This document shows, piece by piece, positions 1 to 64,000 of a DNA stretch of 64,000 bases. How positions within the stretch are numbered: the first letter of the stretch is position 1; the number at the start of each line of letters is the position of its first letter. The stretch covers positions 295,265-359,264 of the forward strand of contig NZ_BAABIA010000006.1 of NCBI RefSeq assembly GCF_039542385.1, given 5' to 3'. A program made the translations under genes and the position numbers. The notes below the pieces were generated by a model, which did no database searches, was not told the origin of the DNA, and worked only from the letters and a program-made list of their open reading frames with translations. Source of the DNA: Prosthecobacter algae. Its GTDB lineage: Bacteria; Verrucomicrobiota; Verrucomicrobiia; Verrucomicrobiales; Verrucomicrobiaceae.

Positions 1-1742
1 GTCTTCATGGAGGTGGGCAGGTCCTCGGCATAGTAGCCGCGGTTGGTTTCGCGGGGCGGCGGCATGCTGCCGAGGTCGCGAAGGTTTAACCAACTATCGA
101 GAAAGCCGTTGGTGAAGCCGCTGCTGCGGTCATCGGCGATGAGGCGCTGAATCTGCTTTTTCAGCTCGGCCTTTTGCGTGAGCTTGCCGGACTTGGCAGA
201 GGCGAGGAGCTCGGCATCGGGCGGGGCGGCCCAAAGGGCATAGGAGAGGCGGGTGGCGAGATCGTAGGCGGTGAGGGCCTTGGCGGAGTCTTCCGTGATC
301 TCGGTGAAGTAGAGGAAGGACGGCGAGCAAAGGATGAGCTTCAGCGAATCCAGAGCGGCCTGGCGCGGGGTGGCTTTTTCCGCGAGGCGCTTTTCATAAA
401 ACGTGCGGATGGGCTGGCGGTCAGCATCGGTGAGCGGGCGGCGGTAGGCTTTCTCAGCGAAGGCCTGGAGCTGATCGAGCGCGCGTTCGGGCTGGAAGCC
501 TTCCTTGCCAAACACGGCCTGTTCCTCGGCGCTGCCGCCGGCTTCGGGCATGGGGCCCTGGATCTTGATCTCGCTGATGCGGATGTGGGGCAGCTTGCCC
601 TCTAACAAAAGGTGTGCACGGCCCACGCCGGAGTCGTTGACCTTGCCTTTGAACTCGTCCTTGTAGCGTTTGTTGACCGCGAGCACGGAGGCGCGGGATT
701 CAAAGGGGCCGTTGGGGAAGATGAAGCGGGGGGTCTGCCCGGCCTCCAGCCAGACGCGGAATTTCAGCCAGGTGGGCTTTTCATCGGGCACCACGCTGCT
801 GGCCAATAGGGGCTCGATGGGCTGCGGGTAGTGGATGTGACCTTTGGTGACATCGCCCGGCACAACTCCGAGGACGAAGGGCTCGGAGAAATCTATGCCG
901 AAGATGGCGGGGTCGTAATGGGTATCGCGATGCAGGGCCTGGGCCTCCACCTCGATGTCGTACAGACCGGAGACGGGCACGCCTTTGAGGAAGTCCTCGA
1001 TGTGGCCGTAGCCGCCCTGGCGGGTGTCTGTGTTGGGCTGCTCGTAGAGGTTGAGGTAACGGTAGTTGAAGGCGGATTTGTGCGGCCCTTGCAGTTCTTC
1101 GTATTGGACGAAGTGGCCGTTGAAGCGCCAGTTCTTGGGTTCCATGGCGGGCTTGCCCAGGCGCGTTTCCACAAGGCGATTCGCGGCCTGGAAGTATTGG
1201 TCCACCAGGAATCCAGAAGTCACCAGGGACTTGCCGATGGTGTCCATGTGCTGGCTGGTCTTCTCCTTCGGGAAATCGCCGGTGAGGCCGAGGGTATCCA
1301 CACGGCGACCAAAGAGGGTGGCCAGGGTGTTTTCATACTCGCGGCTGGACAAGCGGCGCATGATGGTGCGTGCACCGGAGCTTTCGATCTTGCCACGGGC
1401 GGCCACGGTGCCTTCGCGTAGCGCACGCAGCACGGCGAGGCGTTCTTCATCCGTCGGCTGGTCGGACTTCTTCGGCGGCATCTCCTTCAGGGTGACCTGA
1501 TCAATGATCTCCTTGGCCGAGATGAGGTCTGCCTCCGACTTCAGTGGGAGGGCGAAGTTTTCAAACTCGCGATCCCCCTTCTGCGCATCGGCATCGTGGC
1601 ACTCCAGGCAGTACTTGCCGAGGAACTGCTGCACGATCTTGGGCGGCGGCAGGGCCTCCTCGGCGTGAGAAGGGGCCACGGTGAAAAGCATCGTGGCCAA
1701 GCTGGCGACGAGACGGGCCGGGGGGAAAGCAGGTGTGCGCAT
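1..1742 (-). CDS. PSCyt1/DUF1592-family secreted cytochrome c protein (3' end outside window)
   Basis: The minus-strand frame opened by the ATG at 1742-1740 has no stop before the window edge, so about 580 residues of the N-terminal and central part are visible. It starts with a signal peptide (residues 1-27, ending SHA), followed by a haem c motif CLECH at 45-49. Later segments resemble the DUF1587, DUF1592 and DUF1588 blocks, including YRRPLTDADR and LDSWLNLRDLGSMP. This architecture is typical of Planctomycetes and Verrucomicrobia, where such proteins are secreted and usually paired with DUF1552; the substrate is unknown. The start codon overlaps the stop of the upstream DUF1552 gene by one base (TGATG), indicating translational coupling. 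Confidence 0.87.
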   Translation of the reverse strand, partial: MRTPAFPPARLVASLATMLFTVAPSHAEEALPPPKIVQQFLGKYCLECHDADAQKGDREFENFALPLKSEADLISAKEIIDQVTLKEMPPKKSDQPTDEERLAVLRALREGTVAARGKIESSGARTIMRRLSSREYENTLATLFGRRVDTLGLTGDFPKEKTSQHMDTIGKSLVTSGFLVDQYFQAANRLVETRLGKPAMEPKNWRFNGHFVQYEELQGPHKSAFNYRYLNLYEQPNTDTRQGGYGHIEDFLKGVPVSGLYDIEVEAQALHRDTHYDPAIFGIDFSEPFVLGVVPGDVTKGHIHYPQPIEPLLASSVVPDEKPTWLKFRVWLEAGQTPRFIFPNGPFESRASVLAVNKRYKDEFKGKVNDSGVGRAHLLLEGKLPHIRISEIKIQGPMPEAGGSAEEQAVFGKEGFQPERALDQLQAFAEKAYRRPLTDADRQPIRTFYEKRLAEKATPRQAALDSLKLILCSPSFLYFTEITEDSAKALTAYDLATRLSYALWAAPPDAELLASAKSGKLTQKAELKKQIQRLIADDRSSGFTNGFLDSWLNLRDLGSMPPPRETNRGYYAEDLPTSMK

Positions 1743-3028
1743 CAGGAAAAGCGGCCTGTGCTGCTGCCGAAGGAATCGGTCTCCACACCCATGCGCTGGG
1801 CGATGTCCACAAAGAGATTGCACAGCGGCACCTTGTTGATGCCGTCACGCGGCACTTCGCGGAATTCTCCATGCTTGTAGCCGCCCCCTGCGAGGATGAT
1901 GGGCAGATCGGTGTTTTTGTGCGAGTTCGCATCGCTCATGCCGCTGCCGAAAAGCACGGCGGTGGAGTCGAGCAGGGTGCGGTCGCCATCCTGCATCTTG
2001 GAAAGGCGGGTGAGGAATTTGCCGAAGTGCTCGATCTGGTATTTCTCCAGCGTGATGAGGTGGGCGATGGCCTCCGCATCATTGCTGTGGTGGGAGAGGC
2101 CGTGGTAAGACTTATCAATGCCCAGATCCTGCGGCAGGAAGTCGCCGCCGATCTCCAGGGTGGCGATGCGGGTGGAGTCGGTCTGGAGGGCGAGGGCGAT
2201 CAGCTCATACAGCATGGGCAGATCCTGCACCGGGTTGCGGTTCGCCGGTTTTTCAAAGGGGGCTTTGGGCTTCGGCTGGCTGGCCCAGCGTTTGCGCAGT
2301 TCCAGGCGCTTTTCCACATCGCGCACGGAGGTCAGGTATTCGTCCAGCTTGTCCTTGTCCTCCTTGTTCACCTGACGGGAGAGACGGTTGGCATCTTCCA
2401 GCACGGAGTCGAGGATGGAGGCCTGCACCTGGTTTTCCTGCACGCGGCGCGCCTGGCGTTCCTGGGAGTCGCTGATGAACAGGCGCTCGAACAATTCTGC
2501 CGGGCCGGTGATGGGGGGAACGCGCACGCCGGACTTGGTCCAGGCGATCTGGCAACCGCCGTGGATGCCGCCTTCGGAGCCGACCGTGAGGGAGGGAAAA
2601 CGGGTCTCAAAGCCCACTTCGTCGGCGAGGTATTGGTCAATGCTGACGTTGCCATCGGGGCGGTTTTGCGCCTCGGAATTCAGCACGCCGGAAAGGAAGG
2701 AATGAACGGCGAAGTGCCCGCCTTTGACGCCGTGGTCCAGGCCCTTGAACACCGTCATGTGGTTGCGATTTTCCCACAGCGGCTCTAGCAGCGTGGTCTT
2801 CTCGTAGTTGCGGCCCGTGGTGGTGGGGAAAAGGGATTTCGTCTGATAACCGAGCAGGTTGCCGATGGCGACAAACCGCTGCGCCCCTGCCCCGGCCCCC
2901 TTTGCCGCCTGCACCGCCGAATTCCCGCCCACGGACTTGGCCATGAGCGAAGGCAGCCCTGGCAACGCAAGCGAGGTGCTGAGGGATTGGAGAAGGAAAC
3001 GACGACGGTTCATAAGGGGTGCATTCAA
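1742..3028 (-). CDS. DUF1552 family protein, Tat-exported
   Basis: This 428-residue protein begins with a twin-arginine type signal (NRRRFLLQSLSTSLALPG), so it is probably exported folded. The remainder matches the DUF1552 family in length and in blocks such as NHMTVFKGLDHG and STAVLFGSGMSDANSH. DUF1552 resembles DUF1501 and sulfatase-like folds, but its activity is not established. It is the first gene of a two-gene unit with the cytochrome c/DUF1592 gene, whose start overlaps its stop. An internal ATG six codons in (MNRRRF) is an equally possible start and would leave the Tat motif intact. Confidence 0.92.
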   Translation of the reverse strand: MNAPLMNRRRFLLQSLSTSLALPGLPSLMAKSVGGNSAVQAAKGAGAGAQRFVAIGNLLGYQTKSLFPTTTGRNYEKTTLLEPLWENRNHMTVFKGLDHGVKGGHFAVHSFLSGVLNSEAQNRPDGNVSIDQYLADEVGFETRFPSLTVGSEGGIHGGCQIAWTKSGVRVPPITGPAELFERLFISDSQERQARRVQENQVQASILDSVLEDANRLSRQVNKEDKDKLDEYLTSVRDVEKRLELRKRWASQPKPKAPFEKPANRNPVQDLPMLYELIALALQTDSTRIATLEIGGDFLPQDLGIDKSYHGLSHHSNDAEAIAHLITLEKYQIEHFGKFLTRLSKMQDGDRTLLDSTAVLFGSGMSDANSHKNTDLPIILAGGGYKHGEFREVPRDGINKVPLCNLFVDIAQRMGVETDSFGSSTGRFS

Positions 3029-3874
3029 TACGTCAGCAACGGGCCGTTTGTTTCAGGAGAGAACGCAGGCGCGAGCGGATGGGGAAATGGGGAGATTCAA
3101 ATTTATCCCCATTTGGGGATTTTCGGCTGCTAACGATTGATTTTCAACGGCTTGCGATGGGGATTTCTTGGGGAAAGGATGGGGAGAATCTGGGGAAATG
3201 GGGATCGCGATGGGGAGAATCTGGCCACGGTATTGTTGTTCAATAGAGTAGCACGGATGGCGGGTTGTTTCAAGTGGGTTGGGTGGGGGTGTGTCAACTT
3301 GACAACTTCTTCAGAGTCAGGCAAAACCTTTCTGGTCTTGTGTGGCGTCACCTCTTTGGGCAATTGGAGCCCTCTGGACTGTGCCCACACAGGGCTTTTT
3401 TCTTCATCGTTAACCGACTGAGCAAACATCTGTGTGGAACGTATTTTGTGTTGTATGAGAGCGGACTCAGAGTTTCTAATATGGGTTAAAGATGTCTCTT
3501 GAAACCGTGCGGTTTGCTCCTTTTTTAGGCCCAAAGGGTTCGAGTTGTGAGGTGATATCGCAGCCCTCTAATCACTCATACAAAGATTTATCACGTAAGG
3601 CCCCCATAGCCGTAGATACACATTTGTATATATTCAAAATTGTATATCGAGAGCCGCGTCGAAATACAGCATTTAGGTAGAATGAAAACATCATCCGTTC
3701 TCCTGGCCGAGAGATTAAGAGAAGGAAACGACGCCTGTTCAAAGGGGACATGCGCAGGGCGACAAAATGAAAAAATCACAACGCCTTAAAAATAAGAATC
3801 TCAGCTCGAAAGAGCGAACGAGAGAAGGAAGCTATGCGTTGACGGGGAGGGCTTGCTAGAGTCATGGTGGAAGC
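3029..3874. other. Non-coding gap with G-rich direct repeats and an AT-rich R-M promoter region
   Basis: About 850 bases without a convincing gene. The left part (3079-3225) is rich in GGGGA tracts. It holds a 16-bp direct repeat GATGGGGAGAATCTGG at 3178-3193 and 3209-3224 and an ATCCCC/GGGGAT hairpin at 3105-3120. It should contain the promoter of the leftward DUF1552 operon. The right part (about 3480-3874) is AT-rich and should contain the promoter of the methyltransferase. It carries a 10-bp near-direct repeat (ATTTGTATAT at 3622-3631, AATTGTATAT at 3638-3647). Short ORFs here lack family resemblance and I do not call them. Confidence 0.6.
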
Positions 3875-5374
3875 ATGATTTCAGATGTAAGCCCCTCGTT
3901 CCCAATGCGAGAAGGCAGAGAGCGGCAGGAAGCCCTTGGGCAGTTCCTTACGCCCTCGCCTACGGGTGATTTCATGGCCTCGCTCTTTGATGTCCTGCCG
4001 CCAGCCGTGCGCCTGATTGACGCGGGTGCTGGGGCCGGGGCCTTGACATTGGCCTTTGTGCGGCGGGCATGCTTGCCGGGTTCCGGAGTGAAGTCTATTC
4101 ACGCCACGGCCTATGAGCTAGACCTGATGATTATTCCCGCATTGCAGGAGACTCTAGCGGAGTGTGAAGCCGCTTGCCAGGCACAAGGAATTGCCTTCAC
4201 GGCTTCGGTTCATCATGAAGATTTCATTCAGGAAATGGCCGGAAAGGTATCGGGTGATTTGTTCAGCGCTTCACCCCCGTCCTTCAACGTGGCAATCGCC
4301 AATCCTCCATACAAGAAGATCAACACGAACTCGCCGGAACGGCTAGCGCTAAGGTCTGTGGGTTTGGAAACGAGCAACCTTTACACGGCTTTTGTGGGGC
4401 TTCTAGCGTGTCTTCTGGAAGCCGGGGGGCAACTTGTAGCCATTACCCCTCGTAGTTTCTGCAACGGCCCCTATTTCCAGCCTTTCCGGGAATACTTTTT
4501 GGAACTGACGGCGCTTCAACGGCTTCACGTCTTCGATTCACGGGAAGCTGCTTTCCGTGGAGATGGAGTGTTGCAAGAGAACATCATCTTTCACGCCACT
4601 AAAGGCAGGAAACAGCCATCAGTCGTTACGGTGTCATCTAGTAGTGGGGAAACTGGCGCATCTGTCACGGCCAAGGATTTCCCCTTCGCGGAAATCGTTC
4701 ATCCTAACGATCCCGCGCGGTTCATTCACATCCCCGCCGATTCAGGCCATGCCAGCGCACGAGACAGACTGTCAGAACTGCCCGCTACGCTGGCGTCTTT
4801 AGGTATTACCGTCTCCACGGGTCGCGTGGTGGATTTTCGTCTCAAAGACGCGCTCCGGCCCGCGCCAGTACCGGGCACTGTGCCTTTGCTTTATCCCTGT
4901 CACTTCAACGGCGGAACCGTGCATTGGCCGAAGCTGGATGCCCGCAAGCCTAACGCCATCTTGGACAACGAAGAAACACGCCCTTGGCTCGTTCCATCGG
5001 GCATTTATCTTCTCACGAAGCGGTTCACGTCCAAGGAAGAACGGCGCCGTTTGGTGGCCTGTCTCCTTGACCCTTCCGACGTTGAAGCGGAATGGCTGGG
5101 CTTTGAGAATCATTTGAATTACTTCCATGCCAGCGGCAAGGGCTTGGAAAGACCATTGGCTCTTGGCCTGTTCGTTTATCTGAACTCCACCTTGGTTGAC
5201 CAATATTTCCGCTGTTTCAGTGGTCACACACAGGTAAACGCTACCGATTTACGCAAGCTGGCTTACCCAGACCGAGCTACACTAGAAGCAATGGGAAAAG
5301 CCCTTCCACGGCCCGACATTTCCCAAGAAGAACTAGACCAACTTGTAGAGCATCACCTTCATGGCATCCAATAA
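3875..5374 (+). CDS. Type II DNA adenine methyltransferase (PstI/BsuBI-like system)
   Basis: This 499-residue protein has the class I methyltransferase SAM-binding motif DAGAGAGAL (from D49) and the catalytic motif NPPY at 143-146, which is typical of N6-adenine methylases. A motif LGQFLTP near residue 21 is common to Eco57I/PstI-like enzymes. It is followed, with a 14-nt overlap, by a BsuBI/PstI-family endonuclease, so together they form a restriction-modification pair. By family the recognition site may be CTGCAG, but this cannot be read from sequence alone. The upstream ATG at 3864 is closed by a stop after four codons, so 3875 is the start. Codon use is more AT-rich than in neighbouring genes, which suggests transfer. 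Confidence 0.9.
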   Translation: MISDVSPSFPMREGRERQEALGQFLTPSPTGDFMASLFDVLPPAVRLIDAGAGAGALTLAFVRRACLPGSGVKSIHATAYELDLMIIPALQETLAECEAACQAQGIAFTASVHHEDFIQEMAGKVSGDLFSASPPSFNVAIANPPYKKINTNSPERLALRSVGLETSNLYTAFVGLLACLLEAGGQLVAITPRSFCNGPYFQPFREYFLELTALQRLHVFDSREAAFRGDGVLQENIIFHATKGRKQPSVVTVSSSSGETGASVTAKDFPFAEIVHPNDPARFIHIPADSGHASARDRLSELPATLASLGITVSTGRVVDFRLKDALRPAPVPGTVPLLYPCHFNGGTVHWPKLDARKPNAILDNEETRPWLVPSGIYLLTKRFTSKEERRRLVACLLDPSDVEAEWLGFENHLNYFHASGKGLERPLALGLFVYLNSTLVDQYFRCFSGHTQVNATDLRKLAYPDRATLEAMGKALPRPDISQEELDQLVEHHLHGIQ

Positions 5375-6350
5375 ACCCGACCGCAAAAGCGCCGCTAGAA
5401 AGCAGAGGCTTGCTGAAGCGATTGAAGTTCTCACAGCTTTGCAATTTGGGCCGAGGCAGCGAAATGAAGGTGCCGCACATACCCTCCTGGCGCTTCTTGA
5501 TCTAGCCCCTGAAAAGTCTTGGGAGGAGGCTGAAAGTCCTTTGCGAGGCATCACGCCCATCATTAATTTCATCGCGGAGAAATATAGTCTTCGCTACGCC
5601 CCCAACACTCGGGAAACGATCCGTGATGAATCTGTGAAGTTCTTCGCGGAAGCGGGCTTGCTGCTACGGAACCCTGACAATCCCAACCGCCCTACAAACA
5701 GCGGAAAAACTGTTTATCAGGTGGAACCATCGGCTCTTGCCTTGCTCCGCACTTTTGGAACACTGGAATGGGCGCATAAACTCAAGGCTTACCTTGCCAA
5801 CGTGGAGACGATAAAGCGAGAGATTGCCCGACATAGGGAGTTGGCCCGCGTTCCTGTCACGCTGCCAGATGGCAAGACCGTAGCCCTTTCACCGGGCGGA
5901 CAGAACCCGCTTATCAAGGCCATCATCGAAGACTTCTGCCCTCACTTTGCGCCGGGTGGCGTGGTGGCCTATATCGGAGACACGGAAAACAAATTTGCTC
6001 ATCTTGAAGCAGATTACCTCGCTGGGCTTGGTGTGGCACTGGATAGCGCGGCCAAGATGCCGGACGTGATCATTCACTGCACAAAGCGAAACTGGCTTCT
6101 TTTGATTGAAGCCGTTACGAGTGCCGGGCCTGTAGATGGAAAGCGGCGAAAGGAGCTCAAAGAGCTATTTGCCGGAAGCAAAGCGGGCCTAGTTTTTGTC
6201 ACGGCGTTCGACACACGCCGTGTGATGCAATCATTCCTGGCTTCCATCGCCTGGGAGTCCGAAGTTTGGATTGCCGAGGACCCGGCTCACATGATTCATT
6301 TCAATGGGGATAAATTCCTTGGCCCTTATCCTGATGCAATGCCGTCGTGA
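5361..6350 (+). CDS. Type II restriction endonuclease, BsuBI/PstI family
   Basis: The 329-residue product matches the BsuBI/PstI endonuclease family over most of its length. The conserved C-terminal block contains YIGDTENK (206-211 for GDTENK), P234-D235, the segment LLLIEAVTSAGPVDGKRR with E250, and FVTAFDTRR. P234-D235 and E250 fit a PD-(D/E)xK-like core, but I cannot assign the metal ligands firmly. An N-terminal helical region probably reads DNA. The ATG lies inside the last codons of the methyltransferase gene, a usual arrangement for coupled R-M genes. No controller gene was found. Confidence 0.9.
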   Translation: MASNKPDRKSAARKQRLAEAIEVLTALQFGPRQRNEGAAHTLLALLDLAPEKSWEEAESPLRGITPIINFIAEKYSLRYAPNTRETIRDESVKFFAEAGLLLRNPDNPNRPTNSGKTVYQVEPSALALLRTFGTLEWAHKLKAYLANVETIKREIARHRELARVPVTLPDGKTVALSPGGQNPLIKAIIEDFCPHFAPGGVVAYIGDTENKFAHLEADYLAGLGVALDSAAKMPDVIIHCTKRNWLLLIEAVTSAGPVDGKRRKELKELFAGSKAGLVFVTAFDTRRVMQSFLASIAWESEVWIAEDPAHMIHFNGDKFLGPYPDAMPS

Positions 6351-6491
6351 ATTCTTGGCCTATTCGGTCGAGGGTGGTGATCGGCGATGATTTTTCGGTT
6401 CCTGCTTTTTTGGTCCAAGAGTTCATTTCGAGGTGAAGCGGAAGATGGCTGATTGAATCGGGGGTTTGGCGAAGTAGGTCTTTTCGAAACC

Positions 6492-8084
6492 ATGCCTGTT
6501 CATCGCCTCTCTCTTGCCTTTTTTGCCTGCGCCCTGTCCTGCTTTGGGGCGAGTGATGTTGCTCTGCCTGCGGAGGGGATGGGTGGGAGGGACTCGGTTT
6601 ACCTAACGGCGAATGATTTATCCATCGCGACGGGGGAGCCTTCGCGGGTGCTGATGTCGAGTGGATCGATGCATGTGCCGGTGTGGTCGCTGTCTGGGGG
6701 CACGGTGGGGCAGTCGGTGGCGGGGGTGGTGGGCGGGCTGCCGAGGGGGTGCCAGGCGGTGAAGGTGGAGATCGTGGTGACGACTTCGGACGCGGCGACG
6801 AGTGCGGAGTTTGCGGATGTGTATCGGGTGCACCTGTCGCAGTTGGTGGAGGGTGCGCCTTTGATGTCGCGGTATGTGCTGGGGACTCCGGTGCGGACGG
6901 CGCTGCCTACGGGGCCGTTTCAGGTCCGGACGATCCTGCTGGAGTCGTACTACGAGGTGGTGGAGGATGCGCCGCTGTGGGTGAGGATCCAGCGGGAGCC
7001 GGGTGAGGCGGGGGATACTTTTACGCGCCCGACGGGGCTGGTGATGGTGAAGGTGACGCCGGTGGATGCGCCGGCGAAGACGCACGTGGTGCAGGATGGG
7101 GGCGGCTACAATTCCTGGCCGATGATCCAGGCCCTGGGTGATAAGCTGGTGTGCGTGTACAGCCGGGGCAAGGCGCACACGATCAACGATGATGAGCGGG
7201 CGGTGTATGCGCGGACCTCGACAGACGGTGGCCAGACGTGGACGCCGGAGACGGTGGTGGCGAATACGCCGAACTACGGTGAGGTGGAGGTGGGCAAGGG
7301 CCTGGACTCGACGGGGGCGATGCTGCTGTGGGTGCGGAGGATCGGGAAGGAGTGGAACCATGATCTGTACCGCAGCACGGATGGGGTGACGTTTACGCTT
7401 TTGGCGACGCCGAAGCTGGCGGTGCAGCCGATGCAGATCACGGATGTTTTTGCGGTGCCGACGGTGGGGCTGATGGCGCTGTGGTTCTCCGGGGACTATG
7501 GGGACAAGCCGACGAATGGGTGGGGCATGGTGACGAGTAGCGATGATGGTGCGACGTGGACGCAGACGCCCGTGGAGACGGGGCTGACGAAGCCGGAGTG
7601 GCCGACGGAGGCTGCGGCGGTGTATGTGGGTGAGGGGCGGATTTTGGTGATCGCCCGCACGGAGACGGGGCCGGCGCAGTTCCAGATCGTGTCCACGGAC
7701 TACGGGAAGACGTGGGTGCGCAAGCCAACGAACATTGGTGATGTGGCGGGATCGACCCCGAGCCTGGTGCTGGATGCGAAGACGGGGCTGGTGAGCAATT
7801 ACTATTACCACCGTGGCAAGGGGGTGCTGCGGCGGCGTGTGGTGGAGCCTAACCAAGTGTTTGACCATCCGCAGGAGTGGCCGGCCTCCGAGGTGGTGGG
7901 CACGGGGAGTAAGGTGATGTGGGATGCGGGGAATGCGAATGCGACGGTGATGGGCGGCAAGCACTACGTTTCTTTTTACTCTGGCAAGGCGCCCGATACG
8001 GCGGTGCTGGTGGCGGAGCTGCCTGCGCCGACGGGGGTGGAAAAGAAGGCGAAGTCCCCTGCCCCGGCTGGGGCGAAGAAGTAG
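6492..8084 (+). CDS. Secreted sialidase-like (BNR/Asp-box) protein
   Basis: The 530-residue protein starts with a signal peptide (MPVHRLSLAFFACALSCFGA); an in-frame ATG 39 bases upstream would put 13 unlikely residues before it. The body contains repeated Asp-box motifs of six-bladed sialidase-like propellers: STDGGQTW, SSDDGATW and STDYGKTW, plus a weaker STDGVTF. It also has the entry motif NSWPMIQ. The first ~170 residues look like a separate beta-domain. The tail is Lys/Pro/Ala-rich. Family members hydrolyse glycosides or only bind glycans; I cannot see the full Arg triad, so a true exo-sialidase activity is not proven. It stands alone after the R-M pair. Confidence 0.8.
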   Translation: MPVHRLSLAFFACALSCFGASDVALPAEGMGGRDSVYLTANDLSIATGEPSRVLMSSGSMHVPVWSLSGGTVGQSVAGVVGGLPRGCQAVKVEIVVTTSDAATSAEFADVYRVHLSQLVEGAPLMSRYVLGTPVRTALPTGPFQVRTILLESYYEVVEDAPLWVRIQREPGEAGDTFTRPTGLVMVKVTPVDAPAKTHVVQDGGGYNSWPMIQALGDKLVCVYSRGKAHTINDDERAVYARTSTDGGQTWTPETVVANTPNYGEVEVGKGLDSTGAMLLWVRRIGKEWNHDLYRSTDGVTFTLLATPKLAVQPMQITDVFAVPTVGLMALWFSGDYGDKPTNGWGMVTSSDDGATWTQTPVETGLTKPEWPTEAAAVYVGEGRILVIARTETGPAQFQIVSTDYGKTWVRKPTNIGDVAGSTPSLVLDAKTGLVSNYYYHRGKGVLRRRVVEPNQVFDHPQEWPASEVVGTGSKVMWDAGNANATVMGGKHYVSFYSGKAPDTAVLVAELPAPTGVEKKAKSPAPAGAKK

Positions 8085-8314
8085 CGGGCGGATGCGGAGA
8101 GGGGGCGTGGCAGAGGACGTGCCCCGGCCCGTGAATGGCCGCGCCATTTTAATGACAGGGCCGCTGCATGCCCCCCCTGCGCGATGTGAAGCAGTATCGG
8201 CTGATGATGGCACCCAGCCGTGCAAGCTGAGGATGAAGCGGAAACGAAGGAGCGAAACAGGGCGTTGATAAAAGGCGTTGCCGACAGAAGAAATCAGGCG
8301 TTTAATCTGTGACC

Positions 8315-8713
8315 ATGAAAGCTGCCTCGCGCCTATTGCTCGTTGCCGCCCTGATGATTTCCATCGGGCTGCACTGGGCGGTTGTGCAGTCGGTGGCTTG
8401 GGTGGGGATGGCGGTGACCTATTCGGTGAAAACGGGGTCGGTGGTTCAAGGTCTGAGCGATACCTTCGATGGTGAACATGCCTGCCCTCTCTGCCATGCA
8501 GTCGAAGAAGGCACCCAAAAATCTTCTTCTGAGAAAGATCCCGCCCCCTCCAAGATCCTGAAGGATCTGAAGTTGCATCTGGCGGTGACTACTGCGCCTG
8601 TTTTTGTTTTTGAGAAGCCTGCTGCACCTGAGTGGATGACGACATCCCAGACGGGTGACATTCGCGCTTTGACGCCTGAGCCACTGCCGCCACGAAGCGG
8701 TCTTTTGGCCTAA
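8315..8713 (+). CDS. Small membrane-anchored protein with CPLCH motif (copy 1)
   Basis: The 132-residue protein has one N-terminal hydrophobic segment (about residues 5-30), then the block GLSDTFDGEHACPLCHAVEEG, and a Lys/Ser/Pro-rich tail. The CxxCH string could bind haem c or, as in DUF2946-like proteins, a metal. It is a paralogue of the next gene: IGL.WA..QSVAW.GMAVTY and the DG.H.C.LCHAV motif match closely, while the tails differ. An in-frame GTG lies two codons upstream of the chosen ATG. The location upstream of cytochrome c, SCO and HMA genes suggests a role in copper or haem handling. Confidence 0.72.
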   Translation: MKAASRLLLVAALMISIGLHWAVVQSVAWVGMAVTYSVKTGSVVQGLSDTFDGEHACPLCHAVEEGTQKSSSEKDPAPSKILKDLKLHLAVTTAPVFVFEKPAAPEWMTTSQTGDIRALTPEPLPPRSGLLA

Positions 8714-9121
8714 CTGATCCTGTCTCAAAGGGCTGTCGTGCCTCGTGGTCCCTGCTTGCAGCGGGGAGGCGATGCATGGCCGAACAAAGACCTTTTGAGG
8801 TCCGGGCCTCAATGCGGGGATCGACGTTTGTTCCTTTCAATGAGGCTTCTTTGAGGCGGGGTCATGCCTGCTTTGCCATCCTGTCTTTTCGCGATTCGCA
8901 CGCGCTCCTTTCCCGGAGAACAGAGCATGGTTTCCGCTAGTTGCCATGTTCCGGGATGCCCCTGTCTGGCCGTTTCCAGGCAGGGGCGATCCATCTATCT
9001 CGGCCGGAGTTCCTTCGGCTGAGGACCACTGCCAGACCTGTCACAAGATCCCCCAGGACCCTTAAAATTCACTGATATGGACACTCCCACGGTGGGGAGT
9101 GTTCCCCGCCTTCCCTTCTTC
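8714..9121. other. Intergenic region between paralogues, with strong hairpin
   Basis: About 400 bases between the two CxxCH genes with no convincing coding potential on either strand. It contains the GCCCCTG/CAGGGGC hairpin at 8958-8987, listed separately, and a probable promoter or leader for the downstream gene after about 9000. I see nothing else assignable. Confidence 0.5.
8958..8987 (+). terminator. Stem-loop, possible terminator
   Basis: GCCCCTG at 8958-8964 pairs with CAGGGGC at 8981-8987, extended by partial pairing of TCTGG with CCAGG inside. There is no T-run after it, so it may be a Rho-dependent terminator or an mRNA-stabilising structure. Confidence 0.4.
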
Positions 9122-9505
9122 ATGAAACGCATTGCCCGCCTTTTCATCGTGGCTGCCCTGATGGTCTCCATCGGGCTGCCATGGGCGGCTTTGCAGTCGG
9201 TGGCCTGGATCGGCATGGCCGTGACTTACACGGTGGAAAAGGGATCGGTGGTGGAGGGATTGAGCGACACGTTTGACGGGGCGCACCCTTGTGCTCTCTG
9301 CCATGCGGTTTCCGACGGGCAAGAGAAGGAAAAGAAACAGGAACAGGACCAGGGCGGCAGCCCGAAAAAGAAGCTGGAGATGCTGCCTCTGAATCCACCT
9401 TCGTTATGGCGGCCGAAGCTTCCGCCGCAGGAGTATTCTTGGTTAGACTTTCGATGTGATCGGAGGGCTGCGACACCGCTTTTGCCTCCGCCGCGATGGG
9501 CATGA
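9122..9505 (+). CDS. Small membrane-anchored protein with CALCH motif (copy 2)
   Basis: The 127-residue protein starts at MKRIARLFIVAALM. The ATG 45 bases upstream would add a non-hydrophobic extension before the membrane helix, so 9122 is preferred. It repeats the plan of the gene at 8315: hydrophobic segment, QSVAWIGMAVTYTVEKGSVV, then DGAHPCALCHAV, and a charged tail (KEKKQEQDQGG). The CxxCH block faces the periplasm if the N-terminus is an anchor. It directly precedes the cytochrome c gene. Tandem paralogy suggests duplication followed by divergence of the tail. Confidence 0.75.
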   Translation: MKRIARLFIVAALMVSIGLPWAALQSVAWIGMAVTYTVEKGSVVEGLSDTFDGAHPCALCHAVSDGQEKEKKQEQDQGGSPKKKLEMLPLNPPSLWRPKLPPQEYSWLDFRCDRRAATPLLPPPRWA

Positions 9506-9628
9506 AAAGGATCGGGACACGACTCCCGCCATTCTGACTTTTCATCTCATTCTTAAACGACAGCCGCCATCCGCCCTCGCGCTGGATGGACGGTCCATGT
9601 CCTCGGCTTTTCATCACACTCTCGTTTC

Positions 9629-10090
9629 ATGTTTTCATCTTTTCGTTTCATTTTCACGGCGGCCTGTGCGGTCGCCCTTCATCAAGTTCACGCTCAAGAT
9701 TCTACGGCAGGTCAGACGGTTTACATGCAGGTCTGCTTTGCCTGTCATCAGCCGACCGGGCTGGGATTGCCCAATATGTTTCCGCCCTTGGCGGGTTCGG
9801 ACTGGGTCGCTGCGGCCAAGCCGGATCGCCTGATCCGCATCGTGCTGCATGGCATCACGGGGCCGATCCAACTCAATGGTCAGCCTTTCAATTCACCTGC
9901 GCCGATCATGCCGACACAGGGCACCTTGAGTGATGAGCAGATCGCCAATGTGCTGACGTATGTGCGGACGAATTTTGGCAACAAGGCCGGTGCCGTTACC
10001 GCTGCCGAAGTGAAGGCCATCCGTGAGGCAGAGAAAGCGCGCACGGCGATGTGGACGCAGGCCGAGTTGGAAAAAATCCCTGTGAACTGA
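9629..10090 (+). CDS. Periplasmic mono-haem cytochrome c (class I)
   Basis: The 153-residue protein has a signal peptide (1-22, ending VHA) and one haem c site, CFACHQ, with C36, C39 and H40. The likely axial Met is M94 in SPAPIMPTQG. The order CxxCH, LPNMFPPLAGSDW, then the Met loop is that of small electron carriers related to those fused to oxidases or dehydrogenases. About 40 charged residues follow the haem domain. It lies 3 nt upstream of the SCO-like gene, so the two are probably cotranscribed. It could be the electron partner of the large di-haem protein encoded downstream. Confidence 0.9.
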   Translation: MFSSFRFIFTAACAVALHQVHAQDSTAGQTVYMQVCFACHQPTGLGLPNMFPPLAGSDWVAAAKPDRLIRIVLHGITGPIQLNGQPFNSPAPIMPTQGTLSDEQIANVLTYVRTNFGNKAGAVTAAEVKAIREAEKARTAMWTQAELEKIPVN

Positions 10091-10093
10091 GCC

Positions 10094-10786
10094 ATGGCCG
10101 ACTCGCGATCATCTCATGCCGGATGGCCCTCTTGGGTGACCCGTTTGCTTGCCTATGGCATCGGCGGCTGCCTCGTCTTTGGGGTGATCGTGGGTGCCAA
10201 TGCGCTGTTTGAAAACACCCGTCCTTCGATGCCGATCCCCATCATCACCACGGTGAAGGGCGACCTTGTGGCGACGGAGAGATCTGGCCGCACGGTGAAG
10301 TTTTCCGACCTTAAGGGGAAGGTGGTGGTGTGTGCTTATCTTTACACGGTTTGCCCGCATGGGTGCGCGGCGATCACGGCGCAGATGCAGCAGTTGCTCA
10401 AGCGGTTTGGTGACCGTGCGGACTTCCAGTTGCTCTCGGTCGCCATTCATCCAGACCGGGACACGCCCGCCCTTTTGAGCAGCTATGCTGAGGCTGTGGG
10501 GGCCCAGGGGGATTCACCGTGGTGGTTTGTCACAGGCGAGCAGAAAGGACTGTGGGACTTCATGACGAAGGAACTGCACCTGGAGGAGGCGAAGCCCATC
10601 CCTGAAGATGAGCGGATAAACCCGATGGACCACTATGAGCATGATCTGCGCATGGTGCTGATCGACCGCCAGGGCCGCGTGCGCCGCTATTACTCGGTCT
10701 TTCATCCGCAGCCGGAAATCGCTGCCGTGATGTGTGAACGCCTGCCTCAGGATGTGCAGCGCCTGCTCGAAGACCCGGAACTTTAA
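10094..10786 (+). CDS. SCO1/SenC-family thioredoxin-fold protein
   Basis: This 230-residue protein has one N-terminal membrane anchor (about 15-38) and a thioredoxin-like domain. The copper ligands of the SCO family are recognisable: CPHGC with C87 and C91 (CxxxC), and a histidine at H180 or H183 before LRMVLID. SCO proteins deliver copper to the CuA site of cytochrome oxidase or act as thiol reductases. The start is 3 nt after the stop of the cytochrome c gene, and the HMA-like gene begins 4 nt after its stop. The context supports a copper role. Confidence 0.88.
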   Translation: MADSRSSHAGWPSWVTRLLAYGIGGCLVFGVIVGANALFENTRPSMPIPIITTVKGDLVATERSGRTVKFSDLKGKVVVCAYLYTVCPHGCAAITAQMQQLLKRFGDRADFQLLSVAIHPDRDTPALLSSYAEAVGAQGDSPWWFVTGEQKGLWDFMTKELHLEEAKPIPEDERINPMDHYEHDLRMVLIDRQGRVRRYYSVFHPQPEIAAVMCERLPQDVQRLLEDPEL

Positions 10787-10790
10787 AGCC

Positions 10791-11117
10791 ATGAAAAATC
10801 TATTGTTTACGATTCTATTGTTTGTTATTCCCTGCCATGCGGCGGACCCCACCTTTGTTTATCAAGGCGAGGTGTCCGGGGTGTTTTGCAGCGTGTGCTC
10901 CAGCCATGTCAAAGCAGCGCTGATGACGATCCAGGGTGTGCAGGATGTGAAGATCAAAATCGCGCCGGAAGGGCAGCTTCCTAAGCTGACCCTCACGGCC
11001 ACGACGGACCGGCTGACCCGTGAGGATGCGGTCAAGGCCTTGGGAGACAAGGCCAAGGACTTCGACATTCGCTCTCTCAAACTGGTTCAGCCTTCAAGCG
11101 CAACCCCTACACGCTGA
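10791..11117 (+). CDS. Secreted HMA-like CxxC metal-binding protein
   Basis: The 108-residue product has a signal peptide (about 1-17) and a ferredoxin-like heavy-metal-associated fold. The metal motif is CSVC (C33, C36), within GEVSGVFCSVCSSHV, followed by VQDVKIKI as in MerP/CopZ-like proteins. In contrast to cytoplasmic copper chaperones, it is predicted to be exported. An earlier ATG at 10734 would lie inside the SCO gene and lacks a signal peptide, so 10791 is chosen. Its stop overlaps the start of the next gene (TGATG), indicating coupled translation. Confidence 0.87.
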   Translation: MKNLLFTILLFVIPCHAADPTFVYQGEVSGVFCSVCSSHVKAALMTIQGVQDVKIKIAPEGQLPKLTLTATTDRLTREDAVKALGDKAKDFDIRSLKLVQPSSATPTR

Positions 11118-14100
11118 TGAAATTTACCTTCCTTCCATTCCTCGTTCTTTTGGCGACCTATCTGGGCACGACAGAGGCGGCGCACGCTGCTTTTGAGCAT
11201 GCTGAGGCACGCCATACGCATCCCGTCGGCCTGACTCCTGACGGCACGCGGCTGTTGGCGGTGGATTCCATCAATGCTCGGTTGAGTGTTTTTGATGTGA
11301 CGGGTTCCGGTGCCCCGGTGCGGGTGACGGAGATCCCCACGGGGCTGGAGCCCGTTTCCGTGAGGGCGCGCACGAATGATGAGGTGTGGGTGGTCAATGA
11401 ATTGAGTGACAGTGTCTCGGTCATCTCGCTGAGTCAGGGGGTGGTGCTGGCTACTCTGAGTGCGGAGGATGAGCCAGCGGATGTGGTCTTTGCCCAAGGT
11501 AAGGCCTTCGTCACCTGCGCCCGAAACAACAGCCTGCGCATCTTTGATGTGACCACGCGCAATCTGGTCGCGACGATTCCTCTGGAGGGACTGTATCCGC
11601 GAGTGCTCACGGTCAGTGCCGACGGTGCCAAAGTGTATGCGGCGTTCATGGACTCTGGTAACCGCACGACCATTCTGCCGAAGAGTGCGGCACCAGCACA
11701 ACCTACGCCATCGAACCCAAGCCTGCCTGCGCCGCCGCAGACTGCGCTCATTGTTCCATCCGATGATTCACGGGTCAGCCATTTCACGCTGGATCATGAT
11801 GTGGTGGAGATCGATGCGAGCAATCACAGCATCCTTGGTTATGCCAGTGGTGTTGGCACGACGCTCTTTGACCTCGCTTTTCGCCCCGGATCGGGAGACC
11901 TTTGGGTGGGCAATACGGAGGCCTTTAACCTGATCCGCCATGAGCCGAATCTCCGGGGTCGCTTCGCAGCGAACCGGCTGACGCGCATCGCCGCAGGCAC
12001 GGGGCAGGTAACGGCCTTTGATCTCAATCCGGGCATTGACTACCAGACGCTGCCCAACGCTGCCGCCCAGGCCACTGCGCTGGCACAGCCGACGGCCCTA
12101 GCCTTCAGTGGCGATGGCGGCACGTTATGGATCGCCGCTTTTGCCTCGGATCGCATTGCCAAGGTGAACGCAGAGGATGCAGCGGTGCAGGCTCGTGTGG
12201 ATCTGCGCACAGGTGCAGATGCCAGTGCCGCCGCGATGCGGGGACCGCGTGGGCTGGTGCTGGATGAGGCAAGCGGGCGGTTGTTTGTGCTGAACAAGCT
12301 GTCACACACTCTCAGCGTGATATCCACAGACTCACTGGCCATTGCGCATGAGATCCCGATTTCTGCCTTCAATCCGATGCCAGCATCCGTCAAAGCGGGG
12401 CAAGGCTATCTCTTCGATGCCCGTTTGTCTGGCAATGGCACGGTGTCTTGCGGCACCTGCCATTTCGATGCGGACCGGGATGGGCTGGCATGGGATCTGG
12501 GTGACCCTGCGGGGGAGATGATGACCGTGCTGGGGGCCAATCTTTCCGTTCATGATAATACGCCGCGTCCACGTGTGATGCACCCGATGAAGGGGCCGAT
12601 GACGACGCAAACGCTGCGGGGCATGCAGGATGGTGCCCCCTTTCATTGGCGGGGTGACCGGGCCACCATCGCTGCGTTCAATCCGACTTTCGATCTCCTG
12701 ATGGGTGGACAGCAAATCGACGAAGAAGACATGGCTGACCTAACCAGCTATTTGCTAAGCATCGTCAATCATCCTAACCCAAACCGCAACAACGATCGCA
12801 GTTTGCCCACTTCCTTTGGCAACGGGAATCCTGTTACGGGTCGTGATCTGTATAACAATCACAACAAGTCCCATTGTGCGGTCTGCCATCTTTTGCCCAA
12901 GGGAACGGACAACAACATTGATCTGCCACAGGAGGTGGGGTCTGCCCAGCCACTGAAGACGCCTCCGCTGCGCACGGTTTATCAGCGTATGTTTTATAAT
13001 CCACGAGCAGGGGCGGAATCCCTGAGCGGCTTTGGAATGCTGCATGATGGCACCGGCTTTGTTCTGCCCATCGTTCATCCCTACGTGCTGGACAATCTGG
13101 ACCTGGCTGAGCTGAAGCACGTCACGGCTTTCCTTCAGTGCTTTGACTCGGGGGTGGCACCTGCGGTGGGCATGAGCGCCACCGTGAATGTTGCCAATCG
13201 CGCCGATGCCAGTGTCAGCACGGTGCTGAATCTGCTCGAAGCCCGTGCGGCGGTGGATCCTGGTGACTGTGACCTGATCGTGCGAGGCAAGGTGGGAGGC
13301 CAGGAAAAACGCTACCAGTTCAGCCCCGGCCCTAAAACTTACCGAAGTGAAAAGGCGAGCGAAGGAAGCCTAACTAGAAGTGCGCTTCTTTCCTTGATCG
13401 AGGGCAGTGATTCGGTTTCGTTTTTGGGGACATTGCCAGGAGCGGGCCCACGCTTGAGCGTGGATGAAGATGAAGATGGTTTCCTCAATGGTGATGACCC
13501 CAATCCCGGCCTCAAGGATGGCCCGCCAACAATCACCCAGGAGCCGGTGGACCGTGCAGTGCCGCCCGGAGCGGATGTGAGTCTAACCGTTCAAGCGGAA
13601 GGGCTGGGGCTGAGCTTCCAATGGTATAAGGGAACGCAGCCCATCATCACAGGCACGGAAGCGACGCTCACCCTGAAGGAGGTGACGACAGCGGATGCAG
13701 GCAACTACAGCGTCCAGGTGCAGAATGCCTCCGGCAGCCGAACCAGCCGAGTGATGAAGCTGGAGGTGTATCCTGCCCCGGTAATCACGGTGCATCCAGT
13801 GTCGCTGAGCGTCAAAGAGGGGCAGAGCGCCACCTTTAGCGTCACAGCAACTGGCAGCGGGATCACCTACCAGTGGAGGCGTGGCAGCGCCCAGGTTGGC
13901 GGTGCGACGGCACGCACTCTAACGCTCAATGGTGTAAGTGCGGCTGACATCGGCAGCTACAATGTGGTCGTCAGCAACGGAGCCGGTAGCGATACCAGTG
14001 GAGAGGCGCAGTTAAGTGTGCAGTTGAAACCCGTGATGAATCCCCTGAATCTTCGAGGGGCCATCATCGGACAGGACTATTCAGACGCAGTGAGCGCTAC

Positions 14101-15451
14101 TCATGAGCCCACTCGTTTTACCATTACAGGATTGCCCCCGGGCCTGAAATACGATGCTAGCACTGGGGTCATCAGTGGACGACCCACGGTGAGTAAAACG
14201 TACTTAGTCAAGGCCACGGCCACGAATGGGGCAGGCACTGGGCCACAGGTTTCGCAAGAGCTGACGGTGGAGCCTTTTCCGGCTCAGTTGATCGGCACTT
14301 ACGATGGCATCATGCCACGAAACTTGGGCATGAACGGCCTTCTGGGAGGTCGGTTAAAACTCACCGTTGCCAAGACGGGTGCTTATTCGGGCACGCTAAG
14401 CTTGGGCTCGGTGACGCATGCCTTGAAGGGGGCTTTGAAGGTGCTGCCGGATGAGGATCCCACTCACGAAATGTTCGTGAAGCGCAAAGGGAAGTCGGAC
14501 CTTAAGGTCACACTCACCCTGGGGCGTCAAAGCCGCATGGTGACGGGAGAGATTGAGGAGGAGGGCTCTACCTTGGCTTTGGCTGCACGTCTGCCGGATG
14601 TGGAACTCAGCCGTTACACAGGGAACTACACCCTGGCTCTGAAACTGAGCCTGGGGGATCAGGGGCAACCGCACATTCCCCAAGGTCATAGCCACGGGGC
14701 CTTTAAGGTATCCACAAAGGGGGCGGCCTCGGGGGTGATTTTTCTGGCTGATGGTACGAAGATGACCTTCGCGGCCCCCATCGCTGAGGGCGGACACTTA
14801 CCCTTTCACAGTCTGCTGTATGCCAAGACAGGTTCCGCGCAGGGGCTTTTAAAATTGGGTTCCGATGCGATGCATAGGCTCGCAGTGGGCAGTGAGGTGT
14901 CTTGGTTTAAAGAAACTCAGGCACGTTTCTCGCGGCTGTATCCGCAGACTTTTGGTCCGCTGAATCTAGGCGTCATCGGCGGGGTTTACACCGTCCCCTC
15001 CTCCACTGAGATTGCGATGAATCTGGAAGCAGGCGCGGGCAATGCACGCCTGGCTTTTGCCCGAGGTGGAGCACCTGATCCTGCGACGCGGCTGAACCTG
15101 GAGGCCCTGGAGATCCAGCCTGGCAGCCCAGCCAAGCTGGTGTTCCCAGCGAGTAACCCTGGCCTGGTTAAACTCACCGTGACACCAGGTAAAGGAGCGG
15201 CCTTTACGGCTGGAGGAACGGGCGTGTTCAAAGGCAGCTTCAGTCTTTCAGACATGGATAACAGCCTGACGCCTAACAAGCTTTTGAAACGGACGGCGAC
15301 CTTCAGTGGCGCCCTCGTGGACGATGGCACTTCGGTCAAAGGCTACGGCTTTTTCATCCTGGCCCAGATGCCGACTGCAGAGCCGAAGACGACGACCTCC
15401 ACCAGCCCCCAGCTTTCCGGCAGCGTCCTCTTAGAGGCCTCCGTGCCCTGA
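11117..15451 (+). CDS. Large secreted propeller, di-haem cytochrome and Ig-like multidomain protein
   Basis: The 1444-residue protein has a signal peptide (1-24), followed by a YVTN-type beta-propeller (about 25-430). A cytochrome c peroxidase/MauG-like region follows with two haem sites, CGTCH at 445-449 and CAVCH at 587-591. Two Ig-like domains follow (about 803-970; motifs FQWYKGTQP and YQWRRGSAQ), then a He_PIG-like putative Ig domain (about 975-1053). The C-terminal 389-residue module (1056-1444) is shared with the next gene. His residues cluster right after the signal peptide (HAAFEHAEARHTH). The stop of the HMA gene overlaps its start. I infer a surface redox enzyme, possibly linked to copper or to a peptide-cofactor modification as in MauG, but the substrate is unknown. 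Confidence 0.85.
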   Translation: MKFTFLPFLVLLATYLGTTEAAHAAFEHAEARHTHPVGLTPDGTRLLAVDSINARLSVFDVTGSGAPVRVTEIPTGLEPVSVRARTNDEVWVVNELSDSVSVISLSQGVVLATLSAEDEPADVVFAQGKAFVTCARNNSLRIFDVTTRNLVATIPLEGLYPRVLTVSADGAKVYAAFMDSGNRTTILPKSAAPAQPTPSNPSLPAPPQTALIVPSDDSRVSHFTLDHDVVEIDASNHSILGYASGVGTTLFDLAFRPGSGDLWVGNTEAFNLIRHEPNLRGRFAANRLTRIAAGTGQVTAFDLNPGIDYQTLPNAAAQATALAQPTALAFSGDGGTLWIAAFASDRIAKVNAEDAAVQARVDLRTGADASAAAMRGPRGLVLDEASGRLFVLNKLSHTLSVISTDSLAIAHEIPISAFNPMPASVKAGQGYLFDARLSGNGTVSCGTCHFDADRDGLAWDLGDPAGEMMTVLGANLSVHDNTPRPRVMHPMKGPMTTQTLRGMQDGAPFHWRGDRATIAAFNPTFDLLMGGQQIDEEDMADLTSYLLSIVNHPNPNRNNDRSLPTSFGNGNPVTGRDLYNNHNKSHCAVCHLLPKGTDNNIDLPQEVGSAQPLKTPPLRTVYQRMFYNPRAGAESLSGFGMLHDGTGFVLPIVHPYVLDNLDLAELKHVTAFLQCFDSGVAPAVGMSATVNVANRADASVSTVLNLLEARAAVDPGDCDLIVRGKVGGQEKRYQFSPGPKTYRSEKASEGSLTRSALLSLIEGSDSVSFLGTLPGAGPRLSVDEDEDGFLNGDDPNPGLKDGPPTITQEPVDRAVPPGADVSLTVQAEGLGLSFQWYKGTQPIITGTEATLTLKEVTTADAGNYSVQVQNASGSRTSRVMKLEVYPAPVITVHPVSLSVKEGQSATFSVTATGSGITYQWRRGSAQVGGATARTLTLNGVSAADIGSYNVVVSNGAGSDTSGEAQLSVQLKPVMNPLNLRGAIIGQDYSDAVSATHEPTRFTITGLPPGLKYDASTGVISGRPTVSKTYLVKATATNGAGTGPQVSQELTVEPFPAQLIGTYDGIMPRNLGMNGLLGGRLKLTVAKTGAYSGTLSLGSVTHALKGALKVLPDEDPTHEMFVKRKGKSDLKVTLTLGRQSRMVTGEIEEEGSTLALAARLPDVELSRYTGNYTLALKLSLGDQGQPHIPQGHSHGAFKVSTKGAASGVIFLADGTKMTFAAPIAEGGHLPFHSLLYAKTGSAQGLLKLGSDAMHRLAVGSEVSWFKETQARFSRLYPQTFGPLNLGVIGGVYTVPSSTEIAMNLEAGAGNARLAFARGGAPDPATRLNLEALEIQPGSPAKLVFPASNPGLVKLTVTPGKGAAFTAGGTGVFKGSFSLSDMDNSLTPNKLLKRTATFSGALVDDGTSVKGYGFFILAQMPTAEPKTTTSTSPQLSGSVLLEASVP

Positions 15452-15526
15452 CTTTCTAGCGGAAAACCAAGCAAACAACACACCCACAACCAAGACCCAG
15501 ACACCTGATACGCCTACCTCATTCAC

Positions 15527-18500
15527 ATGAAAACTAAACGATACTCCCTGAACCGGCTTCTGACCGGCACGGTGCTCCTCCTGGGCACTCTGTCCGCATC
15601 AGCGCACATCGGTTATACTGGCCGTGACTTCGGCACGGTTGTGCCTAACGCGGCCCCCGTCACCATTGCCAATCAAGCCGTCACCAGCAATTATGGCTGG
15701 GCTGATGGCACCGACGCCGACTTCGGCGATGGCCACAAGCTGCGCTACTACCGCTTCAACCTTGCGGCACCGGCCTATGTCACCATCAGCTTCAGCGGCT
15801 CCACCAATGGCGGTACCAAGAACGGCAGCATCAAGCCTGGATTTTCTGTCTTCCAGGGCCTTGCTCACCTTGCCCCCATCACCAATGCGCCGGGCAGTGC
15901 AGACCATGACGGTGCTCCGATCACCTTGGCCTATCTGGCCAGCCTGGGCGGGGTGGCAAAGGAAGGCGCTTTCCGTGCGCTCGCGGACTGGCGAGTGGGT
16001 GGAGAGAACCAGCCTGGACCTGTTTTTGACTTCGATGCTGCCGATGGCCTGAGCACGTTCGTGTTCAAAGGCTATGCCGTGGATGGCAATGCCAGCCTCT
16101 TTGGTTCAGCACCTGGAGTCGTGGGAGACAACAATGCCGATGGGACGGTGACCAAGTCATTGTTCCTCCCCGCAGGAGACTATTCGATCTTTGTGGGGGG
16201 CGCGAACTATACGGGCCAGTTTCCCACCCCAGATGCGACCTCCTACGGCCTGACTGGCACAATTTCTGCCTCAGCCTTTACCTATGCTGCCGGTGATCCG
16301 GTGGAAGGTGGCATCGGCTATCAGCATCAGGTTACCTTGGGGGAAAACAGCTCTGGCAGCTTCAGCGGCCTTGTGGGTGCCTGGAGTTGGGAAGACAATA
16401 AATTGTTCGGCGGCGACGGCCAGGGCACCGACCCGGTAGGTTGGACACACACCTCCAACTGGGCAGCGCTGCATCTGCAAAAAGATACGGTCTTGACCGT
16501 CACCATGGCACGTGATGCCAACGTGCCGGACCCCACGGAGGAAAATCCGGACGCCAAAGCGGACACCTCATCCATGAATCCCTCCATGACGTTGTTTCGC
16601 GGACTGGACAATGATGGGGACGATTTCCATACCTATAACAACCGTGGCAACATTGCCTGGGCGGAAGACATCCAATACGTGGACCATGTGGAGAACTCCA
16701 CCGAGGAAACCATCACCCGTTCCTGGTTCCTTCGTGCCGGAGACTACACCTTCGCGCTGGGCAGCAATGCCACGGCAGACAACCTCAAAAAGCAGGGGTA
16801 CAGCATTTCATTCTCTACACAGTCCTCGGGAGCTGTCGATCCTGTGCCCAATACTTACCTGCCGCCTGAATACATTGGCACCGGAGGCATTGGTTATGCT
16901 CACACTGTCATCGCCAAGGTTGGTGATGCTGGCAGCTTCAGCAACCGCGTGGGAGCCTGGAGCTGGGAAGACAGTTCTTTGCCTTCTTCTCCTGGACAGA
17001 AATCTTTGGGCTGGACCCATACGAGCAACTGGCTCGCACTGAAGCTTGAAGAGGAGGCCTATTTCTCACTCACCATGGAGAGCGACGACAACGTCCCCTG
17101 GCCGAGCACCGAAAACCCTGACCGTAAGGCGGATACAAGCCACATGAAGCCCAGCTTCACCCTCTACCGCGGCTGGGACAACGACGGCTCTGACAATCAC
17201 ACCTACAGCAACAAAGGTAACGTGCTGTGGGCGGAAGACATCCGCTACCTGGACCATGTGGACAACTCCACCGCGAGCAAAGTCACCCGCACCTGGCGTC
17301 TGCCGCCCGGGGAATACACTCTCGCCCTGGGCAGCAATGCCACGGCAGACACCCTGCTGGAACAAGGCTACAAGGTTTCTTACCAGGCGCTCACGGCAGG
17401 TGCTGTCGTCACAGGAGATCCCGCCGCAGGCGGCATCGGCTACTCCCGTGTCATCAATGTGGGCCGCGGAGACAGCGGCACCTTTTCAGATCATGTCGGT
17501 TCATGGAGCTGGGAAGATCAAGGCCTCGATGCGGATGAACCTGTCGGCTGGACACACCAGAGTCGCTGGCTTGCCGTGCACATCAAAGATCCTCTGACGC
17601 TGAACATCACGATGGCTCGTGATGCCAATGTTTCATGGCCGAGCACCGAAAATCCTGGCCGCTTGGCCCCCGTCGATAAAATGAATCCGAGCTTCACACT
17701 CTATCGTGGCTGGGACAATGACGGCTCTGACAGCCACATTTACAGCAATAGTGGCAACGTTGCCTGGGCGGAAGATATTAGCTATGTGGACCACTACGGT
17801 AACAGTTCATTGGGGGTCATCACTCGCTCTTACACCCTCGCTCCCGGCTATTACACCTTCGCTCTCGGCAGCAATGCGCCAGCCGATGAGCGGGATACGA
17901 ACCGTCAAGGATTCAGCTTCACCTGGACGACTGGAAATCCCGTCGTGATTTCCCCGGTGATTACGCAGCAGCCCAAGGGAGTCGAATTGGTGGAAGGAAA
18001 GAAAGCCGCTCTCAGCGTCAAAGCCAGCGGCCCAGCCCTTTCCTATCAATGGAGCCGTAATGGGAAAGCCATTGAGGACGGCACCTCCGACACTTTGGTG
18101 ATCGAAGAGACCACCCTGAGTGATGCTGGCAGCTACACGGTGGAGGTGCGTAACGCAGCAGGTTGGGTTACTAGCACGGCCGCATCCGTGGCGGTTGTCG
18201 CAGTTCCCGTCGTGGTTGGTTTCGACATCCCTGATCTCATCGTTGGGCAGCCCTATCAGATCCAGCTCACGGCGATCAACAGCCCCACGGCCTTTGCTGT
18301 GAAGGGGCTTCCACGCGGGCTGACCTTTGATTCCAAGACACTTCTCATCAGTGGTCGCCCACAGGTGGTCAGTCCTCTGGTGACGGTTGAAATCATCGCC
18401 TCGAACAAAGCAGGCAAGAGTGAGAAGACCACGGACACCTTTGCGGTCACTTCCCTGGCCACAGGCGTGGGAGGCAGCTTCACAGGACCGCTGGGCCGTG

Positions 18501-19639
18501 ATGCTTCTATCAATGGGATTCTTGGCGGCTTGATTAAACTCCAAGTCACTGGCACGGGTGCATTAACAGGCACCGTTACACTGGGTGGCAAGTCACACAA
18601 AGTAGCCGCACTTCTAGACACCTCGCTGGAATCACCGGAGGCCAGCTTCAGCTTGCCACGCCCTGGACAGCCCGCGTTGACTGTGTCTCTGCATGTCTAT
18701 GCCGCAGCCAAAGCCATCTATGGTGAGATCACAGACGGCACGACCGTGCTGCCCTTTATCGCGCGTCAGCCGCTGACCCCGGCAGGTGCCTATGCTGGCG
18801 ACTACACCTTGGCCATGCGGCTGGATGAGCTTGACGTAGGGGACGTGTCCCTACCTCAGGGAGCCAGTATCGGCGCTTTCAAAATCGCCCCTACTGGGGC
18901 CGCGACGGGTGTGATCATCCTGGCAGACAGCACCAAGCTGACCTTCGGGGGGCCCCTGGAACAAAATGGTCATTTGACCGTCTTCGGCGTCCTCTCCAAA
19001 GGCGTGGGTTCACTACTCGGAGCCTTCGACATCGAAGCTCCTACAACCGCGGGTGAAAACAGCACAACGACTGGAAATCTAGCCGTTTCTGAATTCTCCT
19101 GGTTCAAAGGCGAGGTCGCCAAAGACCGTGCCTATGCAGAGGGTTTTGGTCCCCTTGACCTCCAAGTCATTGGCCGCAAATACAGCACACCCGCCAGTGA
19201 TGAACTCGCCCTGGGCGCTCAGTCCAGCCCAGGCAATGCCAAGATCACCTTCACCGAGGGTGGTGCGCCTGATCCTGAAACACGCCTGAATCTGGACACC
19301 ATTGAGCTCGGTCTGAAAACGACCAAGATCACTGAGCCGAACCCCGCCAAGGTCAAACTGACGGTGGTCGCAGGTGCCCCAGGCAAATTCACGCCTGGCA
19401 CCAGCGGCAGTTTCAAGGGCAGCTTTGAGCTGACAGACAATGACACCAGTGTGACACCCGCGAAGCCACTGAAACGCTCTGCCAATTTCCAGGGCATGAT
19501 CGTGGACGATGGTGAAAGCGTGAAAGGTTACGGCTTCTTCATGCTGCCGCAAATGCCGACCGCCAGCCCGAAAACGACCGCGAAGACCTCGCCGATTCTC
19601 TCGGGTGCTGTCCTGCTGGAAGCTATCCCGACCGAATAG
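15527..19639 (+). CDS. Large secreted repeat protein with Ig-like domains and shared C-terminal module
   Basis: The 1370-residue protein has a signal peptide ending ASA, giving a predicted mature N-terminus HIGYTGRDF. A divergent repeat (about 25-255) is followed by three close repeats of roughly 185 residues, starting near 259, 451 and 633. Each begins GGIGY and contains GWTH.S.W, DANV.WPSTENP, TLYRGWDNDGSD, WAEDI.YVDH and YTFALGSNA. Then come an Ig-like domain (about 810-890), a He_PIG-like domain (893-975) and the same C-terminal module as the upstream protein (980-1370, ending KGYGFFMLPQMPT). I do not recognise the repeat family; its Asp/His-rich loops suggest metal or Ca binding. It is cotranscribed or closely linked (75 nt gap). 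Confidence 0.8.
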   Translation: MKTKRYSLNRLLTGTVLLLGTLSASAHIGYTGRDFGTVVPNAAPVTIANQAVTSNYGWADGTDADFGDGHKLRYYRFNLAAPAYVTISFSGSTNGGTKNGSIKPGFSVFQGLAHLAPITNAPGSADHDGAPITLAYLASLGGVAKEGAFRALADWRVGGENQPGPVFDFDAADGLSTFVFKGYAVDGNASLFGSAPGVVGDNNADGTVTKSLFLPAGDYSIFVGGANYTGQFPTPDATSYGLTGTISASAFTYAAGDPVEGGIGYQHQVTLGENSSGSFSGLVGAWSWEDNKLFGGDGQGTDPVGWTHTSNWAALHLQKDTVLTVTMARDANVPDPTEENPDAKADTSSMNPSMTLFRGLDNDGDDFHTYNNRGNIAWAEDIQYVDHVENSTEETITRSWFLRAGDYTFALGSNATADNLKKQGYSISFSTQSSGAVDPVPNTYLPPEYIGTGGIGYAHTVIAKVGDAGSFSNRVGAWSWEDSSLPSSPGQKSLGWTHTSNWLALKLEEEAYFSLTMESDDNVPWPSTENPDRKADTSHMKPSFTLYRGWDNDGSDNHTYSNKGNVLWAEDIRYLDHVDNSTASKVTRTWRLPPGEYTLALGSNATADTLLEQGYKVSYQALTAGAVVTGDPAAGGIGYSRVINVGRGDSGTFSDHVGSWSWEDQGLDADEPVGWTHQSRWLAVHIKDPLTLNITMARDANVSWPSTENPGRLAPVDKMNPSFTLYRGWDNDGSDSHIYSNSGNVAWAEDISYVDHYGNSSLGVITRSYTLAPGYYTFALGSNAPADERDTNRQGFSFTWTTGNPVVISPVITQQPKGVELVEGKKAALSVKASGPALSYQWSRNGKAIEDGTSDTLVIEETTLSDAGSYTVEVRNAAGWVTSTAASVAVVAVPVVVGFDIPDLIVGQPYQIQLTAINSPTAFAVKGLPRGLTFDSKTLLISGRPQVVSPLVTVEIIASNKAGKSEKTTDTFAVTSLATGVGGSFTGPLGRDASINGILGGLIKLQVTGTGALTGTVTLGGKSHKVAALLDTSLESPEASFSLPRPGQPALTVSLHVYAAAKAIYGEITDGTTVLPFIARQPLTPAGAYAGDYTLAMRLDELDVGDVSLPQGASIGAFKIAPTGAATGVIILADSTKLTFGGPLEQNGHLTVFGVLSKGVGSLLGAFDIEAPTTAGENSTTTGNLAVSEFSWFKGEVAKDRAYAEGFGPLDLQVIGRKYSTPASDELALGAQSSPGNAKITFTEGGAPDPETRLNLDTIELGLKTTKITEPNPAKVKLTVVAGAPGKFTPGTSGSFKGSFELTDNDTSVTPAKPLKRSANFQGMIVDDGESVKGYGFFMLPQMPTASPKTTAKTSPILSGAVLLEAIPTE

Positions 19640-19681
19640 TAACAGCCTGAAAAACCTTTAGAAATGACGAAGGAGCCATCC

Positions 19682-20587
19682 ATGAAGACCGACCGTGCAA
19701 CAGCCTTCATCGATCCCCGGCCCGGGAGCCTCGGCCTCCGCCGCCGGGCCTTCGTCATTTCTATTTTCCTCGCCCTCTCACACTTTATTTCCTCCATCGC
19801 CACCGCTCATCACGGGCGCGATTTCATCCTCATCCAGGACAGTGCGATCCCCGCACGGTTCAGCGGCGTCGCCATCGCCGGCTATGAATGGCAGCGTGAT
19901 GGAGACACGGACTCCTTCTCCACCGAGCCCGGCTTTTTTATCGGCCTGGCCCCCGCACTCGCCTTCGGACTGTCCGCAGGTTTTTCAGATGAAAGTGGTG
20001 ACTGGAACTACACCGGCATCACGCCCCAGTTTGTCATTTCCCTGTTGCCGCCCACTGGGCCGACGAATTTTCGTGTCGGACTTTGGACAGGTTATGAATT
20101 TGCTGAAGCGCAGGACGATTCTCACAGTCATGCCGTAGGCGCACACTCCCATAATACCGGTTCGGGCCCGGATGCAGGCCCGCAGGTGCCGCACAGCCAC
20201 GGCGGTTCCGGTCACGATCACGGCTCCCATTCCCATGGGGGCATCCACCGCCATGGAGAGAGCGGTCTTTACTCCCGCCTTATTTTAGAGAGCGACCTCA
20301 CGGAGCGCACACGCGCTGTATTGAATCTCATCAGCTTTGTCTCCGGCGCTGGTGGCGGCCCCGGATTTGGTTATGCGCTGGGTCTGCGGTATGAGTTCAA
20401 TCACGACCTATCGATGGGGATCGAAACCCTCGGAGACTTCCGCAGCTATGGCAGCTCGCACGAGGTCTTGTTGACCACGATGATGGGTTTGCCAAATCAT
20501 CTGTCACTTCGGCTCGGGATCGGCGGTGGTTTGACGAAGAGCAGCCCGGACTTTACCCTGCACACCAGCTTTCTGTGGCGGTTTTAG
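19682..20587 (+). CDS. His-rich outer-membrane beta-barrel protein
   Basis: The 301-residue protein starts at MKTDRATAF, placed 6-7 nt after an AGGAG ribosome site; an ATG 18 nt earlier lies inside that site. The signal peptide ends ATA, giving a mature N-terminus HHGRDF that resembles that of the preceding protein. Alternating hydrophobic strands and the C-terminal SFLWRF suggest a barrel inserted by the Bam pathway. A loop at about 147-196 carries repeated His (DSHSHAVGAHSH, HSHGGSGHDHGSHSH), a plausible Cu/Zn/Ni site. It ends the cluster and could be the metal-binding porin or sensor of the system. Confidence 0.8.
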   Translation: MKTDRATAFIDPRPGSLGLRRRAFVISIFLALSHFISSIATAHHGRDFILIQDSAIPARFSGVAIAGYEWQRDGDTDSFSTEPGFFIGLAPALAFGLSAGFSDESGDWNYTGITPQFVISLLPPTGPTNFRVGLWTGYEFAEAQDDSHSHAVGAHSHNTGSGPDAGPQVPHSHGGSGHDHGSHSHGGIHRHGESGLYSRLILESDLTERTRAVLNLISFVSGAGGGPGFGYALGLRYEFNHDLSMGIETLGDFRSYGSSHEVLLTTMMGLPNHLSLRLGIGGGLTKSSPDFTLHTSFLWRF

Positions 20588-21066
20588 TTTGGCTAGAGCT
20601 ATGTTAAAAATTGCTAAAGCAGGCAGGTTTGTTGATGAAAAAGTGATGGAATGTCCTGCCGCTGCGGGCCCATTCGTCATAGGGGTGAGCGGAAATTTGG
20701 ACCAGACAACCCTCACTGCTCACTGAGTGGCCGGCACGTCTCAAAAGGGCTTTCGCGATTTCGTCCAAGGAAGCATCCTGAAGATGCCAAGTATCGTGAA
20801 AGGTGCATCGTGCGGGACCATGTTTCGCACTTTGTTTTCACCGTTTGCCTGCTCTCCTTTGCCGAGGGAGCCCAGGCTACCTGGCTGGAGGGTTTAAGCG
20901 GTGATCTGCGCAAGGCCCTGGGCTTGCGGAATGGAGTGGTGAAGGAATTGGCTGGCTTTGGAGAGCCGATGATCGGGAATACGGTCGCTGAGTTTGGCAT
21001 TCAGCACATCATGCTGGCGGAGCCTCCGCCGGAGTCTCCTTTTGTGCAGATTGATCTGACAAGGCT
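20588..21066. other. Gap with an unassigned ORF (20651-21130, plus strand)
   Basis: A 159-codon plus-strand ORF runs from 20651 into the start of the response regulator gene. The part from about 20815 on (VCLLSFAEGAQATWLEGL, then FGIQHIMLAEPP) has a plausible residue mix, but I recognise no family, and the first 50 residues look non-coding. No histidine kinase motifs are visible, so it is not an intact sensor. It may be the relic of a gene once coupled to the regulator. The AT-rich start (20588-20650) may hold the transcription end of the cluster. Confidence 0.35.
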
Positions 21067-21708
21067 ATGCCACACATCTGGATCATCGAAGACAACGCCG
21101 CCTTTCGCCGGGGCACAGAACGTGCGCTGACGATGAAGCCCCATGCACATGAGGTGCGGGCGTTCATGAGCTGCGAAGATGCGATTGAGGCGCTGCATTG
21201 CCCCCACTTGCCGGACGTGATCCTGCTGGATGTGGGACTGCCCGGCATGGATGGCATTGAAGGCATCACGCATCTGAAAAGCCGTGCTCCCGCCGCCAGC
21301 ATTCTGATTCTCACGGTCTTCGAAGATGATGACAAAATCTTCCGCGCCATTTGCGCTGGTGCCTCCGGTTACCTTTTGAAATCCGAGCCCATGGCCCAGG
21401 TTATCACCTCGATTGATCAAGCGATCGCCGGTGGCTCGCCCATGAATCCACGCATCGCCACGCGAGTGCTTGCCATGTTCGCGCAGCTCGCCCCAGCGAA
21501 GAAGGACTACGGCCTGGATGAGCGTGAGCAGGCGGTTTTGAAATGCATGGTCGCCGGAATGCCGCGCAAACAAATCGCCGAAGCCACGAGCCTGAATCCT
21601 CACACCGCAGACTACGTGACCCGCAGCATTTACCGCAAGCTCCACGTCAACTGCGCAACTGCTGCCGTTTCCAAAGCGGTGGCAGAGAGATTGGTGGAGG
21701 ATCGGTAA
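21067..21708 (+). CDS. NarL/FixJ-type response regulator (orphan)
   Basis: The 213-residue protein has an N-terminal receiver domain (MPHIWIIEDN, phosphoacceptor Asp in DVILLDVGLPGMDG) with the later LTVFEDDDKI and GYLLKSEP blocks. A LuxR-type HTH follows (DEREQAVLKCMVAGMPRKQIAEATSL). It would act as a phosphorylation-controlled transcription activator. No histidine kinase lies beside it. Its position after the 8.3-20.6 kb cluster makes that cluster a possible target, but nothing in the sequence proves it. Confidence 0.9.
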   Translation: MPHIWIIEDNAAFRRGTERALTMKPHAHEVRAFMSCEDAIEALHCPHLPDVILLDVGLPGMDGIEGITHLKSRAPAASILILTVFEDDDKIFRAICAGASGYLLKSEPMAQVITSIDQAIAGGSPMNPRIATRVLAMFAQLAPAKKDYGLDEREQAVLKCMVAGMPRKQIAEATSLNPHTADYVTRSIYRKLHVNCATAAVSKAVAERLVEDR

Positions 21709-21742
21709 TCAGGGCGGGATTATCGCCCGCGATACTCGGACA

Positions 21743-22552
21743 TTATTTTCGATGAGTGGCTGGACGACCCATGGATGCCGAAAGTTTCGCTGCATGATCG
21801 GCAACGACTTTTGCAGCAGCGGGCAGTTTGGAGAGAGGCAGACGATCACTCGGTCCGCTGATCCATATCGCGGCGATGACCTCATCTCTAGCATCAAACA
21901 CAGGTGCCGCAGCACAGGCGTAGGTCTCGCTCTCCTCACAGCGGTCAAGGGCATAGCCTTTGTCACGCACCTCGGCGAGTTCAGCCGCGAAGGCTTTGGC
22001 GGAGGTGAGGGTGGTCTTGGTGTGTTTGGTGAAGTGAATGCCCTGGATCAGGGCTTTCCGCATGTCTTCCGAAAGGAAGGCCAGCATCGCCTTTGCAGGT
22101 GCGGCCGTGTGGAGCGGGAAAGCGTGACCTACCTCCACCACGACCTTCACGGGATGAGAAGACGCGACTTGATCAAGCACGACCCCCTGCGAACCCGATA
22201 GGGTTCCAAGAAGCGCGGTTTCTCCCGTGGCATCTCGTAGCGCGGTGAGCACGGCACTGGCAGCCTGCAGCAGGCGCTGACCACCGATGGCACCATGGCT
22301 CACGGAGAGGAGCTTACGGCTCAGGCGATAGACCTTCGTGGACTCATCACGCTCCGCGTAGCCGCGCAGGGTGAGCGTGGTGAGAATGCGGAAGACGGAG
22401 TTCTTCGGCATGGCCAGCCCCTCGGTCATCGCGGTCAAGGTGAGTCCTTCCGGATGCTGCGAGAGCCGCTCCAACAGATCGAGGGTACGATCCAGAATCG
22501 GAACCCGGTATCGGTTCAGTGGACTGGTGGGTTCTCGGCGTTTTGCGGGCAT
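21743..22552 (-). CDS. IclR-family transcription regulator
   Basis: The 269-residue protein has an N-terminal winged HTH (ILDRTLDLLERLSQHPEGLT, MPKNSVFRILTTL) and the C-terminal IclR effector domain (HTAAPAKAMLAF, ALDRCEESETYACAAAPVFD). IclR proteins sense small carbon metabolites and usually repress adjacent catabolic genes. It is divergent from an SDR gene, with a 75-nt spacer carrying palindromes. The two probably form a regulator/target pair with the following beta-helix protein. Confidence 0.92.
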   Translation of the reverse strand: MPAKRREPTSPLNRYRVPILDRTLDLLERLSQHPEGLTLTAMTEGLAMPKNSVFRILTTLTLRGYAERDESTKVYRLSRKLLSVSHGAIGGQRLLQAASAVLTALRDATGETALLGTLSGSQGVVLDQVASSHPVKVVVEVGHAFPLHTAAPAKAMLAFLSEDMRKALIQGIHFTKHTKTTLTSAKAFAAELAEVRDKGYALDRCEESETYACAAAPVFDARDEVIAAIWISGPSDRLPLSKLPAAAKVVADHAAKLSASMGRPATHRK

Positions 22553-22627
22553 GTGTTTTTTATATCAAACAAGATTCTTGATTGCAAACGCAGGTTTCGA
22601 CCGTTTGAATGCTGTCTTCCATTTCAA
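22553..22627. promoter_or_regulatory. Divergent promoter with candidate IclR operators
   Basis: The 75-nt spacer between the IclR and SDR genes holds ATCAA (22564-22568) and TTGAT (22578-22582) around an inner palindrome CAAGATTCTTG (22570-22580). A second pair, TTTGAA near 22604 and TTCAAA just before the SDR start, overlaps the SDR translation start. Either could be the operator; no binding data can be inferred from sequence. Confidence 0.5.
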
Positions 22628-23368
22628 ATGCAGTCTCTCATATCAACTTTAGAAAACGCCACCGTCATCGTCACCGGAGGCTCACGCGGTTATGGAGCGG
22701 GTATTGCCGAGGCGTTTGTGAAAGCTGGAGCTCGTGTCTGGATCACCGGTCGTGATGCAGAAAGACTGCAAACGACCGCACACAAAATCGGGGCTATTCC
22801 TTTTTCTGCAGATGTGGCCGATGGGCAGGCCTGGGACAGGCTGATCGAAGAAGTGCTGAACAACAGCGGCAGGCTGGATGTGCTGGTGAATAACGCGGGA
22901 GAGGGAGTCAAAGTCTGCCAGACTAGCGAGCAGACGGACGAAGCCATCGTCCGCAGCCTGGCCAGCAATCTCACAGGTGCGATGCTGGGATGCCGACGTG
23001 CAGCGGCGATCATGCAGTCACAAAGAAGCGGCCTCATCGTGAACATTGGCAGCGCCTGCTCCACCCACGCTTGGCCAGGGTGGAGCATCTATTCGGCCGC
23101 CAAGGCGGGGCTGCTCATGTTCACACGCTGTCTGCTCACAGAGCTGCGGCCTCATGGCGTGCGGGTCACCTCCGTTATGCCATCGTGGGGGCAGACGGAG
23201 TTCACCGAGGCCGCAAACCTGCCTCCACGTGATCCAGCCATCCTCACGCAGTGCATCTCCCCTGCTGACCTGGGCCAGCTCATCGTGCAGACCGCTTGTC
23301 TGCCGCCGCACCTCATCGCGGAGGAGATCAAGCTCTGGCCAATGGTGCAGCCGATGACTCAACTTTAA
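22628..23368 (+). CDS. Short-chain dehydrogenase/reductase
   Basis: The 246-residue protein has the SDR cofactor motif TGGSRGYGAG near residue 17, the NNAG motif (VLVNNAGEG), a Ser in VNIGSACS and the catalytic YSAAK. It is likely an NAD(P)H-dependent oxidoreductase of a sugar or sugar-acid pathway. The start MQSLIS at 22628 fits the family; the frame is open further upstream, but that stretch is the antisense of the IclR gene. The gene lies 16 nt before the beta-helix gene, so the pair is probably an operon under IclR control. Confidence 0.9.
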   Translation: MQSLISTLENATVIVTGGSRGYGAGIAEAFVKAGARVWITGRDAERLQTTAHKIGAIPFSADVADGQAWDRLIEEVLNNSGRLDVLVNNAGEGVKVCQTSEQTDEAIVRSLASNLTGAMLGCRRAAAIMQSQRSGLIVNIGSACSTHAWPGWSIYSAAKAGLLMFTRCLLTELRPHGVRVTSVMPSWGQTEFTEAANLPPRDPAILTQCISPADLGQLIVQTACLPPHLIAEEIKLWPMVQPMTQL

Positions 23369-23384
23369 TTCCAAACAACCCACC

Positions 23385-25493
23385 ATGCGCACATTCCTCA
23401 GCTTGCTCCTCCTTTCGCCGTTCGTTCATGCGGCCGAGCACTCGATCCAACCCGGCGACAATCCTCAAGCCATCATGGACCGCGCCGTGCCCGGTGACCG
23501 CCTTGTGTTTCTCCCTGGCGAGCATCGGCATGCCCCAGCCAAACATCGTGCGCTGCTGTATGTGGACAAATCCGTCGAGATCGAGCTGAAGGAGGGCGCA
23601 ACGCTCAAGCTCGCTGATAACGCGACGAAGCTCGAAGCCGCGCCCGAAATCACCACGGATCAGGACGCCGGGAAGAAGCTCGATGATATGGAAGTGGGGG
23701 GCGAATTCGATCTCAAACGTCCATCCATCTTTACGATTGTGACCGACTCCGAAGGCCGTGATGGGCAGCCAGACACGTTCGCGTGGGGAGTGTTTCACAA
23801 CGTGGACAATCCAGAAGGCACCGCAAAGCTTGCGGCGTCAGAAAGCAAGTTCGGTGAAACACCGCACAAGAAAGTGCCCATCACCGGAGAATGGCAGGAG
23901 CTGGAGCACGGGGTGAAGATTCGCTTTGGCAGCCAGACGGGCCACAACAAGGGGAGCCGCTGGTTTGTGACCTATGATGGACCGGAGGCCTACGGCATCC
24001 GTATCGGTCATGGCAGGCAGCCTGAATACATTGAAAACGTGCGCATCACAGGCAAGGGCACCATCGACATGAACGCTACGCACAACGTGCAGCCAGGTTT
24101 CCTGGTGAAGGACATCAACGCCTGCGTTCTCATTCACGGGCGCGTGCGCGGCGTGGTCGTCGAAGGCATCACCATGACTGAAACAAACCGCTCCGTGATG
24201 TGCTATGGCGAGCACAGTGGACGCTTTCTTCCAGGGGGTGCGGTGACGCCAGGAGAGTCCTTCGATGCCGAAAACATCACCATCCAGCACACTCGCACCC
24301 TGAATCCCAACGGGGCGGCCTACCTGCTGGGGCACCCTTCCTTTCGAGGTCACTTGCGTAACGTGAAGTGCAACCACAACTACATGGAGACGGCCGTGAC
24401 AGCCATCGAGCCCAACTTCAATCTCGATGGTTATGAAGTGATCGGGAATGTCATCAAAAGTGGGGGCAATGCCATTCACTGCTGGCGGCACTCGAAGAAT
24501 GGCATCATCCGGGACAATCTCCGCATCCACGATAACACGAAAAAACCGGTCATCATTTTCGGTGCGCCGGCAGGCTGGGAAAAACCTGAGCCACCTCTCA
24601 TGCGCAACAATCGCAACCACCTCAGCGATGCCGCGCAGGCAGAGCCAACCAGCGTGCCGCCCTTCGGACGCCGGGTGCTCGTCAGCGATTACGGTGGCGA
24701 CAAGATCGCCATCATCGCTGCGGACGGACGCGTGGAGTGGGAGCACCCAGCGGAGAAGCCTCAGGATGTGTGGATGCTCGCCAACGGCAACATCCTCTTT
24801 AGCCATCTTCGCGGTGCGCGTGAAGTGACAATGGAAAAAAAGATCGTCTGGGAATACACCAGCCCGAAGGGAACGGAGGTCCACGGCTGCCAGCCTCTGC
24901 CTGAGGGAAGCGTGATGGTCGTGGAAGGCGGTACCAAGCGACTCGTCGAGATCGGGCGGGATGGTAAAATCGCCCGCGAAATTCCCGTGCCGGTGAAGAC
25001 GAAGAAAGCGCATGATCAGATGCGGGGTTGCCGCCGCACTGCAGATGGGCGCTACCTTATCAGCGCGAAAGGTGACCGTGCCGTCCTCGAACTCAGTGCG
25101 AAAGGAGATGTTCTTCGTGAAATCAAAACACCCGGTGATCCACACGAGGTCCGTGAGCTTCCGAATGGAAATCTCCTCATTGCCTGCGGCGAGGGTGAGG
25201 CCCTGATTGAATTGGATCGTGAAGGCAAGACGGTGTGGAAGCTGGGCACCCAGGAAGTGCCGAACAATCCCCTCCGCCTTATCAGCGGCTTCCAGCGCCT
25301 GCCGGACGGCCACACCCTCGTCATCAACTGGCTAGGGCACGGTTACCTCGCCACCACGGCACAGTTTTTCGAGCTGGACGAACAGAAGAAAATCGTCCGC
25401 CAGTTCACGGACCACGCCCGTTTCACCAGCATCAACAAAGTGCAGATGCTGGATGTAACTGGGGACCCAGCCAGAGGAGAGATCTGGCGCTAG
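23385..25493 (+). CDS. Secreted beta-helix plus propeller fusion protein
   Basis: The 702-residue protein has a signal peptide (1-16). A right-handed beta-helix (about 20-415) opens with QPGDNPQAIMDRAVPGDRL and continues with short repeated turns such as VEGITMTETNRS and NAIHCWRHSKNG. From about 425 a PQQ-like or arylsulfotransferase-like propeller follows, with repeats such as ANGNILFSHLRG, PNGNLLIACGEG and PDGHTLVINW. The first half resembles polysaccharide lyases and epimerases, and the second half binding propellers. I infer polysaccharide or glycan processing; the catalytic residues are not identified. Its stop codon overlaps that of the convergent HNH gene. Confidence 0.82.
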   Translation: MRTFLSLLLLSPFVHAAEHSIQPGDNPQAIMDRAVPGDRLVFLPGEHRHAPAKHRALLYVDKSVEIELKEGATLKLADNATKLEAAPEITTDQDAGKKLDDMEVGGEFDLKRPSIFTIVTDSEGRDGQPDTFAWGVFHNVDNPEGTAKLAASESKFGETPHKKVPITGEWQELEHGVKIRFGSQTGHNKGSRWFVTYDGPEAYGIRIGHGRQPEYIENVRITGKGTIDMNATHNVQPGFLVKDINACVLIHGRVRGVVVEGITMTETNRSVMCYGEHSGRFLPGGAVTPGESFDAENITIQHTRTLNPNGAAYLLGHPSFRGHLRNVKCNHNYMETAVTAIEPNFNLDGYEVIGNVIKSGGNAIHCWRHSKNGIIRDNLRIHDNTKKPVIIFGAPAGWEKPEPPLMRNNRNHLSDAAQAEPTSVPPFGRRVLVSDYGGDKIAIIAADGRVEWEHPAEKPQDVWMLANGNILFSHLRGAREVTMEKKIVWEYTSPKGTEVHGCQPLPEGSVMVVEGGTKRLVEIGRDGKIAREIPVPVKTKKAHDQMRGCRRTADGRYLISAKGDRAVLELSAKGDVLREIKTPGDPHEVRELPNGNLLIACGEGEALIELDREGKTVWKLGTQEVPNNPLRLISGFQRLPDGHTLVINWLGHGYLATTAQFFELDEQKKIVRQFTDHARFTSINKVQMLDVTGDPARGEIWR

Positions 25494-26434
25494 GCTGTCG
25501 GTAGGAGTTGCGCGGGTGAATGATTCAAGCCTTTCGCTCGTGCACGGATCTCACGCAGATCATTGATCGTGCGCACCTCACCTTTAGCTGAGTTGAGGCC
25601 ACGATGGAGCATGGCGTGGCAGTTCGGGCATACGGGTTTAAGGTCTTTTGCGGGATCATGAAATTCACCAGCAGGATCCATGCTGCCCAGCGGGCGCTCG
25701 TGATGGACGTGAATGAAGTCGCGACCGATCTCCCCATACTCATCGAGGAAATTCATCTCGCACACGGTGCAGCGTGGCTCGTGGAGGGCGAGGCAGAGGG
25801 CACGGTTGCGCGGATCACGTTCGCGGCGAGTGCTCCATGTTTCGATCAAACGCCCCTCCAGGCTGGAGGCAGGGTCTTCCTCCCTGTGAGCGAACGTCTC
25901 GTCATCGAAAATCTCTTCGCTCGTTTCGGAGAGATCGGTGGCCGCCGCCCCTTCCCCACTGGCATAGTAGGGATCTTCCTGGAGATGGCGCTCCCAGGCC
26001 GCCCACACGGCATCGCGGATGGCCGGATCGAGTTCGATCCCACTGCCCTGCGGGGTCCAGTGGAAGTCTTCGGCACCTGCAATGGTGCCGGGATCCAGCG
26101 GAAGATTTAGATCCGTCAGTGCCCTCCAAAGGATGTCAACGCAGTGGCCACCTTCCTCTGCCTCCCAGCCAAAACTGCGGATCCAGCCGCTGCCCACGAT
26201 GCCTCGTGGGGCACGACCTTGACGCAGCATCAAAAAGCGATCGCCGGCTTTCACTTTTTTATGCGAGCGGCAGGTCCAGACCCCGTCGGCCGTTTCACCC
26301 TGATGCCCGTGTCCGCACTCTTTCCTCCCATCGACCCGCGAGACCCGGACCTGCACGAGACGATAGACCGGCTCATGACACGCCGGTTCTAAAGGGGAAA
26401 AGCCAAAGAGCTTTTTCCTTCGGAAAAAGCCCAT
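25490..26434 (-). CDS. EVE-like/HNH endonuclease, 5' end probably lost
   Basis: The C-terminal part is an HNH (McrA-like) nuclease: CTVCEMNF, HVHHERPL and CPNCHAMLH. The middle part (DGVWTCRSHKKVKAGDRFLM, GIVGSGWI, DFHWTPQGSGIEL) is the PUA/EVE-like reader found in modification-dependent HNH enzymes. The residues before DGVWTC are antisense to a remnant of an XRE gene and to a hairpin, and do not look like the family. I therefore think the normal N-terminus was removed near 26270-26300 by the mobile-element junction. The ATG at 26434 is only the first one available. It may be non-functional. Confidence 0.7.
   Translation of the reverse strand: MGFFRRKKLFGFSPLEPACHEPVYRLVQVRVSRVDGRKECGHGHQGETADGVWTCRSHKKVKAGDRFLMLRQGRAPRGIVGSGWIRSFGWEAEEGGHCVDILWRALTDLNLPLDPGTIAGAEDFHWTPQGSGIELDPAIRDAVWAAWERHLQEDPYYASGEGAAATDLSETSEEIFDDETFAHREEDPASSLEGRLIETWSTRRERDPRNRALCLALHEPRCTVCEMNFLDEYGEIGRDFIHVHHERPLGSMDPAGEFHDPAKDLKPVCPNCHAMLHRGLNSAKGEVRTINDLREIRARAKGLNHSPAQLLPTA
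26288..26392 (+). pseudogene. 3' remnant of an XRE-family regulator gene
   Basis: In the plus frame ending TAA at 26390-26392 the peptide MPVSALFPPIDPRDPDLHET followed by IDRLMTRRF is clearly related to the C-terminus of the XRE regulator at 48753 (VPVQELFPLVDPQDPNLHET, then LCKLMLKSY). Upstream of about 26290 the frame is only the antisense of the HNH gene, so the HTH part is missing. It marks a breakpoint and is followed by its own terminator-like hairpin. Confidence 0.7.
26410..26430 (+). terminator. Perfect hairpin after the XRE remnant
   Basis: GCTTTTTCC at 26410-26418 and GGAAAAAGC at 26422-26430 form a perfect 9-bp stem with a 3-nt loop. It lies 18 nt after the stop of the XRE remnant. 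It also sits in the only possible start region of the HNH frame, which argues against that start. Confidence 0.6.
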
Positions 26435-26563
26435 ACAAGCCTCTTTTACGGAGCACAGCGCAGGGCAAGGGGAAAACGGAATAAGTGCCCGCAGGGCCGG
26501 AGCGAAGCGGAGTTATGCCGGATTTCCACTTGTCCCGGAGCGAGCACCGGACCACGCCAGCGG

Positions 26564-29398
26564 TCACACTTTCACACCCTGCCGCATCGAACGGGCCGTA
26601 GTCAGTGATTCGGTTTCGGTCTCGGCTTGCTCGTCCACCTGGGTGCTGGCCTGATTCTTGGAGAGATCCAAAGCGGCGATGATTTCCTGCTGACGCTTCT
26701 CGGCGCTTTCCAGCTTTTCCTGATGTTCAAACGGAACATCGAGCTGGGTCTTCAATTCCCCGATGCGTTTTCCAAGGCGCTTCAGATTCTCCTCCGAGTC
26801 GGCCTGCTGGGATTCCATTTCGCCAAGGGCGTGCTCCAGTGAACCGATGGTTCCTTGCGGGCTGTCGCTAACCGTCGCCTGATAGGTGTTCTTCCCGTGA
26901 ATACGCAGTTCGATACGGGCATCCAGCCGATGAAGTGAGATGGGAAACCCGGCGACGGAGCCGATTTTGCGGCTGGACTGCATGGGTTTGAGCGCGGCCC
27001 CGATGAAGACCAACTGACGGCCGGCCTCGACCCGTTCGTCGTAATGGTTGCCGTTAATGGTCATGGTGAAGTTGTCGCCACGTGTCGGCGTGCGGGTCGC
27101 GAGGTCTTGCTGAAGGTTGGCGACGAATTTTTCTTCCACGGTCACGTTATGCTCGGCGCTCTTGATCCGCAGACGAATGGAATGCTGGCTGTCCATGTGC
27201 TGACGGCGCAGGCGGTTGAAACGGATGACTTCGGCATCCACCTGGGCCTTTTCAATGACCATCGGATTGCCGGAGGCAATCGCCTTCACCTCGGCGTAAC
27301 TGAGAGCGGTGGCGTCCACGTCCTCCGCCTTGCGCATGGTGGCGTCCCCGATCATCACCTGAGCGATGAAGCGCGCCTTTGTCTCCAAGGTCTGCCACAT
27401 ATAAGCGTCGAAGCTGCCCTCGGTGACATAACGGAAAACGCTGACAAACTCGTTGGTATTGCCCTGCCGGAGAATGCGGCCCTCGCGCTGTTCGATGTCG
27501 GAGGGACGCCACGGAGCATCCAAATGATGCAGCGCGATAAGACGGTGTTGCACGTTGGTTCCTTCGCCCATTTTCAGGGTGCTGCCCAAGAGGATGCGCA
27601 CGTCTCCCTCTCGCACCGCTCTGAACAGCGCGGCTTTTCCCGTGTCGGTGTCGTGATCCTGAATGAAGGCGATTTCTTTTTCAGGAACGCCGTGGGCAAT
27701 CAGCTTGGCGCGGATGTCGTCATACACGGAAAATTCCCGCTGCCCCTTCTTCGGAGTGGAGAGGTCGCAGAAAACAAGCTGGGCGCTTTTCTGAGGCGAG
27801 GAATCGAGCCAGATGCGATGAATTTTCTCCACCGCAAGATTCACCTTGGAATCCGGGGCGTCTGGAGCGGCAGGCGCAATCAGACGAAAGTCCAGAGCGG
27901 CCAATCTCCCCTCCGAGGTAATTTTCAGCATGTTGTCATCCTTCGGATTCACCTTTCCGCCTTTGATCTGCTCCGATCGCTTGACCAGTGTTTCGACAAA
28001 TTTCTGGAGACGTGAACTGCACGGGGCGCTGGCGATGATGGGCCGCCCGGTTTCCAGTTTGGGAATCGGCAGCTTGAGCATGTCGGCTGTCTGCACGTCT
28101 GCCGTCTGGCGGAACTGCTGCATGAGTTCCGGCACGTTGACGAAACGCGCGAAGCGGTGTTGCAGACGGTAGCCTGCTCCATCGGGACTGAGTTCCATCG
28201 CCGTCACCGTTTCCCCGAATGTCCCGGCCCATGAATCGAAGTGCTGAAGCCCGAGACGACGAAGCGACGCCATTTGCAGATAGCGCTGCATGGTGAACAT
28301 CTCCGCCATCGTGTTGGAGATGGGTGTCCCGGTGGCGAAAACGACGCCCCCGCCGCCGTTGCGTTGCTGAATGTGCCCCACCTTCAGGAACAAATCGAAA
28401 GCCCGCTCCGACGCCGTTTGCGGCAATCCGGCCACACGGGTCATTTTGGTGGTGTAGAACAAATTTTTGAACTTGTGGGCCTCATCGACAAACAGGCGAT
28501 CCACGCCCAATTCCTCAAAGGTCAGCGTCTGGTCTTTCTTTTCCTCGGCAGAGAGGGAATCCAATTTGAACTCAAGCCGTTTGCGCACGCGCTCCAGTTC
28601 CTTGACCAAGCGCGTTCCGCGCGTCTCAGACTTTTGTTCGCGGATGACATCCTCGATTTCCTCAATCTGCGCTTCAATGAACTCCTTCCGGGCGCTGGCG
28701 GAGAGCGGGATTTTCTCAAAGCTGGAATGGGTGACGATCACAGCGTCCCAATTCCCGGTGGCGATGCGGCTGAAAAGCTGGGCGCGGCGATCCTTCGCAA
28801 AGTCATCCTTACCCGCCGCGAGAATGGTGGCGTTGGGGTAAAGGGTGAGAAGCTCCGTGGAAAACTGCGAAAGCATGTGATTGGGCACGGCGAACAAGGG
28901 TTTGCGGGCCAGCCCGAGACGCTTCATTTCGATGGCGGCGGCCACCATCGTGTAGGTTTTGCCCGCGCCCACGGCATGGGCCAGAAGCGTGTTCCTGCTC
29001 TGGATAATGCGCCAGACGGCATCTTTCTGGTGAGGGCGCAGCGTGACCTGGCGACTGCTGGCGGGCAGGGTCAAGTGAGCGCCGTTGAAGACACGAAGAC
29101 GCTCGGAATTGTATTGGTCGTTGTAGAGGCGGCAGAGCCTTTCCCGGCGATCGTCGTCCTCCCATACCCACGTCTTGAACCGCTCTTTGATCTTCTCCTG
29201 CCGGTCGCGCGCGCCTTCTGTCTCGGTGGCGTTGACGTAGGGATTCCCGTTTTCGTCCCGGTCATAGACGGTGGGCGTTTTCAGGTTAAGGCAATCCTGA
29301 ATCAGATCGAGGGCGGCATATCGCGCCGTGCCCCACTCGGTGGTATTGGCCACGGAAACCTTGGCCTGCGGACTGCCCTGCACGAACCATGCGCCCAC
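26564..29398 (-). pseudogene. C-terminal helicase part of a large methylase-helicase, internally deleted
   Basis: This 944-codon frame (first start GTG at 29398) is an SF2/SNF2 helicase. It carries HAVGAGKTYT (motif I), LFVDEAHKFKN (motif II, DEAH) and a C-terminal helicase block with IEQREGRILRQGN. It corresponds to the end of very large conjugative-element proteins that carry an N6-adenine methylase domain before the helicase. Here the frame begins at VGAWFVQGSP, and the N-terminal block ending in YVGW lies just upstream in another frame. The whole methylase domain is absent. It may be inactive or a helicase-only derivative. The C-terminus ends RQGVKV, similar to the protein at 30184. Confidence 0.75.
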
Positions 29399-29922
29399 CC
29401 GACATAACGCACCAGCGTTTGCTGCTCCTCGGGCGTGGCCTTGCGGCGTTCGCTCTCGACGGTGCGGAGACTCTCAATGGCCCGGAAATTGCCGTGGCAC
29501 TTTTCCTTGAGCGAGCCAGCCCCCAAGTGATCGCCGGGGCCGATGCGATAGCCGACAGGGCGGCTTAGTCCTCCTGGTCGTCCTCGGGCGGCAGGAGGAT
29601 GTATCTCTCCCGCACCATTTCCCAAGCCTGACGGCTGGCCTGATCCATCGTCAGTCCGTCCGCCACCAGCTTGTCCTCCAAGGGCAGCAATTCGTCCAGT
29701 GTCCGCTCCTGCGCTTCGTAGAGAGCTTCCTCCAGTCTGCTCGTTTCCTCCAGTTCGCGCACCATTTTGGGACGGAACTCGCGCCAATGTTTCTCGGCCA
29801 TCAGTCCGTAGGCGCTGATCGGAAATGCGGTCTTCGTCGCGTTCATGGTTTTGAAAAAGGTCGAAGAAGTTGAGTTGTTCGGCATCCGGTTGAGCGGAGA
29901 CCTTGCCTTTGCGCTTAATCAT
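29399..29922 (-). pseudogene. N-terminal part of the methylase-helicase, separated by deletion/frameshift
   Basis: From the ATG at 29922 the frame reads MIKRKGKVSAQPDAEQLNFF and continues, after a Gly/Arg-rich linker, to YRIGPGDHLGAGSLKEKC and ATPEEQQTLVRYVGW. The last two blocks are the conserved N-terminus of large methylase-helicases, where RYVGWGG normally leads into the methylase domain. Here YVGW is followed at once by the VGAW sequence of the helicase end in a shifted frame. A short homology around GGGTGGG could have mediated the deletion. The linker overlaps the small gene at 29565-29846. Confidence 0.65.
29565..29846 (-). CDS. Small TnpV-like protein nested in the helicase N-terminal frame
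   Basis: The 93-residue product (MNATKTAFPISAYGLMAEKH...) is mostly helical and acidic, with blocks WREFRPKMVRELEETSRLEE and MDQASRQAWEMVRERY. The pattern of a short start, YGLMAEKHWRE and a coiled helix resembles TnpV-like small proteins of mobile elements, but this is a weak match. Codon use in this frame is normal for the region, whereas the overlapping frame uses many rare codons (GGA, CGA, ACT). An ATG 39 nt upstream is also possible. Function unknown. Confidence 0.6.
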   Translation of the reverse strand: MNATKTAFPISAYGLMAEKHWREFRPKMVRELEETSRLEEALYEAQERTLDELLPLEDKLVADGLTMDQASRQAWEMVRERYILLPPEDDQED

Positions 29923-30011
29923 AGCCGTTTTTGGGGCAAGCGTAAACGGCTCTCTAAAAATGCCCGCTCCCTCGTGGGAGCAATGCCAGCCCGTTTTGCA
30001 TGGGAGACGGG

Positions 30012-30031
30012 ATGCTCCCGATTTGGAGCAT
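30012..30031. promoter_or_regulatory. Palindrome, element-wide operator candidate (site 1)
   Basis: ATGCTCC (30012-30018) and GGAGCAT (30025-30031) are perfect arms around CGATTT. It lies upstream of the helicase/TnpV-like unit, after the terminator of the T4SS operon. It matches the sites at 39688, 52171 and 52349. Confidence 0.6.
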
Positions 30032-30050
30032 GAACCCCTGACACGCGACC

Positions 30051-30069
30051 GCCCGGAGGTCTTCCGGGC
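30051..30069 (-). terminator. Hairpin at the end of the T4SS operon
   Basis: GCCCGGA (30051-30057) and TCCGGGC (30063-30069) pair perfectly around a 5-nt loop. It lies about 115 nt downstream of the last gene of the leftward T4SS operon. It has no clear T-run on the minus strand. Confidence 0.45.
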
Positions 30070-30183
30070 GTTGGCGTGAGAGTGGAGGGCGGCGGGCAAT
30101 CAGGTCTGCGGTGCCGGGAGCGGAGGGCGTGCGGAGCGGAAGCCGGAAGCGGACGGGGCCGCAGTCCTGATGCGGTGGGGCGG

Positions 30184-30585
30184 TCAGACTTTCACGCCGC
30201 CCTGTTGCTGCGTGCGGGATTTGAAAAACCCGATGTCCCGCAGCACTTTGCTGCCCATGCGCACGAGGGCGTTTTGCTGTTGTTCCTCCGGCAAGTCTTT
30301 GACGAGCGCCTGAAGGCTTTGCTTCAACTCGGGATCGCCTTCGATCTTGCGCAGCACGCCCTGGTCGAGCTTCTGCTGGCGCTCCTGCTGCTGGACTTTC
30401 GTCAGGACCATCGCCCGCTCCATCCGTTCGCGTGGCATACTCTGGACGTACTGCCAATACTTCGGGTTCTGCTGGATGTAGGCGTCGATCTTGGCGTTGA
30501 CTTCCGCATTGTCGCGGAACGTAGGGGTGGATTCCCCGGCTTGAGGTGCGCTGTCGGCACCGTTGGATTTGGTTCTCTTTATCAT
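30184..30585 (-). CDS. Conjugative-element protein of unknown function, Gln-rich
   Basis: The 133-residue hydrophilic protein (MIKRTKSNGADSAPQ...) is helical and rich in Gln, Glu and Arg, with blocks IDAYIQQNPKYWQYVQSMPR and RMGSKVLRDIGFF. It has no signal peptide or membrane segment. It is the last gene of the T4SS operon. Its C-terminus QQQGGVKV resembles the helicase C-terminus RQGVKV. I do not recognise the family. Confidence 0.7.
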   Translation of the reverse strand: MIKRTKSNGADSAPQAGESTPTFRDNAEVNAKIDAYIQQNPKYWQYVQSMPRERMERAMVLTKVQQQERQQKLDQGVLRKIEGDPELKQSLQALVKDLPEEQQQNALVRMGSKVLRDIGFFKSRTQQQGGVKV

Positions 30586-30654
30586 AGTAGGTGGTTCCTT
30601 GATGGAACGGTTTGGGGTTATGGGGGGCGCGGTGAAGTAGGTTTCGGAGATGGC

Positions 30655-31230
30655 TCACCAAGGGATGTCGTCGGTTGCTGGTGCGCTTTTGGAGGCGTCT
30701 GGAAGGCGGGAGCGCATCTCGTCCTCCAGCGATTCCAAGCGCTGGCGGGTGTCCTGAAGCTCCTTGCGCATGGCGGCGTTTTGCTCGGCAAGGACGCGGT
30801 TTTGCTGCAAGGCTTCCGTCATTTCGGTGAGTTTTCCGGAAACGATCTGTCCACCCTGAATGACCGCCTGCGTGGCTTGGCGCTGCCGGTTCAGTTCCAC
30901 GGTGAGTTCATTCCCTGAAGGTCTGGAAGCCGTGGCGACAGGTGTGGGAATGGTCGGTGGTCCTGACGGGCGCGTGAGGTTCCACTTGGGCGAAGATTCC
31001 ACCCTATAGAGGGTGTGCGCCTCGTGCATCACGCCCCGCTTGCGCGGTTCCACGTAACGGCCCACGGGATAGGCTTTGATGACCTCGGGGTGGCGGACGC
31101 TGGCGGTTTCTCCGCGCTTCAAGACCCGGCCCGACATTTCCGGCGTGACGGGAACGATGCGCTGGGCGGGCTTGCTGGCGCATGACGCCAGCAGCACGAC
31201 GAGGGGGATGGCAAAAAGGAACGGTTTCAT
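30655..31230 (-). CDS. Lipoprotein of the type IV secretion operon
   Basis: The 191-residue protein has a lipoprotein signal with lipobox LLASC (MKPFLFAIPLVVLLASCASK). A central part reads YPVGRYVEPRKRGVMHEAHT and a C-terminal coiled coil runs from about 120 to 175 (LAEQNAAMRKELQDTRQRLE). It overlaps the end of the VirB10-like gene by 4 nt (ATGA). It may play the role of a VirB7/TrbH-type outer-membrane lipoprotein, although it is longer than VirB7. The frame is open upstream of the ATG, but that part is antisense-like noise inside the VirB10 gene. Confidence 0.8.
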   Translation of the reverse strand: MKPFLFAIPLVVLLASCASKPAQRIVPVTPEMSGRVLKRGETASVRHPEVIKAYPVGRYVEPRKRGVMHEAHTLYRVESSPKWNLTRPSGPPTIPTPVATASRPSGNELTVELNRQRQATQAVIQGGQIVSGKLTEMTEALQQNRVLAEQNAAMRKELQDTRQRLESLEDEMRSRLPDASKSAPATDDIPW

Positions 31231-32201
31231 GGTTTGGCGGTGGTGGTGAGTGGGATGCGGGTGCCACCAACGGAAGCATTGGAGGCGTCCATCGTTTCGG
31301 TGACGTAGAGGTAGAACTGTTTGCCAGCGGGAACGCGGACGTAGAACCCCTCCCGTTCGATGGTATCCATGATCTGGCGGGCGTAGGTATTGAGCACCTG
31401 CTGGATGCCTCCCAACCCGGCGTTGCCAACGGTGGCCGTGGCCTGTGAGCCAAGCAGCGTGCTTTCGCGTTCGGTGAAGGCTCCGGCGGCTCCGCTCAAA
31501 AACGAAGCGACGAACAATTTCACCTCCGCGTAATCGTCGCTTTTGAGAAGCTGGCCGCGCAGTCCGGCGCTGCCATCGGTGATGGCCCAGCCTTCTCCGT
31601 TGGCTTCCTTCTCGCGGTCGAGGGCAATGCCGGAAAGGCGCATTTCCTTTCCGTCCTGCCAGACCAATGTCCATTGGCCCTGGCTGGCGATGCGTTCGCG
31701 CATCCGATCCACGCGGGCGGTTCCGTGAACCTCGGTGCCAACGGGGACAATCAGGCGTCCGTCGTGCCATACGTCCTCGGTAATGAGGCCGATAATCGGC
31801 GTGTCGAGCGCGGAGGAATCCACCGTGATGATGAGCTGGCAGGAGATGAGGCGACCAAAGGGCGCGTAGTCCTTGCTCAACTCGCTTCGCGTATCAGGCA
31901 ACGCGGGCGGCTGGGCGAACAGGCTCAACGGTGGAAGCGGTTTCGGCTTGGCTTCGGGCTTGGCCGCTGGCGGAGGAGCGGGTTTGGTTTCCTCCCGTGG
32001 AGGGCGGAAAGGCGTCATGTCCTTGGTGACGGACTGCACGACCTGCGGGGTTTGCTTCGCGGGAGGTTCGAGCGGCGGTTCCTTGGAGCCGGGCGGCCGG
32101 AAACCGCGAACGATAAAGTAACCGATCACGCACAGGACGAGGAAGATGAGGAATGCGCCCGTGCGCGACTTCATGAATTGGACGGCATCGCGCGGGTTCA
32201 T
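31227..32201 (-). CDS. VirB10/TrbI-like T4SS core protein
   Basis: The 324-residue protein has a short cytoplasmic N-terminus, one membrane helix (about 14-32), a long Pro-rich periplasmic stretch and a C-terminal beta-domain. Blocks such as LISCQLIITVDSSALDTPII, VPVGTEVHGTARVD and FYVRVPAGKQFYLYV are typical of VirB10/TrbI. It would span the periplasm and form the outer-membrane core with the VirB9-like protein encoded just upstream. The VirB9-like gene overlaps it by 4 nt. Confidence 0.85.
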   Translation of the reverse strand: MNPRDAVQFMKSRTGAFLIFLVLCVIGYFIVRGFRPPGSKEPPLEPPAKQTPQVVQSVTKDMTPFRPPREETKPAPPPAAKPEAKPKPLPPLSLFAQPPALPDTRSELSKDYAPFGRLISCQLIITVDSSALDTPIIGLITEDVWHDGRLIVPVGTEVHGTARVDRMRERIASQGQWTLVWQDGKEMRLSGIALDREKEANGEGWAITDGSAGLRGQLLKSDDYAEVKLFVASFLSGAAGAFTERESTLLGSQATATVGNAGLGGIQQVLNTYARQIMDTIEREGFYVRVPAGKQFYLYVTETMDASNASVGGTRIPLTTTAKP

Positions 32202-33109
32202 TTCGAGCCTCCTTTGCTTGGGAGTTTGAGTTCGGGCAGGACACCCGGCGAAGCCATCGAGTCGAGAACGATCACGAAGTCGTTTTCGACGGAGAGGTCG
32301 TTGCGTCCGCCGTCCGGCGTGCCGGTGACGGCGAAGTAGGCCACGGCATCCTTCTTGGGTGGGATGGTGCCGGAGGCGTCGCTGATGGAGGCGTTGAACC
32401 GCCGCTCACCCACCTTCAGCACGAAAGCGCCCGGATCGTAGCGGAGTTCCTTTTCCGTGGTGTTGCGGATCGTGACACGGAAAACCAGCGTGTCCTGCAC
32501 ATCGAAGCGGAAGGCTTCTTCCAGCAGGATCTGCATGTGCCCATGATCCATGATGGGCGGCTTGGGCCGGTAATCCTTGAAGATGACTTGCTTGACTGTG
32601 AGCGGCTGACTTGCCTTCAGCACCGGATAGGCTTTGGCGGTGTCCAGTAGAGCCAGCAAGGCAACGGGTGTCACCGGCTGCTGCCGCTTGGCGGCCTCCA
32701 GTCGCGGGTCGGGTGGCGTCTGGAAAATGAGCGACAAGACCGGCGCGGCGCTGTCCTTCAATTCCAGCACATAGGTCTTGTTGTTCCAGCGGACGTTGAC
32801 GTTGGTCGTGGCGTCCTTGATGAGACTGCGCACGGAGAAGAACGCCGTGCCTGGCTGGTGGGCCAGTTGGAACAAACCTTGCGTCTTGTCGTCGGTGGAC
32901 ACCAGCGCCGCGTCGATGGCGGCGATGGATGAGGGGAACGAAACCGTGGTGACACGGGCGACGGAAACCGGCACCGCATAAACGCGGTGCTCGTCGAGAG
33001 CCAGCGAGTGGATGGCTTTGGGCGGGTCTTCGGCGGCATTGACACCTGTTGACAGGGCAAGAAGGACGACGAGACCGTGATGAAGCAGTATGTTAGAGAG
33101 CGGGTTCAT
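32198..33109 (-). CDS. VirB9/TrbG-like T4SS core protein
   Basis: The 303-residue protein has a signal peptide (about 1-25, ending VNA), then beta-rich sequence. Blocks like YAVPVSVARVTTVSFPSSIA and DTLVFRVTIRNTTEKELRYD match the VirB9/TrbG pattern of an N-terminal and a C-terminal beta-domain. It would partner VirB10 in the outer-membrane core complex. Its start overlaps the end of the VirB8-like gene by 17 nt, its end the VirB10-like start by 4 nt. Confidence 0.75.
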   Translation of the reverse strand: MNPLSNILLHHGLVVLLALSTGVNAAEDPPKAIHSLALDEHRVYAVPVSVARVTTVSFPSSIAAIDAALVSTDDKTQGLFQLAHQPGTAFFSVRSLIKDATTNVNVRWNNKTYVLELKDSAAPVLSLIFQTPPDPRLEAAKRQQPVTPVALLALLDTAKAYPVLKASQPLTVKQVIFKDYRPKPPIMDHGHMQILLEEAFRFDVQDTLVFRVTIRNTTEKELRYDPGAFVLKVGERRFNASISDASGTIPPKKDAVAYFAVTGTPDGGRNDLSVENDFVIVLDSMASPGVLPELKLPSKGGSK

Positions 33110-33761
33110 ATTTGTAGTCGGAGACGGCGGTGGGAAACCGCCCGTTTTGCACTAGGTCGGGATTGCGGCGCATTTTCAGCGCGAGCTTGAACGGAACGAC
33201 TTCGTTGAAGACCTTGCCTTCAAAGACGCCGGTGCGGAGCAACTGCCCCGTGACCTGGGTCAGCACGAAGTCCTGACGGGTTTCCAGAATGTCGATTTTG
33301 GCGACCTCCGGTTTTTGGTGCTGCCGCTTGGCTTTGAACTCGGGAGCTTCAGCCGAAAGCTGGCGCAGGGCTTTTTCATAAGCTCCCTTGAGGAGCAGTT
33401 GTTTCAGCAGTTCGGGATGATCGACACCCGAAGGGCTGCGTTCGAGAAGGGCCATGACGACCAACGTGCTTTGCTGCGCGTGGAACTCCTTGGCTTCCTG
33501 AAAGCTGAGAAGGGGCGAGACATGATAAGTGCCTGCCGGATCGAGGATGACGACGCGCTCGCGCTCCTTCAGTTGCCGGATGAGCAAGTGAGGCTGCACC
33601 AGCGCGACGGCGACCGCTAATCCCGCCACCGCGAACCAGAGCAAGGCCGTGCGGTCCTTGTCCACAAAGATGCGGGTCGGGGAAAAGCGGGGCTTCGCGG
33701 GCCGGTTCGTTTTGAGTGGGACGGACGTTTCGCGGAGGGATTCAGTGGATGATGATGTCAT
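33093..33761 (-). CDS. VirB8/TrbF-like T4SS inner-membrane protein
   Basis: The 222-residue protein has one membrane helix at about 41-62 (ALLWFAVAGLAVAVALVQ), a cytoplasmic N-terminus and a periplasmic domain. This topology and the position between VirB6-like and VirB9-like genes fit VirB8/TrbF (or TraE). Primary sequence similarity is low, so the call rests on topology and gene order. Confidence 0.6.
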   Translation of the reverse strand: MTSSSTESLRETSVPLKTNRPAKPRFSPTRIFVDKDRTALLWFAVAGLAVAVALVQPHLLIRQLKERERVVILDPAGTYHVSPLLSFQEAKEFHAQQSTLVVMALLERSPSGVDHPELLKQLLLKGAYEKALRQLSAEAPEFKAKRQHQKPEVAKIDILETRQDFVLTQVTGQLLRTGVFEGKVFNEVVPFKLALKMRRNPDLVQNGRFPTAVSDYKYEPAL

Positions 33762-33766
33762 GATGG

Positions 33767-34825
33767 TTAGCTTTTGGATTTGCGGGATTTGCCGATGGCG
33801 GCGGCGGCCTTTTTGTCATTGGCCGGATCGGACGAGTCATAGGACGAGTTCGATTTCTTCCACCGCGCGGCATTGCCGGCGACTTCACCGATGCTGGAAT
33901 AATTGGAGCCGGTCAGTGCCGATGACCCGAAGGCCAGCGCACCCGCTCCCGCCGCTCCTGCGAGGGCGAGCGGTGCGCCAGCACCCGTGGCAGCCATGGA
34001 GGCCCCCGTGGTGGCGGCGCTTTGTATTCCTGCTCTGGCGGCTCGCCAGCCACCGCTTAGGAAGGCGGCTCCCGCGTTGGCTCCTTCGGAAATCATCTTC
34101 TGGATCACGAGCGGAGCGGCAATGGTGCTGAAGACGATCCACAGACCTGCGGCGGCGACGGCAAGAAGGTTTTTGAGTTCCTCCAGTCCCGTCGCAGACA
34201 CGAAGCTGTCCTGCGACATGATCTCCAGAAGCGTGTCCGTGACCATCGAGGCGAAGCCCCAGCCGAGCGGCCACATCAGGATGCCCACCGTGCCGAGCAG
34301 GAAACGCACTCCTACGGAGGACAGCGTTCTGACACTGAGGAAGCCGATGAAGATGGGCGCTGCGGCTATCGCAAACGCCAGCACCAGCTTGTAGATGATG
34401 TAGGCGATGAAGACGACCGTCTTGGCGAAGAACTGAAGTATCCACAGCATCGCGGCGATGAGCGCCTTGAATAACTGCTTCTCGGAGTTGAAGATGGTGT
34501 ACCAGAAGCCGCCTTCGGCGTCATCTTCGGAGGAGGCCGTCATGGCCTTGTATTTCTCATAGACCGCGCCGGGGTCGGCTTCCAGGGTATCGTGAACCAG
34601 TGAATGCACCACGGTTTCGCCCGTCTTCAGCCACGTATTGAACTGCGACAACATCAGCACGATGATGATGGCGTGAACGATGGCCCGCAGATACATCGTG
34701 CCGGAGCGGTTGCCGTTGCTGACGCTGCTCCACAGTGAGAAGACGACGAGCACGAAGGCGATGGGAGCCAGAGTGTCGAACAGCAGCTCCGCCTTCTCAT
34801 AGAGTCTGGTGTAGAACTCATTCAT
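33767..34825 (-). CDS. VirB6/TrbL-like polytopic T4SS membrane protein
   Basis: The 352-residue protein has several membrane helices (for example APIAFVLVVFSLW, IVHAIIIVLMLSQF, KTVVFIAYIIYKLVLAFAIA and LWIVFSTIAAPLVI). A Gly/Ala/Ser-rich tail follows, ending in Lys-rich sequence. This is the plan of TrbL/VirB6, which forms part of the inner-membrane channel. It is followed by the VirB8-like gene 5 nt downstream. Confidence 0.82.
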   Translation of the reverse strand: MNEFYTRLYEKAELLFDTLAPIAFVLVVFSLWSSVSNGNRSGTMYLRAIVHAIIIVLMLSQFNTWLKTGETVVHSLVHDTLEADPGAVYEKYKAMTASSEDDAEGGFWYTIFNSEKQLFKALIAAMLWILQFFAKTVVFIAYIIYKLVLAFAIAAAPIFIGFLSVRTLSSVGVRFLLGTVGILMWPLGWGFASMVTDTLLEIMSQDSFVSATGLEELKNLLAVAAAGLWIVFSTIAAPLVIQKMISEGANAGAAFLSGGWRAARAGIQSAATTGASMAATGAGAPLALAGAAGAGALAFGSSALTGSNYSSIGEVAGNAARWKKSNSSYDSSDPANDKKAAAAIGKSRKSKS

Positions 34826-34834
34826 GGCTTTGGA

Positions 34835-35623
34835 TCAGCGTTTTGTTTCGGGCAGCGTCATCAGCTTATCGAACTCCTGGGTGGTGATGCCCCATTCGGC
34901 GGCGTCCTTTTCGCGCTGGGCCTGCGCCTGCTTCTCCTCGTCGTTACGGTTGAGCGTGTCCTGCACCGTGACCTGGGAAGCCGCCTGCTGCACTTCAGCT
35001 TGTAGAGCGGCGAGTTCCGCCCGCTGGCTGGCCAGCACGCCTTGGAGCTTTTGCACTTGTGCGTCGGTGGTTGCCGCCTGCAACGAAGTGGTGGTGGAAC
35101 TGATTTCGCGCTTGAGGGACTGGATGCGGCCCTGCGCCTGCTCGTGGACGGTTTGAAAGTTGTCCACGGTGTTTTCCAGTGCGCCGAACTTTCGATAGAG
35201 GGATTCGGCACGCGGGACTTCGACGCCGGAAATCGAGATGTTTTCGATGCTGCGGTAAAGTCCGTTGGCGTTGTTTTGCAGGGACTGCACGCCGGAGGCG
35301 GTTTCCTGAAGCTGCTCCAAAAGCTGGCCGATGGGCTGCTGCTGAAGCTGGCTGATGATGTTGTCCGCCCCGGTGATTTGCAGCAAGGCGGAGGGATCGC
35401 CAAAGGCTTCCACGTAGGCCGTGACCTGCTGCAACTGCGAGGTCAGCAGATTGATCTGCTCGACCTGCTTGGAAATCATTTCGACATACTTGGCGAGGTC
35501 GATGGCGTGCTGGGTGGCGCTTTGCGCAATGGCAATCGGATCTTCGACGACGACTTGGGCGTTCGTTTTATGAGGGGCGAGACCGATGACGGCCAGCCCG
35601 GCGATGAGGATGATTCGTTTCAT
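34835..35623 (-). CDS. VirB5/TrbJ-like periplasmic coiled-coil protein
   Basis: The 262-residue product has a signal peptide (1-22, ending TNA). It is almost fully helical, with QLQQVTAYVEAFGDPSALLQ and ISKQVEQINLLTSQLQQV as in TrbJ/VirB5. VirB5 is a minor pilus component; TrbJ-like proteins also take part in mating-pair contact. I place the start at MKRIILIAG because the signal peptide begins there; the frame continues upstream without a coherent protein. Confidence 0.82.
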   Translation of the reverse strand: MKRIILIAGLAVIGLAPHKTNAQVVVEDPIAIAQSATQHAIDLAKYVEMISKQVEQINLLTSQLQQVTAYVEAFGDPSALLQITGADNIISQLQQQPIGQLLEQLQETASGVQSLQNNANGLYRSIENISISGVEVPRAESLYRKFGALENTVDNFQTVHEQAQGRIQSLKREISSTTTSLQAATTDAQVQKLQGVLASQRAELAALQAEVQQAASQVTVQDTLNRNDEEKQAQAQREKDAAEWGITTQEFDKLMTLPETKR

Positions 35624-35660
35624 GGTTTTGAAGTGAGTTCGAGTTTCGTGACGACGGGTT

Positions 35661-35837
35661 TCAGGGGCGCATGGATTGGCCCCGTTGTTGCTGTTGCAGC
35701 AGGCGCAGGCGTTCCTGCTCCTGCTGGCGGATGCGCTCCTGTTCGGCGCGAAGCTGTTCTTCACGCTCGCGGCGCATTTGCTCGGCATCGTTGATGCGGT
35801 CGAGGTTCGGTTCGTAGGGTTTGTAAGGTTCGATCAT
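35661..35837 (-). CDS. Small Arg/Gln/Glu-rich helical protein in T4SS operon
   Basis: This 58-residue reading frame (MIEPYKPYEPNLDRINDAEQ, ending RGQSMRP) lies between the lipoprotein and VirB5-like genes, with only short gaps on both sides. About 35 residues form a highly charged single helix. No membrane segment or signal is present. Gene spacing and the uninterrupted frame support a real gene; no family is recognised. Confidence 0.6.
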   Translation of the reverse strand: MIEPYKPYEPNLDRINDAEQMRREREEQLRAEQERIRQQEQERLRLLQQQQRGQSMRP

Positions 35838-35842
35838 GGCTT

Positions 35843-36262
35843 TTAGTGGTCGATGCGCAGGGTTCGGGTGGAGCCGGGGTGAAACAGCGAGCCATCCGGC
35901 CCGCCTTCCGGCAGTGGAAAATCAAAGAGGCTGACATCACCCTCATAACCGGCATCGCTCTTTTGCTGATCGACGAGGAGCCAGTATTGTTGTTTCACGG
36001 CATCGCTCCGGCCTTTGTCGTAGCCTTCGGTGAAGGACTTCTTGGCCTTCTTCTCCTGGGCGAAGTTGAGTGTTTCCCCCAGCAGGAGACCGCCCCCGGC
36101 GCCCGCCGCGGTGATGAGCGGGTCGCCATCGCTGAGGTGGCTGGCAAGTCCCGCGCCTCCCGCCGCACCGAGTGCGTTGGTGACGAGACGGGACGTGCTG
36201 GAACACGAGCACAGCGCGAGGCCGGAGACGGATAGCAGAACAGGTAGATATGGGATTCTCAT
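35843..36262 (-). CDS. Glycine-zipper lipoprotein of the T4SS operon
   Basis: The 139-residue protein starts with a lipoprotein signal and lipobox (LALCSC). A Gly/Ala-rich segment follows (LGAAGGAGLASHL, then ITAAGAGGGLLLGE), compatible with insertion into a membrane. The rest is hydrophilic (FTEGYDKGRSDAVKQQYWLL). It may be an entry-exclusion or outer-membrane lipoprotein in the style of TraT/TrbK, but sequence evidence is limited. Its start overlaps the VirB4-like stop by 4 nt. Confidence 0.7.
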   Translation of the reverse strand: MRIPYLPVLLSVSGLALCSCSSTSRLVTNALGAAGGAGLASHLSDGDPLITAAGAGGGLLLGETLNFAQEKKAKKSFTEGYDKGRSDAVKQQYWLLVDQQKSDAGYEGDVSLFDFPLPEGGPDGSLFHPGSTRTLRIDH

Positions 36263-39021
36263 GGCAATGTTGGGTTGGCGGTTGTTTCGGCGGATTGACG
36301 TTCCGCCTCAGTGACGATGCCTTCGATGAGGTCGCCGTGGGCTTTGAGCTGCCGGGCGCGGCGCTCGAAGTGGTCGCCGCTGGTGCTGCTGCAATACAGC
36401 ATCTCCGGGGAAGCGATGTTGTGGACGGTCCCGCAAAGCGGACGCGGAGTGTCGAGATGGAAGTAGGTGAACGCGGTGAACTTTCTGCCCGGCTGCTGGT
36501 CGGGCAGCGGATAACCCATGATGCGCTGCTGCGTGATCTCCGGCAGTTCGATGTCCTGCGCGATGTCTTCCAAGTCGGCTCGGTCGTTCTGCCGCAGCAG
36601 GATGAACTGGCGGCTATTGCCGAAAACCGTGGAGCGGATGCGGCTCTCTTTGAACCGGGCGTATTGCTGAACAATGCTGACAGTCCAGCAGTTGAACTTT
36701 CGCATCTGCGCGTAGCTCTCGCGGACAATTTTCTCTCCCTCGGGAATGTCGAGGAATCTCGCCACTTCCTCATATACAATGCGTTTCCGCTGCGAGCGCG
36801 GGAGCGTCACAAGGTGCTGCCGCGTGTGGTGCGTGATGAGGAATCCGGCGGCGGCTTTGAGTTCGGGCGCGGATTCGGGAATGCAGCCGAGTTCAAAGTG
36901 AACGATCCTCCCATGCAGGGACAGGTTGGTTTCGCCATCGAACAACGGGCCGTAGAGACCGTTGCGGCACCACGGCTGAAGCAACGTGGCGATCTGCCGC
37001 ACGGCATCCTTCTCCGCGCCGTGCGCCTCCAGGTGCATCAGTTCCTGAAGCATTTGGTGCGTCGGATACTCGGACGGATGGAACGAGGCGAAGGCGAGGT
37101 TGCGCACCTCCCGGCTGCTGTCGGGTTCTTTCAGGTAGCGTAGGACTTCGCTTTCCGAAAAGCTCTCCAGATAGGATTTCGATTCGTCGCGGTGGGCTTC
37201 GGACCAGTCGCGGAAATCCGCGAAGGCTTCTAATGACGAAGTGCCGGGCGGCAGCTTGTCGCGCCGGTAAGCCATGAGCGCCACCGCGTGGCGGGCGATG
37301 GGAACCAGCTTTTGCGGGTGACTCTGGCACCATTCGTTGAAAGCGTCGTCATAGAGCTGATTGAGGTAACGGGCGATCTGCGCCTGTTGCAGCCGTTGCC
37401 GGTCTTCATCGGCGGGAAGCCCCACCATCCGGGCCACGAGTGCCGTGGCGGTGGAAAGGTGCAGCGGCGTCAACGGAAGCCCGGCGGTGTCCAGATAGTT
37501 CAGCGTGTGCGTGCCGTCGGGCTGGAGAATTATCGGCTCCGCGCCGGGTTCCACGGTCTTGGTGTAGATGCCGTAGGAAAGCCCTTCTTCGATCAACACC
37601 GTGTAATCAAAGTAGAGTTCCGTCTGTGAGAGCAGGTCGCACATCGTGACGGATTTCCCGGCCCCGCTCATCCCGAGAACCACGGCGTGCTGCGGTGTCT
37701 GCGATCCGCCCCCGCCAAGGAAGGTGCGCAGGCCGACAAGATTGTCGGCGTTCCCATCATAAAGCGCTTCGGCTCCGTCGAGATGTCCGGTGAATGTGGC
37801 GCTGATCGGCAGAAGGTCGGCCAGATAGGAATGCTCCGCGTAGAGATGGCGGCAGGTGTAACGTCCCCACAACCAGCCGGGCCACGTCTGGAAATACAGT
37901 TTTCGTGTGGTCGCGGGCAGCGTGCTTTCCACGTACTGAGCGCCGTTCATGGAGTTCACCGCGTTCTTGAGAGCGATGGCTTTGGCGGACACTCCGGCCT
38001 TGGTCTTGTCCCACACATGGATGACGAAAAGCGCCTGAAAGGGCAGCGTGTGCCCCTGCATGAGCGCGGCGATTTTGCGCTCCTTCTTCTGCATCGCCGT
38101 CAGCAGCGAAACCTTCTTTTCACTTGCGTAGTCTCCGGCAAGGCGGTCGTGGGCCTTTTCTTCGCGGGTGATTTCCGCGTGAACGGAAAGCGGTTCGACA
38201 TTGACCGTGATGGCGTAGTCCAGCAGCCGCAAGTGGGTGAGCCGGTGAATGATGCCCGGAAAGGTTACGCGCGGCCAGCGGCTCATCACGAGAATGGAGT
38301 GGTAATGTCCATCCATCCAGAAACCGCCATCCGGCGAAGCGTGGCCTTCGCTGTGCCAGCAATTTTCCTGAATGGAAAGCTGCGGCTCAAAGGTGCTGAG
38401 CGGATCGAAGTCGAAACGATCCGCGAACGACGGATTGAGGAAACGCGCGTAGTGCCGGTAGTGGTCTTCATCGCTCATGGCGTGAAGCCTCGCGCCCTGT
38501 CCGCTGAAGATGTGGCGCAGAGTTTCCTCGACGTGGGCGAACTCCTGCTGAAGCTGATCCAGCAAGTGTTCGTAGTGCTGGGTCAATGCGGCGCGGGAGA
38601 GGCTGGACGAAGGCGAGTGGTCAATCCTGCGGCTGATCCACAGGACCAGTCGTTGACGGCGCAACTGCCGCTCGGTCATCGCCGTCCAGTAACGGGTGAA
38701 GCGTTCGTTGCGCACCCGGCGCGTCCAGACATTGGCCGCGTTCTGGGTTTCGTCGTGATAGCGCAGCAGTTCCTGCCGGTAGTCGGAATCGCAATACCAC
38801 TGCACTTGCAGGCGTTGATGATCGTCCAGCGATGCCAGCAGCAGGCTGAGCTGGTCCTGAAAGCCGTTCAGTTCGGACGTGGCGGCGTTGGCGAGGTCGG
38901 GCGGTTCAAATACGAAACCTTTCGCAACGGCTCCTCCGTGTCGGAGGCTGCCATACACAATCAGGTCGCGGACAAAGTAACCGTTCGGCGCGGTTTCGGA
39001 GATGGAGTTAGTCTTGTTCAT
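36259..39021 (-). CDS. VirB4/TraC-like T4SS ATPase
   Basis: The 920-residue protein has Walker A GMSGAGKS around residue 450 and a C-terminal block IVYEEVARFLDIPEGEKIV with Walker B-like character. This is the pattern of VirB4/TraC ATPases, which power pilus assembly and substrate transfer. The N-terminal half is the family's cytoplasmic domain. I choose MNKTNSISE at 39021; a start 57 nt upstream would lengthen the overlap with the VirB3-like gene. Confidence 0.93.
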   Translation of the reverse strand: MNKTNSISETAPNGYFVRDLIVYGSLRHGGAVAKGFVFEPPDLANAATSELNGFQDQLSLLLASLDDHQRLQVQWYCDSDYRQELLRYHDETQNAANVWTRRVRNERFTRYWTAMTERQLRRQRLVLWISRRIDHSPSSSLSRAALTQHYEHLLDQLQQEFAHVEETLRHIFSGQGARLHAMSDEDHYRHYARFLNPSFADRFDFDPLSTFEPQLSIQENCWHSEGHASPDGGFWMDGHYHSILVMSRWPRVTFPGIIHRLTHLRLLDYAITVNVEPLSVHAEITREEKAHDRLAGDYASEKKVSLLTAMQKKERKIAALMQGHTLPFQALFVIHVWDKTKAGVSAKAIALKNAVNSMNGAQYVESTLPATTRKLYFQTWPGWLWGRYTCRHLYAEHSYLADLLPISATFTGHLDGAEALYDGNADNLVGLRTFLGGGGSQTPQHAVVLGMSGAGKSVTMCDLLSQTELYFDYTVLIEEGLSYGIYTKTVEPGAEPIILQPDGTHTLNYLDTAGLPLTPLHLSTATALVARMVGLPADEDRQRLQQAQIARYLNQLYDDAFNEWCQSHPQKLVPIARHAVALMAYRRDKLPPGTSSLEAFADFRDWSEAHRDESKSYLESFSESEVLRYLKEPDSSREVRNLAFASFHPSEYPTHQMLQELMHLEAHGAEKDAVRQIATLLQPWCRNGLYGPLFDGETNLSLHGRIVHFELGCIPESAPELKAAAGFLITHHTRQHLVTLPRSQRKRIVYEEVARFLDIPEGEKIVRESYAQMRKFNCWTVSIVQQYARFKESRIRSTVFGNSRQFILLRQNDRADLEDIAQDIELPEITQQRIMGYPLPDQQPGRKFTAFTYFHLDTPRPLCGTVHNIASPEMLYCSSTSGDHFERRARQLKAHGDLIEGIVTEAERQSAETTANPTLP

Positions 39022-39361
39022 CGGCGGTAAGCGGGTGTTCGGGTTGAGCGGTGGGATCGGGGCTGAATCCCGCGCCATGCAGCCAGCCGTCCAGCAGGTC
39101 GCGGTCGTAACCGGGCGGCTTGCCCTGCCGCAGTCCGAAGACGTAGAGCAACGAAAGCGTCAGCGGCACGGCAGCGAGTGCCGCCGACGCTCCCAGGCTC
39201 CAACGCAGCGCACTGAAACAGAGCAGCAGCGTGATCACGGCGGCGAACACGCCGCCCGTGACATGCCAGAACAGATTGCCTTCCAGCCCCCAAGTGCGGC
39301 CCGACGAGTCGTCCGCACTGTTGGTTTCCGTCAGGCGCAGGTCTGATGTTTGGGTCTTCAT
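39008..39361 (-). CDS. VirB3/TrbD-like small membrane protein
   Basis: The 117-residue protein has two neighbouring membrane segments (about 31-75) with LFWHVTGGVFAAVITLLLCF and LTLSLLYVFGLRQGKPPGYD. The phrase GKPPGYDRDL after the helices is typical of VirB3/TrbD. It overlaps the pilin-like gene by 4 nt and the VirB4-like gene by 14 nt. Confidence 0.8.
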   Translation of the reverse strand: MKTQTSDLRLTETNSADDSSGRTWGLEGNLFWHVTGGVFAAVITLLLCFSALRWSLGASAALAAVPLTLSLLYVFGLRQGKPPGYDRDLLDGWLHGAGFSPDPTAQPEHPLTADEQD

Positions 39362-39651
39362 TCAAAGGCCCCCACGTCCACGGTTGAACCATCGAGGCCG
39401 AAGGCGGTGAAGAGCGCCTTCACAATGACCGGCGCGCCCGCAATGATGAGGCCGCCGATGATGGAGAGTTTGCCCGCGTCCGTGTCACCACGGCGGATGG
39501 CGAATCCGCCGCCCACCACGCAGATGGTTCCGAAGATGAATCCGATGAGCATCACGATGCCCATTGCTTTGCTGGCCCCTTCTGCGAGTCCTCCGGCTTG
39601 GGCGAGAATCGGAGACGATTTGGAGAGTAGAGTTAGATATGTTGCTTTCAT
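39358..39651 (-). CDS. VirB2/TrbC-like pilin
   Basis: The 97-residue protein has a short N-terminal part with an AQA-type cleavage candidate, then two membrane helices (about 28-50 and 62-84). Motifs such as GIVMLIGFIFGTICVVGGGF fit VirB2/TrbC prepilins. It is the first gene of the leftward T4SS operon and faces the ClpB-like gene across a palindromic operator candidate. Confidence 0.83.
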   Translation of the reverse strand: MKATYLTLLSKSSPILAQAGGLAEGASKAMGIVMLIGFIFGTICVVGGGFAIRRGDTDAGKLSIIGGLIIAGAPVIVKALFTAFGLDGSTVDVGAFE

Positions 39652-39687
39652 AGCGCCCCTGTTTTACCGCCGATCGCGCTAACCCCC

Positions 39688-39703
39688 GCTCTCGATCGGG
39701 AGC
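39688..39703. promoter_or_regulatory. Palindrome, element-wide operator candidate (site 2)
   Basis: GCTCTCGATCGGGAGC is a 16-bp near-perfect palindrome in the divergent promoter region between the pilin-like gene and the ClpB-like ATPase gene. Its core matches the sites at 30012, 52171 and 52349. It would control both T4SS and ATPase expression. Confidence 0.62.
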
Positions 39704-39745
39704 ATGAATGGTCCCTGTTTGGTGGATGATGGGCTTCATCAAATC

Positions 39746-40711
39746 ATGAAGCCTGATCCCATCACCGAAACTCGCCGTGAGCTGTTGCTGAACCTTGAAG
39801 CTCACCTGATTGAAAATATCCGTGGCCAGGACACGGCGCTTGTCCGCATGGCGTCCGTGTTGCGGCGCGGTGAGCTTGGCCTGTGTTCACCTCATCGTCC
39901 GAAGGGCAGCTTTTTGCTGCTCGGACCCACGGGAGTGGGAAAAACAGAATCCACCGTGGTCTTCACCCGTTACCTGATGGGCGATGACTGTCTGTTCCGC
40001 TTCGACATGTCGGAGTATCAGACGCAGGACAGCTTGAGCCTGCTGCTCGGAGCGGACAGTCAGGAACGCGGCAACCTTGGGCGGTGCGTGATCGGCGCGG
40101 AGAAAGGCACGCTGCTGTTCGATGAAATCGAGAAAGCCCATCCACGCATCATGGATGTGTTCCTGCAAATCCTCGACGCGGGCCGCGTGACGTTTGCGGA
40201 CGGCTTCACGGCGGACTTGAGCAGCTTCTACATCGTCTTCACCTCGAACATCGCATCCAGCGAACTGCTGGACTGGCAGCACTCCAGTTTTGCGACGATG
40301 GAGCGCCATGTTCTGACCAGCGCACAGCAATGGCTGCGTCCTGAACTTTACGCCCGCATTACGGAAAAGCTCGTATTCGAGCGGCTGAGTTACGAAGTGC
40401 AAACGGACATCGCTCGTTTGATGCTGACACGACACCTGGCGATGCTGGAGGAGCGAGGCCACTGTCTGGTGGAGGAGCCGGATGTATTGCCGTTCCTCAT
40501 CCGGCACGGCTTTCATCCGCGTCTTGGCGCTCGTCCCTTGCGTGACGCCATTGAGCGTCTTGTGGGGGATGCAGTGGCGGCCAGTTTGATGCACGCCGAA
40601 AGCGGAAGCGGTTTTCTGCTGGTGGAAGATGACCGCGTCCTGCGTGTGAGGGAGAAGAAGTATCCCTCCGTTGCAGTCCAGTCCCCATCAACTGCCTCCG
40701 GCCAGCCATGA
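39746..40711 (+). CDS. Single-domain ClpB/ClpA-type AAA+ ATPase
   Basis: The 321-residue protein is one AAA+ domain of the Clp D2 type: Walker A LLLGPTGVGKTES, Walker B GTLLFDEIEKAHP, sensor block YIVFTSNIASSELL and the C-terminal small domain (GFHPRLGARPLRDAIERLV). It lacks the N-domain and the first AAA domain of ClpA/ClpB. It is encoded divergently from the T4SS operon, which has no VirB11-like gene in view, so it could serve pilus assembly or substrate unfolding. That role is inference. The ATG at 39704, next to the palindrome, is an alternative start. Confidence 0.82.
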   Translation: MKPDPITETRRELLLNLEAHLIENIRGQDTALVRMASVLRRGELGLCSPHRPKGSFLLLGPTGVGKTESTVVFTRYLMGDDCLFRFDMSEYQTQDSLSLLLGADSQERGNLGRCVIGAEKGTLLFDEIEKAHPRIMDVFLQILDAGRVTFADGFTADLSSFYIVFTSNIASSELLDWQHSSFATMERHVLTSAQQWLRPELYARITEKLVFERLSYEVQTDIARLMLTRHLAMLEERGHCLVEEPDVLPFLIRHGFHPRLGARPLRDAIERLVGDAVAASLMHAESGSGFLLVEDDRVLRVREKKYPSVAVQSPSTASGQP

Positions 40712-40722
40712 CAGCAAGCAAA

Positions 40723-40989
40723 TCACTCCAAGCCGGGCTCCTTGTCGCGGCGAATTTCTCTCGCCAGATCCGGCGGAAACAGTTCGACAGGGTTAACTTC
40801 AAGAACAATGGCGAGCACCAGAAACTGCACGTCGGAAACCGGCTCCACGCCCTGTTCGATGTTGGATATATCCTCCCCGCTGCAATGCCAGCCGCGTTCT
40901 CCCACCTTGGCAGCAAGCTGCTCTCGCGACCATCCCCTGCCCATACGGAGTTCGCGAACCTTTGGGCCAATCAGGTTTTTCTCACTCAT
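40723..40989 (-). CDS. XRE-family regulator A
   Basis: The 88-residue protein is an HTH_3 regulator (NLIGPKVRELRMGRGWSREQ, GEDISNIEQG) with a short C-terminal segment ending LFPPDLAREIRR. It is a paralogue of the regulator at 48753 (NLIGPQVRRLRMLRGWTQHD) and of the remnant at 26288. The paralogues are obvious candidates to bind the shared palindromes. It is convergent with the ClpB-like gene. Confidence 0.85.
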   Translation of the reverse strand: MSEKNLIGPKVRELRMGRGWSREQLAAKVGERGWHCSGEDISNIEQGVEPVSDVQFLVLAIVLEVNPVELFPPDLAREIRRDKEPGLE

Positions 40990-41135
40990 AGGCTACGAGT
41001 GGCGTACTCCGCCTTCCAAGGCGACGGTTCGTCTGAAAATGGGTGCATAAAGGCAAAATGTGCCCGCTTTCTCCCGCCCGGCCGGGAAAAAAGGCGATTT
41101 ATCTTTCCATACAAATCTCAATTTCCAACCAACCG

Positions 41136-42299
41136 ATGAGCGATTTCTCTGTGACCAATCCTGAATATGGTGAATTTCTTGCAAAACTTACCCACCGTGT
41201 CCAGTCGGCGCGAATGGCAGCCGGACGGGCCGTCAACCGTGAACTGGTAGCTCTCTATTGGGACATCGGACGTGACATTGTGGAGAAGCAGCGCACCCAA
41301 GGCTGGGGCAACGCGGTGGTGGAGAGGCTGGGGACGGACCTGCGGCGGGAGTTCCCCGGAGTGACCGGATTTTCCGCCGACAATCTTTGGCGGATGCGCC
41401 AGTTCTACTTAGAGGGGACGGGCACGGAATTTCTCGCCCTTTTCGATTCGTCTGCGGTGGGGTCGTTTCTGGAACAGCTTGTTCCAGAAAGTGAGGAGCG
41501 GCGGAAAAGCGGGATTCTGGAACAGGCTGTTCCAGAAAGGCAGGTGGCGGCCGTTCGGGAACTGATGGCGCTGGTTCCGTGGGGCCATCACGTCGAGCTG
41601 CTGAAGAAAGTGAAGACACCAGACGCGAGGCTGTTCTATCTGCGGGAAATTGCACGCTTCGGCTGGAGCCGCGCCGTGCTTCTGCACCAGATTAAGGCGA
41701 GCACATTCGAGCGCTCATTGCGGGAGAAGAAAACCCATAATTTTGAACTGGCCTTGCCGGACGACATGGCCGACCAGGCGGAGGAGATGCTGAAAAGCCG
41801 CTACAATCTGGAGTTTCTGGGGATGAAGCAGCGGATGAGGGAACGGGACTTGGAGCAACGGCTGATCGAGCGCGTGCAGCAGTTCATTCTGGAACTAGGT
41901 TACGGCTTTTGCTACATCGGGCGGCAGTATCGGCTGGCGCTTGGGGAAAAGGAATACTTTGTGGATCTCCTGTTTTACCACCGCTTTCTGAAAGCGCTGG
42001 TCGCGGTGGATTTGAAGGTCCGGGGTTTCGAGCCGGAGCACGCGGGCAAGATGGACTTCTATTTGAACGTGCTGAACGAGAAGGAACGCGCCTCGGACGA
42101 CCGCCCTTCCATCGGCATCATCCTTTGCGCGGAGAAGAATGACGTGGAAGTCGAGTTCGCCCTGAAATCGAAGACGAATCCTATCGGAGTGGCGGAATAC
42201 CGGCTGCAAGATAACCTCCCGGCGGAGTTCAAAGGGAAGCTGCCTACGGCGAAGCAGCTTGCGGACGTGGTGCGTGGGGCGCTGCCCGGAGACAAATGA
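41136..42299 (+). CDS. YhcG/DUF1016-type PDDEXK nuclease-like protein
   Basis: The 387-residue protein has the DUF1016 N-terminal helical region (AVNRELVALYWDIGRDIVEK) and a C-terminal YhcG nuclease block: FCYIGRQYRLALGEKEYFVD, LLFYHRFLKALVAVDLKVR. The D/E and K residues of a PD-(D/E)xK core fit VDLLF and AVDLKV. YhcG proteins occur in mobile islands and R-M loci and may be defence nucleases. An upstream ATG is possible but would add an unconserved segment. It carries two 23-bp palindromic insertions in frame (41467-41537). Confidence 0.88.
   Translation: MSDFSVTNPEYGEFLAKLTHRVQSARMAAGRAVNRELVALYWDIGRDIVEKQRTQGWGNAVVERLGTDLRREFPGVTGFSADNLWRMRQFYLEGTGTEFLALFDSSAVGSFLEQLVPESEERRKSGILEQAVPERQVAAVRELMALVPWGHHVELLKKVKTPDARLFYLREIARFGWSRAVLLHQIKASTFERSLREKKTHNFELALPDDMADQAEEMLKSRYNLEFLGMKQRMRERDLEQRLIERVQQFILELGYGFCYIGRQYRLALGEKEYFVDLLFYHRFLKALVAVDLKVRGFEPEHAGKMDFYLNVLNEKERASDDRPSIGIILCAEKNDVEVEFALKSKTNPIGVAEYRLQDNLPAEFKGKLPTAKQLADVVRGALPGDK
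41467..41537 (+). repeat. Two palindromic in-frame repeats inside the YhcG gene
   Basis: Two 23-bp near-perfect palindromes with arms TTCTGGAACA / TGTTCCAGAA lie at 41467-41489 and 41515-41537. Their starts are 48 nt (16 codons) apart. They encode LEQLVPE and LEQAVPE. In-frame palindromes of this type act as small mobile repeats in other genera. Confidence 0.7.
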
Positions 42300-42330
42300 T
42301 GGCAGGGAGGATGCTGACGGAAACACGATG

Positions 42331-42795
42331 TCATAGCCGCTGCGTGACATACACGAAAACTCCCCGCAGCAGATAAAACAATGCGATGATGACAATCACC
42401 TTCAGGAGCTTCACGGCGACGATTTTCAGCCATCGCCGGTTCTTCTGACGGGTGGTGATACGGCCCGTGGCGTGGCAAACCGCACAATCGGTAAACCATT
42501 CTGATACAGGTTCACCGTCGCAGACCCGGCACGGGCCATCGGGTTCTTCATCGTCTCTCCAGCGGTTCATCCGCCCCGCACCGCCGCACGCCGAACATTG
42601 CCGTTCTTCCTGAAATGCAGACATGCGGCCACTGCCACCGCACCCCGGACAAGGTTCCATGACCGGGCGGGAAACGCGCCTGAAATGGAATCCCGTGCCC
42701 CGGCACGCGCTGCAAAAGGATTCGTTACGGATCGTTCCGCTTCCCTTGCACTCCGGACACTTGACACCGACGGATGCGGGAGGCGGCTTTGCCAT
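42331..42795 (-). CDS. DnaJ-type zinc-finger membrane protein
   Basis: The 154-residue protein has repeated CxxCxGxG-like units of the DnaJ zinc domain: CPECKGSG, CSACRGTG, CPGCGGSG, CSACGGAG, then weaker CRVCDGEP and CAVCHATG. It ends with one membrane helix (about 123-145, VKLLKVIVIIALFYLLRGV). There is no J domain. The start MAKPPPAS is favoured because GAGGAA precedes it by a few bases. A scaffold or chaperone-like membrane protein is possible. It follows the efflux operon on the same strand. Confidence 0.72.
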   Translation of the reverse strand: MAKPPPASVGVKCPECKGSGTIRNESFCSACRGTGFHFRRVSRPVMEPCPGCGGSGRMSAFQEERQCSACGGAGRMNRWRDDEEPDGPCRVCDGEPVSEWFTDCAVCHATGRITTRQKNRRWLKIVAVKLLKVIVIIALFYLLRGVFVYVTQRL

Positions 42796-42850
42796 TCTTT
42801 CCTCATGCGGCTTCATAAGCGTGGCTGAAACGAGGCGGATGCGTTCCCGA

Positions 42851-43972
42851 TCAGGCGAGGCGGTTGCGAAACAACCATGCGGCGAGCGGCAGCGTGATGG
42901 CTCCCACAATCAGCAATGGAACGAAGTTCAAGGCCACATCGCTGAACCCGGCTCCTTCCAGATAGACGCGGCGCACCGTATCAATACCGAAGCGAAGCGG
43001 GTTGGCATAGGTGGCGATCTGCAAAATCGCGGGCATGTTGCGCACCGGCGTGAGCAGGCCGGAGAGCAGCATCAGGGGCATGATGAGCATGAAGGTGTAG
43101 AGCATGGCCTGCTGCATGTTCAACGCCACGGCTGAGATGGACAGACCGATGCCGACCGATGCCACGGTGAAGGTGAACAATCCGAGATAGAGCAGCCAGA
43201 CGGAGCCGTTCATGGGGATTTGAAACCAGAACAGGATAATCAGAAAGATGATCGTGGACTGGAGCAGTCCGACCAAGATGGACGGCAGGGCTTTGCCGAT
43301 GAGGATTTGCAGCGGGGTCAGCGGCGTCACCAGCAACTGGTCGAAGGTGCCTTGTTCCCGTTCGCGGGCCACCGAGAGCGCGGCCAGCATGAGCGTCTGC
43401 AACATGCTCAGCGAGGCGATCAGGCCGGGCATGAGGTTCCAGCGGGATTCGAGGTTGGGGTTGAACCAAGCGCGGCGCACGACGGCCACGGATGGGGCAC
43501 CGCCGAGCGACTGGTTGTAGGCAGCGACGATGGACGAGACATAGGCCGACGCCAACCCGGCGGTGGAGGAGTTGCGTCCGTCGAGGATGACCTGCAAGGG
43601 AGCCTGCTGGCCGGAGGCCCGGAGGGTCTCGAAGTCGGAGGGAATGCCGATGACGAGGAGCGCATCGCCGCTGTCAATCGTCCCGGCGATCTGGTCGGAC
43701 GAGGCGAGCGTCGCCACACGGTGAAAGACTCCGGTTCCGTCCAGCCGGGCCAGCAATTCCGTGGAGGCGGCTCCCTGGCTCTGATCGAGCAGGGCGTAGG
43801 GGACGTTGGTGAGGTCGTAGGTCGCGCCGTAGCCGTAGAGCAGCGCCTGCATGAGCGCGGGCGCGATGAGAAGCGAACGGCTCGACCTGTCTTTCAGGAT
43901 GGTCAGCAGTTCCTTGCGGAACAGCGCCATGATTTTCGCGAGTGAGTCGAGGAAGTTTCTCATGGCCTTCAT
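42851..43972 (-). CDS. ABC-2 type transporter permease (YbhR-like)
   Basis: The 373-residue protein has six predicted membrane helices. Its blocks QTLMLAALSVAREREQGTFD and LQILIGKALPSILVGLLQST are typical of ABC-2 permeases. It is the second permease of a four-gene unit (membrane fusion protein, ATPase, permease, permease) related to ybhGFSR. The start overlaps the stop of the other permease. It probably exports drugs or lipid-like compounds. Confidence 0.88.
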   Translation of the reverse strand: MKAMRNFLDSLAKIMALFRKELLTILKDRSSRSLLIAPALMQALLYGYGATYDLTNVPYALLDQSQGAASTELLARLDGTGVFHRVATLASSDQIAGTIDSGDALLVIGIPSDFETLRASGQQAPLQVILDGRNSSTAGLASAYVSSIVAAYNQSLGGAPSVAVVRRAWFNPNLESRWNLMPGLIASLSMLQTLMLAALSVAREREQGTFDQLLVTPLTPLQILIGKALPSILVGLLQSTIIFLIILFWFQIPMNGSVWLLYLGLFTFTVASVGIGLSISAVALNMQQAMLYTFMLIMPLMLLSGLLTPVRNMPAILQIATYANPLRFGIDTVRRVYLEGAGFSDVALNFVPLLIVGAITLPLAAWLFRNRLA

Positions 43973-45099
43973 TCCAGTGTTTTGCGCAGCTTGCGGCAGG
44001 TGGCGGCAACGAGCACGAGCGCGTAGAGGGTGAGGATGGAGCCGCTTCGCAGGATGTCCGGCCAGAGGTCGCCCGCCATGAACAGGGTCTTGATGAGAGA
44101 CATATAGTGTGTGGCGGGCAGCGCATGGCTGACGACCTGAATGACGACCGGCACGTTGCGCAGGTCGAAGATGAAGCCCGACAACATCATGGCGGGCATG
44201 AAGCTGGCGAGCAGCGCCGTCTGGCTGGCCACGAACTGGTTGCGCATCGCGCCGGAAATGAACAACCCGAGCGCGAGCGATACCATCAGGTAGAGGAGCG
44301 ACGACCCGATGATGACGATGAGCGAACCGCGCATCGGCACCTGAAAGAGATACTTCGCCGCCAGCAGGCACATGACGAGGTCGATGGCGCCGATGACCAC
44401 GTAGGGCGCGAGCTTCGCCAAGACCAACTCCAATGGCCGCACCGGGGTGACAAAGAGGGATTCGAGCGTGCCGCGTTCCCATTCGCGGGCGATCAGCATC
44501 GAGGTCAGGAACGCGCCGATCAGCGTCATCACCAGCACGATCAACCCCGGCACGAGATACCAGGTGCTTTCTCCTGCCTCGTTGAACCATGTGCGCTGCA
44601 CGATGACGATGCCGGTGGCACCGGCGGCTTTGTTGCCCGTGCGGTCGGCTTGTTGCTGGGCCGGGGTGGAGAGTGCGCCGCTGACGTAGCCCTCGATGGT
44701 CGCGGCGGTGTTGGAGTCCACGCCGTTGAGCAGCAGTTGCACACGCCCGTTGCCAGCGGCCAGTTGGCGGGAGAAATCCCCCGGCACGCGCAGGATGGCG
44801 TCGGTTTTGCCCGCCCGTATCAGATGCTCGGCCTCGTCCATCGTCCTGACCCAGACTGGCGCGAGGTAAGGCGAGCCTTGAAGCCCGGCCACGGTCTGGC
44901 GGGCCGTGGGCGAACTGTCTTCCAGCACCACGGTGAGGCGGGCGTTCTTCACGTCGAAGGAAAGGCCGTAGCCGAACAACAGAATCAACGCAACGGGCAG
45001 CAGCAGGCCGACGACGAGATTGCTGCGGTCGCGCATCATCTGGCGGGTTTCCTTCCGCGTCAGGGCGACGAGCCGCGTGGTGAAGCCGGAGGCGTTCAT
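43969..45099 (-). CDS. ABC-2 type transporter permease (YbhS-like)
   Basis: The 376-residue protein shares the ABC-2 topology: one N-terminal helix (NLVVGLLLPVALILLFGYGL), a large periplasmic loop and five C-terminal helices with AREWERGTLESLFVTPVRPL. It overlaps both neighbours by 4 nt. It would form a heterodimer with the other permease. Confidence 0.9.
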   Translation of the reverse strand: MNASGFTTRLVALTRKETRQMMRDRSNLVVGLLLPVALILLFGYGLSFDVKNARLTVVLEDSSPTARQTVAGLQGSPYLAPVWVRTMDEAEHLIRAGKTDAILRVPGDFSRQLAAGNGRVQLLLNGVDSNTAATIEGYVSGALSTPAQQQADRTGNKAAGATGIVIVQRTWFNEAGESTWYLVPGLIVLVMTLIGAFLTSMLIAREWERGTLESLFVTPVRPLELVLAKLAPYVVIGAIDLVMCLLAAKYLFQVPMRGSLIVIIGSSLLYLMVSLALGLFISGAMRNQFVASQTALLASFMPAMMLSGFIFDLRNVPVVIQVVSHALPATHYMSLIKTLFMAGDLWPDILRSGSILTLYALVLVAATCRKLRKTLE

Positions 45100-46868
45100 G
45101 CGGCACCTCCTTTGCTTTCCCGCCGTGCGCGGCCTTGCTCGACGATGGCGATGAACGCGCTGTTCATGTCCATCGCGCTCGCTCCGCCCGCCTGCTCGCG
45201 GACCTGCTGCGGCGTGCCGAGCGCCAGCATCTTCCCGGCATCCTGAATGGCGATGCGGTCGCAATACTCGGCTTCCTCCATGAAGTGCGTGGTGACGATG
45301 ATCGTCACGCCGCTTCGGGCCAAGGCGGTGATCGTCCGCCAGAAGGCCCGGCGGGCGAGTGGGTCGATGCCGCTCGTCGGTTCGTCGAGAAACAGGATGT
45401 CCGGCTCGTGCAGCAGGCCGGTGGCCATCGCGAGGCGTTGCTTGTAACCGGCGGGGAGAATCCCGCTCTGGGCCGACGGATCGAGGTCGAACTGCTCCAG
45501 CGAGGCCGCCACCCGCGCCTTGAGCGCCTTGCGCCGCAGGCCGTAGGCACCGCCGAAGAACTCCAGATTCTCGCGGACGCTCAGGTTTCCATAGAGCGCG
45601 AACTTTTGCGAGACGTAGCCGATGCGTCCCCGCGCCTCCGCGCGGGCGGTGCGCAGATTGCGGCCCGCCACTTCGAGATGGCCGCTGGTGGCGGGCAGCA
45701 GTCCGCACAACATGCGGAACGTAGTGGTCTTTCCCGCGCCGTTCGGGCCGAGCAAGCCGAAGATTTCGCCACGGGCCACCTCGAAGGAGGTGCTGGCCAC
45801 CGCCGTGAAGTCCCCAAACTTCCGCACGAGGTCGCGCACGACGATCATCGGCGGGTCGTGCGCTCCCTTGGACTCGACCGGCGGAGTCTCATCGGCGGGC
45901 TTCGGCGCGGCCTTCACCTCCTTTTCCTCCTGCTGCCGCAGCATCATCATGAAGGCGTCTTCCAGTTCCTCCGGGCGCGGCGCGAAAGGCGCGTCATGGA
46001 GCAATTCGCGCAGCCGTGTTTCCTCCTCCCCGGCCCGGCGGATGAAGCGGACGCGGCCACCGCTCGGCACGGCGTCGATGATGAGTTCGGGCTTGTCGAT
46101 CAGACGGGCCTGCAACTCCCGCGCGGGCATTCCCACGGGCGGCTTGGCGGTGAAGGTGACTCCATGCGCCCGTTGCCGCAGCTTTGCGGGAGCGCCGTCT
46201 GCCAGCATCCGGCCCTTGTTGAAGACGAAGACCTGCCCGCAACGCTCGGCTTCGTCCATGTAGGCCGTGCTGACGATGACACTCAGGTTTTCCTCATCGA
46301 CGAGCTGCTGCACGATCTTCCACAAATCGCGACGTGACAGCGGATCGACGCCGACGCTCGGCTCGTCGAGAATCAGCAGGTCGGGCGAGCGGACCAGCGT
46401 GCAGGCGAGTCCGAGCTTCTGCTTCATGCCGCCGGAAAGTTTGCCCGCCGGGCGCTCGGTGAACCGCGCCATGTCGGTCATTTCCAACATGCGGGCGAAC
46501 CGTTCGCGCCGCTCGGCCTGCGGCACCCCGTGCAGGTCGGCATAGAGGGTGAGGTTTTCCTGCACGCTCAGGTCTTCATAGAGGCCGAAACGCTGCGGCA
46601 TGTAGCTGATGCGGTCCTGCACCGCCTGCGGATCGTCCGCGATGTCGATGCCGAGCACCCGCAACGAACCGGCATCCGGCTTGAGCAATCCGGCCATCAG
46701 GCGCATCAGCGTCGTCTTGCCCGCTCCGTCCGGGCCGACCAGCGCGGTCAGTTCTCCGGCTCGCACGGTCATCGACACCTCGTCGATGGCGGCGAACCTG
46801 TTTCCATCAGGCCCCGTGAAAGTCTTGCGCAGGCTCCGGGCGACGACTGTGGCGGCGGCATCGTTCAC
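45096..46868 (-). CDS. Fused two-domain ABC ATPase (YbhF-like)
   Basis: The 590-residue protein carries two ATP-binding cassettes. Domain 1 has GPDGAGKTTL (45-53) and LSGGMKQKLGLA. Domain 2 has GPNGAGKTTT and a modified signature LPAGYKQRLAMA. Walker B strings LLILDEPSVGVDP and ILFLDEPTSGIDP are intact in both. This matches YbhF, where both cassettes lie in one chain. It overlaps the fusion protein gene by 4 nt. Confidence 0.92.
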   Translation of the reverse strand: MNDAAATVVARSLRKTFTGPDGNRFAAIDEVSMTVRAGELTALVGPDGAGKTTLMRLMAGLLKPDAGSLRVLGIDIADDPQAVQDRISYMPQRFGLYEDLSVQENLTLYADLHGVPQAERRERFARMLEMTDMARFTERPAGKLSGGMKQKLGLACTLVRSPDLLILDEPSVGVDPLSRRDLWKIVQQLVDEENLSVIVSTAYMDEAERCGQVFVFNKGRMLADGAPAKLRQRAHGVTFTAKPPVGMPARELQARLIDKPELIIDAVPSGGRVRFIRRAGEEETRLRELLHDAPFAPRPEELEDAFMMMLRQQEEKEVKAAPKPADETPPVESKGAHDPPMIVVRDLVRKFGDFTAVASTSFEVARGEIFGLLGPNGAGKTTTFRMLCGLLPATSGHLEVAGRNLRTARAEARGRIGYVSQKFALYGNLSVRENLEFFGGAYGLRRKALKARVAASLEQFDLDPSAQSGILPAGYKQRLAMATGLLHEPDILFLDEPTSGIDPLARRAFWRTITALARSGVTIIVTTHFMEEAEYCDRIAIQDAGKMLALGTPQQVREQAGGASAMDMNSAFIAIVEQGRARRESKGGAA

Positions 46869-47860
46869 GGGGCGGGCTTGATCGGGAGATGGACGGTGAC
46901 GGGTTGCCCGAGGCGGAGGGTGTCGGCGTCGTCCTCGACGATCACGCGGACCTCATAGACAAGACTGGTGCGCAGTTCCTCCGTCTGCACCGCCTTCGGC
47001 GTGAACTCCGCGACCGACGAAATATAACCCACCGTGCCCCTGACCGGCTGGTGCGGATGGCTGTCCGTGAAAACCTGGGCTTCCATGCCGGGCCTGATCT
47101 TGCCGAGGTCCGGCTCGCCGACATAGACACGCATCCACTTCGGGCGGGTGAGGGCCAGCGCGAAAACGGCCTGCTGCGGCGTGGCCATGTCGCCCGGCTC
47201 GCGCAGACGCGAGCGCACCACCGCATCGGTGGGAGCGCGGAGCGTTCCCAATTCGATCTGATGCCGGAGCAGGGCCAGTTGCGCTTGCGAGGCCACGAGT
47301 TGCGCCTCCGCCGCGGCGACCTCCTCGGCGCGGGGGCCTAGCTCGGCAAGGCGCAGCGTCGCACGCAGTTCTTCGACCTTGGCTCCCGCCACCTCCGCGC
47401 TGTTTCTCGCCTCATCGACATCCTGCACGCTCACCGCCCGGCTTTCCTGAAGCCGGGTTTTCCGCGAGAGTTCCTGTTCCGCCCGCCGGGCGTCCGACTC
47501 CGCCGATGCGAGCTTGGCGCGGGCTTCGGCGATTTCCTCCGGACGCGAACCGTTGCGAAGCCGCAGGAGCGTCTGCCGCTGTGCTTCCACTTCGGCCTCC
47601 GCCTGCCCGGCCTGAAGCTCCAGCGTCCGCGTATCCAGAACGCCGATCACATCACCGGCCTTGATCCGGTCTCCCTCCTCCGCGCGAAGCTCGGCTATCC
47701 GCCCGCTGCCATCGAAGGCCAGCGAAATCTGCCGGATGTCCACATTGCCATACAGGAGCAGTTCGTCCTTGGCATCGCGGGCGTCGCGCCCGCTCCACCA
47801 GAACCACCCGGCACCGATGGAGACAAGAAGCAGCAGGACAGCGATGAGAGCTTTTTTCAT
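46865..47860 (-). CDS. HlyD-family membrane fusion protein (YbhG-like)
   Basis: The 331-residue protein has one N-terminal membrane helix (about 4-22), a lipoyl/biotinyl-like domain (GNVDIRQISLAFDGSGRIAE, then GDVIGVL), an alpha-hairpin of two long helices and a beta-barrel domain. It joins the inner-membrane ABC exporter to an outer-membrane channel. It is the first gene of the efflux operon and is divergent from the TetR regulator. Confidence 0.92.
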   Translation of the reverse strand: MKKALIAVLLLLVSIGAGWFWWSGRDARDAKDELLLYGNVDIRQISLAFDGSGRIAELRAEEGDRIKAGDVIGVLDTRTLELQAGQAEAEVEAQRQTLLRLRNGSRPEEIAEARAKLASAESDARRAEQELSRKTRLQESRAVSVQDVDEARNSAEVAGAKVEELRATLRLAELGPRAEEVAAAEAQLVASQAQLALLRHQIELGTLRAPTDAVVRSRLREPGDMATPQQAVFALALTRPKWMRVYVGEPDLGKIRPGMEAQVFTDSHPHQPVRGTVGYISSVAEFTPKAVQTEELRTSLVYEVRVIVEDDADTLRLGQPVTVHLPIKPAP

Positions 47861-47924
47861 TCTGATGGAACTTGGAAAGGAGCGGAGGGGTTGATGCCCT
47901 CCCGGAGTCCAAAATTAAATTTAC

Positions 47925-47935
47925 TTTAGACTAAA
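47925..47935. promoter_or_regulatory. Candidate TetR operator
   Basis: TTTAGACTAAA is a perfect 11-bp palindrome in the 129-nt gap between the efflux operon and the TetR gene, inside the AT-rich stretch AAATTTACTTTAGACTAAAC. Position and symmetry fit a CecR/YbiH-type operator acting on both promoters. Confidence 0.65.
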
Positions 47936-47989
47936 CCGATCTTAGGGTCAACCCGAAAGTGCCGCGGAAACTACCCTGTATTCACTCGC

Positions 47990-48646
47990 ATGAACAAAAC
48001 GCCTCGCGCTCTCCGGACAGACGGAGAAGCCACCTACAACTGCATTTTAGAAACGGCGGGCAAACTCTTTGCCACGTCAGGTTTCGCCGAGACAAGCAGC
48101 AAAGCCATCGCCGCCAAAGCCGAGGTGGACCTCGCCTCGATCAACTACCACTTTGGCAGCCGGAGCGGCCTATATCAAGCGGTGCTGGCGGAAGCCCATC
48201 GCCGCCTCATTAGCATGGAGGTCTTGCAGGAACTCACCGCCGCCAATCTGCCCGCCCGCGACAAGCTGAAAAAAGTGATCGAAGGCATGGTGGAAGCCGC
48301 TGCCGGGCAGAAAGGCTGGCACACCAGAGTTCTCGGGCGGGAACTGCTGTCACCTTCCTCCCACCTTCAGGTTCTCCAGCAAAACGAAGTCTTCCCCAAG
48401 TTTCGGCTGATCTTGGGCATCATCAGCGAAATCACCTCGATTCCGCCGGACGATCCCGCGCTGTTCCGTTGTGCGATCAGCGTCGCGGCACCCTGCGCAA
48501 TGATGCTGGTCGTTGGACGCAACGTGCCTGCTGTCGCCGAAGCGGTTTCCAGCACACCGCGCGAGGCGCTGGCGGCGCATCTCTATCATTTCGCCATCGG
48601 CGGTCTGAAAGCAATCGGACAAGAGCATAAGAAGCATAGACAATGA
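47990..48646 (+). CDS. TetR-family regulator (CecR/YbiH-like)
   Basis: The 218-residue protein has an N-terminal TetR HTH (ILETAGKLFATSGFAETSSK, then INYHFGSRSGLYQAVL). The DUF1956-like C-terminal domain (GWHTRVLGRELLSPSSHLQV) is that of CecR/YbiH. In other bacteria this regulator controls the ybhGFSR operon, which is exactly its neighbour here. It would repress the exporter until a substrate binds. Confidence 0.9.
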   Translation: MNKTPRALRTDGEATYNCILETAGKLFATSGFAETSSKAIAAKAEVDLASINYHFGSRSGLYQAVLAEAHRRLISMEVLQELTAANLPARDKLKKVIEGMVEAAAGQKGWHTRVLGRELLSPSSHLQVLQQNEVFPKFRLILGIISEITSIPPDDPALFRCAISVAAPCAMMLVVGRNVPAVAEAVSSTPREALAAHLYHFAIGGLKAIGQEHKKHRQ

Positions 48647-48752
48647 CTCAAGCGGTCAGCGAAACGGTCCCCCCGAGCGGCATCACCGTTGGCATCTGCC
48701 CAATGCCATGCTGCGTCATGAGCACAATGGCCTGATTCAACCCAATACGATC

Positions 48753-49034
48753 ATGAGAAATCTGAATCTCATCGGCCCACAAGTCAGAAGATTGCGAATG
48801 CTGAGGGGATGGACTCAGCATGATGCGGCGGTCAAACTGCAAATGGCCGGTTGGAACATATCGCGCGGGGCACTGGCAAAAATCGAATCGAGGAGGATAA
48901 AGGTAGGCGATACCCATTTGTTTTTCCTGGCCAAAGCCTTCGAGGTTCCAGTTCAAGAGCTGTTCCCGTTGGTTGATCCACAAGATCCAAACCTCCACGA
49001 AACACTCTGCAAGCTGATGCTCAAAAGCTATTGA
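48753..49034 (+). CDS. XRE-family regulator B
   Basis: The 93-residue protein is an HTH_3 regulator (NLIGPQVRRLRMLRGWTQHD, RGALAKIESRR) with a C-terminal block VQELFPLVDPQDPNLHETL. It is paralogous to the regulator at 40723, from which the start MRNLNLIGP is chosen, and to the remnant at 26288. It may regulate transfer genes via the shared palindromes; this is inference. Confidence 0.85.
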   Translation: MRNLNLIGPQVRRLRMLRGWTQHDAAVKLQMAGWNISRGALAKIESRRIKVGDTHLFFLAKAFEVPVQELFPLVDPQDPNLHETLCKLMLKSY

Positions 49035-49038
49035 AGTT

Positions 49039-50529
49039 TCAGAAGATACCTTTCGAGAACCACGGCGACACGCTCCCGTCCGGCTCAATCGGCGGCAGCA
49101 GGGTCTTCTTGAAACCGCGCTCGCAATGCACGAGCACGGCGGTGTGCTTGGGAAGGCTGCGGAGGATGTGCGGCTTGATCTTGTGTTCCTCCAGTTCTGA
49201 ATAATTGCTGCTTTGCCGCCCCCCTGAATATCCCCACGACTTCTTGATGACCTTCTTCTTGCCAAGGAAATCCGCGCTTTCGTTGGCTCCTTCCTCGTCC
49301 GCCGCACGGAAGATCATGCGGTTGCGCAAGTTCAGCGTGAGCACGCGGGCCTTTTCCCGGCCCAGCGGCGGAATGAATGAACTGGAGGATTGCGCGGCAG
49401 CCACGACCGTGGCGCGGGCCTCGCGGATTACATCGACAGAATTATAGTCCGACATGCCGTCTTCCGCTGCCGTCATGAAGCGCTGCGCTTCGTCCGCCCA
49501 TAGGACAAGCAGGTTGTCTTCCTGCCGTTCGTGCTTCGGCTTGTCGAAGCGGCGCAGGACGTGCGTGTAGAACAGCATCTTGAGGAAGGTGTTCACGTAA
49601 CGGCGTTCGGTCTGATATTTCTGCGGCATGGCAATGCAGATGATCTTGCCCCGGTCGATGTCCGAGAAATCAAAGCTGTTCTCGGTCGGGCAAAATACCT
49701 GGGCAATGTCCGGCGTGAGGAAGTATTGCAGGTAGTTGGCAATGGTCTCTTTGACGCCACCGATCTGTTCGGGCGGCTGACTGAGGAAGCGGCTTGTGAA
49801 GTGCTCGCCCAACAAGCGACGGCGTTCGGTCGGCTCCGCCGTGGCGAGGTCGTCCAGCGCCTCCTCCATGTCCGATTGGTTGAGCAAGAAATGATAGACG
49901 TTCTCCAGCGTCACGTCCGCGCCGATCTCATAAAGGAGTTCCAGCCCGGCGGCGATATGCGTGTGCGCCTGACTTTTGAAAAACCCTTTGTCGCCCTGTT
50001 GTCCCAAGCTGCTGGCGGTGTCCACGACGAACTTGGCATACGTGCCGAAGGGAATGCTCCGGTCGGTGGTCAGGTTGAACGTATGTGTGGGCGTCCAGTC
50101 GGCATGGGCGCTGTCCGGCCTGACTTGCAGCAGGATCAGGTCATTCTCACGGTTGAAATGCCGGGCCATTGCCGAGAGCGTTTCCCAATACAAACCTTTG
50201 TCATCAATGCACAGGCCGCCCCATCCGGGGCAGTTCTTGAAGACTTGATAGAGCAGGGGCGTGATGCCCGAACGTGTCTTGCCGGAGCCGGTATCGCCAG
50301 TGATGAGCCAGCCACGGCAAAAGTCTTCCATGCGCCATGTCATGCCGTTGATCTTCGCCACGACGGGCGAGCGCCATACGGACGGACTGCCGGGCAGGAC
50401 GATGAGGCACAGCGCGAAGGCCGCGCCGACGCTGAGGGCGATGGCCGGCCACGGCTCGGGCAGGCTGGTGAATCCATACCAGCCTGCGGCGGCGGCCAAG
50501 GCCGCGAGAAACGGGCGGAGGATTACCAT
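49039..50529 (-). CDS. VirD4/TraG-like type IV coupling protein
   Basis: The 496-residue protein has N-terminal membrane helices (about 5-20 and 29-46), Walker A GDTGSGKT (78-85) and the Walker B-like VLWADEAQRFM. It belongs to the VirD4/TraD coupling ATPases, which bring the relaxosome to the T4SS. It lies next to the TraK/TraL/TraM-like genes, and its start overlaps the TraM-like stop by 7 nt. Confidence 0.9.
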   Translation of the reverse strand: MVILRPFLAALAAAAGWYGFTSLPEPWPAIALSVGAAFALCLIVLPGSPSVWRSPVVAKINGMTWRMEDFCRGWLITGDTGSGKTRSGITPLLYQVFKNCPGWGGLCIDDKGLYWETLSAMARHFNRENDLILLQVRPDSAHADWTPTHTFNLTTDRSIPFGTYAKFVVDTASSLGQQGDKGFFKSQAHTHIAAGLELLYEIGADVTLENVYHFLLNQSDMEEALDDLATAEPTERRRLLGEHFTSRFLSQPPEQIGGVKETIANYLQYFLTPDIAQVFCPTENSFDFSDIDRGKIICIAMPQKYQTERRYVNTFLKMLFYTHVLRRFDKPKHERQEDNLLVLWADEAQRFMTAAEDGMSDYNSVDVIREARATVVAAAQSSSSFIPPLGREKARVLTLNLRNRMIFRAADEEGANESADFLGKKKVIKKSWGYSGGRQSSNYSELEEHKIKPHILRSLPKHTAVLVHCERGFKKTLLPPIEPDGSVSPWFSKGIF

Positions 50530-50885
50530 ACGAAGCGGCCAAGCAGCAGCCCGGAGGTGAAGGTGGCGAGAGCGGTCATAAGAAGGGACAGAACACTGAC
50601 GCGGCGTAGCTGGCGTTGCGTCTGCGCCGTCTGGCGCAGCTCGTGCATCAGTTCGGCGGCGTGCTTGGAGAAGGTCTTGCTGCGGGCGTCCAGCAATTCC
50701 AGCGTCGAGCGGAACTCCTCGAAACGAAGCGGAGGACTGTCCGGTGTGCGGGCACGGAGTGCGGTCACATACAAATCGAACAACTCCACGCAGGCGATAG
50801 CCGGGTCATCGTCGCCAATGCCGTGCTTCTGCTGCCAGCGGGCGATGGCAGCCCGCAGGTCCATATCCGTTGCCTCGTCACTCAT
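50523..50885 (-). CDS. TraM-like transfer protein with C-terminal membrane helix
   Basis: The 120-residue protein is a helical cytoplasmic domain (FRSTLELLDARSKTFSKHAA) followed by one C-terminal membrane helix (about 98-117). It follows a ParA-like gene and a TraK-like gene in the order traK-traL-traM known from IncP plasmids. The TraM name rests on order, size and topology. The start MSDEATDMD overlaps the TraL-like stop by 8 nt. Confidence 0.6.
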   Translation of the reverse strand: MSDEATDMDLRAAIARWQQKHGIGDDDPAIACVELFDLYVTALRARTPDSPPLRFEEFRSTLELLDARSKTFSKHAAELMHELRQTAQTQRQLRRVSVLSLLMTALATFTSGLLLGRFVW

Positions 50886-51600
50886 GGGGCGTGGAGGTTT
50901 GGGCATCGGACAACAAAGCCCCGGTGTGCGTGTCCACTTGGGCGTAGAATGCCTTCTGCCAGTTCTTCAACCGCTGGCGGTCCACCACGTTGAATGACGA
51001 GTGGGCTTGTGCCTGAGTGGCGGTCAGGTTGTGCTGATTGATCGCCGCGACCAGCCAGTCATACATGCGGGGAATGACCAGCTCCCCGGCGTTCAATTCG
51101 TCCACCAGTCGCCCGCGTGTCCGGCTCTTTTCATAAAGGGCGAAGTGTTCGCTGTGGGCCTGATTCTTGACGATGACATAGCGGCAACGCTCGGCCAGCG
51201 CGTCGGCAATGAGTTTGATTTGCGTCACGCTGTCCGCCTCGTGGTTAACCGGCATGACGATGGTCAGGCGGGCATCCAGACTGTCCAGCAACTCAAAGGC
51301 GGACACTTCCGCGAAGTAGTCCAGCACGAGATCGGTGGACGCCGCTCTGCCGTCCACCACGACCAGCGGGGCATCCTCCAGTGCGGCAAACAGACTGTCC
51401 AGCCCGCGCGGGTCGTTCAAATCGGCAAATGCTGCCTCGGGGTGGTATCGCTTCAGGGTCGAGTTCTCGTTGTCCGTGTCCACGGCGCGATGGTCGTGCT
51501 TCCGGTCTTTGAGATACTGAACGAAGTTTACGGCGAAGAACGATTTTCCGACGCCTCCCTTGCCGTTGAGGATGAGAACAAGTCGTTTCTTCATGGCCAT
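50878..51600 (-). CDS. TraL-like ParA/MinD-family ATPase
   Basis: The 240-residue protein has a deviant Walker A NGKGGVGKS (12-20) and a MinD/ParA-like body. The pattern with VDTDNENSTLKRY and VVVDGRAAS resembles IncP TraL and related transfer ATPases rather than partition ParA, and no parB or parS is nearby. It probably helps relaxosome assembly. A second ATG two codons downstream is equally likely. Confidence 0.75.
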   Translation of the reverse strand: MAMKKRLVLILNGKGGVGKSFFAVNFVQYLKDRKHDHRAVDTDNENSTLKRYHPEAAFADLNDPRGLDSLFAALEDAPLVVVDGRAASTDLVLDYFAEVSAFELLDSLDARLTIVMPVNHEADSVTQIKLIADALAERCRYVIVKNQAHSEHFALYEKSRTRGRLVDELNAGELVIPRMYDWLVAAINQHNLTATQAQAHSSFNVVDRQRLKNWQKAFYAQVDTHTGALLSDAQTSTPHE

Positions 51601-51626
51601 GCGGTGGTGAAGTCTCCGGTGCGGTG

Positions 51627-52055
51627 TCAGATGTTTGACGGATCAGCGATGCGCGGGCCTTTGCCGCGTGGCGGTGGCGGAGTGTCCGCCTCCTTGGACG
51701 GCGGGGCCGGGGGCGGACTGTCCGGCTCGGTGGGAGCGGGATGAGCGGGCGGCGTGCTTTCGTCCGGCTGACCGGACGCGGCCCGGTTGGCGGGGCGGCG
51801 CTTGTCCTTTTGCGGTGGCGGTTCTTCGACGTGCTCGCGGCAGAAGCGGGACAGCGTGTCGAGCGACACTTCGATGTCCACGTTGCGCAGAATCTGCGCG
51901 ATGGTCCGGTAGGATGCGCCCTTGCGCCGCAGCGTCGCCAGACTTTCACGGATGGGCATGAGCACCGTATGGCTTTGCGGCGGCGGTGCGGTGTAGGAGT
52001 CGGCGGCTGCCGCGATGAGTTTCTGGCGTTCGCCCGTTGTCGGTTCGTTGTTCAT
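51627..52055 (-). CDS. TraK-like DNA-binding accessory protein
   Basis: The 142-residue protein has a compact HTH-like region (ATLRRKGASYRTIAQIL, then VSLDTLSRFCREHV) and a long Pro-rich disordered tail. In IncP plasmids, TraK binds oriT, and this gene directly faces the oriT candidate. The call rests on HTH similarity, gene order and place. Confidence 0.65.
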   Translation of the reverse strand: MNNEPTTGERQKLIAAAADSYTAPPPQSHTVLMPIRESLATLRRKGASYRTIAQILRNVDIEVSLDTLSRFCREHVEEPPPQKDKRRPANRAASGQPDESTPPAHPAPTEPDSPPPAPPSKEADTPPPPRGKGPRIADPSNI

Positions 52056-52170
52056 GGCTTATCTGATCGGTGGTTGGTGCTTCAATTTGTTCGTGGCGCC
52101 AGCCAGGGGACAGGCTTCCCCTGTTGAAACGCGATGCCTCGCATGATGGCATCGCGTCCACTGATTCAGA

Positions 52171-52186
52171 TTCCCGATTGGGAGCA
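52171..52186. promoter_or_regulatory. Palindrome, element-wide operator candidate (site 3)
   Basis: TTCCCGATTGGGAGCA shares the core CCCGATTGGGAGC with the other sites and lies in the TraK/relaxase divergon. Confidence 0.5.
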
Positions 52187-52348
52187 GCCCTTCACGAATG
52201 TGGGAATTTGCTGCGGGGATTCCTGCTCTGCGGAATAGCGCCGGAATGATTTCCGCGATGAAACTTTGCTGCGTCCCGGTGTGACGGCGGCGGCGGATGG
52301 CGTGCTTTCCAGTGGTGCGGCTCCCGTCAGTATTGGCGATTGAGCATT

Positions 52349-52364
52349 GCTCCCGATCCGGGCC
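52349..52364. promoter_or_regulatory. Palindrome, element-wide operator candidate (site 4)
   Basis: GCTCCCGATCCGGGCC lies 34 nt upstream of the mini-relaxase start, with the left half identical to site 1 and a changed right half. Confidence 0.5.
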
Positions 52365-52397
52365 ACGAAAGGCGAATCCGTGCCGCATACTCGCGGC

Positions 52398-53090
52398 ATG
52401 ATGACTCTCAAATATCACAATGATCCTGCTGGCGCGTTGGCCTATGTCGGGAAGCGGTTGTCCGGCAGGAACGACGGCAACGGTTTGACGGGAGAACCGG
52501 TCTGGTTTGGCGACGGTGCCGAGCGGCTGGGCCTGCATGGAGCCGTGAAGATGGAAGCGATTGAAGCGCTGTGCGGAAACCGGCATCCGTCGGAGGGATG
52601 GACGTTGGTGCCGCCGGAGTGGAAGGCGGATGCCATGCCGCTGTTGACGGAACTCGTCGTTTCGTCCGTCCGCCTGCCCGCCGTGGATCTGGATGAAGAT
52701 CGCTGGTTCACTGAACGGCATCGGGAAGCCGCGGGGGTGATTGCTGACCTGCTGGAAGCATACGCGGGCGCGGACCTTGGTTCCGTGGGGTTCTTCAGAG
52801 TGACTGGCAACGTGGTCGGGATGCGCTTTGACCGTTGTTGCATCCGCATGGGGGCGGGGCGTCTCTCCACGCATTTCGTTCTGTTCAATCTTACCTTTGA
52901 CAAGGCGGAGGATGGATGGAGCGGGCTGGACACTTCGGAAATGGAGCTGGCTCTTTCCGATATGGCCGACGAATACGCCTACGTGATGCGCCACCATCGC
53001 GGCCTGCTGTCGCTGCTGGAAGCACTCGCCTCTGGTGGTGCCGTATGTCTCGGATCACCGGCGAACCCGTCTCCTTTCGGTCTCAACTGA
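52398..53090 (+). CDS. Degenerate relaxase-like protein (mini-relaxase paralogue)
   Basis: The 230-residue protein aligns over its full length with the N-terminal domain of the relaxase encoded right after it: GAERLGLHGAV against GAERLGLAGIV, ALCGNRHPSEG against ALCENLHPVTG, and LSTHFVLFNLTFDKAEDGW against LHSHCIVFNATYDEVEGRW. Tyr16 is retained, but the second Tyr pair and two of the three metal-binding His are lost (H164 to R147, H175 to S157; H177 kept as H159). No helicase domain follows. I infer a non-catalytic relaxosome partner or regulator. The relaxase gene starts 9 nt downstream. Confidence 0.75.
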   Translation: MMTLKYHNDPAGALAYVGKRLSGRNDGNGLTGEPVWFGDGAERLGLHGAVKMEAIEALCGNRHPSEGWTLVPPEWKADAMPLLTELVVSSVRLPAVDLDEDRWFTERHREAAGVIADLLEAYAGADLGSVGFFRVTGNVVGMRFDRCCIRMGAGRLSTHFVLFNLTFDKAEDGWSGLDTSEMELALSDMADEYAYVMRHHRGLLSLLEALASGGAVCLGSPANPSPFGLN

Positions 53091-53099
53091 TGGAGGGCC

Positions 53100-55949
53100 A
53101 TGCTCACCTTCACGCCGCAAAGCAACCTGCGCAACGCGCGGGAGTATTTCGAGAATCATCTGGTGGTGGGTGACTACTACAGCCAAGGGCAGGTGGTGCC
53201 CGGCGAGTGGATGGGCGTGGGCGCGGAGCGGCTGGGCTTGGCCGGCATCGTTGGCAAAGACGAGTTTGTCGCGCTCTGCGAAAACCTCCACCCCGTCACG
53301 GGCGAGCAACTGACTCCGTTGCACAAAACCACGCGGAAGGAACTCGGTGCCGACGGCAAGGTGAAGGAAGCGGCGAACCGCCGCCTGTTTTACGATGTCA
53401 CCATCTCGCCGCCGAAGTCCGTTTCCATTGCCGCGCTGGTGAAGGGTGACGAACGCATCATTGAATCCCATGACCGCGCGGTGCGCGTGGCCATGCGTGA
53501 ACTGGAATGCTTCGCCGCCACCCGCGTGCGCCGGGGCGGTCGCAATGAGGACCGGGACACCGGAGAACTCGTCACCGCCATTTTTCGGCATGATACCTCG
53601 CGGGCGGTCGATCCGCAGTTGCATAGCCACTGCATCGTCTTCAACGCCACTTACGATGAAGTGGAGGGGCGCTGGAAGGCATTGCAGGCGGAGGAAATGC
53701 ACAAAGCCCGCAAATACGCGGAGAACGTCTATTACCACGAGCTGGCCCGCGATTTGAGGCGCTTCGGCTATGGCATCGTCAACAAGGCACGGGGCGATTT
53801 TGAACTGGAGAGCGTGGCGCGTTCCCTGATCTGGACCTTTTCCAAACGGGACCGGCAGATTGACGAACAAACCCGAGAACTGCTGGCCCAAGCGCCGGAA
53901 CTGGCGGGGGGCAATGTCGCGGAAGTGCGAGCACATCTGGCCCACAAGCTGCGGCCCCAAAAAACTGAACCGCTGAGTCCCGCCGAACTGCAAGCCTCAT
54001 GGCTGGAACAAATGAGCGAGGAGGAAAAGCAGGGCTTGGCAGCGTTGGCCACGGTGCGGGAGGGCGACGGGCCGGAAGCGGTCAAGCAGGCTCCGGCCAT
54101 CACGGAGAGCGACGCTTTGCGCTGGGCTGAGGAGCATGTCTTTGACCGTCACACGACGGTTGTGGAGCGGCAGCTATGGGCCTATGCGCTGGAACGGGGC
54201 CGGGGTGAGTCCTTCACCTTGGAAGACCTGCACGCCGCCACTGCCCGCGCGCCTTACATTCATGATCCGCTCAACCCGGAACAATTCAGCATCCAGCCTG
54301 TGCTGGATCGGGAAACCGCCATCATCCGGTTGGCACAGGAAAGCGCCAATGCCTGCGCTTCCTCCCTCGTGCCGGACTGGCCGGGCGATGCGCGGCTGGA
54401 CGCCGCCCAAGCGGAGGCCGCCCGCCGCATCCTGAGCGTTCGGGATTCCATCGTGCTGTTTCGCGGACGGGCGGGCACGGGGAAAAGTTTCACCCTGAAG
54501 ACCGTGTATGACGCTTTGCAGGCGGAAGGCCATGCCGTGCAGGTGCTCGCCCCGCAGCGCCAGCAGGTGGAGGGATTGACGCAGGACGGCATGGCCGGGG
54601 CGGAAACCATCAGAGCGTTTCTCACGCGCCGCCGCATGGAGCCGGGCGCGGTCGTTATCGTGGATGAGGCCGGGCAGATTGGAGCCAAGGACATGCTCGC
54701 GCTGCTCACCTTCGTGAAAGAGCGTGGAGGGCGCGTCATTCTTTCCGGCGATACGGGGCAGCATGGCCCCGTGCAAGCATCGGACGCTTTGCGGGCGATG
54801 GAGAAATACGGGCATCTTCACATTGCAGAACTGAATGAAATCCGCCGCCAAGACCCCGCGCGAGGCCGCAACAAGGCGGAGCGTCAATGGATCGCCACCT
54901 ACAAGCAGGCGGTGCAGGATGCTTCGGAGGGCAGGCTTGCCCGCTCCTTTGACCTTCTCGACGAAGCCGGGGCTGTCGTCGGATGCACCCTCGCGGACAA
55001 GCAGCAGAAGCTGGCGGAGCACTATCTGGAACTGGTGCGGAAAGGCCGCAGCGCCTTGGTCGTGTCTCCAACCTGGGGAGAGATTCACCGCGTGAATGAC
55101 GCTGTGCGGCAGAGGATGCAGGCTGCCGGATTGATCGGCAAAAAAGAATGGGCCGTCTCGGCCTTGCAGGCGGATGACCTGACCGACGCGCAAAAGGGCG
55201 ATGCCCGTTATTACCACGACGGGCGCGTCATCGTCTTCAATCAAACCTGCCGGGGCATTCCCAAGGGTGCTATTGGCAGCCTCGTGGCTGTCACCGCTGA
55301 ATCCATCGTGGTGGAAGCAACCGGGCGTGTCCGAGCGGTTCCGCTCTCGCAAGCCGGTCATCTCACCGTCTGCAAAAAGCAGGGAATGAAGCTGTCGAAA
55401 GGAGACCGCCTGCAACTGAAAGCAAATGCGCAAACCGCGCAAGGCAAGCGCTTCATCAACGGGGAACTCGTCACAGTGAAGCGGGTGGAGAAGAACGGCA
55501 AAATTCACCTCGATGACGGCCGCGTGCTGCCACCCGAGTATCGAGAGTTTGTGCGCGGCTACGCCGTGACTTCCTACGCTTCACAGGGCAAGACAGTGGA
55601 CCATGTGCTGTTTTCAGACTCCAGCATCAAGGCGGCGACCAATGCGGAACAATGGTATGTGACCATTTCACGCGGTCGGCTGGGCGTGCGGATCTTCACC
55701 ACCGACAAGGCGAGACTGCGCGAGAACGTCACCCGTTCGGGGCAGGAAAGGCTGGCGGTGGAGGTCGCCGCCAAGCAGGTGCCGCAGGTGCGCATGGGCA
55801 ATCGCGTCCTGCCTTGCAATCACCCCGATGTCATCAAGTGGAACCAGAAAGGCCATGAGACGGCCAAAAAGTGGCGGCTCCGCCATCGTGAACTCCAAAA
55901 CCAGAACCAAAATCATGATCCGGTCAGAACAATCCAGACAGTCGAATAA
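53100..55949 (+). CDS. MobF-family relaxase with RecD-like helicase (TrwC/TraI type)
   Basis: The 949-residue protein has an N-terminal TrwC relaxase domain with candidate catalytic Tyr16 and Tyr26/27 and the metal triad H164, H175, H177 in HDTSRAVDPQLHSH. A helicase domain follows with Walker A FRGRAGTGKS near 456-463, VIVDEAGQIG and a C-terminal YAVTSYASQGKTVDHVL block. It would nick at oriT and unwind DNA for transfer. GGAGGG precedes the start. The small gene at 55915 overlaps its end. Confidence 0.95.
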   Translation: MLTFTPQSNLRNAREYFENHLVVGDYYSQGQVVPGEWMGVGAERLGLAGIVGKDEFVALCENLHPVTGEQLTPLHKTTRKELGADGKVKEAANRRLFYDVTISPPKSVSIAALVKGDERIIESHDRAVRVAMRELECFAATRVRRGGRNEDRDTGELVTAIFRHDTSRAVDPQLHSHCIVFNATYDEVEGRWKALQAEEMHKARKYAENVYYHELARDLRRFGYGIVNKARGDFELESVARSLIWTFSKRDRQIDEQTRELLAQAPELAGGNVAEVRAHLAHKLRPQKTEPLSPAELQASWLEQMSEEEKQGLAALATVREGDGPEAVKQAPAITESDALRWAEEHVFDRHTTVVERQLWAYALERGRGESFTLEDLHAATARAPYIHDPLNPEQFSIQPVLDRETAIIRLAQESANACASSLVPDWPGDARLDAAQAEAARRILSVRDSIVLFRGRAGTGKSFTLKTVYDALQAEGHAVQVLAPQRQQVEGLTQDGMAGAETIRAFLTRRRMEPGAVVIVDEAGQIGAKDMLALLTFVKERGGRVILSGDTGQHGPVQASDALRAMEKYGHLHIAELNEIRRQDPARGRNKAERQWIATYKQAVQDASEGRLARSFDLLDEAGAVVGCTLADKQQKLAEHYLELVRKGRSALVVSPTWGEIHRVNDAVRQRMQAAGLIGKKEWAVSALQADDLTDAQKGDARYYHDGRVIVFNQTCRGIPKGAIGSLVAVTAESIVVEATGRVRAVPLSQAGHLTVCKKQGMKLSKGDRLQLKANAQTAQGKRFINGELVTVKRVEKNGKIHLDDGRVLPPEYREFVRGYAVTSYASQGKTVDHVLFSDSSIKAATNAEQWYVTISRGRLGVRIFTTDKARLRENVTRSGQERLAVEVAAKQVPQVRMGNRVLPCNHPDVIKWNQKGHETAKKWRLRHRELQNQNQNHDPVRTIQTVE

Positions 55950-56298
55950 AGAGGGCGAATCCGAAACCTGCTGGACCCGCGAAGAAAGCCCCTGCGTCCG
56001 GCTGGAACTTGTCGACGGCTCCTGGCCCATTCTTCCCTATGCGCAAATGCAATCCGCGTGGTTCCGTCCTGAGTCTCCCACCGAAACGCTGGAACTGCGG
56101 TTTCCTCCCTATCAGGTGCGAATTGCCGGGGGGAATCTGCGCAAGCTCGCCGTCGCCTTCCAGAAGCAGGCCGTGGAGTCCGTGCGGATCTCCACGAAAA
56201 GCGAACGTATGAGCCAAGGCGACGGGCCAACGTGGATCGCTTCGATTGAGGTGGAGGAAGACAAGCAAGATGCGGGCGCGGATGAGTCCGCGCCTTAG
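55915..56298 (+). CDS. Small protein of unknown function coupled to relaxase
   Basis: The 127-residue hydrophilic protein (MIRSEQSRQSNKEGESETCW...) contains CVRLELVDGSWPILPYAQMQ and IAGGNLRKLAVAFQKQAVES. It overlaps the relaxase end by 35 nt and is likely translated with it. No family is recognised. The frame is also open further upstream, but that stretch lies inside the relaxase. Confidence 0.65.
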   Translation: MIRSEQSRQSNKEGESETCWTREESPCVRLELVDGSWPILPYAQMQSAWFRPESPTETLELRFPPYQVRIAGGNLRKLAVAFQKQAVESVRISTKSERMSQGDGPTWIASIEVEEDKQDAGADESAP

Positions 56299-56381
56299 TG
56301 AATCTCAGCTTGGGTATTTTAGACCATTGACTGAAGACAAGGGTCTTGAATTCCTCCGTGCATTTGTGTATTTACTACCCC

Positions 56382-56402
56382 GCGTTGTTGAGCTTTCTCA
56401 AC
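56382..56402 (+). promoter_or_regulatory. Stem-loop upstream of the AAA ATPase
   Basis: GTTGAG (56387-56392) pairs with CTCAAC (56397-56402); an alternative is GCGTTG with CAACGC. It is either a terminator of the relaxase unit or an operator of the AAA gene, which begins 38 nt later. Confidence 0.4.
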
Positions 56403-56439
56403 GCCTAAAACACTGTCGCGCTATCCCGTCTCCTTCCCG

Positions 56440-58512
56440 ATGAACATCACCATCAAAAACTGCAATAGCATTGACTCCGCAGATATTTCAATCGAGCAAG
56501 GAAAACTCAATGTCCGCTATGGCGTTAATGGGACAGGGAAAAGCACGATCGCGAAATGCCTGACCCTCGCCGCGAAGAGTGAAGACATCGGTGTGCTCTG
56601 CCCATTCAAGCATAAAGCCTCGACCGAGGTGGCAACAAAGCCTTCCATCCAGGGCGCAGAGTCCTTTTCGTCAGTTCTCGTCTTCAACGAGGATTATGTT
56701 AGGCAATTCGTCTTCCAAGCGGACGAGGTAATTGCCAACAGTTTCAATATTTTCGTTAGAACTCCCGAGTATGAGGCTCATCTGGCGGCCATCGAGACGC
56801 ACATCAAGGGGATCAAAGATAGCTTCAAGGACTCAGTGGATCTCAGCAAACTCATCACCGATCTTCAAACACTTAGCGGAGCTTTCGGTAAAAGCAAAGA
56901 CGGATGGGCTGCATCGGGAGCTTGGGCGAGAGGCCCCGGAATGGGTAATCGTGTCGTCCATATTCCAGAAGGCTTGGAGGACTACAAGCTCTTCATTCAG
57001 TCTGATGACAATGTGAAGTGGCTCAAATGGCAGATGGAGGGAACCACGTATTCCTCGAAGTCAGATAACTGTCCATTCTGCACATCTTCAATCGAATCCA
57101 AAAAGGCGACGATTCAGAAGGTGCGCGAGAATTATGATGCCAAAGCCGTCGAGCATATCAACAACGTCAGCCATGTGGTGGGAGAGCTGGGAAGCTATTT
57201 CACGGACGATACACGCCAGAAAATCTCCACCCTCACCAAAAGTGCGGGCCAAATCTCCCAAGAGGAGAAAGCGTATCTGGTCGATCTCAGGAGGCAAATT
57301 GATCTTTTGCTAGAAAAGTGTCAGAAGCTGAGATTTCTGAGCTTCTCGTCGTTGAAAGACGCTGGAAAACTTTCAACGCTCCTTGAGGACTTGCGGATCA
57401 AACTCGAATTTTTCACCTCACTAAATTCTGACTCCACTCGGGCGGTGATTGATCCGATCAATGCGAAGATCGACGAGGTCCTCGTGGACATTGGGACATT
57501 GCAAGGGGAAGTGGGAAAACAGAAGAGCGCCATCGCCAAAACCATCAAGATCAACAAAGAACACATCGATCTGTTCCTTCGTTCGGCAGGCTACAAATAC
57601 ACCGTAGATATTGAACCGGCTGGCGAAGAGTATCGGCTCAAACTTTTCCACATCGACGCACCGGATGCTCAAGCCGACGGATCGGCACATTTGAGTTTCG
57701 GGGAACGCAACGCCCTTTCACTTGTGCTGTTTATGTTTGATTGCTTGGCACAGAACCCCAACCTGGTCATTCTAGACGATCCGATTTCGTCTTTCGACCG
57801 CAGTAAGAAGTTCGCGGTTGTGGAGATGCTCTTTAGAGGAGCGAGATCCCTCCGAGGCAAAACGGTTTTGATGTTGACGCACGATCTGGAGCCTGTGATC
57901 GACATGGGGCACACACTTGCAGGAAAATTCATGCAGACTGTGACCATTGCCTTCTTGGAGAACCAGAAGGGACAGATCACTGAAACCGAAATCAAGAAGG
58001 ATGACATCATGACATATGGTGAAGTCTGTAAGACGAATATTGCGGGGGCAGCCGACGATGTGCACAAGGTCATTTACCTGCGTCGATTCTTGGAAATCAC
58101 CGAACCTGCTGGGATGCCCTACCAACTGCTTTCGAGCCTAATCCACAAAAGAGTCAGCCCCGATAAAAGAATTGGTGGTGTGACGACAGCGCTAACATCA
58201 GGCGAGATTGCAGCGGCCACCGCCGAGGTATCAGTGCATATTCCCGGTTTCAACTACAGCGCTCTTCAAGCGCGATTCGCAGACGATGCGCAAATGATTG
58301 CCGCCTACAAGGCGGCAAACAAGAACTACGAAAAATTGCAGATTTTCCGCGTGCTTAAGGATGGGGATCTTCCAGATGACGAGGTTCTGGCTAAATTCAT
58401 CAATGAGGTATTTCACATCGAGAATGACTTTATAATGCAGGTGAACCCACTGAAATACGAACTTATACCTCACTACGTGATCGAGGAATGCGACAGAGTC
58501 CTCGGTGTCTGA
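56440..58512 (+). CDS. PrrC/RloC-like (AAA_13) ABC-type ATPase, defence candidate
   Basis: The 690-residue protein has Walker A GVNGTGKS (28-35), a coiled coil with a CPFC zinc-hook-like motif (C211, C214), the ABC signature LSFGERNALS, Walker B LVILDDPISSFD and the H-loop MLTHD. This is the AAA_13 pattern of RloC/PrrC and related stress or phage-defence ATPases. The last ~170 residues (EVFHIENDFIMQVNPLKYEL near the end) could be an effector, but I see no sure anticodon-nuclease triad. Codon use is more AT-rich than in its neighbours, so it is probably acquired cargo. Confidence 0.8.
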   Translation: MNITIKNCNSIDSADISIEQGKLNVRYGVNGTGKSTIAKCLTLAAKSEDIGVLCPFKHKASTEVATKPSIQGAESFSSVLVFNEDYVRQFVFQADEVIANSFNIFVRTPEYEAHLAAIETHIKGIKDSFKDSVDLSKLITDLQTLSGAFGKSKDGWAASGAWARGPGMGNRVVHIPEGLEDYKLFIQSDDNVKWLKWQMEGTTYSSKSDNCPFCTSSIESKKATIQKVRENYDAKAVEHINNVSHVVGELGSYFTDDTRQKISTLTKSAGQISQEEKAYLVDLRRQIDLLLEKCQKLRFLSFSSLKDAGKLSTLLEDLRIKLEFFTSLNSDSTRAVIDPINAKIDEVLVDIGTLQGEVGKQKSAIAKTIKINKEHIDLFLRSAGYKYTVDIEPAGEEYRLKLFHIDAPDAQADGSAHLSFGERNALSLVLFMFDCLAQNPNLVILDDPISSFDRSKKFAVVEMLFRGARSLRGKTVLMLTHDLEPVIDMGHTLAGKFMQTVTIAFLENQKGQITETEIKKDDIMTYGEVCKTNIAGAADDVHKVIYLRRFLEITEPAGMPYQLLSSLIHKRVSPDKRIGGVTTALTSGEIAAATAEVSVHIPGFNYSALQARFADDAQMIAAYKAANKNYEKLQIFRVLKDGDLPDDEVLAKFINEVFHIENDFIMQVNPLKYELIPHYVIEECDRVLGV

Positions 58513-58569
58513 AAGTGAATCGAGGTTTCTCGCTGGTAGTCGTGACAGTTGTCGCCTCTACCAGCTCCT

Positions 58570-59052
58570 TCAACCGCAACTGGCTTTAAGACGCTGCTCG
58601 GCAGCAACGGCCAGTTGCCGCAGCGTCTCCGCGCTGGCGGGTGTCGGCGGATAGATCACGGGCAAGCCCTCCGGCGTGGCGGTTTCTTCCCGGTCGAAGC
58701 GGGCGAACTCGCCGGAGACGCGCAGGATTTCGCCAAGCAACGGCTCAACCTCCGGGCCATATTTGAGACGGGCGTGAATCGCCGTGCCCACGGCTTGGGC
58801 GAGGTTGGCATCCAATCCTGAACAGGCATCGCCAAGGTTCACAAGATGGCTGCACGAATAGAGACTCCATAGGATGTGGCGGACGCGAGTTCCTTGGCCG
58901 GTGCTCCAGTGGTGCGTAAGGGTTTCAGTGAGAAGCGGCGTTACTTCGGCCAGTTTCCGTGCGGCTTGTTCCTGCCGCACGTTTCTGAAGGCACGGCCTG
59001 ATTGCCCGTGAGTGGATTCGGCTTCAATGGTTCCAATGTCTGACAGATTCAT
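58570..59052 (-). CDS. Hypothetical helical protein
   Basis: The 160-residue protein (MNLSDIGTIEAESTHGQSGR...) is helical and hydrophilic, with LTHHWSTGQGTRVRHILWSL and ILRVSGEFARFDREETATPE. No signal or membrane segment is seen. A start 39 nt upstream is possible but would add unlikely residues. No family is recognised. It is convergent with the ATPase gene. Confidence 0.6.
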   Translation of the reverse strand: MNLSDIGTIEAESTHGQSGRAFRNVRQEQAARKLAEVTPLLTETLTHHWSTGQGTRVRHILWSLYSCSHLVNLGDACSGLDANLAQAVGTAIHARLKYGPEVEPLLGEILRVSGEFARFDREETATPEGLPVIYPPTPASAETLRQLAVAAEQRLKASCG

Positions 59053-59480
59053 GGCGTATGCGATGGCGGGGCATGGAAACCCCGGACGCATTGGCGGCCA
59101 CGAGATACAGGTTTCCGTGCGTTTAGCAGGCGGGCACGCCAGTCGGTGCGCGGAAATCCTCGGTTGGAATCCAGAGCGGGATTCAGGGATGGCGCTTCAA
59201 CATCGGGAAGCGCGGGTTGTTGGCGGCAGCATACGACGCAGGCCGCCTCATGGCAAGATGGCCGTTCCACTTTGCTCCCAATCGAGTGCAATCCGCTTCC
59301 TGTCGGAAACCAAACTCCCATGAGTGCTTGCCCATGTCCGCTTTCGCGCCGGTTAGGCGCACCCCGGAATCGGGCGCGCGCGGCCTATAAAAAACGGGTT
59401 TATCTATCCTTGGATGCCAAGATAACGATTGCGAACTTTTGGTTTTGAGAGTATGCTTTCTCACAGAAACACATCCGGTT
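59053..59480. other. Gap before the recombinase gene
   Basis: About 430 nt with overlapping short ORFs on both strands and no convincing gene. Near its end, TATCCTTGG and CCAAGATA flank ATG in an imperfect palindrome (about 59403-59422), a possible operator or promoter element of the recombinase gene. Confidence 0.45.
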
Positions 59481-61274
<1,794 letters not shown>

Positions 61275-61434
61275 TGCGTTCGGGGAACTGAACGGGCATT
61301 TTAAGGCATCTCGGTGGGGTTGAAAAGGGGGAACTTTGGTTTTGATGCGGTTCGTCGGGAGGCTGGGTGGGGTGCAGGTGAAGGTGGCTGGAGGTGGGGC
61401 TTGTGCAGGCGCTCTTTTTCCCTAGGATGGAAGC

Positions 61435-62700
61435 ATGAACATGGGTGATACACGATGGAAGGTGCTGATGGCGATGCTGCTGCTGGGTGCGGGGGCGGTG
61501 ATGGCGCAGTTGCCTGCGCGGGATACGGAGATGGATGAGGTGCTGCGCCGGGCGGAGGAGGTGATGGCGGCCTCGAACCGGGACTTTGTGAATGCGGCGA
61601 AGGATGTGGGGGCGGTCTTTGAGGCGGCGCGGGCGCTGCATGAGAAGGGCGATGAGACGCGGGCGGCGGAGTATTTTGCCAAGGGGCTGCAAATGAGCCC
61701 GTGGAGCCTGGAGGAACAACTGGTGTATGCGGAGGTGCTGCGGAAGCTGAAACGGGAGGAGGAGGCGGTGGAGATCGGCGAGATGGTGGTGAAGCGGGCG
61801 GAGAGGGATGCACTGGCGAATGAGGCGCTGAAGCTGCTGGGCCGTGGGCCGGTGGAGGGGCCGCCAGTTTTCCAAGGGCCGGTGGCGGGGCCGTGGCTGT
61901 GCTTTGTGAAGGTGGGCCCGGTGGATGATGTGGTGATGAAGGAGGCGATGGAGAGGATCAGCCTGACACTGGGGCTGCCGGCCTATTTGGCGGAGGATAC
62001 CCTGGGACTGCCGGCAGCGGACCGCAGTGCGCTGGACCGGTGGGTGACGAAGCAGGTGATCCCGGCGATCAAGTGGAGCCACCCGGTGGCGCGGCAATTG
62101 CTGAAGGATCTGGGAGGTGAGGTGCCGACGGACATCGAGCCGAAGAAGCTCTTGCGTGGACTGGTGGCGCAGATGCGTGCCGAGGGCCAGGAGGCGCAAG
62201 CTGAAAACATGGAGAAAGAGATGCGCCACTTTCAGAAATGGGACAAGCAATGGCGGGCCTCGGGCCTGCTGGATATGCTGCGCGCCCATCTGCTGCGCAC
62301 GCCGATGCCCGGTGCGGTGACGGTGGTGGGGGTGACGGCGGCGGACCTGTGTGAGGATGAGGTGAACTATTTGTTCGGCTCGGCCCTCACGGGGGGGAGG
62401 CTGGCGGTGACCTCCTATGCGCGATACACAAGTGAGTTTAACCAGATGCCGCCGGAGCGGAAGAAGCTGCTGGGGCGGCTGCACAAGCAATTGCTGAGCG
62501 GGATCGGCTATGCGCTGGGGGTGCCCCGGCCGACGGACCCGACGAGCGCGCGCGCCTACCCGGCGAGTCTCGCAGAGCATGATGCGAAATCTGAATACAT
62601 GTCGGCCGCGTGCCGGGCGGGGTTTGAGAAGGCGCTGGGACGGAAGCTGCCGATGGAGGCGATGCCGCCGGAGATGCGCGGGCCGCTGCGACCGAAGTGA
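61435..62700 (+). CDS. Secreted archaemetzincin-like protein, zinc motif lost
   Basis: The 421-residue protein has a signal peptide (1-24, ending VMA), a TPR-like N-terminal part (ETRAAEYFAKGLQMSPWSLE) and a C-terminal part that resembles archaemetzincins: VTVVGVTAADLCEDEVNYLF, LAVTSYARY, then LHKQLLSGIGYALGV where the family has HExxHxxG. The first His is present, but Glu and the second His are absent. LAEHDAKSEYMSAACRAGF matches the Cys-containing end of the family only partly. It is probably a non-catalytic derivative. Confidence 0.7.
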   Translation: MNMGDTRWKVLMAMLLLGAGAVMAQLPARDTEMDEVLRRAEEVMAASNRDFVNAAKDVGAVFEAARALHEKGDETRAAEYFAKGLQMSPWSLEEQLVYAEVLRKLKREEEAVEIGEMVVKRAERDALANEALKLLGRGPVEGPPVFQGPVAGPWLCFVKVGPVDDVVMKEAMERISLTLGLPAYLAEDTLGLPAADRSALDRWVTKQVIPAIKWSHPVARQLLKDLGGEVPTDIEPKKLLRGLVAQMRAEGQEAQAENMEKEMRHFQKWDKQWRASGLLDMLRAHLLRTPMPGAVTVVGVTAADLCEDEVNYLFGSALTGGRLAVTSYARYTSEFNQMPPERKKLLGRLHKQLLSGIGYALGVPRPTDPTSARAYPASLAEHDAKSEYMSAACRAGFEKALGRKLPMEAMPPEMRGPLRPK

Positions 62701-62863
62701 GGCGGGGGACGGAGCGGTCTCTAACGATGCTTTTTGTTAGGCGGGTGAGATTCTGAGGGTGTGTTGAGCCAGCGTTTTCGCCCTGGGCTGAATTCATGGG
62801 CCATTCAGGCCCGGCGGCACTTGTGGAGTGGGGCGTGAGAGTATGATGCTGCGGGGCCGCTTT

Positions 62864-62882
62864 CCGCACAGGGACTGTGCGG
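62864..62882 (+). terminator. Stem-loop downstream of the archaemetzincin-like gene
   Basis: CCGCACA (62864-62870) and TGTGCGG (62876-62882) pair perfectly around GGGAC. It may be a terminator or an intergenic repeat; no T-run follows. Confidence 0.4.
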
Positions 62883-62996
62883 GCTACCTTGGAGGCCATC
62901 CCGCGTGGACAAAATTTCCGCTGCCGAACAATCCCCTTTCTAAACTGCCCCTGAAGGGCTAAATCTCACCCCTCAGCCTGTGCTGAGACACGTCTT

Positions 62997-63296
62997 ATGA
63001 TGATCGGTCTCCTCTTAAAAATCGCGTTGGTCTGGGTGCTTGGTTCCGCCGCCTACCACATTGGCCGGGGCAGCCCCACGATGACTCCCCAGCGCTGGTG
63101 GACCTGGGCACTCTTCGGCCTGGGTCTGCAATGGCTCGTCCTCGTCCTCTCCCTCCGCGTGGACTCCCCCGACATCCCGATTGATCCCCTCTCCACCTTC
63201 ATCAACTCCGCCGGCCTCATCGCCGTCTTCGTCCTCTTCCCTGCCCTCATTTACTGGGTCATCGGCTTCACCAAACGCCCGAAAAAGCTGGAGTAA
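62997..63296 (+). CDS. Small three-helix membrane protein
   Basis: The 99-residue protein has three hydrophobic segments (about 2-20, 36-54, 68-90) and a Lys-rich C-terminus (FTKRPKKLE). Good codon use and the topology support a real gene. No family is recognised. It is followed by a non-coding region rich in repeats. Confidence 0.6.
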   Translation: MMIGLLLKIALVWVLGSAAYHIGRGSPTMTPQRWWTWALFGLGLQWLVLVLSLRVDSPDIPIDPLSTFINSAGLIAVFVLFPALIYWVIGFTKRPKKLE

Positions 63297-63330
63297 CACC
63301 GGCCTCTCAAGGTGCCACATACCGCATGAA

Positions 63331-63372
63331 GCGCCCTGGACTGCGCCAACCCTCAGGCGCTTTCGAAAGCTC
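63331..63372 (+). repeat. REP-like palindromic repeat, copy 1
   Basis: A sequence with GGACTGCGCC and GGCGCTTTCG is found again, in inverted orientation and with several changes, at 63709-63752. Such GCGCC-rich units look like dispersed intergenic repeats of the host. Confidence 0.5.
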
Positions 63373-63396
63373 ATCCATTTCTGAGCTTCCTCAGCG

Positions 63397-63600
63397 CCCC
63401 AAGGAGCGGGACTTGCCAAGTCCCGGCCTTTGAACCTGCGCCTACCCTCACGGACCGTCTTCCAGAGAACGGCAAAATGATGTCGGGTAAAAGATGGATG
63501 ATCCATTTCACCTAACAATGGACGCACAATTCACACAACGCCTCCTTACCCCATCGGCACTTCCCAAACCACGGGACTTGGCAAGTCCCGCTCCTTGGGG
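63397..63600. mobile_element. MITE-like element with perfect 29-bp terminal inverted repeats
   Basis: The 29 bases at 63397-63425 are the exact reverse complement of those at 63572-63600, giving a 204-bp unit with 146 bp inside. Each end contains a near-palindrome GGGACTTGCCAAGTCCC (right end GGGACTTGGCAAGTCCC). No ORF of note lies inside. No clear target-site duplication is visible. It could be a non-autonomous transposable element or a regulatory inverted repeat. Confidence 0.65.
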
Positions 63601-63708
63601 GTGTTTGTGGCGAACGCGGATCGGTAATGGGTTGGGGGCTTTTTTGACAGGATTGACATGATTTCAGGATTAACAGGAAGTGTGGCAAGGGGGTGAATGG
63701 GGGCGTGA

Positions 63709-63752
63709 GAGCTTATCGAAAGCGCCACAGGACTGGCGCACTCCAGGACGCT
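63709..63752 (-). repeat. REP-like palindromic repeat, copy 2 (inverted)
   Basis: The reverse complement of this stretch, with GGAGTGCGCCAG and GGCGCTTTCG, resembles the copy at 63331-63372 over about 40 bases with several mismatches. Confidence 0.5.
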
Positions 63753-63762
63753 CCGCGCCATC

Positions 63763-63807
63763 TTGACCTTTGACCTTTGACCTTTGACCTCTTGACCTCT
63801 TGACCTC
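63763..63807 (+). repeat. Tandem TGACCT-type short repeats
   Basis: TTGACCT units recur six times with spacing of 7 or 8 bases. This is a short-sequence repeat that could vary by slippage. It lies just before the 3' end of the leftward gene at the edge. Confidence 0.7.
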
Positions 63808-63834
63808 GCACTGAGCACTTTCCCCCCGCTCCCC

Positions 63835-64000
63835 TCACTTCTTCTTCTCCACCAGCAGCCATAGCACCGAGTTCCGGTCCCGCAGGGTCGTGCCGCGCAC
63901 ATCCTCGCTGCGCAAGGGGTAGTCGGCGATCATGGTCGTCAGTGGCTCCTGGGTCGTCCAGGCCTGGAACAGCAGGGGGGACTGGCTAGGCTCGGCATTC
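63835..64000 (-). CDS. 3' end of an unidentified gene (starts beyond the window)
   Basis: The minus frame ending TGA at 63837-63835 gives 54 residues, open to the window edge: SQSPLLFQAWTTQEPLTTMI, then ADYPLRSEDVRGTTLRDRNS, ending SVLWLLVEKK. The coherent codon use suggests a real C-terminus. The product cannot be named from this fragment. Confidence 0.6.
   Translation of the reverse strand, partial: NAEPSQSPLLFQAWTTQEPLTTMIADYPLRSEDVRGTTLRDRNSVLWLLVEKKK

Follow-up and report, generated by a model that had tools for sequence, protein, structure and literature searches.

A probable envelope copper(I)-capture gene cluster of the CorA/CorB and MopE/SACCP type in Prosthecobacter algae

A cluster of eight ORFs from Prosthecobacter algae (Verrucomicrobiota; Verrucomicrobiales; Verrucomicrobiaceae) probably encodes a cell-envelope copper(I)-capture system. 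Its type would be that of CorA/CorB and MopE/SACCP, its build a new one, and the tryptophan of the copper site would be oxidised by a di-haem neighbour. The DNA was taken from assembly GCF_039542385.1, contig NZ_BAABIA010000006.1, positions 295,265-359,264 of the forward strand. This whole stretch of 64,000 nt is referred to as the window. The cluster occupies positions 8315-20587 of the window and comprises the following features.

8315..8713, +, cx1, small exported or membrane protein of 132 aa with HxCxxC (HACPLC)
9077..9505, +, cx2, second copy of the cx1 family (HPCALC)
9629..10090, +, mono-haem cytochrome c (PF00034), optional part
10094..10786, +, SCO1/SenC protein (PF02630, CPHGC), optional part
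10791..11117, +, exported HMA-like protein (PF00403 near cut-off, CxxC), optional part
11117..15451, +, giant with propeller, di-haem, Ig and C-terminal module (1444 aa), proposed tryptophan-oxidising partner
12449..12463, +, haem 1 CxxCH of the propeller giant (residues 445-449)
12875..12889, +, haem 2 CxxCH of the propeller giant (residues 587-591)
14294..15439, +, C-terminal module of the propeller giant, also in the CorA-like giant
15527..19639, +, CorA-like giant with tandem copper modules (1370 aa; PF18252; Sec-type N-terminus judged by eye)
16274..16828, +, copper module 1 (W306, H308, H368; predicted structure)
16844..17398, +, copper module 2 (W496, H498, H558; alignment A3)
17381..17935, +, copper module 3 (W675, H677, H737; alignment A3)
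18467..19636, +, C-terminal module of the CorA-like giant, also in the propeller giant
19664..20587, +, His-rich probable outer-membrane barrel (C-terminal Phe and His clusters in homologues)

An initial annotation made from the letters of the sequence had described a mostly tight cluster on one strand. All eight ORFs were on the + strand, and from cytochrome c onward the intergenic gaps were +3, +4, -1, +75 and +24 bases. The gene order of the cluster recurred in the genomes of relatives.

By its sequence and by the model of module 1, the 1370-aa giant carries three CorA-like modules with the residues of the Trp-x-His...His copper site. The triad was present in each module with identical spacing, the His residues lying at +2 and +62 from the Trp. 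The whole protein matched PF18252 (Cu_bind_CorA) at 33.6 bits against a cut-off of 27. Module 1 alone (22.6 bits) and a DNA-level search of the gene of the giant (21.4 bits) fell below this cut-off. Of the genomes of 96 relatives, three had a match to PF18252 above the cut-off and 15 had one at E 0.01. A profile of 18 of 46 modules (alignment A1) was searched against the PDB and only MopE 2vov (0.0036) and CorA 4bz4 (0.0073) were found below E 0.05, both aligned on GWTH. The raw repeat region gave no PDB match with phmmer, and phmmer with one Methylococcaceae member also gave no match. When 112 modules were aligned to 12 CorA homologues with hhalign the probability was 97 and the E value 9e-11. 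GWTHTS of the modules fell opposite GWTHHS, and the FHTY His opposite the GHAY His. The second His of the module corresponded to CorA H114 in this alignment and also by the residue numbers of homologue L112 in alignment A6. The W and H present in 112/112 rows of alignment A3 are there by construction, since its rows were selected on the W.H pattern. A profile search without a motif filter, its profile itself built from A3, gave W in 117 of the 119 domains covering the position, H at +2 in 117/119 and the second H in 110/118. Two domains lacked all three triad residues. Three Methylococcales modules had Gly in place of the second His. Proteins of relatives contained up to four WTH modules, and Haloferula sp. 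BvORR071 (locus L073) carries a form with one module.

The structure of module 1 was predicted with a pLDDT of 93.9 and a pTM of 0.90. The best PDB match of the model was CorA, with a Foldseek E value of 1e-6, a Z of 13.7 and 2.6 A over 143. MopE came next, with an E value of 5.5e-6, a Z of 13.1 and 3.7 A over 158. The Foldseek TM-scores were moderate (0.59/0.54 for CorA and 0.51/0.34 for MopE). The best other fold had a Z of 9.5, and many unrelated beta-sandwiches scored between 8 and 9.5. The initial annotation had called this protein a repeat/Ig giant. The Ig domains were confirmed by Pfam, together with He_PIG domains, and the repeats, unrecognised there, appear to be copper(I) modules of the CorA/MopE type.

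The propeller giant is predicted to have a di-haem core of the CCP/MauG superfamily. In a Pfam scan CCP_MauG scored 28.3 bits (cut-off 25.6) and the propeller and Ig domains were above their cut-offs. The propeller part matched PF10282 and, in the PDB, 1l0q (E 2e-14). PF03150 was found in 26/26 di-haem cores at E values up to 0.001, with the window core at 33.7 bits (cut-off 25.6). Both CxxCH motifs were invariant in the 26 rows of alignment A5. The domains of this giant and its likeness to MauG/CcpA at superfamily level had been read from the sequence, and MauG proper (TIGR03791) was ruled out with 25.3 bits against a cut-off of 443.85. Structure prediction of the giants, proposed at the same time, succeeded for module 1 and failed for the di-haem core, much of which was modelled at a pLDDT of 30-50. 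The assignment of the core fold rests on sequence because this model is unreliable. A fold search with the di-haem part was filled by Ig domains.

The relationship of the window core to the CorB lineage was examined using a Nitrosomonas/Nitrospira-type set (A8), which itself matched the CorB-type set A7 (hhalign E 6e-101 over 401 columns). The core resembled A8 over only 48 columns near haem 1, with a probability of 71. By these comparisons the di-haem partner in Verrucomicrobiales belongs to a predicted lineage other than CorB/SACCP. The neighbour of the copper-module gene in the Nitrosomonas/Nitrospira set is classed as CorB-like. One copper fold is found with two different di-haem partners. 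A functional link between the copper fold and di-haem proteins is supported, as a related copper fold is paired here with a different di-haem lineage.

The di-haem gene lies 75 bases upstream of the CorA-like gene in the window. Among 44 verrucomicrobial loci, 37 had a di-haem gene beside the CorA-like gene, as did 15 of 17 other loci (52/61). ORFs were counted as di-haem genes if they were 350 aa or longer and had exactly two CxxCH motifs, or if they matched the di-haem core profile; the second criterion admitted cut-off ORFs such as that of L050. Some of the 61 loci shared a genome (L039 with L044, L052 with L055 and L074 with L076 are examples), many were from the same genomes as L021-L035, and L065 contained masked letters. 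As background, 484 kb of flanking sequence more than 3 kb away contained a single ORF with two CxxCH motifs and a length of 350 aa or more. Among 386 genomes of the order, 59 contained modules and all 59 also contained the di-haem core. The core was found in 13 further genomes in which the module was not found, five genomes of this kind having a strong core match (E < 1e-70), and 314 had neither. In these searches up to eight candidates per genome were scored for the module and up to six for the core, and the counts are not phylogenetically independent. Absence of co-occurrence had been named as one finding that would count against the initial annotation; it fails as a refutation since the genes co-occur strongly in other genomes (59/59 and 52/61 loci). 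The joint copper or redox role proposed there was supported by anatomy and conservation.

A need for AMO or pMMO was ruled out, as PF02461 was matched in 0/59 module-bearing genomes, the host included. Forty of these genomes were at least 90% complete with at most 5% contamination. For comparison the methanotroph genome G097 gave two PF02461 hits. The Nitrosomonas MAG G102 had no hit, and incompleteness of this MAG may be the reason. A link to nitrous-oxide reductase was also rejected (TIGR04246 in 3/59 genomes with modules vs 9/327 without, p 0.40).

The cytochrome c scored 51.8 bits with PF00034 (cut-off 21.3) and its CxxCH was present in 11/11 aligned rows. SCO1-SenC (PF02630) scored 63.3 bits (cut-off 22.8) and CPHGC was present in 10/10 rows. 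Both proteins had been named in the initial annotation, the SCO protein with its CxxxC. The exported HMA protein kept the CxxC noted for it in 10/10 rows and scored 23.6 bits with PF00403, slightly below the cut-off of 24.8. Cytochrome c, sco and hma were jointly present in 9 of the 44 verrucomicrobial loci and form an optional part of the system. The two cx proteins had been read as CxxCH membrane proteins. They belong instead to a family in which the motif kept is HxCxxC: among 37 aligned members both Cys were present in all, the His two before in 34 and a His after CxxC in three, which rules out a conserved haem family. No Pfam family matched cx1 and only a sub-threshold match was found for cx2. 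A cx gene was located upstream of the di-haem gene in 32/44 verrucomicrobial loci. The product of 19664..20587 is His-rich and a probable outer-membrane barrel. The last residue was Phe in 28/28 homologues with a complete 3' end. At least five His within 40 residues were found in 29/31 frames, the two exceptions being cut-off frames. No Pfam family was above its cut-off for this protein and PF13505 was below it.

The initial annotation had not recognised the combination as a named system. Its core has the plan of the methanotroph pairs CorA/CorB and MopE/SACCP, in a new architecture. In published accounts, the ligands are Kyn62, H64 and H114 in CorA and Kyn130, H132 and H203 in MopE, and both proteins are copper-repressed or induced by copper lack and tied to acquisition. 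CorA of Methylomicrobium album BG8 (4bz4) shares the copper-module fold and the Trp/Kyn-x-His...His ligands, and a haem-protein gene is described next door in PMC3912023. A CxxCH ORF was found in 23/24 CorA-family loci. CorA differs in being a single module of about 230 aa, compared with three per protein here. CorB differs from the window partner, which is of another predicted lineage and is fused to propeller and Ig domains, and the host here has no match to AMO/pMMO (PF02461). MopE/SACCP of Methylococcus capsulatus Bath (2vov) has the same fold, Trp/Kyn-x-His pattern and a di-haem partner. It differs in the same three respects and also in the spacing of its two His, 71 residues in MopE (132, 203) and 60 here (308, 368). 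The MbnP/MbnH pair (TIGR04052/TIGR04039) likewise joins a partner protein to a MauG-like di-haem protein, and occurs well beyond methanobactin producers according to PMC3621798. MbnH was ruled out as the family (24.4 bits vs a cut-off of 362.85), and no NCBIfam model matched the copper giant. Hydrazine synthase beta/gamma (5c2v) also has propeller and di-haem parts with weak profile similarity. The window protein scored 45.1 bits with the beta-gamma fusion model, whose cut-off is 1250, and is not a member. Searches of open-licence papers found no account of CorA-type proteins from Verrucomicrobiota that lack methane oxidation.

For this system we infer kynurenine formation, copper binding and regulation. 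After export the propeller-di-haem protein would oxidise the Trp of each Trp-x-His to kynurenine. Each module would then hold a single Cu(I) ligated by its two His, the kynurenine lying nearby. One giant may thereby carry about three coppers, either at the surface or in the periplasm. More tentatively, the His-rich barrel and the HxCxxC proteins might move copper through or along the envelope. In loci that have them, HMA and SCO might deliver it to a copper enzyme, for which the CuA site of a cytochrome oxidase is the simplest candidate, and cytochrome c might transfer electrons. If this is true, a protein-derived copper site known from a few methanotrophs would function, with several sites per protein, in bacteria lacking the copper monooxygenases too, and envelope copper handling in Verrucomicrobiales gains a concrete candidate. 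A wider reading, about as likely as not, would make copper(I) capture of the kynurenine type a general, modular chemistry of the envelope instead of something peculiar to methane or ammonia oxidisers. Here it would be carried on a three-site tandem scaffold matured by a propeller-fused di-haem lineage that replaced CorB/SACCP or was independently recruited to oxidise the tryptophan.

The same site chemistry is compatible with copper resistance, that is sequestration induced by high copper, in place of acquisition. This is unlikely but deserves weight. The exported HMA-like protein, the several copper sites and the His-rich protein would also suit sequestration, and the distribution is patchy, with modules in 14 of the 48 genus genomes listed (window included). 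Against it, the published regulation of CorA and MopE points to acquisition, and no copper P-type ATPase or multicopper oxidase was present among 19 window proteins scanned with Pfam.

It is more improbable that the Trp is left unmodified, with Cu(I) bound by two His and the di-haem propeller protein serving, as a peroxidase or redox partner, to protect or reduce the site without modifying it. According to PMC3912023 a part for CorB in the Trp oxidation of methanotrophs is unproven, growth of a corB-type mutant on methane was faster and non-enzymatic Trp oxidation has been proposed. The kynurenine nitrogen in the CorA crystal is placed 2.9 A from copper and termed a second-sphere ligand. However, the di-haem pairing holds across two different di-haem lineages, and the Trp is as well conserved as the His (117/119). 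PMC3912023 leaves open whether the kynurenine of CorA/MopE is a product of the di-haem partner, and the cluster offers a second system in which to test this link to Trp oxidation by the di-haem neighbour.

An adhesin or carbohydrate-binding beta-sandwich with a structural W/H pattern and incidental copper would suit the Ig and He_PIG domains, the widespread C-terminal module and the many beta-sandwiches in the fold search, but is very improbable, as CorA and MopE clearly headed that search, the ligand residues align with the CorA ligands and two degenerate copies have lost all of them, and the di-haem core accompanies every module-bearing genome. The C-terminal module was found in 19 places in the Prosthecobacter algae genome and was ruled out as a mark of this system, which removes the specific weight given to it in the initial annotation. 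The sharing itself was confirmed. The C-terminal modules of the two giants were 47% identical and were each other's closest copies.

Eight open reading frames (ORFs) were found on the plus strand between 8315 and 20587 of the window, a part of contig 6 of the 6.1 Mb Prosthecobacter algae genome. They agree with the gene list of the initial annotation, and the close gene spacing it described holds from the cytochrome gene onward.

8315-20587, plus strand: two small proteins; a mono-haem cytochrome c; a SCO protein; an exported HMA-like protein; a 1444-aa propeller/di-haem/Ig protein; a 1370-aa repeat/Ig protein; a His-rich protein

The 1370-aa protein matched the copper-binding family PF18252 (Cu_bind_CorA) at 33.6 bits, exceeding the curated cut-off of 27. 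Each of its three repeats contains GWTH, with a second His exactly 62 residues past the Trp in HxY(N/S)N. The candidate ligand triads are:

W306/H308/H368
W496/H498/H558
W675/H677/H737

The Cu(I) ligands are given as Kyn62, H64 and H114 for CorA (PMC3912023) and as Kyn130, H132 and H203 for MopE (PMC3423442). An 18-module profile matched solely MopE and CorA in the PDB at E < 0.05. A model of module 1 built from 112 sequences had a pLDDT of 93.9 and a pTM of 0.90. Its top Foldseek matches were CorA (E 1e-6, TM 0.59/0.54) and MopE (E 5.5e-6, TM 0.51/0.34), with moderate TM-scores. VIA-align gave Z 13.7 for CorA and 13.1 for MopE, the best other fold reaching 9.5. Profile comparison with 12 CorA homologues aligned the Trp and both His of the modules; in homologue L112 the aligned triad was residues 66, 68 and 118, which are CorA 62, 64 and 114 plus four each. 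Against the CorA identification, single modules scored below the PF18252 cut-off (22.6), and of the 96 relatives' genomes searched with this family 15 matched at E 0.01 and three exceeded the cut-off.

Ligand conservation was counted by a profile search without a motif filter, covering 123 domains in ORFs of 61 loci. Trp was conserved in 117 of the 119 domains covering the position, as was His at +2 (117/119), and the second His in 110/118. All three ligands were jointly lost in two domains, one each at L045 and L065. Three modules from Methylococcales (L091, L094, L096) have Trp-x-His but Gly at the second His position. In the alignment of 112 modules, H368 was present in 89/91 verrucomicrobial rows and 18/21 others. 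H387 was present in 86/91 verrucomicrobial rows; elsewhere it was His in 5/21 and mostly Asn. H368 is therefore the better second ligand, being conserved outside the verrucomicrobial rows too. At short-form loci the copper protein consists of one module and a PEP-CTERM-like tail (18.3 bits at L073, below the cut-off of 20.7; judged by eye at L080 and L090).

Of the 61 loci, 44 are verrucomicrobial; the other 17 come from Nitrosomonas, Nitrospira, Methylococcales and a single Deltaproteobacterium. The CorA-like gene had a di-haem gene as its neighbour at 37/44 verrucomicrobial loci (0-190 bases upstream) and 15/17 others. At all seven verrucomicrobial loci lacking one, the available upstream sequence is shorter than 1.7 kb, and with at least 1.5 kb upstream the gene was found in 36/38. 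At L091, L094 and L096 (3/17 others) the opposite strand carries the closest di-haem gene. As background, the flanking sequence beyond 3 kb (484 kb in all) contained a single di-haem ORF. In the family of methanotroph G097, 23 of 24 CorA-family loci (2-3.6 kb of sequence each) had a CxxCH ORF of at least 150 aa. Cluster order was conserved wherever the contig reaches in 15 regions of 14 relatives' genomes, except at L031, where the His-rich and HxCxxC protein genes precede the module gene. The most frequent order was HxCxxC protein, di-haem, module and His-rich protein genes (13 loci); cytochrome-SCO-HMA was found in 9/44 verrucomicrobial loci. The architecture, the modelled one-module fold, the ligand triads and the conserved pairing are the established part of this description. 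Single-module CorA-like proteins occurred at the 17 non-verrucomicrobial loci (L077-L079, L081-L089, L091-L094 and L096), 15 of which have the di-haem neighbour counted above. L084 (Nitrospira) has three module genes in tandem.

All 26 di-haem cores aligned matched CCP_MauG. Both CxxCH motifs, the Trp of HWRGD and the Trp of AWDLGDP were invariant, as were His69 and His79 after haem 1, Tyr212, His244 and Tyr246 (alignment segment numbering). Nitrosomonas/Nitrospira-type partners (11 aligned) were CorB-like over 401 columns (E 6e-101), while the verrucomicrobial core matched these partners over 48 columns only (probability 71). One copper fold is thus paired with two di-haem lineages, and this is regarded as the strongest evidence for the two proteins working together. 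The structure model was unreliable in the haem part. Models of MauG, MbnH and hydrazine synthase gamma scored far under their cut-offs against the core. The propeller and di-haem layout at 11117-13276 weakly resembled hydrazine synthase beta and gamma (45.1 bits against a cut-off of 1250; 5c2v chains), and a distant evolutionary link is possible.

Modules (E up to 1e-6) were found in 59 of 386 Verrucomicrobiales genomes and di-haem cores (E up to 1e-10) in 72, with up to 8 module or 6 core candidates scored per genome. A core was present in 59/59 module-bearing genomes and neither was present in 314/386 (Fisher p ~3e-57, relatedness of genomes ignored). Of the 13 genomes with a core and no module found, eight had core matches of only 6e-42 to 3e-56 and five had strong matches. 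Modules were found in five of 387 genomes sampled across the phylum, every one in this order, and were patchy within the genus (14 of 48, including the window's genome). For five loci (L052, L055, L063, L066, L075) the records are titled Akkermansia muciniphila, apparently a doubtful species label; the MAG isolates behind them look environmental. NosZ was not associated with modules. PF02461 (AMO/pMMO) was found in 0/59 module-bearing genomes; the methanotroph control was positive and the Nitrosomonas MAG control negative.

The system belongs with CorA/CorB and MopE/SACCP as a variant that is new in its multi-site build and di-haem lineage. Unlike those pairs, it has a propeller-fused di-haem partner, and its host bacteria gave no AMO/pMMO gene in the search. 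No description of this variant was found in the open-licence literature searched. The copper protein would be exported, the di-haem protein would oxidise the module Trp to kynurenine and the three-module protein would bind about three Cu(I). Copper transfer may proceed via the HxCxxC, His-rich and HMA-like proteins, and SCO may serve a copper enzyme. Kynurenine in MbnP is reportedly produced by MbnH. The roles of the di-haem partners are described as still to be elucidated in PMC3912023, which reports faster growth on methane for a corB-homologue mutant of M. alcaliphilum. Phenotypes of corA mutants conflict, according to PMC11784148.

The small proteins share HxCxxC, with Cys at both positions in 37/37 and His in 34/37. 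The haem-type His occurs in 3/37 only, and the motif suggests a thiol or copper site rather than a haem site. The His-rich protein matched no barrel family above cut-off. Its C-terminal residue was Phe in 28/28 complete homologues; a terminal Phe is typical of outer-membrane barrels. The C-terminal module common to both giant proteins occurs at 19 places in the genome and may serve this organism generally in protein sorting or at the surface. It is about 390 aa long and is found in many giant proteins, one in a 6958-aa open frame.

A BNR-repeat protein is encoded immediately upstream of the cluster on the same strand (6453-8084). It was unmatched in the 15 relatives' regions searched and so lies outside the conserved cluster there. 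Further upstream are a restriction-modification pair (3875-6350; Eco57I-type methylase and BsuBI/PstI-type endonuclease) and, on the minus strand, a planctomycete-type cytochrome/PSD protein and a DUF1552 protein (3-3028). A response regulator with LuxR-type output is encoded a short distance downstream (21067-21708).
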